The translations under genes and the position numbers were made by a program. Below are positions 1-64,000 of a stretch of DNA of 64,000 bases, one piece after another. The DNA lies in assembly GCA_020055645.1 (NCBI GenBank), contig CM034550.1, forward strand, positions 13,901,001 through 13,965,000, read 5' to 3'. This stretch comes from Tomocerus qinae (lineage: Eukaryota; Arthropoda; Collembola; Entomobryomorpha; Tomoceridae). Numbering within the stretch: position 1 is the first letter of the stretch; every line of letters starts with the position of its first letter. The notes under the pieces were generated by a model, which was not told the origin of the DNA, made no database searches, and was given only the letters and a program-made list of their open reading frames with translations.

Positions 1-2572
<2,572 letters not shown>

Positions 2573-5500
2573 TTTTCTAATTATTTTGTAAACAATGGCT
2601 TTACTTTGAAATATTATTCAAGAATTCCAAACGTAAAAAAATTGTTCCACTGCCTTATTTTCTTGATATCAAAAGTGGAACTAAAGTTGACTTTCACTTC
2701 ACATTATATTCAAGTTGAATTGATATTGATAGTTACCAAAATATCAGCATGAATTTCAATTCTCCAGTTGCAATTTTTTGCGTATAATATGGAAACTTGG
2801 TGTTGCTTAAATTAAATATGCTTATTCTAATGTAGTTAGTTTGAAAGGCGTAGGGAGATGAACTCTGTTGTCTTCTATTTGCAGATCCTTTGGCAAATTG
2901 GCACAAAAATATTTAGGCAAATACTGGCAGCAGAAAGGTTAAGTCTGCAAATTCAAATAAATCAGTATATTTGCAATATACTCCAAGTTATATTATAGTT
3001 AAGAGTTCCAAATGTTCATAATAATGATGAATATAGCATTTTTGTGTTCAATAATGACACTTACTTTAGGTTATGTGAGCCAAAAACAGCAAATCAAATA
3101 GATAACGCTCTATTAATTCGTCAGCTGTTCGTAGTTCGTAATGCTGCGTTGATTTATAAGTTCGATGAGCTGAACAAAGACCTTGCAATGGACTTGACCT
3201 AGTTAAAATTTAATAGTGAACATGAAGATATGCTAGTAAATTAACCAACACTAAATGAAAAATTAAAGTATATTGAATGAAAACTAAATGCACAAAAGTA
3301 GTGTAAGTAAATCGTCGTAGTTGGTAGTTCATAGTTGACATTTCTGACATTGCTTTGAAATTAAATAACTTACCAGAGATAGAACCAGTGCCTAATCCCC
3401 GTCTACTAATACTTAACTATTGGTGTTTCAAATAAATTTTCGAATTCCACTAGCTAGTTAGCTTTAGCTATGAACCTAAATCTACAAAAATTGTAAAAGT
3501 TACTGTTGAAATGAAACAACTTTATACTATTCAAAAGTTGCTCAATCTCAATCTACTTGCTAAATAGCGAGTGCGCTGAAGTTAGCCTTACATATGGGAT
3601 GCACATTCCGTCTTTTTTGTTCTCCTATCTATCTCCGAAACTTGCAACGCACTATCATTCTCAAAATTGTCTACCGTAAAAGAATAACTTTTATAACTCG
3701 ATTCAATTGAATCTTCAGCTATTGCTTAAAGTTTTCAAAATAAATAAGGATTTATGCGAAAATAGTTGACACTTTCCCGTATATTTACAAATATCTAATT
3801 TTCAAGACAAAATACAGGCCTCGTTTTGCCGATTAGAAACTTAACTAAAAGAAACTATATACTAATAAAATATGTCATGATATATGTCTAATTCGATATA
3901 AGTCAAATGATTTTGCAATTTTGCACCTGAACTGAGTATATCAACTACTGAGAATGTAAATTAAGTGTAGATCTTGGAACGAAAAATTGCTATGAGATGA
4001 TTATTGTTGAGGGGTTAAATTAAATGGAGCTTTACGGTATAATTTTTTCCTTAACTATACTGTCATTCTACGTAAAACCACAAACTTTTAGATTTGAACT
4101 GAAATGAATTACATATGTAGCGATTGCTTTCTTATAAAAGGGAAGGATGTGTTAGTTGTTACTCTTGTCAAAACTTATCAAAATAAAGGGTATATTTAGA
4201 ATAGTATTCTATGCTAAGTAGACAGGAAACCGTGAAACCAATGTACATGTCCCATACAACGAAGTAATAATCCTGAATTACAATCTATATACCAGATATT
4301 TATAATTGTGCAGGTATATGACATTGTTATCTGTATTCTTTTGATCTCTGATTTTTGATACGCTGCAATGTAAATTAATATGGTAAACATGTACACCAAA
4401 GTGGAAGCAGATATAAATCACTTAAAGTCACCTACCGCTATTAGTACCATTTATTCAATAAAGAGACATTAAATTAGTAAGGTAAAAGTGTTCAGTTGTA
4501 TGTTTGGTAAAAGAAACTATGGTGCTATATACAGGATGCATTAAAAATGTATCGCGATCATGAATATTCATACAAGCTACTTATGTGGCAGTGGAAAATA
4601 GTAATGTATCGCTTTGAATATTTTCATAAGTAGATTCAACTATTTTCTTGTAAAATTCTGCTACAAGCATGCAGTTAGAAATGAGGGATTTTGGCAGTTA
4701 ACACTTTAACACAATATAAATAATATTATACACTACAGTTGAACTTTGTCGTTTGTTATTGACAAAAGTGTTGTTAAATAAGAGTTGTGTATTGCCTCTT
4801 ACAATTCATAATATACTGCATATGTAATATACAAAGCTTATGGTAAATTCAGGCTGTGCAGGTAATTATTGTGATAATACATGTTTGTGATATGTAGACA
4901 CACAGCCAAAGAGATTCCACGTACGCGGTCATCATACGATAATGATAAAACGAAATGACTTGCACAAGCTAGAGTTTTACATTCAGTAGTTGTACATTGC
5001 ATTGGTATTTACTTAATGCTCATTACCGAGTACAATAAGTGTACATGAATACATATGATACTACGTATTAACATGTATGTCAATGTATCCGTGAAACGCT
5101 TGCATCTAAGAGGTTAAACCCACAATCACATTACTATAGCATATTGTAAGCAAATTAAATATTTATTTTGCTAACTAAAATTGAAATTGCAAAAAAATAG
5201 TAAAGGTATTGCAATTTCTAAATATTTTAGCATCGTATGGCTTTGTATTTAGCATGAAGATATTTAAAACCACGCAAAAAAAACAGTGTCTAAAAGAAAT
5301 AGAATTGTGTACATAAATTGTTGTACTTAGGTTAGACTCAAGTTCAATGAAGCCGAAGCTTGTAAATTATAAAGCAAGTTTAACTGCAAAGGCGTTTCTT
5401 TCTCACTCAATAAGAATTTTTTTGCTTATAGCCAAAAGGCCTAAGTTATTGCATAAGTGTATAGCTCAGTGCGGTTTCAAGAATTGTGCTGCTCTCTCAC

Positions 5501-6918
5501 AGTGCAAAATACATCTCCATACAAACTAGGGCTTTACCCTTTATAATTACATACTTGAGGTCGTACGCAAGCCAGAGATTTGCTTTTGGGTTCTCAACTT
5601 CCCTCGTTTTCTCAAGACTAATCTATTTCCATACTTTTTATTATTTACATTACAGCTTGAGTATATTTAGATTTTTAACACTTGTATGTAGTAACTAAAA
5701 GAAGTTGTACGTTTTGAAGTCAGTCCCATGTAATTATACATGTCTAAGACACAATACAGAAACCAAAATTACTACATCAAAGTCTGTTGCGCAATAATTT
5801 TTAACACAAGCCCTATGGTTTAATTATAGAGATTATGAAAGTAATGAAGATTGCATGCGTGCATATTTCTAATTGTGACAAATCTAATAGCTTACACATG
5901 CAAACAAAAAGGCTTTCTCTTGCCGTCATTGAATTATGATTTCGTTTTTCATTGCTCAAAATATAATATTATGTTCTTCCCGATTTAGTGTCTCTACTAC
6001 GCAAGAATAGAACATAACTCACATGACATTGATGACTTTTTTATCGGGATGTTTATTTCTGCTATTTTATCTGCAATATGTATAAACGTCATGGATGTCA
6101 CATTATTGCGCAGATAAATGCATTACAGAACTCTAACATTACTTACTACTGCTATAAATTACAAAGGATAGCAGCAAATGCTATAAATACTACTTAATAA
6201 TCTCATTTCACCCCATACCTCTATAAGCAGTTGAGGCTATACATCCAAGCATACAGATTTAGCCTTGTACCGCAACTACTGATCTAAATCTATTATATTA
6301 CTATTTTTTAGTATGTGGAATTCGTCAAATTCATAGGTGACAATTTCAAATCGAGATATTCATAATGGGAATGGCTTGTGATGTATTTTAAGCAATACGA
6401 CGGCAAACGTCATGGCAAACGATTTAAAGTTTTAGCAGATATAAGTAGCCAAAATTCTAGAATGATTATTGAATCTATTCAGACAGTTCCATCAGTCCAA
6501 ACTTTGTCATCTCAGGATTTACACAATCAACAACAGAAGAATATGCAATAGAACTATCAAGTATATTCCCAAACGGACTCATTAACTAATTACCACCACA
6601 TGACAATTTTAACACCTCCTTATTCCCTTGACCTACATAAAGATCATTCAAATTAAATTCTAGTATTTTTGATATTGTATCTTGCAAACTACTAGATTTA
6701 CGATTACACTATTATCCAATACATCCACCCAAAGTAGTATTTATATACAGGTACACAAAACAAATTATTTTTGTCTGTGGAGGCAAACACACTTGAAGTA
6801 CAAAAAAAGACAGACATAAGTAATTAGATACCAATGCAGATTTGATTAGCTATTTCCTTAAAGTTCAACTGTCAACGAATTGGAATATACGCAAAACGTA
6901 GCAACAATTTTCAACCTG
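2573..6918. other. Intergenic, no gene recognised
   Basis: About 4.3 kb of AT-rich DNA between the divergently oriented membralin gene and the gene at 6919. Short open frames at 4214-4399 and 5347-5698 have no domain, splice partner or composition bias that would support coding. It presumably holds the upstream regions of both neighbours. No repeat or RNA gene was recognised. Confidence 0.6.
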
Positions 6919-7732
6919 ATGGGTGGCCCGAGATTAATTCCCGACTTTGACCTCGAGGATTCTCGATGGGAAGAGAATATGTAAACAAAGACTATTTTGA
7001 ACCGAAAAACAATTAATTAATTTAATAAACTAGTTCAACTAATCATAATAATAGCTAAACAATTAATTTTCAGATTATGTCAGTTTCAGCGGATGAATTA
7101 AAGTGATAAATCATGTCTGTCTGTGATAGAATGTTTGTTTGTTTGTTTCCAGTTTCCCCGAAGATGAATATATTCGTGAGCAGCGACAGTTGTACCCTGA
7201 TGTGAAAACTCAAGAGCATATGATTAGATACTGGAAGATTCATTCCGACTACCTCGATGCAATTATTCCAAACCACGAGTTAACTATGAAAGTTTTCCAC
7301 TTACAAATTGTTTTGAAGGAGTCTTATGATAAAATGAAAGCTAAAAACTCAGTGCCACAATTTGTACCGCACTTGATCTCAAAATCTCTAAAGGTTCAAA
7401 AGGACTTCCTTGAAAATGCTAGCAGGTTAGCCACGATCTTCACCCGGGCTCAAGTCGCCTACATAAATCATTCCTTAACATTTGGAGATCCCAGCAGTAA
7501 TGTGGATTCTGTGTGGGAATTCTATACAACGGTGACACATTCCTTTCGACGCAATTGGGAAGATTTCTCAGACTTTTTAACCATCATTTCCCTCGGTCAG
7601 AGATATCTTCAAACTCTGCTGGCGAATATTAAAGAATGCTATGAAAGCACACTCCACATTATCACTTCTTGCAGTGATGTCCTTGCTTATATTGATGAGT
7701 TCGTTGTTAGTCATCCTCTTTCCTATGATTAG
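6919..7732 (+). CDS. Unrecognised 213-residue helical protein, two exons
   Basis: Exon 1 is 6919-6980 (ATG, MGGPRLIPDFDLEDSRWEEN) ending at donor GTAAAC. Exon 2 is 7153-7732 after acceptor TTTGTTTCCAG. The split Ile codon restores phase and gives EENIFPEDEYIREQ. The large second exon has no ATG near its 5' end in frame, which is why the first exon is needed. The product has no signal peptide or membrane segment. It is rich in predicted amphipathic helix and aromatic residues (MIRYWKIHSDYLD, VWEFYTTVTHSFRRNWEDF). Base composition is more GC-rich than the flanks, consistent with real coding sequence. No family was recognised and no function is assigned. An additional upstream exon cannot be excluded. 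Confidence 0.7.
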
Positions 7733-8914
7733 CCTTCTAGTCTACAAAGGGCTTAACAAATAATCTAATAATAGCATATCTTCTAAATTCTTGGTTTGCA
7801 AATATCAATACTTGTCACTACTCTTTGCAATATCATAACCTATTACATCCTATTAAAAACCAAAGTATAAAGAAAACACTCAAATTTTCTATCACCCATA
7901 AACCTCAAACTTATTCCACTAAAATAGGCACTTAGCGTTTTAGTGTCCAGGGAAAAAACCTTAAAATCGTAAGGTCTAAAATAATGTCAGACGCTAAATC
8001 CGACACTAAAATCACAATTTAATGTCCCATTTAGAGTCTAATTTTTTTATCTTCAGTTATGAAATCCGCAAAAAATTTTACATCCTGGTCTCTAGCAGAT
8101 TTAAGGTTAATGATCGATTTTATTTACAATAAAACGCAACATGCCTAATATATTGTTTATCTACTACTCTCATCATTATTTCAATATTTTCAGTTTTATT
8201 TCCTTAAAATCAAACCAAATAAGTAAAATGGGTATCACTTTAGCGTTTAGAACAAGTCTTAAACGGTATTTGATAACAATCAGTCGATTTTGATAACCCC
8301 ACTGATGAAACAAAGCCTTTCAACGTACCTAATTTACGTGCAAAGTACCATTGCATATTCCCTTGTAATTTTTTCACTATGCGTCAATTATACTCCATAA
8401 TAATTTTAATTAATGATATTACGTTTTTCAGTAGCAATGTTTTAAGAAGTGTGATGATTAACATATTTTCATTTCAGTACTGTTGCGCGTAATATTGGTC
8501 AAAAGCTAGTCACAATAAATACCACCATTTGCAAAAGATATGACAAATGTAATGTACTAAGGTCTGCATAGTCTGTATGCAGAATCAAATCCACATTACA
8601 TGCATAGAAGGAAAACCACTGAGTTAAATTGCAATAGATATCTCTGTTTAGACTTTAGAGTGCCATTGTCATAATATTTTGTGTATTATGCTGAAATACA
8701 AAATAGAGATTGAGTTAAAGATATTAAAGTGACTTACGTCAGAAGACATCCTGTGAATGTACGTAAGAATATTTCCGCAAAACAAGAACACTTAATAGTG
8801 CACTTACTTTACGAAAGTCAAATCGAAACGTTATTATTTTTGATTGGACTAGTTTTACGCTTAGCATCTGTCTGGGCCCTGGGCACAATTTCAAGCGGAA
8901 ACGGAGCGGTAACA
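7733..8914. other. Intergenic, no gene recognised
   Basis: AT-rich spacer. The stretch 7925-8040 contains several variants of the words TTAGTGTC and AATGTC, suggesting degenerate repeat sequence. The region 8729-8914 is open in the frame of the next gene and may be its 5' untranslated leader. Confidence 0.5.
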
Positions 8915-10122
8915 ATGAAGAAAAAGCCAAAGCAATTACCATTCATCCTTGGGATGAAACTTTTGTCCTTGTATTCCTTTGTAAGTATTTATTCCAATCT
9001 TTGCTACTACCTCAATTGATATTCGATAAACAAAATACACTCAGAAAGACGCAATTTTAGATCTGAGAACACTATAACAGATAAAATTAAGAAATGATGC
9101 GTAATTTTGGTAAAACTATGGACATTACGGTAGGAAAATTAATTTTACTAAACTTTTATAGTTTCTAGGAATCGGGCTTTTGTCAATTTGTTTCTGGACA
9201 TTACTATCTCTTTGTGATGATTCTATGACTATGGATGAAAGTTCTTCCTCAATGAAAGGAAACTCAAGCGATGGCCCAAAACCGGAACATTTCACAGCAA
9301 TAAGCATATTGAATCAAGATCAAGCCTTGAACAGTGTCAATGATACTGAAATTGAAAGTGCGGTTCAAAATATCAAGGAAACTTTGCAAGTTCTGTCACC
9401 TTTTCTCATCGGTTCCTGTGGAATTTCTGTTTTGTGTGGATTTATTCAAATTATCACATCTTTGGTCATTATCTGCTCTTCCGTTCCGGTAAGACAAACC
9501 AAATCATCCAAAATAGCAAAATAAACAAGCTTTTAATCAATAACAAAGGAGCTTACCCAAAAATTAAGACAAATGAGCTCTGAGAAAATGCAAATGAGTT
9601 TCTTGGGCCATAAAGCCCTGGAAATCTTGTAATTGATATTTTTCTATTGTAATCGAATCTTTGACAAATTGATAATTGCCTTTTCTTTCACAATTTAATG
9701 AAGAATTGTACTCGTCTACATGCTAAAAGTTCCCTATAAGAAAAACAAAAGCGCTATAGTTTCTTTCTTTATTGTATTTGCAGGGGGCAATTAAGAGATC
9801 TAGAGCTTGGGAGGTCGTGCATGTCATGCTAATTCTGGCTTTTATCGGCTGTTTCATTATCCCCGTGACTATCGACAAGACTGCAAAGGATGGAGGGATC
9901 CAAACACATGTGAATAAAGGACTATTGAAAATTTTAGAACCTTTGAAGGAAATACACAAAATAAATCTACAAAGACAAGTCAAAAACCTGTTTCTGTTCT
10001 ACATTACACTTCTTGTGAATATCTTCGGGATTTTACTCGGCTTTCTAATTTCCCATTTCTGTGTCTCCAAATTAAAATCTAAAGTTAAGCCAGGCAAGGT
10101 TTTTGCATCTGAACGATTGTGA
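8915..10122 (+). CDS. Four-transmembrane protein of unrecognised family, copy 1
   Basis: Exons 8915-8980, 9162-9488 and 9784-10122, all joined in phase 0, encode 243 residues. Membrane segments lie at about 12-39, 101-129, 141-162 and 199-225. A roughly 60-residue Ser/Asn-rich loop separates TM1 and TM2, a short basic loop (GAIKRSRAWE) separates TM2 and TM3, and an amphipathic loop separates TM3 and TM4. The C-terminal tail is basic (SKLKSKVKPGK). The layout resembles tetraspan proteins, but the CCG motif and cysteine-rich large loop of tetraspanins are absent. Gene structure, the placement of introns at the TM1 start and before TM3, and the IICSSVP / LVCSSTL string after TM2 match the gene at 14309, so the two are paralogues. 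The open frame extends upstream of this ATG, so a longer N-terminus is possible. Function unknown. Confidence 0.75.
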
Positions 10123-12282
10123 AAATCAATCAGTGCAATTTATACATTTGTACACTTACAGAAATATATCTATCATTAAGACCTATTGTGTAAAATTAAA
10201 ACAAATTGCTTCTACAAACTTTTTTGCATTGTTATTTATAACCTAACCTATTCTGCGTAGTGTAGATTTTTAGTTACATACAGGATGCACTAAATATTCC
10301 TAATGCATTTGTTCAAACTTTTAAAATGCATTTGCTTTTAGGTATTGCCTTAAAGGGAAATATGGTGGAAAAAATAATAAAGTTTTGCAAGATAGTTTTC
10401 TTCGGCTATTGGAATAAATTCAGTGGCGTACTTAGCATAAAAAGTCTATAATATATGCATATAGGTATACTTTTATTATTGAACTCTTGCATTTACCTGT
10501 GTATGGTAGGACGAAGCAGAATAATAATGGAGCTTGGGCATGAATGTCTAGAGTGTGCAGAGATAGATAAGTGAATCTCCAAGACGAAAATGTTTATATG
10601 GTACGTGAGTGAAAGTCATCGGTTAATTTATAAAAGGGGAAGCTTTCACGTCACGTACGCGTCATGTCGTTGATACTAATAGTTGGTGAAACATCTTTAT
10701 AGTAACTAACTAGATAAACGAAGAAAGTCCTCCTCCTCCTTCTCCTACAGGTATAATACAAAAGAAGAGTATAGCAAAGATCTGTTTGTAGGCTAATGGG
10801 CCAACTTTTCCCATCCATATACGTCTCTGTAGATTTTGGTTTACTTTAGTAATAGATAGACTCGTCTCCTCTCCGTCCTTCTATGTCTGGTCTTCTTCCT
10901 CTTCCAGACTAAACTACTAGTACTACGCATTAAATTGAGTTACACATACATTGCTCTCCTGAATTACTTCCATCCTATTGCTTCTCTCCCTTAAAATAAG
11001 TTACGACACTTGCAATTCAACAAGTATTCTGCACAGAAAGCACAAATAATCCATGGCTAATGTGATGTTGTGAGATGTGCATATTCATTCTGTAATTCCA
11101 GATAAGACAGACGATGTTGTGCTAATGCTTCCCTACTTCTCACGTATTTTCATTTGCTCTAATGCAGACACTTACCTATTTGTACACTGCAGAATATTTC
11201 ACTATGTTGACGATTTGTTGTGACCCAGATTCGAAAACGTTGCAATTTCTTAAGATGATCTTGGAATACGAGAAGATATATTTACTATCGTAATTAATAC
11301 ACAGGTAGAAACGTAAAATGTTTATTTACCTTGTAAAGAACTTTTACTGTATAAAGTGCGCACATTTCAGAGTCTCATCTAATATTAAAGCTCCTAGGAT
11401 AAAATAATCTTAAACCATTTTCCTCTAGGTGAACACTATCTACACTGGAGTTTCAATATGTCAAGTAAAATCCACGCCCGAGTTTGTATATACCAAGTTG
11501 AAACTTGCCTAGTCATAACATGAATACGAAATAGCATTAGTACTATGAATATAGGCTTGAGTGAGAAAGATGTACAGAAACTCAGGACTACTAGATTGAG
11601 TTTAATTGGTATGTAGCCGAAGGGAAAGTCGGAGTGTGTATGAATGCAGCACATATGAATGAGTGATACTCATTTCCAACGAGATTCCAGGATGAAACTT
11701 TTCGCAAGTAAGTAATTACTTTGTCATGCAATTTCAGATATTGATCCAGACGGATTCACTACCCTTCTGAACTTATGAGCTACCATTCCTAAATGTGTTA
11801 ATGGCTAATTGAATCCTTCAAATGACGTACTCACAGAGGTTGATTTCATTTTAGTAACATAAGCTCCAGTTATCAACTCTGAGCTTTTAAATTGACGTTG
11901 ACACTGACGAAGTAGATTGCTGACCGATATTTCAAACGAATTATAAAATAATTCCATTCTTTCATCTACAGCCTGGTAGCTATGAGATATTTTATGGGAG
12001 GTTGAACTGGAGAACGCTGCAAAATACTACGAAAGTGAAACATGGATGCTTCTAATATCCCGAATTCTATTAAATCATTTTAAATTGGGTTTCAGTTTAA
12101 TTGTAACAGCATCAGTATAAATTAACTAAAATGTCTGGCAGTCTGATATTCATTTATCCATAGGTAACTTATATGTAGGTTAAAATTGAATAATATTTTC
12201 AGATTATTTTGTATAATACGATCAGTTAACTAGTTTGTCAGACTAAAATCTAAAAATTTTACTTGAATTGATGTTCTAAATT
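10123..12282. other. Intergenic, no gene recognised
   Basis: About 2.2 kb AT-rich spacer. It contains a short CTC/CTT-rich run near 10728-10748. The minus-strand open frame at 11436-11654 lacks supporting features. No gene recognised. Confidence 0.5.
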
Positions 12283-12762
12283 CTAACGAGGTGGTTTTGG
12301 ATATCTCATCGATGATCCTGAACATGTTCCTACTCCATTTTCATCCATGTTATCGCAGAATAGAGAAGCTTTGCAGCAAGTATCGTCTTCTGTACACGGC
12401 TTCGAGTTGGCAATGCACTAGGAATTGGGATCAGAATATTTTAGCAACATACACAAGTATAAAAATTGTTAGTGAATTAGAAGAAAAATCTTTGCGAATA
12501 AAAATTACCTTGTCATCTCGTTTGAAGCGTTCTCCTTTTTCTAATGAACTAATGATAGATGAATCCTTTTCCAATTTAATCGCATGTCCCTCTAAAAATA
12601 TTAAGTCCAAACAATTTCAGGTTTAGTTGGTGATAAGCTAATTGAATAAAATTCATAAGTTTAAGATGGTTAAAGCATTCTGCATTCTGTACCACATCCA
12701 GCTTGGAAAAGTAAAATGGCCAAAGCAGAGCCGAAAAGGAAGCATGAAATAATTCTTTCCAT
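12283..12762 (-). CDS. Secreted cystine-knot (ICK/knottin-like) peptide 1
   Basis: Three exons on the minus strand: 12762-12693 (signal peptide), 12591-12509 (propeptide) and 12417-12283 (mature domain, stop TAG). Phases are 1 then 0, so the middle exon is required to bring the signal peptide into frame with the cysteine domain. The signal exon has a hydrophobic core ending FQAGC. The propeptide is charged and ends with a basic stretch (RFKRDD). The mature part is 44 residues with six cysteines spaced C-x6-C-x5-CC-x5-C-x10-C, the arrangement of inhibitor cystine knots, and ends in YPKPPR. Such peptides include ion-channel toxins, protease inhibitors and antimicrobial or neuropeptide-like factors; target and role here cannot be told. 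The paralogues are at 22184 and 23011. Confidence 0.82.
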
Positions 12763-14308
12763 TTCGAAGAGATACGATACACGATTACAGCGTCTGAATC
12801 GACTTTTTATTGACTTCCTTTTTATTTATTTAGTTTAGTTTCAGATTTCTGACGTAAGCTTTTGCATTTTTATAGGCAAATCCATTGGCACATGTGCTAA
12901 CATTTATTGCCCATTCTTTTAACATCTCATATTGTTGCCTTTATTAGCAATTTATTTCCAAATTATTAAACTAAACTAATGATACTAAAAAGTTGAAAAT
13001 TAAGGTCTAAAACTGATCTTTTGAAGCAGCAAGACATTAGATAGGCTAAAATACTTTTCAAGCACGATTAAATCATCAGAGACTTGTCCCTGTTTTATCT
13101 TAGCTGTAACAATAATTTTGTCTACTTTATATAGTCTCATAAATCCAAAAGTTCGAGTTAGAGCTTTTCTCTATAATACAAAAGTTGTATATAACAGAAA
13201 AATTCTTAGGATTTGTTTCTTAATTATTTTCACACTTTTTCCTATTATTTTTAATTGATAATTATGTTTCTACACTTCTCTAACGTTTTAGTATTGTCTT
13301 TCTATTCAAACAAGTTTTAGTGACACTAAAGGTGCCTATTGCGTTCAAAGGAATAAAGGGAAAACTAAATAAATAATTGCATCATTTTATTAATTAGTGC
13401 TGTAGACGTAAATGCAGATTTTTATTAGCTTATTAGCATTGTGCTTAGTGTACGACAACTTGATGAGCGATAATTGAAAACTATTGCCAAACATTTACTT
13501 AGCATGCGGGGTAATGTCAGATATCATTGACCCTGGATTGCAAACGAAACCCGTACATCTTTTATAGCTGCTGCATAGTGCACTGTAGTGTTAATGACTA
13601 ATTGAATGTTGCAAATGACGTACTTTTAAGATTGTATTTTAGTCACCAATGATAAAATCATGTAAGCTTTAAAATTTGACATGTGAGAAGGAATGAACTG
13701 TTGACCGACATTGTCATTATAATAATATGCCATATTAGACATTTTTCATGTGAATAAAGGGAAAACTACGGTAGAAGAAATTCTCTGAAGGAAGTTGAAT
13801 GCTCTAAAATATATGTAATGAATAAACGAACAAATAGAAAATTAGATCACTGACTACACATATAAATCTAGAAAGAAAAGCAAGGACGATATATTTAAGG
13901 ACAGAGGAAACGTGTAAATATTCAGGGACTTTGTACCTACGTAAATCCGGAACAACGATATGCATGCAATGCCTCTCTGCTGAAATATGTCGTTAAGCAC
14001 GTTTGAAGTAAATATTTGTTATTTGTGTAATTACGTAATATTTACTGTTTTTCCTTAATTGTGTTTTGTAATCTAGTCCTACATTTAGTAGACATTTTCG
14101 TAAGACTATATATTTATATCAAGTTGATGACAAAACCCCAATGGAAATTAGATAGGCCCGACACAGTTGAAGGTTAGCAATTTTTTTAACCTGAATCTAA
14201 AAGATTCTTAATGCCACGAGCTTTCATATTCTTGTCAGTTTCTTGACAAATTAATTGCTGAGAGGTTGTTTCTACTTTCTGACTGTGTTTAACTCGATTC
14301 TACTACTC
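12763..14308. other. Intergenic; contains a displaced knottin-type promoter
   Basis: Upstream of knottin gene 1 and the second four-TM gene. The only recognised element is the promoter-like block at 13125-13146 (separate entry). The rest is AT-rich with no supported coding frame. Confidence 0.5.
13125..13146 (-). promoter_or_regulatory. Conserved TATA-box block of the knottin family, gene 1
   Basis: Plus-strand reading CTTTATATAGTCTCATAAA; on the minus strand this is a TATATAAAG-type TATA box. The same 22-base block lies upstream of the other two knottin genes, where it is 71-79 bases from the ATG. Here it is about 360 bases upstream of the ATG at 12762, so a 5' untranslated intron or an insertion between promoter and signal exon is likely. 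Confidence 0.6.
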
Positions 14309-15293
14309 ATGGCAATAATTTACTACATTCATAAGGGCATTGCTGGATTTTCTGCGGTAATTTGTATTTTATTATCGTTATCTACATTCTACACTTGGCT
14401 ATAATATTCTATATAAATTATTTTTTATATTATATATAGGTATTAGCTGTAACAGTGCTAGTAGTTTGCACCTGGACATTTTGTTCAATAATATATCGTG
14501 TAGATCCTGACAAACACGAAAGATACGAAGGAGTGGTGATTAGCTATGGAGCGTCTCAAGATACGAATCTAAGATATGAAACACAAGATGAGGTTCCCAG
14601 AATTGATATCAGACTTGGACCAAATATTCTAGACTATCTCACTACGACTACGACTCGAAGACCTGAAAAATTTCTCATATCTCCAGTTAATAGCACGTTC
14701 AAATTCCAAAACGAGTCAGGATACGATCATTTGGCTACTTTTGACAAAATAACAGAATCCTTTGAAAAGATAATAATAGGATGCGTGTGGGTGTCAAATT
14801 TCGGTGCAATATTGCAATTCTGCAGCTGTATCTTTCTTGTATGCAGTTCTACTCTTGTAAGTTACAAAGATAAGCATCTGTCTTCAAAACCCTTGATCTT
14901 TCTATTGAATTATTCTAGAACATAATTCAATCTTTCTCTCTTGTACATAAAAGAATCTCAAGTGAATGTTTCTTTTTTACATTACAGAAAATGCCTCAGA
15001 GGGCGAAATACTTTGTAGCAATCCACTTGTTAGTTTTTATAATTTTGATAGCAACTTTTGTCATTCCGGGAATGTACAACAGAAAAGACGACGAATTCTA
15101 CACTATGACTGGATTTAATATGCAAGTAAAGAAGTCTATCAGTGGATTTAGTAAAAATCTCAAGCATTTTCTACGTTTTGATCTAAATTCTTACTACACA
15201 TTCCTTGCTGTCGACATTTCTTTTCTCTTCATTTTCATGGTTTCTATTTGTTGTCTCATGAGATACGAAATAGATTCTTATGACTCTGTGTAA
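14309..15293 (+). CDS. Four-transmembrane protein of unrecognised family, copy 2
   Basis: Exons 14309-14356, 14440-14856 and 14988-15293, all phase 0, encode 256 residues. TM segments are at about 10-34, 127-154, 162-184 and 222-248. The TM1-TM2 loop is about 90 residues and carries a TTTTTTRRPEKF stretch and N-glycosylation sequons (NST, NES), consistent with an extracellular loop. The basic PQRAKY turn before TM3 mirrors KRSRAWE in copy 1. Cysteines cluster in and beside TM2 and TM4. Intron positions and phases match the gene at 8915, supporting tandem duplication with strong divergence. An AATAAA polyadenylation signal lies near 15433. Function unknown. Confidence 0.8.
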
Positions 15294-17558
15294 ATTTACA
15301 ACCACATAACTAACTCTTAGTAATATTTTGATTTATGATACCATATGATGATTAAAAATTATTTTCTTAGTATTAATCTTACAAAACATTGCTGAATATT
15401 ACTACAATCAAGTGTTAGTGTTACAAATCTTGAATAAATATTATTTTGTATAGTAAAGGAGTGGAATATTCATTATCTTTATAGTCGACAGCAAACACAA
15501 CTCAGAATGTCCTAGAGTATGTTAATTTATCTAAATAGGATTTTTGTGGTAGCCATAAAGGTTAGTACACCATAGTAGGAAAATAGGACCACAGAAAAAC
15601 ATTTGCGTAATTTCCCATGTTAGAATTTCTATTAGAATGTTATAGGAGTGAGGAGGATATTGGTTAGCCATTCAAGGAATAGTAGAACAAGAACGGATAT
15701 CAGAAAGCATAGTTGCTATTAATTTATTCAGCAAGCAGTGGAAGTAGTGAATGAAAATGTGTGTTAAACTGAATGTGAATTTGCGGGTCGGGTTGTATCG
15801 TAGAATGTGCTATTATGTAATGTGTCTAGGTTCTAAGGGTGAAATTAGCAATTTAATAGTGAGTATAATACATGCGGGTTTCTCTATTGGGAAATTATAC
15901 TTATTTACAGAGTAAAATGAATTCTCAGCAATAATAAAGGAATAGAAAGAGAAAAGCATATTATTTCGGAGAGACTGACTAATGGTAGTACTGTAGCGGA
16001 AATGTTATTTCGGTCGAGACGACGAGACAGATGAAGGTATTGGAAAGTAGTCCATCTGAGTCTCTAAGTCTCAAGCATTGAAACAAAGTCATCCCAGCCT
16101 GCTTCCTTTTTAGATATATAAAGATCCCTTCAATCGTCGTAATAGCTAAATAATAGTTATACTTATATACTTATCCTATTATTTCCTGTTTTCCTGTCCA
16201 CAGAGTGGAATTCGAGAAATGTAGCCAAATTGCAGATCGAAAACTAAACTCGCATTTCTCTTTACAACTCATCGATTTCCCATTCTGTGTTCACAACTCA
16301 AAGCAAAGCCTGGCCACTCAAGATACTCCGAAAGGGACCTGCTCTGCTTACTCAACAAACTAATCTGAGAGCGGCTCTACTATTTTCCAATACAATACTT
16401 CTATATAACTATTTTTACTCTATATATAGATTATATATTTATAGTACTACGAGAATATTTACAAATACAAACATTACCTACAGAAATACGTAACCTATAT
16501 TCACGCCGAAAAAAAAATTCTTCCGAATCATGAATGAGCGTAGAGGTAGAAACTCTAGTAAACCGATAACATATAGCTCTATATCTTATATTACCCTTTT
16601 TTATCATGATTTTACTTTCTTTTGCTGACATGACAAGTCAACAGAGTGTATACGACGGATGCAAAGAGAAATTACTATTTTATATAACTATACACAATCA
16701 CATACAATGCTTATATATAACTCTAAAACAGTAGAGCTTGACTTTATAGGGTCAGAGTTTAACGGAGACATTAGGAAATTCTTAAGAAAACTATTACTTG
16801 ATTTCTTGCGATATATTTTATATCTATGCATGTCTTTTTCTCTTGTTTTCTAGTACATTGCTGTTTAGGAATGCTACGCTGACATTCGTTGTGGTCTTGT
16901 CATTTCGACCTAAACTTTAATAATATCCCCAATTGCGTCATGTTTTCTGTCTTTATAAATATACACTACTATATGCCGATTTTATAGATTTATCTCCTGT
17001 GTTTACCCAACCATAGTTGCGTTTTGTACTGAAAGATGAGTGCTCTACTAGTGACTAATGTTATAAACCAAAAGCAGGCATTTGTGTATGATGTTTGTAA
17101 TATAATACACAACTTTTCCCTTTTGGCAACAAAATAAACGGTTAATTTGACCACTAGATTGCATTATGACTAATGACGTTAACTAAAACTCAATATATTT
17201 TACATTCATTATAATCAGAGCATATATTAGTCATTTATACGTGGTCTAGATACTTGATATCATTGTATGCTGCTCTAAATTAGCCTATCTATTTCCTAGA
17301 TATACTACGATTATATAAATTATGAGTAATTGCAGTTTACTAATAATTGTCGCCTCCTGTACAACATTTATAAATTATAATTTACTAGAGTTTTGAGACG
17401 GAGTGTCGTCTGTCATAGTTGAAAAAAGAAATATAAGTCACAATTCCTTAAAGGGACAATTTAACTATAGCTCTATGAGTTAATTTGGTTCAGAGAATAT
17501 TGATCTATAAGCTATCCCTTCTATTTAGGTCACGGATAGTGATTTATTGATATTCTAA
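15294..17558. other. Intergenic, no gene recognised
   Basis: AT-rich spacer between the second four-TM gene and the Ig-domain gene. The open frames at 16287-16493, 16431-16631 and 16659-16853 are short, low in complexity and unsupported. Confidence 0.5.
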
Positions 17559-20208
17559 ATGATGTACTTCAGGAATTGTGGAATTAGAGCTGTTAATACA
17601 TCTCTAGTTGTGATAATAACGTTATTGACAATAGTACAAAGTTGTCCATCTTTCGAAGGTTACAATGTATATCACAAATATACAACGGAGAAGCCTAAAT
17701 TGGAATTTGATCCTGTCAGTCTGTCAAAATATATCGAATATGATTCCGAAATGAATAATACAATTTTGATTAACAAAACTGGATTAAGTTTTCATTTCAA
17801 CTGTTGGGCACCATTCCCTATAGATTTCAATTTCTCAGGGCATGTGGTACGTAAACTAATTATTTATCAATTATTTTATAGAGCATGTATTCTTTATTGG
17901 ACTAATTTTCAATTATTCTTATGGAAGAGTCCTGGTCTAAGTAAGGATGAAGTCACAGTCAGAATTTTTCGAAAACATTTCGAGCTGGATAAACATAAGC
18001 CAAATAAACGCATATGCTACGGAATTAACGTCACTCTTCCTGCATATGAAGAAACAACTGGCAATTACAGTTGCTTTGCTGTTGCGAATGTATCCAGGAT
18101 GCAATCATACTACATTTTTGTGTCGCGTAAGAGTTTCTATCTGATAATCCCCACTAATTATATAGTTTGATCATTAAGGTTTTTTCCCTGTAGCATCACC
18201 ACCCGGAGTTCTTCTCAAGAGAGGGCAAAACGTAATAATATCATTAAGTCCTCGAGCTACGTCAGTTGTTTTTCCTTGCGCTGTTTCCAATCCTGATGCA
18301 AAGATCAGACTAATTAAGGTTAGTAATGATAGCCTTTACCATTATAGTATAAATTATAATTGCTTTACCAATATACCCTTCTTTGCCCATGATATACAAT
18401 ATTTACTAAAAATAAACAGGACTACAGGGAAATTCCACTCGAGAAAGATTTATTAACATTTGACCCAAAAATCGGATTTGTTATGAATCTCACTAATACT
18501 AGACGATATTGGAACGATTATCAATGCAAATCTGAACAGAGTTCAAACGATGTCGTTAACATTACCTTACGGCCAAAAGGTTCGCCAAATTTCATTTTTA
18601 AGCTACTTAAACTGGATCACTGCTACCTGCATCACATTACATAATTTAAACATTTAGAATTGTAAATATTTTATTTAGACTTTTTCGTTACACCAAAACT
18701 ACCAAATATTCGTCATACGAAAATATTGTCTTTGTCTTGTCAATCGAATGAAGCAGTCCATTTCCAAATGAAACCTACAAAACCATTCCACTACGAAATT
18801 GAGAATGTACAAAATACATCGATGTATTTTTACGATTTTGTTGTAAAATTCCAAAGCGAAGAAATCAAATCGAATACTGAAGGATGGATTGCATGCGTGA
18901 AAAACTCAACTAACAAGGATCTGTATAGATGGACATTTCAAGTGGTCGTTAACAGTAAGATTTTGTAAATTAAAATAAAACTATTACGTCCTTTTTGGTA
19001 AGTATTAAGTATCAAGGTGTTATTTTGCAGAATCTAAAGAAGCCCCATTCACAGAAAATATCAGAAGTGCCTGCGATTCGAAAAATTTGACTTTCTGTCA
19101 AGAGTGTAATAATTGGATCGAATGTAACATAAATAAATGCTTGAGTAAAGTGAGTAAAGGAATTGTGCCTCAATTAATTAGTAGTTGAAAGGAAACCGGA
19201 AATAATTAATTTTCCGTATGATTTATTCTTTCAGGACAAAAGCTGTCCTTCTTCCAAATGCTCACTTTCCCAACTTCCGAATGCTGTCATTCAATGTCTT
19301 AATCCTAATAATCAAGTCTCGGAAATTTATTTCACTGGATTGAACACATCTAAGCAATGTACAAAATTGATAACATGATTATCAAACTATAGCAATATAC
19401 TCAGGTTGTAATAAATAATTATATATTTGGTAGATACAAATTGGACTAAGGCACCTTTGAAGGATATCCTGCAAGCTGGCCAAGTTATAGATCCGAATGT
19501 AAACGGGCTAAAGTTTTCTTGCGAAGGTTCTAGTTTTGTTTTTGCTTCAGGATTCCATTGGTTCTACACTTTGAAAGATGGGATTCGGATGGATATACCC
19601 GACTCTAGTATGTATTAGATATTTGCATAACTAATAATCCTACTAATTAGTTACAATTTCCTGATAAACATGCTTAAGTGAAGTAAACCTATTTAAATTA
19701 GCTCCTTCCTACTGTACATATTATTCCTTACACATTATTTGGTGTAAATTATTGTATCACTAATTAAAAATCCGAATTTTCGTATAGTTCAGAATGTGAG
19801 ACAAACCTGGGGGAATACGAAGGCTGTGTTAAAAAGTTTTCTAGATCTGAGTACATTGCCCAGTATGGCAACGCAGATAATTTGTTCTGCTCCCGTGTGG
19901 AATAGTACAGCGTGGAAAGAAGTTTCAGTGAAAGTTAACCACTTACATATTAAAGGTCCGAACTCTTCTAATGTGTACCTGTATATCCAAAAATATAAAA
20001 CGTAGTGTGCATTTCATTAAAAGAGAAACTGTAGGCAGACTTATGCCTTCAAAGCATAATATTACTTCAGTAAATTACTTTTTCATGATTATTTCTAGGT
20101 AAAAGCACTTCGAATAGCATCAAAGGAAGCAAAGGATTTGGATATACGATTTTCTTAGGAGCTTCTGCTCTCTTCAGATCTATCTTGCTCAAGGTTTTGA
20201 TCAACTGA
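17559..20208 (+). CDS. PVR/VEGFR-like Ig-domain protein without kinase, anchored or secreted
   Basis: Ten exons with fully consistent phases: 17559-17846, 17928-18126, 18194-18318, 18420-18579, 18679-18954, 19031-19149, 19235-19358, 19434-19607, 19788-19955, 20099-20208; 580 residues. A signal peptide spans residues 1 to about 28. Ig-like domains follow: Ig1 has FNCWAPFPIDF and TTGNYSCFAV. Ig2 has VVFPCAVSNPDAKIRL, TFDPKIGFVM and WNDYQCKS, a combination typical of PDGF/VEGF receptors (PVR). A third has ILSLSCQS and GWIACVK, and a last has LKFSCEG, FHWFY and IICSAPVW. Exons 6-7 form a cysteine-rich insert of about 10 Cys between Ig domains. Many NxS/T sequons are present. The end is Ser/Gly/Asn-rich followed by a hydrophobic tail and stop, like a GPI signal or single tail anchor. 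No kinase exon is seen downstream. A decoy or ligand-binding role is inference. The donors at 18580, 19359 and 19956 are weak. Confidence 0.8.
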
Positions 20209-22183
20209 TACACAATTCATCGTTCCTCGAACAAGAACATGTTTAAGGCTCAACTTACACAAGAATCTAGGCCAAGTTTAATAAAATTCATATATGTATG
20301 TCTTTACAATGTACAACTAGATACCAATAAACAAGTAGAAAGACTGAAAGATCAAAATGTTTACACTTCCCATTCATCTCCACCTACGTAGTAGTTCTTC
20401 CGTATCATTTTACATTATTAAGTCTGCAATTATTTATAATAATACACTCCTCCATTTCATAGAGTCTTATTTATTGAGTGAAGTAGTAACTTATTCCTTT
20501 GCAATAGCGTGAGTTGCACTCCATCCTTATTTTTTATTCATGAAAAGCTAATGATGTGACTGAGGGAGCATTACGTAAAATTTTACTCTTCAATAAAACT
20601 TGAGTAATTGTGTAGGAGATTGTAAAAAGATTCTGTGCAAAGAACGTTACATTAATATCAAAGAAAATAAAGTAAATAAACTGACAATGACAAAGAAACG
20701 GCAATAACTTTCAGTTGACCTACTTTGTAAAAATGTCAATTGAGTTGAATCCCTATGTATTATTGCTTTGAGAGTCTTAAATATGTTACTAGTAGACGGA
20801 GGAGGAGGTAGTTGTTAGTTTTGCTTCAGCCCTTGCTTATTTCCCTTTCCTAAATAGAAAATACATCTAAATAGATGCCCCGTACAATATAAGACTACAC
20901 TGCTGAGACCAATCCTTTTAAAAGATGTCGGAGAGTGCATAAAACACAAATAACATACGTGTATCTACTATAACTACACACTAAACAAGTATAGTCTGTT
21001 ATAATAATATAGAATATCCTATTTTCTATGCTATATAGTGTCCTGGTTCATTGTAAGTGTAATGGGACACGAAAAAATGGGGGAAAAGGGAGACTTTGGC
21101 TATTTGGCTCTTCCGTCCTACTATTCTGCACACTAGAAAACAACCTTGCAGAATTATACATGTATATGCAGATATATAATATACCTACATATATACTAGT
21201 AGCCAAGCCCAGTTGTTATTCTGTAATATTATTCCATCTCATCCCACAGTTGGTATTAACTACTTGCTAAGTAAATGGATATGTTTCAGATAGATACGAG
21301 TGTGTAATATTAGACTAGGAAAACTTTTATCCTTCAACTGTATTAGTTTACCAAAAGGATATGTATAAGTATGAACTTTCATAAGTATTATTTTGGACGA
21401 TTTCGGGAAAAGCCCGGTATGAAAGCAAAGTTAGCAAAATCCTTGTTTCTGTCAAAACAATAGAGAAACTGTATTTACTCCTCAGTCACAGAGAATATGA
21501 TATGATAGATCCCAACCAGAATAAAGGACTAGGAACAATAGAATGGACAGACAGGAGTTCTTCCATACAATTTCGCCAACCCAACTCAACTCTCTACCAA
21601 ATTGAGCTCCAACAACAGAACTGAACAAAACAGACAGAAGTGTCTAGACCCGACTCGAGGGCATTCAAAAGGATTAAGTAAATAAATTAGAGGATATTTG
21701 TGGAGCTTACTGGTTTTGTTTCGTTCCTTTATATCCTCCTCCTATTCTCATTAGTTTATTATAGATAATACGATGACTTTGCTTTCTCCTAATTCTGTCG
21801 ATCTATACTTTATATTATCTATTTTATTCTTTCATCTTTCAACAATAAATCCCTCACACTAGTAAATCTCTCCTGTCAGCACTATTCTGCTAAAGCAGAA
21901 GCGACAGAATTATTACTTTTCAAAATCACTGATTTCTTTCAATTAATTCTCGATTTGTAAATTTTTAAAATAAACTGCTGATTCTGCTTGACCCCTCTCA
22001 AAATGCTAATAATTTCAAATCCTGGATCATTCAGCTATAGATATTAAAAAATTCAAATTAGTTTTTTGATAATATTTGTATAATAGTTTTAAAAAATGAA
22101 AAACTTTTATTTAGATTTCAAATAATATGTAAACATCATGAAAATCGAATATATATTTATTAAAAAATTGGATAATGAATTTT
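20209..22183. other. Intergenic, no gene recognised
   Basis: Contains the likely polyadenylation signal of the Ig-domain gene (AATAAA near 20325). The rest is AT-rich. A short open frame at 21028-21270 has no supporting features. Confidence 0.5.
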
Positions 22184-22634
22184 TTAATTTCGTGGTGGTT
22201 TTGGATATCTTCTGACACCATTGCAAATGTATGTCCAATTCACCCAGTCATCCGATTGTGGCTGGCACATTATATCGCCGCAACACAAGTTAATCCTATC
22301 GCCCATGACACAAGGCTGATATTTGGGGATACACTGTAGTCAGAAATTTTAAAAAATACATTAAATTACCATTCGAATTCAAAATACTATTAAAAATAAT
22401 TCGAAATTGCAAAACTGCGTCATCTTACATCTTGTGTCCCATTTTTCTCTTGTTTCAAAACTTTTATAAATTAATAATATTTTAATAAAATTTCAATTTG
22501 TTTATTTGTACGTAGAATAGAAATGGTATAAACTGGAAAGATAAGCTAATGTTTTCGATACCATCACATTCAGCTTGGAAGAACATCATGGCCAAAACAC
22601 AGCCCAAAAGTAAGCTTAAAATGGCTCGAACCAT
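22184..22634 (-). CDS. Secreted cystine-knot (ICK/knottin-like) peptide 2
   Basis: Minus-strand exons: 22634-22562 (signal peptide), 22460-22429 (32-base microexon) and 22333-22184 (mature domain, TAA). The signal exon ends in phase 1 and the cysteine exon starts in phase 0. The microexon, bounded by AAAAG and a strong GTAAGA donor, is exactly what is needed to reconcile them and adds a short charged propeptide. The signal core GCVLAMMFFQAECD is nearly the same as in gene 3. The mature part is 49 residues: C-x6-C-x8-CC-x4-C-x13-C, ending YPKPPRN. The six-cysteine CC pattern supports an inhibitor cystine knot. The target cannot be inferred. Confidence 0.85.
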
Positions 22635-22704
22635 TGTAGAGATTTTTTCAGTTGGTGGTCGTTATTTGCTCGTAACCTCTGATTTTGGTCACACATTTTT
22701 TTTG

Positions 22705-22726
22705 CTTTATATAGTCTCATAAATTC
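22705..22726 (-). promoter_or_regulatory. Conserved TATA-box block of the knottin family, gene 2
   Basis: Plus-strand CTTTATATAGTCTCATAAA, i.e. a minus-strand TATA box 71 bases upstream of the ATG at 22634. It is followed upstream by further similarity to gene 3 (GGTTATTGTTTCTTA and CTGTTAGGT words on the plus strand), showing that the promoters duplicated with the genes. Confidence 0.7.
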
Positions 22727-23010
22727 TAACATATGGTTATTGTTTCTTAATTATATTATAATTATTCTATTCTATACAAGGTCCCCATCGCTGTTAGGTT
22801 TATCGTACACATACTTATTATTGCTGCATTTCAAATAAGTAATTTCAAATAAGTAATTTGAGAAAGGAATTAAGCTGGATGTAAAACACAAAAATTGGTT
22901 AACAACTTTTCAATATTGTTTTTATTGATCATTTATTACTTATAGAAATAAAATGAAACCTCAATAATACAATTGTATGAGCTTATAGTGAGATAAAATA
23001 CTAGAATTAT

Positions 23011-23348
23011 TTATTTTCGTGGAGGTTTTGGATATTTTAAGGCCCCTGCGCAAATACTTTTCCATCCCCCTTTGTCATCTGGTTGAGCAATGCAAAATAC
23101 TTTTCCTTTCGACTTTGGTTCGTCGCAACAACTCTGACTCTTATCTCCGATTACACAAGGTCCCGTAAATGGGATACAGTTTTCTACAAATTGTAAAATG
23201 CTTTAATAAAATTGTTTATTTATACATAGAATAATAATATGATAAATAGAAAAGATGAGTTAATATTTTCAGTACCATCACATTCAGCTTGGAAGATCAT
23301 CATGGCCAAAACGCAGCCAAACAGAAGGTATGAAAATGCTCGAATCAT
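23011..23348 (-). CDS. Secreted cystine-knot (ICK/knottin-like) peptide 3
   Basis: Two minus-strand exons: 23348-23276 (signal peptide) and 23183-23011 (mature domain, TAA), separated by a 92-base intron and joined in phase 1. Unlike genes 1 and 2 it has no middle propeptide exon, and its acceptor lies five bases further upstream of the first mature cysteine, which restores frame. Signal core GCVLAMMIFQAECD. Mature spacing C-x6-C-x8-CC-x10-C-x13-C, ending YPKPPRK. It is about 0.7 kb from gene 2, so the two are a recent tandem duplicate with a diverged mature domain and a conserved signal exon. Confidence 0.85.
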
Positions 23349-23426
23349 TGTAGAGATTTTTTCAGTAGATGATTGTTATTTGCTCGTAGCCTCTGATTTT
23401 GTCACACATATATTATATTTCTTTAG

Positions 23427-23448
23427 CTTTATATAGTCTCACAAACTC
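23427..23448 (-). promoter_or_regulatory. Conserved TATA-box block of the knottin family, gene 3
   Basis: Plus-strand CTTTATATAGTCTCACAAA; a minus-strand TATA box 79 bases upstream of the ATG at 23348. Nearly identical to the blocks at 22705 and 13125. Confidence 0.7.
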
Positions 23449-25004
23449 TAACTTTCGGTTATTGTTTCTTATAATATTTGGCAATAATTCTTTTATTGTA
23501 AACTAGGCCCCCCAACACTGTTAGGTCCCCATCCTCGCTCTCAATGTACAAGTGCCTGGTGGCGATGCCGGTCGTCAATATTTTTCAAAAGATTTACGCG
23601 TCAACATTTGGTTCAACATTGAAATATGTTAATACTACCCCAGAAGACAAAATAAAGGGGTGTGCTTAAACATGGGACAAGAATTTTTTATACAAAAAGG
23701 TAGTTTTTATTAAATTTGGAGAAAATATCTAGTGTGTTGAGGAATTTAGGGGATGCTTAAATATCCTAGCATCTCCCTAAATACGGCCTTCCAGAGTATA
23801 GGTTATTGTTTTATGTAATACTAACCAACTATACATAGATATATAGGTAGGTTAATTTTTTCAACACTGCGATTATATTATAGATAGAACAAATTGCATT
23901 AGCGCTTGCGCATTTTGTATTTTGGCTCACCCTACCACACATATATAGATAGAAACATGCATATGCATGCGAAAAAATGATGTCATAGTAGTGCTGAATG
24001 GAGGTTATCAATATAATTAAAAATTCCTTACTTGCATTGCTAAAACTGCTTTATCTACGATGGTGGTTATAATATTAAGTTTACTTTTAATCTGCAATTA
24101 CAATATTACTACATCATGCTTATTTCGTCATTTTCGTCTAATTACACTTTTGTTTGGAGGAATAAATTTCTCTATTGTTTTCTGAGATTGCATTCTATGC
24201 TTATGTATTTTTATTTCTACTATACATATATTTAGCGCATCAGTATTGACGTATTGTCTATATTATATCCTAACAGTGCGTAGTAAAACAGCCACTGGGA
24301 TGCTCATTGTGTACAACGGAATGACGAATGGAATGTAGAATAATTAATTTGAATGCAAGCAGATATTTTAATTGCTTATTGTCTAAAGAACTAGAGCTAA
24401 GGTCTCAGTACTATTGCAGAATTTCAAAATGATTAGGCATATTAATTTTTAATTTGAAAATAAGCTAATGTACGTATTGGACTTTCTTGTTTTTTATGAA
24501 ATAATTGTAAACACGCGTGTGCATTATTACAACAATAAGCCCAAATGTCCATGGCATAGATATTTTGTGCCTGCACTTGTTTCTGAATAATAACCTTCAA
24601 AACGTTGTTGTACATAACTTAAATGATATAACAAGTAAAAGGTACAACTATATACAACAGCATTTATTGCTTTTACTTTCTATCTAAGTTGTACTAGGTA
24701 AGTCATATTCTGTTAACATTTTTACTGATGGAGACTGGATGGAGACGGAGTAGTATTATAGTCATGATTCTAGTTCAACCTAATGTTTTGTCTATGTAGT
24801 AATGGAATAAATGTTATCTTGTAAATACCTATGTAGAATATAGATAATCTATGAAAAATGTTAAAAGTCACAATTTAGATTTCCATTACTCATTTCTTAT
24901 TAGCGTCCATCCGTGCATTTCACATGCATTTAATTTTATACGGAAAGTTATGCTAGGAAGTCGTAGGGAGACAAGGGAAAAGGTAAATTGTACATGCTAC
25001 GGTA
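23449..25004. other. Intergenic, no gene recognised
   Basis: The first ~80 bases still resemble the upstream flank of knottin gene 2. 24427-24570 holds one copy of a dispersed repeat (separate entry). The remainder is AT-rich with no supported coding frame. Confidence 0.5.
24427..24570. repeat. Dispersed repeat copy, related to 35874-35970
   Basis: Shares ordered blocks with 35874-35970: TTCAAAATGATTAGG, a TTTAATTT..GAAAATA.GCTAAT block and GTCCATGGCATAGA. The blocks are collinear, with divergent or inserted sequence between them. Likely an old non-autonomous element. Confidence 0.5.
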
Positions 25005-25006
25005 TA

Positions 25007-26141
25007 CCGGGTGTCTGATAATTACATGAAAGTGTTCTAAGTCCTATAACTCCTGAACAGAGGCTGCTATGAAAATGAGATAACCACCATTGAAAAGACA
25101 ATCGTATTTTCAACAAAATGGGTTATAATAATAATTTTGGTGACTCTTATTACAGGGTCAGCATTTCGACAAAAAAATATCAAAATAGCCTATAATTGTG
25201 TGTATACTTGACATAATTGGAACCGTGACACTTTTAGGAATAGTAACTTAAGCTTTCGATGATAATGAAAAGTGATAGATAACATTCAAAAGAGTACCAA
25301 AATAGTTATAAAACTATTTTACCCCTCTTGGTTTAGACATTAGACGTTTAGAAAAAATTAAGACTTTAAACACCACATTGGCATATTGAAAGAGCGAAAT
25401 TAAAGACATTTTATCGTCCGAAGGAAACCAAACGTCTCAGGTCATTAATAAATTGTTTACATCAGTCTGTAGCTGATGCAGAATGAATTTCCTTTTGGAT
25501 TTTTCTGAGCTAGCCCGATTGGGTTCCAATGATCATTATTTAAAGGTAATGAACTAATGCAACATTTAAGAGATGCAGAATTTTCTGAAAAAAGAACACT
25601 TGGTCTGAGAGCTGCCCTTCAAGACAAATAATTTTAACTGTAAATCAGAATCCTAAACGATGGACTAGTGTCTAGAGGAACGACTGGAACGGCCCAGCAC
25701 TTTTAGTAGTTTTTACAGCTTTGTTAAAATTTGTGCAGTTATTGTTGCTTTGTCAAGTGACTTTAACAAACTTTTACTCAACAACTTAGTCTAAATGGTG
25801 GTCTTTGAAACCCAAGAATGTCATTTCAACAGGTTTTTAATGGCTTCAATCCGCATTTTATTCAATCGCAATTCGGTTGAAAAATCGTTACCAAAATCAC
25901 AGAAGACGGAAGCGAATTAAATAAGTAATTTTGTGTTTATTTGAGATTTTTAACAAGGGAAATTGGCCTTTGACTTTCCCATTTTTAATATGTGTAACGA
26001 AGGTTTTTAAAAATTATTATTATAGCCCATTATGTTGAAAATACGATTGTCTTTCCTATGGTGGTTATTTCATTTTCATAGCAGCCTCTGTTCAGGAGTT
26101 ACAGGGCTTAGAACACTTTCAAGTATTTATCAGACAGCCTG
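25007..26141. mobile_element. Non-autonomous inverted-repeat transposon, TA-flanked
   Basis: Terminal inverted repeats of about 130 bases at 25007-25138 and 26010-26141 match across nearly their whole length (outer ends CCGGGTGTCTGATAA and CAGGCTGTCTGATAA; inner shared words include GAACAGAGGCTGCTATGAAA and AAAGACAATCGTATTTTC). TA dinucleotides flank both ends (25005-25006 and 26142-26143), as for Tc1/mariner-type insertion. The ~870-base interior has no long open frame or recognisable transposase. Confidence 0.85.
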
Positions 26142-26143
26142 TA

Positions 26144-29100
26144 CATAATCGATAGTATGGTCATGTACAAAGATATAAAACATAGAAGAGCAAGGGAAAG
26201 TTTTCGCCTAGTTTCTTTGTAAAACTCAATCATTGAGGTCAGGTCAACGAGCAGATGGCTATTTACGTATAAAAGTACGTACTTATAGTGTATATAAAGA
26301 GGAAATAGTTATATAGGACATTGAGTAGAAGAGTTATTCATGCATATTATAGGTACATAGATTACACGGGTGGTAGTAGTAGTAGACCGGGTATGGGACT
26401 ATTTTTGTGAGTTGGGAAATAAGTTTAGTTTTTAAACCTTAGTCAATGTCCCATCTCTCATCCATGTCTTAAAAAGAATGTATGCTCATAGTTTGAAGAT
26501 ATTTCATACATATTCGTATTTGAGTAGGTATAGATGGAGATAAGTTATAGGAATGTCAATGTCTGTATATTTGGAGAAAACGACGGAGGATGAGTGAGGT
26601 GAAGAATAAATCCAATTTGTAATGTAGACAAGGGGAAGGGACTTGAGCCAAAAAAGACATGACAGCCATGCAGCAAGTTAGCTAGAGAGTTTCTGATAGT
26701 GTTAGGAAGGTAGGTCTATAAGATAGCATCGCTAGGCTTGAGGGAATGTAAGACTTGTCAAGTCTCTCCTACACTATACATCCGTCTATATACGATAAGT
26801 ACTCCAGTCTCCCGAGAATAAAACATAGATATCCATACTTAGCATGCATACTTATATAATATCACACTATTATGTGATATATCGATAGCCTTACAAGAAT
26901 GAACAACTTCTGTACTGTGGAACAGTACATACTAGAAGAACTCTTGACTTGACTTGAGTGGAAAGTCGAGTTTAGCTTTCTTATCATCAGTTTACGTTCA
27001 CTTTGACTTTTCCCTGCCATGTCATCCATGCCAATCTTTTATATATAAACCTATCTAAACAAACAAATTGAAGACTATACTATTTTGCCAAACTTACGAA
27101 ATAATACCCACAGAACAGTTTCACTAGTTTTCTCAGAAAACTTCTCCGGATGAAAATCTCAGTTAGTTCTGATGAATTCTCCGGAATCAGTTTTTAAGGG
27201 AATCGCTCAATTGCAGCTGCATTTTTCTCCCTCTTTGATAACATATCATATATGTCAAGTCAAAGAAATGTGAAAATCTATTTAGATATCGATAATCCTT
27301 TACAGTTGTGCCTAGCAGATTAAGTACCAAAAAGTATTCAGCTAGAATCCAACACGAATGTATGTCAAGAAAAGATTTTTTATAATACCCTACCCTAAAA
27401 TCTCTGTTCAAACAGTATTACTATTCCAATTCATACATCAGAGCTATATAATAATAGTGTCAAGATTCATGAGTCATAGTATCTATGTATTGACAAAAGG
27501 GCTATGCCATGAAGGACACGAGCTTCTATTTAAAAAATGAATTATTTTTTTTGTAATTAAGGGTAAAAGTATAATCGTGGAAGGAAAAGCGATAATTCTT
27601 TGCTGACTTGGGAATATGATCTACTTATCTATTATCTACAGCATGGCAGAGTACTAGAGTGCAGTTGCAACTTTCGAGTGAAAATGAAAGAGTAAAGGAA
27701 GTCATAAAATTCCCAGGACCAATTTCCCTTACGGCAAATGAAAAATGAAATAAAAGTAGATGAATTGCAGTGCGTGGAGTTATATAAATCACAGTTGGCA
27801 AGACTATCTAACATCATAGGGAAAGTGTAAATGTAAGTTGTCTGTGGATTGTCTACTTGCCTTGTTGTTTGAAGGGTTCTCTATCTCAACTGGTATACGT
27901 GACAGTTTGCCTGTTTTCGGAATAGAAAATAGAATTCAATATTCTTGCTTAGTATTACAAGTACTCTTGAAATGGAAAGTAGATCTGTAGATTCAACAGA
28001 AAGAAACTTGTATCTTTTATTGCTTTGATTTGATCCGTTTTATACCTTGGTTTACTCAGAAGAGAGACAAGGTAAATAGTTCATACGTGCACAGTACACA
28101 CAAACATACAGAAATCTATGTATTCCTGGATATACACTCATTCAAATGTCAAAAGAAAGGTAAAGTCGGAAGGAAATAAAATAGAACCTTGCACAGACAA
28201 TGAAAAACACAAAACCCTACCCACTTAGCTCAAACTTGCTTCAAGAAAATAAAGTTTGACTTTACTCTCTAAAAGATATTACTCTTACATACGATAAAAA
28301 AGTCGTTACTTAAACACACAAAGCTGCTACACAGCACTAGAGCCCCAAATCAGTAGATAATACATAATACCAGTTTTAGAACAAGTGGAAAAACGATAAT
28401 ACCTACTTCCCTATATAGTACTTAAGAACAGCATAACACAAGAAAATCCCTCCAGGTTTTCCAATCTTAATATAAAAATGACCAAGGTGAAACCTACACT
28501 TCTTATTGTACATCCTTTACTTAATCCCCTCTCTATAGGACCTTCTTTACCTCGCCATTTGTTTTATAAGCACGGATTTATAGAATAGATACTTAAACAC
28601 AGATCAATCTGTGCAACGGTTTAACCCTCACCGTTTCATCTAAAAATCCGCCTATAACAAAACACTATTGCGAAATACTTTTATATTTACCAACCAAAAT
28701 AAGCATTTGTGTCAGATTAATTTGACCAAGTCATGATGTTTACTAACACTAAAGATTATAATATGGCTTCATAACAGTAATACCTAAGCACATTGTGTAT
28801 AAAACATTATTACCTTCGATTAGACTAATACAAAATTGTCTAAAGAGGAATAAACAACGTTATCTACAGCTTTATGACATTTTACAATTTCACAATCTAA
28901 TAATATTTAATTGGAAAAAAAAATACCTGAGTTTTATTATTTACAGGAATATTCTGAGTTCATAGACTGAGAATCAATGGGTTTCTTAATCGTAAATATT
29001 TCTAGGATTTGTTACAACAAACCTAACCTTTCTTAACTAAGAGACTGCATTATAATAGGGGATGGATGAATGTAATGCAGAGTATACTTGGAAAAATGTG

Positions 29101-32100
29101 CATAATGATGGGCAGTGTCCATTAAAAAGCGATAAAAGAGGAAATATGTAATTTGGAGTGGTGGGTCGTAAGTTAATAGTGATCTGACCTGCATTAGACA
29201 TGATAAATAGTGGCATAACTCTTGCAGTTTAATTCGTGTCTGGTGTAAGAAGGTAAAACTGATGGTGTTAGGTGGAATAATGTATGATAGGGCAATGCTC
29301 TGTTTAATCCCATAAGGACTTATTGCATAGGTACTGGTAACCTACGTGGACATTAAGCATAAGTAGGTATATGTTTTGGGTATTCAGGAGAAGTGTTGAA
29401 TGCAATGCGTAATATATGTTTCTCCATATGGTGGTTTGCTTTGGTTCGGGTGGTTTGGTGCTCCTCTTTCCTTTGAAAGAGTAATTGGGTATGTGTAGTT
29501 TGGGTGACTAGAGGAGCAAACACATTTGGAAGTTTCTTACGGACGAATCGAGCTCATTCGGTTGCATCACGCAAGCTAAAAAGAAAAGGGTCTCACAGAT
29601 ACTATGTATGTAATAGAAAGAAAGTTACACAAAGGGAAAGCATAAGTAATGCAATGGTTTGTGTGAGGGAAACTCATGCTATCATATAATATAGATAATA
29701 TCTTGTACATAACGATAACATAGGCATAAGCATATAGGGAGAAGAATTTTTAGTCCAAGTTTGCGTTTGGCTGAGCAGGGGGAAGATACTCGTCCAAGAA
29801 TAGAAAAGTTTGGCGTGTGGAGAAGAGTGAGTATATGGACTGGAGAACTGGAGAGAAACTCAAAGCTAGCACTAACGTAATGTCATATGATAGAAATACA
29901 CAGAGCACGTCACAATCGATCGACTGCGCGGACCCCCATGCCTCGTTTTCCACAGACTCGGATTCGCCATTTCGCACACACCTGCTAAAGCCTTTTACAC
30001 TACGAAGCATATTAGACTACAGTAGTAGAGTCCAGCAGAAGTCGGGGAGAAGTTGGTTGCTCTGCTGCTGGAGGATATGCACATATCCTAGTACACGTAG
30101 CCTTACGACATGTATACGTCTTTTAGTCGTATGGTTTAGTTTGGGCAGCAAGCGACTCTAATACTAGACAAAGCAGAATTTTACCCAAAGACTGCTCATA
30201 CTTAATACTTACTTTTTCTTTCTGTTTCTACTCCGTAAGTTCACATTGCATTACATTACACACGACTTTTTTTCCATTTCGCCGAATTCACAATAAGCTT
30301 CACTTGTCTCCAGCGAAAGGAGTGAAAGTAAGGAGTAGCTAAAGACGAAAAACAAGAAAAAGTTCACTTGTTTAAACCTGGGCAACTAATATCGTATCAC
30401 TGCACGAGATTCAAACCTTATTTCATCTTACCTGTCTTTTATCTATATAGACTCTACTCTGTGGATATCAAAGTGCTGCTATTATATGTCCAACTATTAT
30501 AATGTGCAGGAGTTGTAGTTAGATTTCTATATACAACTCAAATATAACACCAAGATCAAAAGTATTCCATTCAGTTTCCAAACTCTGTCTGTCTGTCTGT
30601 TTCATCTGGTGTTGCTCCACTTTCTGCACAAACACATTATTCATTCAATCGCGCTAGCAGCACTTCTATTAAATACAATTTCCACAATTGCGCATTGCAA
30701 TCACGTTGACTGCTCATTAGTAACATTATCTTTCACCAATTCATCTCTTAAAAATCCAGCCCACAAAGTGATTCCATTACTTCGCTGAGGATTCCATAAC
30801 AGCAGGTATGAATTTTCCTATTCACTTACTATTCCCTGTAATAATAAGTAAGTATTGTAGTTAAAACTAATAACATGTTACTCAAAGTAATATCAATCAG
30901 CAATAATAATAAACTACATATACCTACTCCGTAGTTCTATATTCTGCTGCAGCTGCTGCTAATTTAATTGCTGAGTCAATCACTTTTATTTGACATAGGG
31001 ATTTCCATATTCCGAACAAATACTCGATTTAATGAGAGTATGCCACGAACTTTCTAATTAATTATTTTTTAATAGAATTGAAATTGAGACACAAAAAAAA
31101 GAAATCCAATTAATAAACTATATCACTGAAGGAAAAGGGACATGACACAAAGACTACAAAGAAAAGTGGCTCTATACCAGATCGATTAATTAATGAGAAT
31201 TGATTTTTTCACATGGATGTGTCAATGTTTCCTTAACGTGTCTATATACAGTATAGAGCTAGTATTAGAACTACAGCTTGATATTATGAAAGGTTAAGGT
31301 AGTGTAAATGTAATAGGAAAACGAGTCCTGAGATGAACATAATATATTTATGGCTGCATTGGTATAGTTTTTATGTATCCTTGCGACAAAACTCTATATA
31401 GCAGCACTTGTGCTCTACGAATTGATTATCTCGTGTTATGTTCAAACAAAAGACACTACGAAGCATGATAGACAGATTGAATTTATATTATTACAATACG
31501 AAGGCTCCTATTCGCATGAAAAGTTGCGGTATTCTAATGTATTGCGGTTGGATGGATTTCCTTATGTTGTATCTATTCATTGCCTGCTCAGCCATTTCCA
31601 GACTCGATAAGACAAATAACATACGCACAACTAACACTATTATTTGCTCCATGATGATAAAACCTCCGTTTTCCTATTCATTCCAGCTGGACTAATAAAA
31701 TTAAAGTCTCCGGCTGTGCAATTCCTTATCTCTTTTTGTCGCTGAGACATTTAAGCACAATAAGTGCTCCCATTCTTAAGGGAATATTATGGGTTAGGCT
31801 ATTAGGTTAGTGCATTTGCTTTCATTGCATTTCTGTCATATTATTTCCAGGAGCATTTACCCATGAATTTTAAGAGCAGACAGAAAACAACATAAGAAAA
31901 GTGTTAAAGTGAATATTTTTTACTGCGTTGTTCGAGAAACTGAATCATATCACGCCCACGCCTTTTACATAGAAGAGATATCGTCTCTTTCACTTACGTC
32001 TTTTAGCTTAGGCAAACAGAGTCACTATGAGATGGTGCGAGACGTGATAAGACTATAGCTTTATAAATTATAAAATAGCTACAGAGACTTTTTTTTCACC

Positions 32101-33782
32101 TGAGCGAGAGAATGTAATAGTTTAGAGTATAGAAGCTGAGGCGACATGAAAATATTTATGTAAAGTGTCGCTCTACTATAATAGAGTAAGGTAGCACCCG
32201 GGTAAAGTATGCATTTCAGGTAAGAGAAAAATTGCCTTATGTCAGTGTAAAAATAGTGCATTGAGTCAAGTGCTTATGTCTCAATATTAAGATAATGCAA
32301 ACGAATGTTGTGCTCAAGCAGTGGATAGTGGCACTTACCATTATCACTCTATAGTACCCGCATTGTTGCATTGCATCACTATCACTGTACTTACATTAAT
32401 GGTGTTTCCCCTCTTACATATACTACCTGTAATGTTTTATTGTTTAAGCAAGTGATGAATAAAACGTATCGAAAGAAAGAGAAGAAACAGCTAACATCTC
32501 ACGATAACATTGTCATATTAAGTCTGGTAATGGAAAATAGGAAAAGCACTTTGAATGAAGTTAGAACCATTATACTAGATATAACATTTCCATTTACTTT
32601 CAAGCATGAGTGGCAAACCGATTTTCAGCCCTGGAGATGAAACGTCCTATTCAGATAATATTGACGTATCTTTAACGTCGTAGACGTAAAAAAGAAAACA
32701 TCTGTATGATTATTATCCTTACCTAGATGTAGTAGAGGGGGATTATACATTGCGCGTGTCGTTATATTTGAGTGTGAGGGATCTTATTGTCATAATAATG
32801 TGGAAGACTCTCAAACAGACAATTTAGGCCAGACAATGGGAAATGTACATAACATGATGATACATATAATACGTCGTTAAAACATTAGAAATGCATTGTG
32901 TCCAAAGTACTTTTCCAGTAAAAGGAAAAGCAAACTCAGAGCCAAAGCAATATACATTACACACTCCAGTTTGTCCACACTCAGCACTAATTTTCCAGTT
33001 GCTGGAAACAGTATAAGATACATAGAAAGAACTAGAAACTAGAGATGGACTGGAGTAAGTGTAGAAGAACATTATTATTCTGTTGTAGGAAATAGCGAGA
33101 GAGAATTGAGCTCATTTATTATTTATTTATCTGCAAAGTGCACTACTTACTTTATTGGTGGCGGTAGAAAAGCCTTGTTTTCCTGTTTTATATCTGTCTT
33201 TTTGGTTGGAAAAGTGTACACATATTTTCTTTTCGTCGAATTTTCGAGATTGTAGCGTAAACGAATGACATTGACATGTAGACGGTGGTAGGCTTAATTA
33301 AATGGATTGTGTCTTGTCTCTGAATCTCTGTCTGTCTACCATAAACAGTTGGATCCTTGGCACTTTGTTTCCCAACTTAAATTCAACATTTTCTCCAGGC
33401 GAAATTCTCGAAAAGCTGCACACAAACCCAGAACGACAGCATCCCACTAGACTAATGGGAAGAACAACGAAAATATAAAACGTGGCAAACAGAACTTTCT
33501 CGTTGAGTTATTTTCCTTGTTAGCTTTTCAGTTTTCACTAACTAGCTCCTCACCGCACTTTTCCCGGAAAATCGAGGAAAATGTAGCACAGTGTAAATTC
33601 TACCTTCTAAATAATTTACTCCAACGACGCTGCAAAGGAAATGAGTTTCAGGTAGTGAAATTGGTAGGAAAAGCGACAATGACACTAACAACTGTTTTAA
33701 TTGTAGCAAAGTGAAGCAGTGCACAGAAAAATGTCCCGGGAAAATTTAAAATAGCACTAATCATAATGTTAATTTTTTAGGT
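26144..33782. other. Large gene-poor intergenic region
   Basis: About 7.6 kb without a supported protein gene. Open frames near 27187-27540, 29504-30161, 31410-31695 and 32371-33072 are short, overlap on opposite strands or lack splice partners and domains. A (CTGT)n microsatellite lies near 30586-30602. The end of the region must contain the rab3 upstream untranslated exon, since rab3's ATG sits two bases after a splice acceptor. Confidence 0.5.
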
Positions 33783-36495
33783 ATGGCAGGTGGAGGTGAG
33801 AAGTGGGGTGGTGGTGGTGGCGGAGGAGGAGGAGGTGGAGGAGGAGGAAAAGATGCAGCAGACCAAAACTTTGATTACATGTTCAAGCTTTTGATAATTG
33901 GAAATAGCAGTGTTGGGAAAACATCATTTTTGTTTCGTTACGCTGATGACTCGTTCACATCCGCATTTGTGTCCACCGTTGGAATCGACTTCAAAGTTAA
34001 AACTGTATTTCGACAAGACAAAAGGGTCAAACTGCAAATTTGGGATACAGCCGGCCAAGAAAGATATCGAACCATCACTACCGCTTATTACAGAGGGGCT
34101 ATGGGTTTCATCCTCATGTACGATATTACTAATGAGGAGTCCTTCAGCAGTGTTCAAGACTGGTAACAACCCAACTATTATTTCTGCTTTCACAGTTTAC
34201 TTTTATTGCATTTACATGCTAATTTCTCAAAGAGAGTTGCCAGTTAGTTTGATTTTCTATGCTGCACTGCTTTCGTTCTTTAGCATCCACTATCTTTCTC
34301 ATTATTATTTATTATAGTCTACTTTGCTCTTCATTACTGCAATTGTTTCCTCCGGCGGACTGTCATCCTGCAATAAGAACCACCCTAGTTCAAATGATAA
34401 TGAAAATGTAGTTTATTTCATTTATGCGCAAGATTACTAGCAGAAGCTACTCTCTTTTTCTGCATTACGGTAAATATTCCTTTTCAGAATAGTCGCACTC
34501 GAGCGAGCGCCTAGGAAATATGCTTGGAATAAGAGAGAAATTGCTTTTCTGCAACCAAGATGAAAGTTTGGCTAATGGAACAGTCAACAGTTCAGAAAGA
34601 TCTAGATATGTATGTACTTTTACCTAATACGGTAGTCTTGCTTTAGAACTTTTCTACGGATTCACCAATATCACTGAATTCTGAGTAGATAGAACCCTCG
34701 ATGCAAACTGTTCAAACTTCTACGTATTATCCAACCTAGCGAAGACTTTCTATGTAATTATGAACTGATTTTCTCCGTTTGTTAATACTATCTTTCATTC
34801 ATTCCCACCCATTGAGACACTAGTTGCAACTTTACAACCTTTAGATATACCAAGAATAATAAATACTGTATAGATTTTGCCGTTACAGTCAACTTTCTAA
34901 CAATCAGGTACCTATCTTTCCTTTCCTAATCCATGTAGTAAGTCAACGCAAAATATTACAAGGTCATTGAAAATAAAAGGTTGCTTAATCACAGTGACTT
35001 TTTAAGGCTTGAAACTTTTTCCAAATTAGAGATTTGCAATAACGCTACCATTCTACTTTGTCTACATTTTGAGTACCATCAGAACTGGGAAAATAATACT
35101 AGCATTACCCACAAAGATATTTCCACTACTGTGATAAAACATCCACCGATATGCCATTTACATTTGCAGTAGTATGTGTGTCTATATTATAATATGCTAT
35201 GTATTTATTTAGAATTTGCAGTGGCATTTTATTATTCAGAATTAAAAAGTAATAATATCTACGTACTATATTTATGTTGTACATTATAAAGTAAAGTTGT
35301 CGAAAGCTTGGAGTATATTGTGAATAAAAATATTTTGGTAGCCTTTATCCGTAAAAATTGAATTGTTATGAATCAAAAGGCTGGAAGCATACCTGTTTTG
35401 AATATAAGTATATTCACGCTTCCTATATTTTAGCTATTAGATGGAATTTGTGTTCACCAAAAATTGTGCAGATATTTCAATAATATAGCTATTTTCCAAG
35501 GCAAGGCTGTATTGAGGTGGGCAATGGGGCAAATGCCCCTCCGAAATCCAAGAAAAGAGGAAATTTTTTCTCAAAATACCAAAAAATTTCGCGCTTCGCG
35601 CGATTTTATGTAATTTTTAGGTTATTTTTGACTCATTTTAGATAAAATAAGCAAAATTTCCCGCGCATAGCGCGATTATATGCCTAATACATATAAGTGT
35701 ATGACGTCATTGCCCCCTCCGAAATCGACTTCTAAATACAGTACTGTTCCCAGGGTATGTGATCAAAATTCGGAAGGGATTATTATAGCCCCAGCATGCT
35801 TGACTCAATTTCGAAAGATAGTAATCCAGCATAAACTCATAACATAATCATGGACATACTACTACTGCTTAACTTCAAAATGATTAGGTATCAGAGGTTT
35901 AATTTCGAAATACGCTAATATTTTACAACAAGCGCATGCGCATTTCAACAAAAAGCAGCAAAGTCCATGGCATAGAAAATAGATACATATTTGCATACAT
36001 ACATGCAACATAGGTACAATCAGCTTTATTTATTTTGATGATTCATAATATTTTGCAGTTTATTTGCTTCTTAAGTAGAAAGAGAGATAAGTATTGGTTG
36101 AAGGTGGGGAATTATGAAGCCACTACTATATGTCGTATATGTTGAAGAAATGAAATGTGATTGTATTGAAAATCAGGGTAACTCAAATCAAGACGTACTC
36201 ATGGGACAATGCGCAAGTGATCCTCGTGGGAAATAAATGTGACATGGAGGACGAGCGAATAATATCATACGAGCGAGGCAAACAACTGGCAGATCAACTG
36301 GGCGTCGAATTCTTTGAGACATCAGCAAAGGAGAACATCAATGTGAAAGCCGTCTTCGAGAGACTCGTTGACATCATTTGTGACAAAATGTCTGAATCCC
36401 TGGACTCTGATCCTACGCTTGCCAACTCCGCGAAAGGAACTAGATTAACAGAAGCAGGAGCAGGGAATCCACAAAACGGATCTTGTCAATGCTAA
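33783..36495 (+). CDS. Rab3: Rab3 small GTPase
   Basis: Synaptic-vesicle and secretory-granule GTPase. Exons 33783-34162 and 36177-36495 join within a Trp codon (QDW) and encode 232 residues. Visible motifs: P-loop GNSSVGKT (about 40-47), switch [13 protein letters not shown], switch [22 protein letters not shown] (diagnostic of Rab3), NKCD and ETSAK for guanine binding, and a C-terminal CQC for double geranylgeranylation. The ATG is two bases after the acceptor TTTTTTAG, so a 5' untranslated intron exists. Odd feature: a run of 14 glycines (about residues 9-22), encoded by mixed GGT/GGC/GGA codons, is inserted between the usual short N-terminus and [13 protein letters not shown]. The intron is about 2.0 kb and holds repeats. 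Confidence 0.97.
33804..33848 (+). repeat. GGN trinucleotide repeat inside rab3 (poly-Gly)
   Basis: Fourteen consecutive glycine codons of mixed GGT/GGC/GGA usage. The interruptions suggest the tract is translated and maintained rather than a fresh expansion. Confidence 0.85.
35520..35730. repeat. Repetitive element in rab3 intron with GCGC palindromes
   Basis: The motif GCCCCTCCGAAATC occurs near both ends in direct orientation (about 35536 and 35711, the second with one extra C). The interior carries CGCGCTTCGCGCG and CCGCGCATAGCGCG, GC-rich palindromes that stand out against the AT-rich intron. Looks like a dispersed repeat or remnant of one. Confidence 0.5.
35874..35970. repeat. Dispersed repeat copy, related to 24427-24570
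   Basis: Contains TTCAAAATGATTAGG, TTTAATTTCGAAATACGCTA and GTCCATGGCATAGA in the same order as the copy at 24427, with an intervening GCGCATGCGCAT palindromic block. Confidence 0.5.
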
Positions 36496-39400
36496 GCTTA
36501 CTTATACGTACTCTCTATCTCTTCATATTCAAATTATATTCTCTATGAAATCTTAATTCACTCTTATACTCAGCTAATTTGAGTCTTTTGTAATAATTCA
36601 TTACTGGTTAATTACTCTCTATTTACTTATTAATGACGAAGAAGCTATTTAAACTCCTTTTTAGAATTGATTACTCCTAATTAGTGTTCGCCTTGTCTTC
36701 CTTCTGTGTGTTTCTTCATTCCTCGTCAGTTTCCCTAATTAGCAAACGTAACGTAAAGTAATTCAATTTGTGCTAATTAACTAGTTTGACAAATCTCAAT
36801 GGTTCCTAGCTTGTGGCCATTCTGGTTTTCGACATTTTATGTGTATTATATACTACCAGAAATGGTATATATATAAATTAATTCGGTTTCAGTGTGCATA
36901 TAATTGTGTACTGATATGCAAAAGAGAAAGCAAAGACGATTACAGAATGGAGGAAGAAAGGTGGGTGTAAATTATTAATATAGTACCTACATATGATGAC
37001 ATAAATACATAAATATAAAATAATAACTATACTAAATCTACTAAAATTATAATCGATACGTCATAACTATTCTATTGTATCTCGATGTGAAATTGCTCCT
37101 TCGTCTAACCTTTCAGAACTCCAATCTAATGCAAAATTCAATATGTCTGCATTAACTATGGGTATAACACAAGTGTTCTACATGATCACTCTCTCAAAAA
37201 AGAAATATCGGAAAATCACTTAACCACATCTAACAATAAGTTACGGTTACAAATTAAATGTTCTCTATTATTCTACCTCCAAACGTTTGATGTGTAGTGC
37301 AACAAACATGACATGAACACTAGGTTCATTTATCATACAGAATGACTATCCTTCAAATGCATATAACTAAATTAGGTATAAAACGAGGCCCAACAAACAA
37401 ATGTAGTTATATCTTCTGTTAACTTATGAAGAAAGTCCTTCCTTACAACTCAAGTGAAGTTAAGACTTTAGCTTCTCTAAATATACCAATATAATTAAGT
37501 GATAACAAAAGCAAAACTTGTTTGTGTGATCGGTCTCTTTTCATCCTTCTGTTATTGATACTAAAACGTAGCTTAACAAAGTGATATATAGGCGTATCTA
37601 CTCAAAAGCGTGATTTTACATCCAAATTTTGTTCTAATGGGAAAGTAGCTAATTCAATTCTTAATTAAAGTACATTAAAAGGCTTTTTTATATACTTTCG
37701 GTGCTAAATCCCAATGATTCTGCTAGAAACCAAATTCAACTTTTTTTCATTCCTAATTTATTATATTTTTTGTAAGAAATCCTGTAGTATAAAATGTACA
37801 TACAAGTAAATATTAGATAGGTATCAAAACACCAAAGCATTCTTAGTACATAAAATTGTGTATATTTATCTCCATGTACAGAAAGACCGTGAATACATTC
37901 CGGGATGCAGAATTAATCCCTTAATTCGTATTACATTTGCTACTTTAATTTACCTAAGGTTAAATATAGAACAGATTACCAACCAAAACTTTGCATCATG
38001 CAATTTAATGAAAGATTCATAGTGAGATTTAATGTAAGCGTGCTGCTGATCGCCGTGAGAGCAAAGAAATGTCGCACATTGTAAAATTCTTCTGATATAT
38101 CCTGTGTGTATTCAAATATTATTTTTAGGGTAATTAGTGTTGCAAAATTAGTATTTTGAGTTATTAAACACATTAAAGTAGATTCTTCATTAGCTAAAAT
38201 AGTAATGCACTCTGCATTATTTTATAGTAGGAATATTTAAGTAGCTTTGTATCTTGTAGATGGTTATATAATTGTGTTTTACGTAATGCAAGCTGAAATG
38301 AGCCAGCAAGAAAGAAATATCCTACGTCACATTCCAATTGTTGTACAGAACACGCATCTGTGTCTTTTCTCCACTCGTGCAGTAAATTCTGTCGTAGTAG
38401 CCCACTGTAGATTTTAGGATGTTGGTAGAGCATGAAATATCGTCATTTTAAGTGTGCGCACTGTAATAGCGTGTATAATATACTATTTCTGTAATGCTAT
38501 CTCTACGATACACTCCACCCACTCCAATCCGTTGTTCAAAATTCCAATCTACTTAAATGAAGTGAATTCTCGTGATGCACTCGAGTAATAAGTGCGAAAT
38601 CGGTGTCTTGTCTATGCCATAGTCTGTCTATCTTCTATTCGAAACAAAACAACTGTGACTTTACATTAGGTACATACAATCTCCACTCCATTCCATTATA
38701 CTGCATTATAAAAATCGTGTCGAATTCGTCTTTAACAATAACATAGTATAATGTATTGTATGGCCAGTGTAAATGTAAACTTCTGACTTACACTACTAAT
38801 TCTGTGTGCAATTAATAAATGTCTCTATAGTTAAGATTGTCAAAAAAAAAGTCAGCTCACACCAAAATTGAAACCAATATCCAATCCACTATTTTTCTTA
38901 TTATTTTACTTATCCAATGATGTATAATACTACTAAAGATCGTTTGTGATTACTTGCATATAGGTGTTGTTATTAGTAGATGTGTATACTAAGGCAATTT
39001 ACCCAAGTACATGTTAAATTAGAATTGTGTGAAGTGATGTGGATAGTATAGACAAATGCATTTGTGGTGCTCGTACAATGTATGTATGCTCCTTCACTAT
39101 ACATTTCGTGTGTAACGTAATGTTAATTAACTGAAGACGTGCACATGCACACACAAAAGATAATACTAATAGGATGTAAATGTAAATCTTGTAATGTGTA
39201 CTCTACTCTATTGTGCTGTGTCCTATACTGTATACATATTGTAATGATGATAATATATCCTGACTTGACTATACTATATAATTATGGTTGTATGAGTATA
39301 CGTCAATCTAATGTGTAAAAGCAATCGAAAGTGTATGTATAAACCTAAATGTAGTAGATACAAATATAATAATATAATAGCTACCTACCTAAATGTAATT

Positions 39401-41466
39401 TATCAAATTGAATTGCTTTGTCAAACTCGCCCACTAACGTTCTGTAATCTTGAATTACATTATACCTATATTTACAATGGCAAAATTCCCAACTTATAGT
39501 CAAAGGGCACAATAAAGTCTGTGCAGATTACGAGAGCGTCAGCAGAGCTATGTTTCGACACAATGTCAATTTGAAGTCGCGGTTCAGGACAATGAGAGAA
39601 TGTAATTAATGTGCAAAGCCTAAGTTTATCTAATTCATGTACCAAAGAATTACTACTATTACTTACTAGAACTTTAACTTGTACTTTGGATGCAAGCTGT
39701 GCAAATGTAAATCGTACTTAACTGTATTCTACTAATTAGGACATATGAAAATTATACCTATCAATTATACAGATTATTCCCTAGCAAGTAAGTATGTACC
39801 CTCTTCAAAATATAGATATACTAAATAAATTACAAATAATTCTTTCGTCAACAATTATTTTTTGCACATTTTAATATTTATATCATTAACATAATATTGT
39901 AGATCATGGTATTCCAATTATATTTAGATGACGATAATTTTGGTTTTAGGTATCTAAACTCCGTGTTCGTCACAAACATATAAACAAATAGGAAAAACAA
40001 CAGAAAGAGGGAAATTGGAGAGTATTCACCGTTTTAATAGCTTGTATAAAGTATAGTGAAAATGTAGTATTTTTGCATGTACATTTTACATAAAGAAAAG
40101 GCATGTGGAAATGTACAGTAGGAACTATACAATTAATTAAGAACGGATCTCATGCTGATTTGCTTTTGTACTTACTGTCAGTCAGATCTTGGAGAGTAAA
40201 TTCAGAGTAAACCAAACACGATCTTCAAAAAAAAAACTTTTATCTCATCACAGTACAGTAGTAGTAGAAAACAATAGGAAGAAAAGTTGGGGAAGAATAG
40301 AAAAATGTAAAACTTGATCCACTTTAGGTCATTCATCTCCCCTTTACACACAATTGGCAGAAGAGACAAGTTTTGGTGTAGAGATGAGAGGAAGAGCATG
40401 TGCAAGCATTTATGTAAATTAGGACAGGTAATACATGAAGCTAAGTTTAAGGCACGGCAAGGTTTAACTTTATTAGTTAAGGCATGGATAGATAAATAGA
40501 TATAGTTAATGTGAGTAGGTAGCCCCTATTAAATAAATTACTCCCAAGTTCATACGTATATCTTTTAATAATATCTTAGGATGTGTATCGTAATAGCATC
40601 TGTTTCCTCTACTAGTTAGATATTTTATGGTCGAAGGCAGTGAGTTCCTTCCTATCGGGATTTTAACTCGTTAAGGATATTTTATTTATTTCCATTTCCA
40701 GTCAAGTCTGAAGACTGAGCCCGGCAGGCTCTTATGTCAGAGCTGTCTACTCTAATGAATTCAATGTATAAAGTTGTAATAGACTGCAACACATGTAATA
40801 ATCCAAAAGAATGTATTGTTATTACTCGTCTGCAAAATGCAAGTCTTTCTTTTATAACGTAATGAGGATTTTTCTCCTATCCAAATACATAAGTATGTTT
40901 TTAAGTGAGAAGTACTACTCTAGTCAATAACAACCGAGTAAGTGCAAGTTTAAGACACAAAGTAGTAGTTATACCTGAAAGAGAATTTAACACTGCATGG
41001 TTATACACTAAACTAAACTTCTGGGATACATTTCAATTTCTGCAAAGGTCTACATACTTTTCCTTTCCTTCCTTCTCATCCTGCTACAAATGAATTACTA
41101 TCAAATAAATTCCAAACCAGAAACACTTCATGTACTTAGGTACACATGCTACAATGTATAATATGTGTATAAAGTATTCGACTAACTTTAGTTAACTATC
41201 TCTAGTTAGTTTCATTTGCAAAACTCATCTCTATGGACCGTAGTATTTTACTTTCGTTTACAGAGTTAACTTTAGGACGAGTGCCAGTGCTCCAAGTTCA
41301 ACTTCCACATTCTTACCATAAATACTCATATTAAATCACTAACTACTCTCCTATTCATAAAAACACTCATTCTTTACATTCCATGTTGTCACTTACCACT
41401 TGTGCCAATCTAACCAGTGCTTAAATTGACACCTTTAAAGTGTCCAGTGATCTATCTGCTAAAAAC
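36496..41466. other. Gene-poor intergenic region
   Basis: About 5 kb between rab3 and the clip protease cluster. It likely includes the rab3 3' untranslated region at its start. No coding frame longer than about 80 codons has support. No RNA gene recognised. Confidence 0.5.
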
Positions 41467-44400
41467 ATGAAACTTTTTATACACAATCTACTCCTTTTCA
41501 CTTTTCTATGTGTATCCAATATTATACACTGCAGAAACATCCCTTCTGCCAACAGAAATCGTCAACATGTTTATAGACAAGGTAAATCTTCCCCACAGTC
41601 AATCTCTTTTTGGTCACATTCACATTTAAATTTTAAAATACACCCCTGAAATTTTAAATTGACATAATCATCTTAATTTAACTTGTGACAATACCTTAAT
41701 TTTTAAGAAAATATTATTTAAATATCGATATTTTCTGTTATTGCACTATTTACAAACTGAAAATGAGGGCATTCACACGGATGGATCTATTTTGCCATAA
41801 TATAACAATTAGGTATGGATGCGAAAGATTAAATTGTGTCATTGCATCTTAGCATTATTTATTAAACATTTATAGCATTTTGATTATCATTGGTTAAACA
41901 TTCTTTAATTAGCAATTAAATGGTAATTAGATAACTAAGTGATTAAGAAGGAAGAAATAGAAAGGGAAATATTAATTAGCTAACGAAATGTGTAGAGACA
42001 ATTAATTAGTGATTATGATATCATTAATATAAATAGGGTTTTTATAAGTAGCGTGCTGTGTGACAGTGTGTTGTATTGTAGCGTGTTGAGGTATAGTTTA
42101 GCGTGATGTTCACAGTTAAAGGAGTCAGAAGAAAAAATGAGTGATTCAGCGCAAGTATTTTTTAGCAGGGAATGTAGGAAGTGAAAACGAACGGAGAGTG
42201 AATGAAGTTATGGTTATGTAACATTCTGTCAAGGAAAAACAAGGCAAGTGAGTTTATACATTATTAAAGAGACATGAAAAAAGACGAGTTGTGTTATCTG
42301 TTGGGAACAGAAGAGGCTGTGTCGGATCGGAGTATAGTAATACTGGGCTAAATGCAGACTGGCTGGACTTGTCTTATCTTTTTTTATATTTAGTAGCTAA
42401 TGTAGATATAATAGAATCCACTGCTTGACTACTTTAGTATAATAGATCATCGACGGTTCATGCTCAGCATGAGGATTTGTGCAAAAAGTAGGGATGTTAA
42501 GAGAACAACATCATTAAAAAGGCAAGTTAAAGAAAAATAGATAAACATTACGTCTTGAACTGGCTTAAGGAGGCAATGCACTTGATACATTATGGATCAT
42601 ATGGACCAACACCTTTGTAATGCCAAGAGATTATCTAGAATATAGTAAAGTGTGGAAATAGCACCAAGGAGTTGATTTTCAGTAGTTACTACAGCGTGCA
42701 AGAAAATCTAGATCTGGTATAGGTAGTCCATTAGGGAAGCATGTTCAAGTTGTAGTAAAAGAAAAACATAGATCATCATCACCATCTTTCATTTCGATGC
42801 ATAAGCTACGATATTTCCTATTTTTCTTCTATCTGCCAGTGTATTATTGTTGTATGTTTTTTTATGTTGAAACTTTTGTGACTTTGGATTGTCGGGTGCA
42901 GCAGCCTTTTCTTCTCCTCATCAACATTTACCATTTCATCGCAGCAACCACAACTACCCAGGCCCTGTACGCTCTTTAACATTCCGCACACACAGGACGA
43001 ATACTAATAGAAATCGTAATGCAGGGTTTTCAGCACCCAGGGCTTTCCTTGCCGATGGTTATGCAAATTCCTTTCTCAATACTATGGAATGTCTCACGCC
43101 AACAAATGCCCGAGGTTTCTGCTCAACTTTCCGTCAATGTGTTCCAAGTTTCTTCACTGAGGATGGCGAACTTGAAGCTCCAGCTTTGGCCGAGTTAATT
43201 TCATTCAGTATTGGGTTTTGTAATACTACTTTGCCTCCAGACAACAGAAGACATAAGAAATATTCCACGGGTACTTAATTAATTACTAATTAATTATTAA
43301 ATCTTAGCGCTCAGTTCATCCACTTTCAAGGATACATTTTTAACACTAATTAAATCACGAGAGTTAATCCTTAGAATTAATTTCTTTTAAGTGGGCGATC
43401 GCATAATTTGCTGTCCTGGATCCTCTAGGATAAATTTTCCTACTAAAAAAACAAAATCTGAAACTACTGGAGAATTGCCTTTGGTCGATATTTATGATAC
43501 TCGACAAGAAAAAAATTCTCCTAACATAAATGGAGCACTGCCAGCTGTCGGAATTAACCAACCGGGGAATCCCCAGTCTATTTCCTCAGAACCTTTTAGC
43601 GAGGATGTGAATTCGAAATCTAATGAGAAATTCTCTGTACAGTTGCTCTCTGCTAAGAATGATGATCGAGAAGCAATCATTGAACAATTATCTCCTGAGG
43701 TATACAGCGCTACAGATGCATCTACTGTCATTAAAATATCTCCTGAACCGGTGATAGGAGCAAATGGAAAATTTACCATAGGAAGTAATGGTGTTCTTAT
43801 TGAAAGACTGACAACTCCGAAACCAGGGCCAGTAGCTTCCTTTTCCGAGAAACTTAGCGAAGTTGACTCTGCTTCGCATATAAATATTAAAGCTGAGGCG
43901 GATATTGACTCGAAACCATTATTGATTGCTTCGGTTGAAGAAATGCCCCAAGTACAACATTATATGAGATATAAAAGCCCTAAATTCTCAGCCAAAATAG
44001 CATCACTACCCCTTGATAAATCTGTTGGTTCTGACGAACTAGATGAAATTGCTATGCGGCAAGCTAAAATATCTATTATTGTAGAAGATTTTTCAGGGGA
44101 GAGTCGAGAATATGCTAGAATCACAGAATCGCTCAAACCTGAAGCTCAAAATAATGTTTTAGCACCCAAAGTTGATATTGCAATTGTCCCCAAAATTGAA
44201 AATAGCGTTAAGGAGCCTGAAATCCCAAATAATGTACCCGAAACTCCGAATAATGTTGTTTTATTGAAGATACAAAATGAAGTGGAGTCTGAACCACGAG
44301 CAACTACTATTTTTCCTCTGGAGAACATCCAAGAAGATGAGCCTGCATATACTTCTATCTTGCCTCCAGTCGAAAATGAGACTGAAAAAGTTTTCCGGGA

Positions 44401-47400
44401 TGAAGTGCAAACCACAACTGAAGGAGATCCACTTTTCGACTCTGCTAACGAACGCCAAAGTACAACTCAGGTAGAAACTCTTTTCGATTCCGCTGCTGCT
44501 AATGAGCAACCAAGTATTACAACTGGGGTGGAACATCTCTTGGATTCTGTTAACGATTACCAAAGTACAACAGAATCTAGACCCTATTATTATTCTGTTG
44601 CAAATGATTACCAAAATCTGACGCAAGAGGAACCAGTTTTCAAATCTATTACAAATGACCGTGAAAACTCAACGGAGGGTGGACCCTCTTTTTATTCTGT
44701 GGACAATGACCAACAACCTACGACGGAAGCTGAACCTTCTTTCGATTTTGTGGCAAATGACCAAGGTACTACTACATCTGAGATACAATATGATGCTATT
44801 GCAAATGACCATCGGAGTCCAACCGAGTCTGCTCCAATTTCTGACACTAACAAAGTCCCTACTGAATCTTCACCACAGTCTGATGATTCTAATACCATTG
44901 AAAATCAAAATTCAACTGAAGCTATCCCTCTTTTGGATTCTGTTAATGATGGAACTCAAACTACAGAATCTTATTTCATTAAGAATGAAAATAGAGCGGA
45001 TGATATTCAAACAACAATAGGATCTAACATTTTCAAAGATGAAAATAGGGACGAAGAAATTCAGTCAACGACTGTATCATATAATTTGAAAAATGAAAAT
45101 AGACTTGATGAAACTCAAACTAATTTAAAAAATTCAGTTCGGAAAGACGAACGCATTTCAAGTGATGTATCTGCTAATTTAAATGATGAAAATAGATCTG
45201 ATGAAATTAAAACAACAACAGGATCCTATATTGCCAAGAATGAAAATACGAATGATGATATTCAAACTACGGCAAGACCATATATTTTGAATGACGAAAA
45301 TAGATCAGAAGAAATTCAGTCAACAACAGGATCTAATATTCTAAAGAATGAAAACAGAGCTGAGGAAATTCAAACTACAACGGGATCTTATATTTTACAG
45401 AATGAATATAGGACTGATGAAATACAAACAACATTGGGATCTAATATTAATCCAGATGAGACTCAACAAAAAACAACAATATCGTACATTGTCAAAAACG
45501 ATAATAGAGATGAAATTCAAACTACGACTGGATTTTATAAGAATGAAAATATTGTTAGCGAAATTGCTAATGATGATACCATATCTACAGAGCGGAGTAC
45601 AACGACGAATGTCCAAGCAAATACTTCAGAACAAGAAAAATCTTACCTGTACGATACTACTGTGCGACCAGATGTACAAAATGATGAGACAATCCCGGAA
45701 ACAACAACACCTCTTTATATACGGCTGGATCATGAAGACAGTAAAAATGATTTGGTAGTTCCTGACAATGCGAAAGAACTTGAAGATAGTAATAATGATT
45801 TATTATCTCCTGACAATTCGACAGTCTTATTTAATAATGTAGAACATGAAGAACCGATAGTGAATGATAATTCAGGTCATAGTAAAACAAATCCCGCTTT
45901 GATAAAAGACACAGGAGCTCTTGACAATGGTTTAGCCAAACCTTCAAGCGGTGTGATTAAGATTGCGAATTCTGCTGAAGGAATCGATCAATCGGATGAA
46001 AGTCCTTTGTATAGTTCCTATGAAAAGGCCCAAGAAGATTTTTCATACTCACCAGAACATTTTTCATCCGAAGAGAAATCAGATTTGGCGAAGGTGAAAG
46101 GATTCATACCAGCATATACTGTTATAAAACCATTTGTAAAACCGTCTCCATTCAGTTCTCTCCGGGAAAGAAAACCTATACTTCAAGTCAGTAGTATTAA
46201 CAATAAAAATCTAGGACAATTCCATACATTACACGAGGATGACTCATTAGAAAATAATAGCGAGGATATTGAATACACTCCAAGATTACCTGTAGGACAA
46301 TTATTTCAAAAGCAAGCTAGTATTGGCAAAAACAAAATAAATGCAAAGGCAGATACAACCAGTGAGGAAGAAGATGATGAAGAAATGGCTAGCGACAGTC
46401 AAGATAATGAAGAAGACCAATTTGAAGAAAAGATTTACTTTCAAAATGCAGGAGAATATCCTAAGAACACATCTACTACTACAACTACAACGCAATCTTC
46501 CGTGGATGATGTTCCTTCTCCAATAACAATTACATCTGCACCAATACAAGTCGAAGCAACAAAACCATCAACGTCTATTGTAATTGGAACTACTTCGACT
46601 GCTCCTTCAACAACTACTGAAGATAGTGAAACTACAAAGGTAACAAATCCAAGTACTTCTCCAACTCCAATTAGCACTCCTGAAGAAGACGACAGTTCAG
46701 AATTTGAAGAGGAATCTTCAATGTCTTCAACAACTTTGAAAACTACTTCATTAGGTACTACAAGTGGACCCGATATTCATGTTAATAATCCTACAACCAC
46801 AGAGAAAAGCCCAGAAGAAATTATTCAAACGACTCAACAACCAAGTCTAATCTCTACTCAAGGAACGGAAATTTCATCAGAAGCCACAACAACACAGAAT
46901 TCAATATCCACAGATGTTTCATCGTCTACTAGTTCCAGCACAATAGGAATCACTGAAAGTACATCTATTTCAACATCGACAGAGCCACAATTGTCATCAA
47001 TATCTACTCCAGCCAGTTCTACTACACAAAACGCCACACAGGAAAATTTTCCTTCAACTTCAACTCCAGCTCCAGAAGATATTCAAACCACACAGCAAAA
47101 TTCGGCTGATATTCCATATGAAACTACTGAAGCTCCTACGACAGCAGAACCCGAACCAGAGCCGATACAAATTACAGACAGGCCTGCCGTTGCTCTTCCA
47201 GAATACAAAATCTTAGAACCCTGTAAAAATCAAGATTACTTTAGAGGATTACAAGAACCTGACCAAAATCATTATCCATGGCTGGTAAATAAATTACTAT
47301 TCAATCCCAAATTTATTGGTAATAACGCTCCATGCATTTCTAATAACATTCAGCTTTACGAAAACTTGTATAAATATTTATAGGTACTTACTACGAATAA

Positions 47401-48369
47401 GTAGCTAAACATAAATCACCTCATTTGAGATAAATCTGTTTCATATTCACAGGCCACGGTCGTAGGTGGAACTCGCCCCTTCTGCTCAGCGACTTTAATC
47501 ACAAACCAACACGTCCTTACAGCTGCTCATTTCCTATCCAAGTAAAAACTTCATTTCCGAAATATTTCTGGAGATTAACTCTGAAAATCAATTCTAATTT
47601 ACTATTCTTGTCTCTTACAGCATAACTGTCTCGGATGTTTACCATATGCGAGTTCATATTGGCTATCGAGCATCTGAAAATGGGGCTACTATGGGACCTT
47701 ATGCTGTGAGGAAAGTAATCAAAGTTGTTCGTCATAAAGGATTCAGTTTTGAGAAATTGGTATATTGTCATTGCATTCTAAACCGTAGGAGTCCTAAAAA
47801 TCTAATTTTCAATATTAACTATTAGATTATCTGTTGAATTTTTTCAGTACAACGACATAGCTATTCTAATTTTGGATCGGCCCGTGCATTTCAACGACAA
47901 TATCAGCCCAGTGTGTTTATCAAGTGGGAAAACGAGTTACGCTGATAAAGAAGCAATAGAAACAGGCTGGGTAGAAGATCCCCCAACGAAGCATATTAGT
48001 AAACATCATCCATTCATTGATCCACAGATTCAAAAATATTTCAGTTTCGGCTATCATAATGTAACATGGAGTTTGATGGAAGCTTCAAACACAGTAAAAA
48101 GTAACGAAGAATGCCGAGCGAATTATGGTTTCCTGGAGAAGAACGGAATAGCCATAACAAAGTCGATGGTATGTGCAGGTTCGCCTGAAGGAAAAGCCTG
48201 TGGGTTCAGGGGTAACAGTGGAGCACCCTTGGTTGTATCTAGCGATGGAAAACCAGAGCAAGTTGGGATTGTCAGTTGGGGAATTGGTTGTGGGCATTTT
48301 CCAAGTGTTTTCACACGAGTATCTTCATTCATTCCATGGATCGAGCGAGTGGTATTCCACACTAGATAA
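41467..48369 (+). CDS. Clip-domain serine protease homologue A with giant repeat linker
   Basis: Exons 41467-41581, 42902-43270, 43392-47284, 47453-47541, 47621-47759, 47848-48369; phases consistent; 1708 residues. A signal peptide (LLLFTFLCVSNIIHC) is followed by a clip domain with its six cysteines (MECLTPTNARGFC, FRQCVPSFF, GFCNTT, RIICCPG). Then comes an acidic linker of about 1270 residues, rich in Ser/Thr/Asn/Glu, with two repeat arrays and a mucin-like T/S end. The trypsin-like domain begins near residue 1440. His (LTAAHF) and Asp (YNDIAIL) are kept. The Ser motif is GNSGAP instead of GDSGGP, with two extra residues after the preceding Cys. The Cys after His is missing. The activation site would be FR/GLQEP rather than R/IVGG. 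Probably a non-proteolytic homologue (SPH) that may act as scaffold or cofactor in melanisation or clotting; residual activity cannot be excluded. Confidence 0.88.
44430..44830 (+). repeat. Coding repeat array 1 in linker of clip gene A
   Basis: Degenerate repeats of about 20 residues with a shared pattern of (V/I)ANDxQxxTxExxPxFxS. Each unit is acidic and has a Thr-Glu or Thr-Thr pair. Not a perfect DNA repeat, so the array is old. Confidence 0.65.
44970..45555 (+). repeat. Coding repeat array 2 in linker of clip gene A
   Basis: About nine tandem units of roughly 21 residues (about 63 bases) built around NENRxDEIQTTTGSYIL. DNA similarity between units is higher than in array 1. Confidence 0.75.
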
Positions 48370-49169
48370 TGATGTTAGAATTAATCTTAATATTTATGTA
48401 TGCAAAGGTATGTAATTGTATGTTAAAGGGTATTTGTTGTGAATTGAGGTTACAGTTGTGTGTGTTTGTAATTATAAATAGGGTAGCTAACTGAAAATGT
48501 AGTAATCCTACATTGATTTTGCCATTGGTGTGAATAAATGTTGAAAAATACCCCGTGTACTTGCATTTTTGAACAACAAAGTCTGTAAGCTCATATTTCT
48601 CAACTATTCTCAATTATGACAATTTACTACAATGATTCTTGGTTGTCAAATGAAGAAATCAACGTTTGTTGGTTTGTGCCTTGTACAAATTGTAATTGAA
48701 GCATTAAATCGCAGTGTTACGGTGTAACGCAGAGAGAGAGAAGAGGCAGTAGAAATTAACAGATCATTCATTCAACATCCAAAAATGGTACATATGGGCT
48801 TAAAATGTATTAATAGACTATTCTGTTGAAAGATTTACAAAACAGTTACCTATGTTCCTTTTTAGCTACTGAAGTACATTGCACTGTTTACCAAGTTCGA
48901 TTTCTAATTAGCGCTTCACTAAATCCCAAAAGAGTTTCCGCACAATACATTACGGTAAACAATTGGGAAGTAAACAATAAGATTCTGTGACTGAGATTAC
49001 ACGCATACGTAGGTACACATGAATTGGGTTGTCTTTTCATCCATTTTCCCTAATGCCTCTCATCTACTTTCAAGTTTCCACTTAAACCTCAAAAGTCTTT
49101 GCACATTTTATGTCGCCTAATTTCTTCCAACTAAATATCTCCCTTGTCACACTCAATTAAGCTTTTAAC
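48370..49169. other. Spacer between clip genes A and B
   Basis: AT-rich. A potential AATAAA polyadenylation signal lies near 48533. Nothing else recognised. Confidence 0.5.
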
Positions 49170-52157
49170 ATGGAAGCAACTTATTTCCCCAACAAAAGTT
49201 TTCCTAATAATTTTTATTTGAGAATTTCTGTCTTCTTTATCATTGTGTGCCTGTCTTGTCAAGTAGACTCTTGGGTATACTCTACAGAAGATGCGATCAT
49301 ATTCGAAGGTATTGTATTTCGTGCCTTTCCACATAAAGTGAATAATCCAAGTCTAATTGCCATATTTCGGATAATAAATCTTGTTCTCTTCCAAATTAGT
49401 CGAACCACACGGTTTAAAATTTAAAAGGGGAAACAGAAATTTAGGACCTCGACCAAGTAGGTTCGACTCTGCCCCAGCAGAATCCACCTCTTCGTCACCA
49501 TCCTCAATGGATACTCTTATTCTTAGTGAATGTTACACTCCTTCGGATAAAGAAGGAAGATGCATGTCTTTTAAAGATTGTTTTCCACTCCTGTTCGTCA
49601 ATGGAGAATTAAAAAATGCGGGACTTGGGGAAATTCTACATAGGAGTGCAGGCCCTTGTAATTCATCACAGACATACGACACTCCTATTGTCAATGCTAA
49701 CAAACGGACTTTTACCAAAGGTAAGGAATATATCACTAATTACCATTATCAATAGGTAATTATTATTATCTCAAAAATAACAGAGGGGAAAATAATTTTC
49801 CGTAGATTCCTTATGGAATTTCCAATTTTTAGTCTAGATTTTTTAATGTAGGTGTTGCTGAATAAAATATTGCAATATAATTAAATATCTATAACCTAAC
49901 AAGAGTAGATAAATCAAATTTCATTTTTGTCCGTATTAAGTATGAATCCTTTGAAAAATTATTGAAAAAATGTTTCAGATGGTTTGGAGAAGCAGTTTGT
50001 ATGCTGTGCGGGTTATAAAGATGCATTGAAAACTTCGCAATCCCATCCATCAAAAGTGGATAGTGAATTTTCACCAAAGCTCCCATCAATTGATCCAGTG
50101 GAGTCGACTTTAGTTGAACGGGAGGGCGAAAACTCAGAAGATAGTCGTAGATCGAATGTAGAATATGATTCTAGGCCAGATTCTTTGTCTGATATAGAGT
50201 CAGCAGTGGCTGAGACTATAAATCATCATCCAGTCTCAACAAACAATAATCATATCAAAGTTCCCGTCCTGCCTCAACCGACTTACGACTTAAGTCCTTG
50301 GTACTGCCCAGGTCGACAGATTTTTATGCCACGTGGACAATGGCCTTGGATGGCAAGTTCTATAATGCTGAATTTTTATAAATTCAAACAATGCTGTCAT
50401 ATTTAAATTTTAACTAGATCATTATCTATGTAATTATCTAGGTTGCCCTTTTGAATGACGGCCGTCATTTTTGCTCTGGAACTCTGATTGATAAAATTCA
50501 GTAAATTTGCATACTATATATTATTGTTTATTATTATTATCAAGTTATTTGTTTACTAATTATTCTATAGTCTTCTTACATCAGCCTCTTGTATCTACCA
50601 ATTGTCTGCAAAAGATGTAGCGAAGATTCGAGTTATAATAGGTGACAGAGTTATGTATACTATGCAAGATGGACCCCATTTTTGGAGGAAAGTAGTTCGG
50701 ATAACAAGACACATCCAATACAACCATCAAACACTCGTAATTGAAATTTGAGACATGTTATTACAACTTTATTGCAAATCCGATAGCACCAAGATGCATT
50801 GTCTCTTTTCCAATTTAGCACAATGACATCGCAATTCTAGCAATGGACTCTCCGATACAATACACCCAAAATATCCAGCCAGTGAATTTACCAGTCACAG
50901 AAAATCGATCGCATCTGTCAAAGGGAATTGTAACAGGGTGGTCGGGCGTAGACATAGCTAAACCATTTTATGACGCTAGACCTACTCGGGATTCTGTTCT
51001 GGAACTCATGGACTGGCGAGAATGCAACAAGATTTACGATGGATTTGCAACTGGAGGTTTAACTAGGGACATGCTCTGCACAAAAACGTCCAACCTATCC
51101 TGCATTGTAAACAGATACTTATTATCTCTCTTTTTCGACGACACAAATATTTAATTTTACACAGATTTCGTAGAAAATATTAATTTTTCGGAGATTTGCA
51201 AAGAAAATATTGAATTTTCGGGGATTTGAATAGAAAATATTGAATTTTCGGGGATTTTCCATAGAAAATATTGAATTTTCGGGGATTTTCCATAGAAAAT
51301 ATTGAATTTTCTGGGATTTTCCATAGAAAATATTGAATTTTTGGGGATTTTCCATAGAAAATATTGAATTTTTGGGGATTTTCCATAGAAAACATTAAAT
51401 TTTTGGGGATTTTCCATAGAAAATATTGAATTTTCGGGGATTTTCCATAGAAAATATTGAATTTTCTGGGATTTTCCATAGAAAATATTGAATTTTTGGG
51501 GATTTTCCATAGAAAATATTGAATTTTTGGGGATTTTCCATAGAAAATATTAAATTTTTGGGGATTTTCCATAGAAAATATTGAATTTTTGGGGATTTTC
51601 CATAGAAAATATTAAATTTTTGGAGATTTTCCATAGAAAATATTGAATTTTTGGGGATTTTCCATAGAAAATATTGAATTTTTGGGGATTTTCCATTGAA
51701 AATATTGAATTTTTGGGGATTTTCCATAGAAAATATTGAATTTTTGGGGATTTTCCATAGAAAATATTGAATTTTTGGGGATTTTGTATAGAAAATATTA
51801 ATTTTTTGGAGATTGGCATAGAAAATATTGAATTTTCGCAGATATTTGCATAGAAAATGCATTTTTCCGAGATTAGTATAAAAAATGTTAATTTTTCCGA
51901 GGTTAGCATAGAAAATATCATTTTTTCGTAGATTGGCTTGTAAAATGTTAATTTTTCAATTGCAGGCTGATCCAGGTGGTCCTCTGGTTGCGAAAACGGA
52001 AAATTGCTGGCATTTGATTGGTATAGTATCGTTTTCATTAAGCTGTGGTTTTATGCCAGAAGTGTATACCGATGTGGCAAGATATATTCCGTGGATACAA
52101 AAGAACATTAAGCATTACTCTCACAAATCTGCGCATGAGATTCTCCCACCCCGATGA
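49170..52157 (+). CDS. Clip-domain serine protease homologue B (inactive)
   Basis: Exons 49170-49308, 49400-49720, 49979-50352, 50442-50500, 50571-50736, 50819-51106, 51966-52157; 512 residues. Signal-anchor-like hydrophobic segment at about 17-33 (LRISVFFIIVCLSCQV). Complete clip domain: SECYTPSDKEGRC, FKDCFPLL, AGPCNSS, QFVCCAG. An acidic linker follows, then PWM-VALLNDGRHFCSGTLI. The catalytic His motif TAAHC is LTSASC (His to Ser). Asp is kept (HNDIAIL). The nucleophile motif reads ADPGGP (Ser to Pro). Two of three triad residues are gone, so it is a pseudo-protease. Such SPHs act as cofactors for prophenoloxidase activation in insects; that role here is inference. The third intron uses a GC donor, and the last holds a 31-base tandem array. 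Confidence 0.9.
50353..50441 (+). other. GC-AG intron in clip gene B
   Basis: The donor reads ATG|GCAAGT and the acceptor ATTATCTAG|GTTGCC. Only this junction yields the family string PWMVALL; the downstream GT alternatives insert unrelated hydrophobic residues before a stop. GCAAGT is the consensus for the minority GC-AG intron class. Confidence 0.75.
51157..51955. repeat. 31-base tandem repeat array in intron of clip gene B
   Basis: About 25 copies of a 31-base unit with core ATAGAAAATATTGAATTTTT followed by GGGGATTTTCC. Copies in the centre are almost identical, and the ends at 51157-51240 and 51790-51955 are degenerate and of variable length. Because 31 is not a multiple of three, every reverse frame reads the same rotating peptide, which creates long spurious open frames on the minus strand. 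Confidence 0.95.
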
Positions 52158-55100
52158 TGAGAAGCAAAGTCCAAGTGTGGATCTAAAAATAAATTTTGAA
52201 ATTAATTCAGTCCACTTTGTCCTAAGTAGATTGTCGAACGAGTCGTTACATTTATTTTTACAGAGTACAGCTTACACTTTATGCATACTAAGTAGATATT
52301 TTAACGAGGCACGAGTTCCAGAAATAAAAAACATTGACGAAGATCAGATGACAACAAAGGTGACCCATTCAATGATTGTATCTACAAGTTCAATATTCTG
52401 AGTGGGCTCACCAATTAAAATTACTCATGAAATTATCTATTATTAATCACATAGTAAATCAGCAGTACATGAATTCCCAATTTAAATTCACACACTCACG
52501 CAAATATTTACAATGTAAATCATTAGTCAAGTTCAAGTGCACAAATTCCTTTGCAAATGCAAGTTGCAACAAAAACGTAATTGATTTCATCGTCAGTCAA
52601 GCAGCTTAAGATAAGACAACTCTTATGAAATTTGACAGTGGACAACGCCCAAGCCGTGAGGCACTATAGCAGTCCATTTATCTCTTCCCATGCTAATCCA
52701 ACTGTACTTCTTATTAGTCATACTATAATACAGAGTACACCCCGATCACACAAGATTAATCTTCTTGCAAGTGATCAGCCATTCTGATATGACCAAGTTT
52801 CAACAGATAACTAATAAATGAATAATATTATATTCTACCTAAGCATTATGAGATATCAACCTATACAAAATCAACTATAAAAATTCTTTCATCTTTCTTA
52901 CTAGCTTCACAAGGATTCTTGGAAAGAATCATACTCAATTCAACTTTCCTTGACGTCAGCAAATTTCATATCATCATGTAAATTGCACCATCATAAAATC
53001 CTTTTATTAAACATTCTTCCTTTCAACATGATTTAATAAAATTGATTACCCCGCATATCCAACCAAATTCAACGTACCTACCTAATATTTTGTCATCATA
53101 GGCAATCAAAGGAGGAAAATCTTGGAAATATTTTCCTGTGGTTGCTCCATAAAAACTTTTACAATTTATATGACACATACCTAACCATCTATATACTATC
53201 ATTAAGCAGATAATATAGCTGTTACAGGATCCATGTAGCTTTTCAGCATGCTGAATATATTTGTGTAAAAAAATTTCTGACTTTTGCTTTGAATAATTAA
53301 GGCAAGAAACATTTTCAAACCAAATTATTAAAACCGACATGGGAAAAATTGGCAGATTGCTATTTTTCCCATTTTATCATAGTAAAAGTTATTCAGTGGT
53401 TCTATGATCTATATGTATCTGTTTAAACAATTAAATTTTAATACACAATCATATTATAAATTATTTATGACTTAGATTTATTATTTAAATTAAGAAAATT
53501 GACATCATGTCTTTAACACGGGTTTAGTATGTTGGTAATTAACCAGTGTTGTTTATAATGAGAAAATGTAGTTTGATTTGAAAAAATTCTATTTTTAAAA
53601 CCGCAATGCAAATTAAAACAGGCTGTAAGCGATATTCCTAATGAAAAATGAAACCCTTGCTGTAATAATCCAGTTGAGATTTCAGAGAAGTCAAGTGAAA
53701 CTGAAGAGGACATGGGCATAAAGAAGATGACTGAGTTGTTTTTAAGCTGCAACACTTCCTCATCTGGTAGATCAGATTTCTTCGGTTTGCTGTCAATGAA
53801 AGATGCATTCGTGCATAGAGATGAATAGTGAAGAAGAATCTAAGATGACGGTATTGAGGATTTGAAGTGTGAATTGTGATGTTGGAGGGAATTTATAGGG
53901 AGTCACAAAATTGAATGTATTTGAATGAGATAGTAGTATTACAAGGATGGTGAGTGGGTACCTGTGTTTGAATTTATTATTGTTGTGAAGTAAAGCACAT
54001 TAGATTGAAGGAAATAGTGTCTAAGGTACATTCTTGGCATTCTTCGGAAGATGTACCTGAAATACCAAAGGTATGTGTAGAGCTAATAAAAAGAGAATGC
54101 TAAATATATAATTTAAAGATTTGACAAGCGAACAACCGAACAAGAGTCTCATCTTAGGAATTCGTGTATCTACTTTGTAGTAGCTGTATTAAGAGTCTAT
54201 TAGCACAAAGTCCGAATCTTAAACAGGGAAATGTGGAGGAATATCACCTTCTTGGTTATATTCCGTGAGTATTGTGAGTATTACTATGGTAGGACAAAAA
54301 CTACATGTGGAACGTATGTCTGTAGGTCGTTCATCTCGCCCTCCTCGCCTTAACTCTGCTACTACTTACTACTACGAGTAAAACAACTGGTGGGATGGGT
54401 TGTTATGACTTAATGGTCTCAGACTAAAAGGATGAAACGAAATAAAATATCAATTAGCTACTAATCTTGGTTTTATATTTAGGATGAGTTAGCATGAATG
54501 ATTTTTTTAGGCTGAATGATTTGTGAATAGGAGTTTTGGATATAGATTGAAATCAATTCTAAGATTGTTGAACAGGGCAAAAGCAGAATAAGACGGAGGA
54601 GATGACGAATAAAAAAGAAAACACAGAAGAGGTACATGGTACATGAACGGAGCTGGAAGGCGCTGTTCAGTCTGTCTGTTCAATGCTATTGTGTAATGTA
54701 AACTGTACTTACAGATACTTTATTCCTTGAGATAAGGATGAACTAACTAACTAATCGTTCGTAAGTATCTTATATGTAAAAGATGTTTGTTTCCATTCAC
54801 GTCACATTACATTCATCCGTAAAATATATCAAGGGAAGGGTTCAGTTGCTAATCCCACTTCCCATCGACAGGATCTGATCTGCATCTGACTGATGAGCAT
54901 TTCAAAATCATTTATAGAAAAATAAAACTTTGAATATTAACAGCAGTCACATTTTATAGACAAATCAACTCAAAGTCAAAGTTTGACGCCGGGATTAGTT
55001 AGGTGTAATGGAAAACAGTTGACGGGGACGAAGATTTCAATAGCCATAGTATAAATTAAGGGTGAATAAGAAAAGAAAAGTTGTCTTGAGTGTGGAACTG

Positions 55101-55490
55101 GTGGTGGTGGTGGCTAAGGTTAGATACTACAAGGGAAGGTCGTCCGTCGATAAATCCAATCAACAGTACAATAGAATCGAATCAGAAAACTGGCTTTTAC
55201 TGACTTACCTCAAGAGTTGTCTTATGTACAGTGTATACTATTAAACTTATCTTGTAAAGTGAACTGCATCACTTATCTACTACTACTATTATGCAACACC
55301 AACACAGATAACTTATTATATACCGTACAGACAGTTTTCTCAAGTGTTGCAAGTCTCAAGATTCAGGGAGTTTGTGCAAATTACACCTATTTTGCATATG
55401 AATAACATTTAGTTAAAAGATCAGCACGACAGACAGACGAATAAGCAGAAGGATTGAAGGAGGTAGTGAGGCTACTCGAGGATAACCAAG
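52158..55490. other. Spacer between clip genes B and C
   Basis: Begins with the probable 3' untranslated region of gene B (AATAAA near 52187). The rest is AT-rich. Open frames at 53023-53340 (-) and 53513-53755 (-) lack support. No gene recognised. Confidence 0.5.
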
Positions 55491-58400
55491 ATGAGGCGGC
55501 TTCTCTTTCTCCCACGGTCCTGGCAATCGGGCTTCCTGATTCTTCTTACATTATTCCTGACTCTTGGACACGTACGGGGACTACAATGGCAAGACGAAGA
55601 CTCTGTCATTATCGAAGGTACCTGACCTATCACCCATATTATATAACTTGACATATCATCCTCATCTGTCGCATTATCTTATTCTAAGTACGTAGTATAT
55701 CTATATAGGTACTTATCGCCGATTTCATCAAGGTGATTCGGCATTTTTATTTTCATCCTTTGTACTTTGCCCTCTGCAGAAATTACTGCGAAATTAAATG
55801 TCATTATACATGCAAAGGTATTGCCCATTTCTTTTATACCATTTTCTACGCATATAAATTATAGGTTCCAGATATAACCCTACTTTCACATACCTATATA
55901 CGCTGCTACATTAATAGGTAATATATAGTGCAATTGCGTGTTATCAAATTGGACAGGTAGGTACCTGAGATAATTACCTGTCGTTTCATAAACAATATTT
56001 TTGCATTTTATTACAGCTGCAAGTGATGATAAAGAATCTTCCAGTAATTCAATCACGGCCACTGCGAGACAGAAACGACAATTTGGTGCAGGTTTTCCAT
56101 TTGGTCCACATGGCTTTCCCCAGCTTCCTGGCTTTCCAAGTGGATTTCCAGGGTTCCCCGGCGGATTTCCAGGTGGATTTCCGTCACTTTTCCCAACTGT
56201 TCAACCAATCCAACATACTACGCAGAAGCCTGCCGTGGTCCACCCGGGTCAGACGGATTCATGCTTAACAAGAAGCGGGGATCCAGGTTACTGTGCAACT
56301 TTGAGACAATGCTACCCAGTCGTTTACTCTACTGTCGAAGGAGAGGATACCAACGATGGAGATGAATATCTTAGAAATCGGGGGCTTGCTGAAATATTGA
56401 GGGAAAAGTCTGGCCCATGCCATACTTATACCTTTTATAACATTTTCATGTTTCGCGCGGGTAATTATTATCGATATTTACCTAGATGTAATTAATTTCC
56501 AGGCTATTAGCCCCACTAAATCCCTAGTAGGGTGCGTAAGGAACTATACGCTCTCAAGAGGGAGGATTAAACTTATAATAATATCATGAATGATCTAATG
56601 TTAATTTTATTGTTACCGATTTCCAGATGCAGAGGCTCGACAGAGGCTCATTTGCTGCCCAAATCCCACTAAACCACCTCCACAAACAATTGACAACCCA
56701 AATCAAACAATGAGACCACCATGGGCTATACCCACAACAACAACGACTACAACAACCGAACAGCCGAAGCAATCTACATACGTACCTTGGACACAGTGGA
56801 CGCAATGGACACAAAAGACGACAAACGCACCATGGACACAATGGACGCAATCAACGACAAGTGCACCGTGGACACAATGGACGCAATCAACGACCAATGC
56901 ACCGTCGACACATGTCCCATGGCAGCATCCAACTCATCCTCCTCTACCGACCCATCCTCCAGACCACACTGCAGCCACGCATCCGCCATTCCCTCAACAT
57001 CCCCAACAACATCCACCAACAGCCCAACCTCCACCTCAATGGCCACCACCACAACAGACAACGCAAAGCCCGACTCATCCTCCACAGCAATATCCCATCC
57101 CTCAGGATCAACAACCTCCGCACCATCCTCCACCCTCTCAAACTCCACAACCTCATCCTCCTCCTGTTGCTTCTAGTTGTGGTCATACCAAGGTCGTTGG
57201 TGGTGTGCAAGCTCAGAAAGGTGATGAATCATGATATTTCATATTAGATACTAGAAATAAGCTCGTCCTACGGACGGGAAATTATCTATAGAAATTGAAT
57301 GATTATAATAATAGTATACTAAATTCAATAATTTAAACGAACAGTGAAACTTTTTCTACTGTAAGTCCTTTCATAACTTGTAGGCGATTTTCATAATATG
57401 CTATTTAGCATTTTTGAAAATATGTACATAATGATAGATAGTAATTTATATCAACGTCCTTAATACTTTAAATAACTCCGTAGTAAATAGCTGGAATATA
57501 AATCCGTCATTTAAATTTATTTTCGATAACCCTGTCATTTTCAATAACCCCGTTATTATCAATGACCCCGTTATTTTCAATAACCCCGTTATTTTTCAAA
57601 GCAGTTCATTTATTTGCTTTGTATATTTTTTACTCTTTATGTCTGTCTGTCCATCTGAAAGTCTCTTGTGCACGACAACTTTCAAATGGTTTGAGCTGGA
57701 GTGTATATAAATGTATGTAAATTTTTAGGGTCGCTTTTTGAGGCAAAAAAAAGTAAGACCGAGTTCATAAATAGTTAAGATCGGTCCCACCCCCTGACTG
57801 GGGGATGAGCTCAAAAATTAAAAACAACTAAAAATCACTGTAATATTTGTTTTATTCATCCTACAATGATGTGTAAAAGCTTATTCGACAACCTAATGGA
57901 TTATTAACTTGTTTAAATGTTGGACTTTCTTGTAGGCGAATTTCCATGGCTCGTGTCCTTGTTTACAAATTCAAAGCAGTTTTGCGGTGGGAGGTCTGAA
58001 AACGCTTGAAAACAGGTTAAAAGAAGTAAAAGAAACGTTTCTTTTACTTCTTTTAACCTTTTATAACTAATTATTTTATATATCAATTTTCAATTGTATT
58101 TTTAAATTCCATACTTGGAATATTTCTCAATTTATAAAAAATATTTTCGATCCCTGTAACCTTTTTCCAATTTTAGTAATATTTTTTCCATTCCTGGAAT
58201 TTTTCTAATTTCCAACATTATTTTCCATTCCGGAAATATTTCTCCATTATCCACTGAGCTTTTTCCAATTTCTAATAATTTTTTCGATCCCTTGATTATT
58301 TCTCCATTTCTCAAAAATTATTGTCTATCCCTGGAGATTTTTTCATTCTTAATAATCCTTTCGATTCCTGGAATATTTCTTCGTTTTTAAAAATATTTTT

Positions 58401-59931
58401 TATCCCTGGAGTTTTTCTTTATTTCTTACAAATATTTTTAATCCCTGGAGCTATTTACAATTTTAATATTTAAAATCCCTGGAGCTGATCCTTATTTCTA
58501 AAAAATATTTTCCATCCTTAGAATTTTCCTGCAATACTTAATTCTTATTCTATCTCTGAAACTCTTTCTCATTTTATAAACATGATGATTTCTCACTTTC
58601 TCAGTCTAATTTTAATAATTTATTTGATTCATTTACGTTTTTAGTTTGATTGACTCCCAATACGTCTTAACAGCAGGTAATTAGTTAATAATATAGTTGA
58701 ATTCCGATGCTTTTTTGCTTGTGATTCAATATTCAGTGTAATATTTGTTTTGTTAATATTTATTTACAGCTCATTGCGTTGCACAGTAAGTACCCCTGAT
58801 TTCCAATCAATCAAAATATTCTCATGCTAATTATTGGAATATGGAATAATATTTTGTATCATGACTTTTCTTTTAGTATGACATCCCAAGACGTACAAAG
58901 AATGAGAGTACACGTTGGCGACTACGATATCTACTCAAATAGTGATGGTCCTGTAACAGTCAGATCAGTATCTAAATTGATAAGACATCGTGGATTTAGC
59001 CATCAAACATTGGTAGTTAATTAAAACATATAATTGCATATATAAATATGCAGAAAATCTAATAGAGAAAATTTGTTTCAGCACAATGACATCGCTCTTT
59101 TGAAATTGGATTCACCGGTTCCACTTGGAAGCAATGGGAATAATAATATACAGCCCGTTTGTTTGAATACTCAGGGTGGTTATGATTCAGGATCCCATAA
59201 AGCAACAGTAGCAGGATGGTTAGCAATTTAATGATACAAATTCAATTCTGAAAGGGAGATTTTAAGGCAATAATTTGTGCATTTTAGGGGAAGTGTTTAC
59301 GAAAACGGACCCCAACCTTCTATTTATCGCAAAGTGGAAATGAGAATCTGGACAAATCAAGAATGTGCCAGAAAATATGGAAGCTATGCTCCGGGAGGAA
59401 TTACTTCCCATATGGTTTGCGCTGGTTCTGGAACTTCCGATGCTTGTCGAGTAAGTATCTAATCGCCAACTTTAAAGAGAAATGGCTTTTTCTCAGCTAT
59501 ATTTATTTCATTTTTTGCTTTTCTAGGGTGACAGCGGTGGTCCTTTAGCTCACAACTCTGGAGGACGCTGGGTGCAAATTGGAATTGTCTCATGGTTAGT
59601 AATTTCTTTCAAAAGTTGTATCTATAATATTTAAAATAATCTGGAGAAAAGCTAAAATAGGATTTCTATTATTTTATTACAGGGGAATCGGCTGTGGAAG
59701 GTAATTAATTTATTTTTCTCAATTTTATTTAAAACGGTTATATAATTGTTGTTGTAATAATTGTGAATTTCTTTGTCTCATTTAGATATCCTGGCGTATA
59801 TTCTCGGTATGTATAATAAATGACATTAATTGTACTTAAGTTGAATTGAAGGTTGAGATTTTTAAACATGACAAAATGTATTTAGGGTGGACCAATTTTC
59901 TCCATGGATTACAAAAAATCGAGCCTATTAG
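55491..59931 (+). CDS. Clip-domain serine protease C (catalytic, trypsin-like)
   Basis: Thirteen exons, phases consistent: 55491-55617, 56017-56460, 56627-57220, 57936-57993, 58645-58676, 58770-58785, 58877-59012, 59082-59218, 59288-59450, 59527-59594, 59683-59700, 59786-59806, 59886-59931; 619 residues. Signal peptide (GFLILLTLFLTLGHVRG). A basic RQKR site is followed by an FPGGFPG-rich stretch. The clip domain has DSCLTRSGDPGYC, LRQCYPVV, GPCHTY and RLICCPN. A Pro/His/Gln/Thr linker holds PWTQWTQ repeats. Protease domain: activation at HTK/VVGG (after Lys), LTAAHC, HNDIALL, GDSGGP, with Asp in SDAC at the specificity position, predicting cleavage after Arg/Lys. Secreted zymogen of the proclotting or PPO-activating type; the precise cascade is inference. 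Confidence 0.93.
57521..57598. repeat. Short tandem repeat in intron of clip gene C
   Basis: Four copies of an approximately 20-base unit resembling TTTTCAATAACCCCGTTA, with point differences. Confidence 0.8.
58014..58059. repeat. Perfect 46-base palindrome without spacer
   Basis: The left arm begins AGGTTAAAAGAAGTAAAAGA and the right arm is its exact complement, meeting at AAACGTTT. It lies 20 bases into the intron after exon 4 of clip gene C and could form a cruciform or an RNA hairpin. Confidence 0.95.
58080..58560. repeat. Degenerate tandem repeat, about 40-base unit, intron of clip gene C
   Basis: Roughly ten diverged units built on ATTTTCCATCCCTGGAATTT followed by a TTTCTAATTTC-type segment. 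A short block with the same core lies at 62735-62815 in an intron of clip gene D. Confidence 0.75.
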
Positions 59932-61757
59932 AATAGGATGGCGGGGTTGGTGAGAGAAATAGCGTACATGATATACACAGCAGGTAGTTACTACGCCAAG
60001 GGACAAAAGGGCAACTGGAGGAGTATCTATAGAAAACATTGGAAGACAACGACTGATAGGTAGCTGATAATATGTACTATTTACTTACTTCATTAAATGT
60101 TACTTGGTAAAACAGTCAACACAGTAGAGAATTAGAGAAGTTCACGAATTATTTGAATAGTCTTTGAATTCTTTTGACTCCCCCTCACAAAGCACGTTCT
60201 TTATGTAACAACTGTTTATTAACACTTCTGTTTTAGTTCTAACAACTAATTATAAGCGTTAATTAGTATAAGTATTGTTGTTAATTCCTAATTAATTACC
60301 TGTTAATTAACAGTAAGTGATCACTATTGAGTACCTTAATTACTACATTAGATAATAAATGCTATAATGATTTTTAAAATGCATGCATTTTTGTAGCGTA
60401 CCTGTTAAAAGTTTTAACTGTGAAAACGTATTGTTTTGTATACTGCAGTACTAGTGAAATGAGTTAAATAATAAAGCCTGATCTTGTGTTACAATTTTTC
60501 GGTGCATCTTAACTTAATTACTTTGCACATGCAACTGTCTGCATACTAATAGGAATTAAAATCTATTCTTTGAAATCTCAATTAGGTATTCTTAGAAAAT
60601 CACTACAGTTATTTTTGTTGCATGTTTATTTTACGCATTTTGTCAATAAAGACAGACTATTTGCATAAAATCAATTGCAGCAGTAAATAGAGTTTGATAA
60701 AAGAATTGAAAAGTCAGTATACGGAAACAAGTCGGTTATTCTGTTGAGTTACGCCTGCACAAATCATAATAATTATCGTGGCTACTGTACAAGTACAGCT
60801 ATCCTTAGTTGGCATTCATCTAACAGAAAGAAAGGAATAAAAAAAGAACATTCTTCCATTCACGATCATCAATGGACACAAGTCAAGCAAGTTGGTTTGG
60901 CTTCGAGGAAAATTACAAAGTCTCAGAGTAAAGTCTTAGATTTAAGTGAGAGCAACATTTATTACGGATTAAGACTCAAAAAGTAGGTCGGGTACATTAT
61001 CTTCATCTACTTATAGTTTTTCTATGTACATCTTGACAAAATTAAAACAGTCTGAATGACCAACCTTAAATGTTTAGAGTGTGAGCTCCTTTGGAAAATG
61101 AGGCTAACGAAATGCATGTAAACTGTCACACAATTCTATAGTCCAATGTTTATTTTGCTAAACACCTGGCAATTGTAATATAATGGTATGTAAATGTTAC
61201 ATAGGACAGTGTACTATAGAAGATGATCTGTCCAGATGCAAATACTAGGAAATCATAAACAAATATGTGCTTCGATTTATTTTCTAAAAGTACCGATAGT
61301 ATCAGTATCTCCGTCGAAAAGGTCAAGAGTAGAATACTGATTTCATCAAGTTGTTTTGCATTGTTATCTCGTACAACAGGTTAACCGTTGCGTTTACATT
61401 ATACCTATTAGACAATACGGAGCTGAGCTAGAAAATCAAGCCAGTAAAATCACAGGTGTATGTCTACCTTTGTTCTTCGGCACAAGTAACCATATAAAAG
61501 TTGTAATAATCGCTAACAACTATCATTTCTATCATAATAAATACCTTGTGATAAAGTTTATATCATACAAATTAATAGCAGACAGGAATTTACACTAAAG
61601 TTTACTCAATGTCATCCCCAATGTACCATGCTTGAAAACATTAACAACTTAGAACAGCTACAGTTTGGATGGGTTCCTCATTTCTTATCGTGAATTACAT
61701 CCACTAAAAATTTTAACGATTGACTGACCTAGGCGACGGAGGATTTCCAAATTCATC
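59932..61757. other. Spacer between clip genes C and D
   Basis: AT-rich, no supported coding frame. The short frames at 60744-60986 and 61356-61598 have no domain or splice partner. Confidence 0.5.
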
Positions 61758-64000
61758 ATGAATCAGTTTCTAGTATTTATGGTGTTTTTGACAGTTTTGG
61801 CAGGAGGAACTCTCGCCCAAGTGGAAATTATCGACGAGGATACATTTGGCATATCAGGTTATACATTAAAATACATTTTCTTAGTAAAAAGAAGAATTTT
61901 TAAATAAAATTGACATTTTCTAGATGATGATTCACCAGATGAATCTGACAGATCCGGTAAACAAGTGTCATCACCAAATACAAGTGGTGAAAATGGAGAT
62001 TTGAGAATAATTTGCAAAACATCCAGAGGAATCGAAGGCCAGTGCAAGACATTTTCTGAGTGTTATCCCATTTTGTCTCTGAGGAATCCAAATAAATATG
62101 CATACAATCTAATGGGCATTCGCAACTCTGCTATTGAACTGGAAAATATTTTGAGAAATGTTACTGGCCCATGCAGTAAAGAGATTTTTGAAACAGTGGC
62201 CGAATTAACAGGAGGTCTTACACATTTTTTAAGAATCTTCATGCATCTTTGCTATAGTTTGAAATTCTAAAGTGGGTATTTGTTAAAAGGTGGAAGAATT
62301 CCTAGGGAGGAATTTGTTTGCTGTCCAAGTGATAAAGTTTCCATCAAGAAGAGACCTTCTAGACCACCGGCTCAAATGAAACCAACTGTTACAAGTCAGT
62401 GCGGACGAGTGTTCCTTACCCCCTTAAAAACAGAGGATATTATCGATGGCATAAATATCACAGAGTTTCAAGAACCTGAAGAAAGAATTGTGATGGGACG
62501 ACCTGCTAAAATTGGAGAATGTTAGAACGAATTTTCCTAAATCTTGCACATATGTTATTTTTATTAACATTTTAACGAATTTTTTGTTACAGTTCCTTGG
62601 AGTGTGGCAATGCTTAACCACGGACGTCAATTTTGCGGCGCTTCGTAAATTTTCATTGTTATTTATTAATTATTAGCTATTAAAATTAAATTTGAAATTA
62701 ATTAATATCAAATTTAATTAAATTTAATAATTTTCTATCCCTGGAGCTCTTTCCAATTTTTAATAATATTTTCCATCCCTAGAATTTTTCCCCATTTCTT
62801 AATATCTCTGAAACCTTTATAATTTATTCACTAAATCATTAATAATTTATCCATCCAATGACTTGGCTTAAATTCAAACCTATGCTTAAAACATTGCTAA
62901 ATGATTTATGTATTTTCATTATGAATTTATCCCAGGTTGATTGACAACATGCACGTGCTCACAGCAGGTAACAGTTTCAAGAACGTTCTTAATGAATAAT
63001 ACAAGATTTTTGGTTGATGGTATAGGATTTGTCGCGTCTTAGTGTCTATAAAAAAGGTCTGCAGTTCAGTGTGGAAAGAAGAACTAACATTTTCCCCAGT
63101 AGAATAATATTATTTAGGGAATTTAAACAATAATGGCTTACTATCCCCAAACCGAATCAAATGATAGGTAAAATTAAGTCATTAAGAACGTATTGAATCT
63201 GTTCATCTGTTGGGGTTTTCAGCTCATTGTATTCACCAGTAAGTTTCTTCAAACACTATTTAAAGAATTTAGAAAAATTTGGGTATGATTTTCCATTGGG
63301 AAAAAATATCCGCCTACTGCGTCCCATTTTCAGCAATACAACCCAAAGTTTTCAAAGAATAATTGCCAATACAATTTGTATGTATATAATCTAGTATGAA
63401 CCGGGATGATGTCGCCCGTCTACGTTTGCATGTCGGAGACCATAATATTTATAGTAACTCCGATGGTGCTCACGTCGTAAGAGGAGCAACAAATATCTAC
63501 TACCACAGAGGCTTTAGCATGCGGACTCTGGTTGGTCAATATTTATTACCTAAAATATGAATTTTAAATTGTTTTCAATCATTTGCAATGTATAATTCAT
63601 TTAACAGTATGATGACGTAGCTGTAATTCGATTAAACAGTCCAGTAACTTTTACCAATCGTATACAACCTATTTGTTTATCGTCCGGATCTCCTCCTTAC
63701 GATAAAGGACATACATATGCCAACGTTTGCGGATGGGTGGGCTTTTAATTCTTTTAACTAATTTTCTTTATTCTTTTCTGAGTGATTTTCTTGAGAGTGT
63801 TAATCTTTTGTTCATAACAGGGAAAAGTGAGTGAAAGGGGACAACAGTCTGCAGTTTTGAATGCAGTTTCAGTTCTTTGCTTGACACAAAATCGGTGCAT
63901 TAACGATTACAAGGGAAAAGCACCAGCAGGAATTTCTCGAGGTATTTATTTAATTCCTACAGATCAATAAATAGGTAGAAAATTTTTATTATCTGTGTTC
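61758..64000 (+). CDS. Clip-domain serine protease D, 3' end beyond window
   Basis: Exons 61758-61857, 61924-62214, 62290-62520, 62593-62644, 62936-62967, 63223-63238, 63395-63530, 63608-63736, 63821-63941, continuing past the right edge. Signal peptide (LVFMVFLTVLAGGTLAQ). Clip domain: IICKTSRGIEGQC, FSECYPIL, GPCSKE, FVCCPS. Short linker, then activation site PEER/IVMGRPAKIGEFPW. His (VLTAAHC) and Asp (YDDVAVI) are present; the Ser exon is outside. Exons of 32, 16 and 136 bases around the His match gene C exactly, showing a shared ancestor. The third-exon acceptor at 62290 is chosen by phase only and is uncertain. Probably an active zymogen. Confidence 0.87.
62735..62815. repeat. Short block of the gene C intron repeat
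   Basis: About two units of the TATCCCTGGAGCTCTTTCC / TTTTCCATCCCTAGAATTTT type, as at 58080-58560. Confidence 0.7.

Follow-up and report, generated by a model that had tools for sequence, protein, structure and literature searches.

Three short genes are predicted on the minus strand of the stretch of DNA analysed here, a window of 64,000 bases, and they raise two questions: do they form one family of secreted peptides, and what might such peptides be used for? The original prediction placed them at 12283-12762, 22184-22634 and 23011-23348, coordinates that proved exact; we call them g1, g2 and g3. We are confident that they constitute a real secreted six-cysteine family, and a knottin fold for their products is highly probable. 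The fuller reading, in which duplication produced a few lineage-specific genes for secreted extracellular ligands of the knottin type, is judged from sequence and predicted structure to be slightly better than an even bet.

The gene models most likely comprise three exons for g1, three for g2 and two for g3, all on the minus strand. The first exon of g1 (12693..12762) is recognized by its translation and a GT donor; it carries the start codon and the signal peptide, and ends in phase 1. Its second exon (12509..12591), open between an AG and a GT and running from phase 1 to phase 0, encodes a pro-region up to the residues RFKR and three residues more, and the third (12283..12417) encodes the six-cysteine domain, the tail YPKPPR and the stop. 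The corresponding exons of g2 are 22562..22634 (signal peptide, phase 1), 22429..22460 (32 nt, phase 1 to 0) and 22184..22333 (six-cysteine domain, tail and stop), and those of g3 are 23276..23348 (signal peptide, phase 1) and 23011..23183 (six-cysteine domain, tail and stop, with no pro-region). All five introns are of the form GT...AG and measure 91-101 nt, the three models are free of internal stops, and the spliced proteins would be 95, 84 and 81 amino acids long, with 26 alignment columns invariant among the three. AATAAA is found 22-84 nt downstream of the stops in g2 and g3.

The middle exon of g2 is the one point at which the predicted span stands but the model needs a correction. Exon 1 of g2 ends in phase 1, whereas phase 0 is required at the beginning of its last exon: a direct join thus breaks the frame, and we rejected this two-exon model. 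The 32-nt exon, missing from the original prediction and needed for an open frame, is the best placement: it has a GTAAGA donor, exon 1 supplies part of its first codon, the frame stays open, and in the alignment its acceptor coincides with the one of g3 intron 1. A longer first exon, read through to a GT at 22511, also keeps the frame open; since g1 and g3 both exit exon 1 in phase 1, this alternative seems less likely.

As predicted, the three genes share a signal-peptide exon: a hydrophobic stretch with a mean Kyte-Doolittle value of 2.5-2.8 over 12 residues opens each protein, and the first exons are alike in DNA, those of g1 and g2 being 79% identical over 58 nt. Another cysteine, conserved at position 23 outside the six-cysteine domain, is probably located at the predicted signal peptide cleavage site, and presumably belongs to an A-x-C preceding the cut. 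What follows the leader is graded: the pro-region has 25 residues in g1, where it ends in RFKR, which we take to be a furin-like cleavage motif; it is an 11-residue stub with no dibasic site in g2; and it is absent from g3, where two residues separate exon 1 from the first cysteine. The predicted mature peptides of g1, g2 and g3 have 47, 61 and 58 residues and net charges of -2, +1 and +3.

The six cysteines follow the leader in the order C-C-CC-C-C in each gene, as had been proposed, and with their short loops they have the cysteine layout expected of an inhibitor cystine knot, one that is widespread among peptides of venom and defence. The loop lengths are 6-5-0-5-10 in g1, 6-8-0-4-13 in g2 and 6-8-0-10-13 in g3, so that the predicted spacings of 5, 4 and 10 residues from CC to the fifth cysteine are correct. 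In order to evaluate how easily such an arrangement arises, we scanned the six frames of the 64000 bases with the pattern C-x3-9-C-x3-9-CC-x2-12-C-x3-16-C, whose bounds were set after the genes had been seen: it has three matches, g1, g2 and g3, each then followed by YPKPPR. In 200 dinucleotide shuffles the mean number of matches is 0.035 and the maximum 1; none of the 200 contains three.

The tail itself is identical in all three proteins. The statement that they end in YPKPPR is strictly true of g1 only, for g2 adds an Asn and g3 a Lys. Each pair of genes differs by 1 to 3 silent changes in these six codons and by no amino-acid change, and the DNA pattern of the tail has three matches in the window, with zero mismatches; when two mismatches are allowed, 3 of 100 shuffles attain three matches. 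In the comparison of g2 with g3, 0 of about 12 nonsynonymous sites are changed in the tail versus 39 of 98 in the core of the last exon (p 0.008, for a comparison picked after the tail had been noticed). The tail is constrained relative to the core.

A second shared signal lies upstream. An exact 14-nt TATA element, GAGACTATATAAAG, is found on the minus strand at 22705..22718, 84 nt upstream of the start codon of g2, at 23427..23440, 92 nt upstream of that of g3, and at 13125..13138, 376 nt upstream of that of g1. With two mismatches allowed, these are its only three matches in the window; shuffles treated in the same way contain 0.97 matches on average, and three or more in 2 cases out of 100. 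The shifted position in g1 suggests a 5' UTR intron or an insertion between the element and the start codon; a second TATAAA for this gene is present at 12874, 112 nt upstream of its start codon. In g2 and g3 the likeness extends over a longer block of promoter region, 5' UTR, exon 1 and intron 1, in which 22462..22799 matches 23182..23526, both on the minus strand, with 77.7% identity over 354 columns (E 2.7e-75). A bacterial promoter scan and a tRNA scan were uninformative.

The rest of the window was searched with tblastn for additional copies, and nothing with E < 0.7 was found beyond the three genes. Their neighbours are of various kinds. Two similarly built sets of open frames (9162-10122 and 14440-15293, plus strand), membrane proteins by eye, flank g1; Pfam gives sub-threshold matches only for 9162-9524 and none for 14440-14925. 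Between g1 and g2, on the opposite strand, 17559-18968 has by eye the look of an immunoglobulin-type surface protein, with no Pfam match for 17559-18170. To the left, a Membralin gene occupies 680-2617 on the minus strand (PF09746, E 7.6e-32 for 1904-2617, the frames further left being assigned by position). To the right, on the plus strand, 33750-36495 holds a Rab3 gene, which has two exons or more and, close to its start, a long run of glycines: among the best 120 of 1220 matches to the protein spliced from the window, the best is that of Periplaneta americana, with 93% identity over the core, and the named proteins among the best 30 belong to arthropods, bar one nemertean. Several pieces of serine-protease genes follow between 42871 and 62270 on the plus strand, including a trypsin domain at 47806-48369 (trypsin-type protease match, E 2.6e-23), a sub-threshold CLIP match at 61914-62270 (17 bits versus a cut-off of 20) and, by eye, CLIP-like pieces around 43000, 49500 and 56300. 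Taken with the Rab3 matches, these genes make an arthropod the most likely host. The same region contains a plus-strand open frame of 1330 residues (43391-47383), Thr/Ser-rich by eye and with no Pfam match, and a minisatellite of 31-nt units at 51145-51958, whose copy number varies between rows from 22 to 26.

Does the family have known relatives? An alignment of the three proteins, used as a query against a protein database that includes arthropod proteins, returned 12 candidates, all of them with E above 1, and g2 alone returned zero; the search required shared 5-residue words, of which at most 100 were used. Short multi-exon genes are frequently missed by gene prediction, and for both reasons the missing protein relatives are weak evidence. 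Pattern matches in viral contigs (37 and 5) and in contigs of prokaryote genomes (108), where an animal gene is unexpected, yielded no confirmed case, and a viral structure library gave 10 rows with a best E of 1.9. NCBIfam gave a single chance-level match, for g1 (E 0.26), and a PDB profile search gave no match; the top sequence matches in the PDB, BZZ1 (for g2, E 0.19) and enteropeptidase (for g1, E 0.17), were dismissed as chance. The best Pfam lead is Toxin_35 (PF10530) for g2, with E 0.019 and 15.4 bits, below the cut-off of 26.8; g1 and g3 are not listed. This lead, like the spider knottins discussed below, probably mirrors a common cysteine layout. The literature searched, with springtail-weighted queries that leave room for a description elsewhere, contains no YPKPPR, and springtail combined with cystine knot gave no match. 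The family was predicted to be undescribed, and within the scope of these searches it appears so: the scaffold is known, the family apparently new.

Structure prediction, which had been suggested as a check, gave models of moderate quality, and their resemblance to knottins is weak. For the g2 model, 23 of 25 rows are toxins or knottin-like, and for g1 the list is more mixed, with 19 of 24; rows were classed by their titles, and several are the same molecule. Since many neighbours of the g2 model are ligands of membrane channels or receptors, we hold such a use to be the most likely role; that the targets are channels in particular is tentative, somewhat short of even. The leader would route the product into the secretory pathway, the pro-region of g1 would be removed after RFKR, three disulfides, predicted to pair 1-4, 2-5 and 3-6 with the third threaded through the ring, would close the knot, and the variable loops 2 to 4 may contact the target. 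The flexible, proline-rich and cationic tail could then be a constant docking or anchoring handle required in each member.

A more speculative conjecture, which we consider doubtful, combines a divergent knottin head with an invariant YPKPPR docking module, the pro-region having been lost stepwise (25, 11, 0), presumably in the order g1, g2, g3 across the paralogues, by exon shortening and fusion. If it is true, the loops re-aim one secreted scaffold while the tail retains a single partner.

The main rival to an extracellular ligand of a channel or receptor is that the three peptides serve innate immunity as antimicrobial or antifungal knottins, similar to Alo peptides, and act on the surfaces of microbes in the haemolymph, the gut or the cuticle. 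Six-cysteine Alo knottins do exist in springtails, and loop 1 of all three peptides and loop 2 of g2 and g3 lie within the motif given in the excerpted text of PMC10051947; but loop 3, loop 2 of g1 and loop 4 of g2 and g3 depart from it. A horseshoe-crab tachystatin and a cactus antimicrobial peptide appear among the fold rows of g1, and g3 is cationic; the predicted mature peptide of g1 is nevertheless acidic, and such a range of charges is unusual if an antimicrobial family is to be cationic throughout. No antimicrobial Pfam family was found for any of the three up to E 10, with HMMER filters on. On balance we regard this rival as unlikely.

A second proposal concerns the manner in which the genes diverged and is compatible with any functional reading of them: positive selection of the kind seen in arms races over venom would separate the mature domains while signal and tail stay fixed. 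Excluding gaps, g2 and g3 are 87% identical in promoter and UTR, 84% in exon 1, 78% in intron 1, 67% in the core of the last exon, 89% in the tail and 68% in the 3' UTR, and the mean for shuffled segments is 60-66%. Promoter and exon 1 score above every one of 200 shuffles; core, tail, 3' UTR and intron 1, each taken alone, do not. For intron 1 the values are 0.780 and 0.782, and its homology therefore rests on the joint block.

The original prediction took the contrast between ends and core as a sign of rapid diversification, and the core is indeed more diverged than signal and tail. Its nonsynonymous divergence is higher than the divergence of intron 1 (p 0.012), and higher than in the signal exon (p 0.001), where the p values, here and in the next sentences, are uncorrected for multiple tests and based on 41 and 24 codons. 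However, dN in the core is 0.57 (0.33-0.92), below a dS of 0.75 (0.36-1.67), and exceeds it in 24% of 2000 bootstraps; the signal gives 0.16 and 0.32. Silent sites of the core also exceed intron 1 (p 0.02), and for these two reasons positive selection is not shown. Moreover, the 3' UTR is hardly alignable (68% versus 66% in shuffles), against 78-87% for promoter, exon 1 and intron 1: if gene conversion homogenised the 5' half, the same pattern is explained with no positive selection. On the simple reading, the 5' block would have been homogenised later than the mature exon, and the core would be weakly constrained. Against conversion, synonymous divergence does not differ significantly between core and signal exon (p 0.32). 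Positive selection seems to us rather unlikely.

Less probable still are endogenous signalling peptides, hormones or receptor ligands of the agouti or evasin kind, in which the tail contacts the receptor and the knot is a spacer. The six tail codons free of amino-acid change, the convertase-like site in the pro-region of g1, and the presence of agouti-signalling protein and tick evasin-3 in the fold lists of g1 all speak for them; on the other side, these fold matches are weak, the pro-region is missing in g3, and the word-based search finds no protein relative, where hormones are usually conserved. That the genes are pseudogenes or chance open frames, as the short extra exon required by g2 might hint, is scarcely credible in view of three six-cysteine frames with identical tails, when shuffles match the cysteine pattern alone 0.035 times on average, and of stop-free models with splice signals at 5 of 5 introns.

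The three genes carry some lessons. Annotation easily misses short multi-exon secreted peptides, and the arthropod knottin repertoire may thus be undercounted. In a family whose knots diverge and whose tail is constant, it can be tested cleanly whether knot or tail determines the target, and the three gene architectures illustrate a possible route of pro-region loss.

Among known systems, the spider toxins hybrid atracotoxin (2h1z) and psalmotoxin 1 (2kni, 4fz0) come up with g2 in phmmer at E 0.34 and 0.98, which is not significant. Their second loop has 6 residues and that of g2 has 8, YPKPPR falls at or past the edge of the alignment, and the comparison of g2 with PDB sequences gives no evidence of common descent. 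The knottin scaffold is prone to convergence. Xibalbins are pancrustacean knottin peptides of remipede venom, and xibalbin 3 turns up with g1 in Foldseek (E 1.2); the solved xibalbin, whose structure is reportedly titled a double knot, is not among the PDB sequence matches of g1 or g2.

Alo peptides are six-cysteine knottins known from springtails and beetles, and the excerpted text of PMC10051947 gives the springtail motif as C-X6-C-X7-9-CC-X3-C-X10-C, with mature peptides of 34 residues. The likeness is that of secreted six-cysteine knottins with a first loop of 6 in all three genes and a second of 8, within range, in g2 and g3. The differences are a third loop of 3 versus 5, 4 and 10 in g1, g2 and g3, a second of 7-9 versus 5 in g1, a fourth of 10 versus 13 in g2 and g3, and the 34 residues versus a predicted 47, 61 and 58: none of the three peptides has the motif as given there, the comparison being one of loop spacing and peptide length. 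A heparin-binding motif in knottins is discussed in an excerpt of PMC9865768. In the nettle caterpillar Parasa lepida, a hexapod, the excerpted text of PMC8145965 reports knottin-like peptides lacking database relatives, with expression evidence in the urticating hairs, whereas g1, g2 and g3 are predictions from genomic sequence; the likeness is one of description. Next to these systems, the distinctive points of the family are its invariant tail and its graded pro-region.
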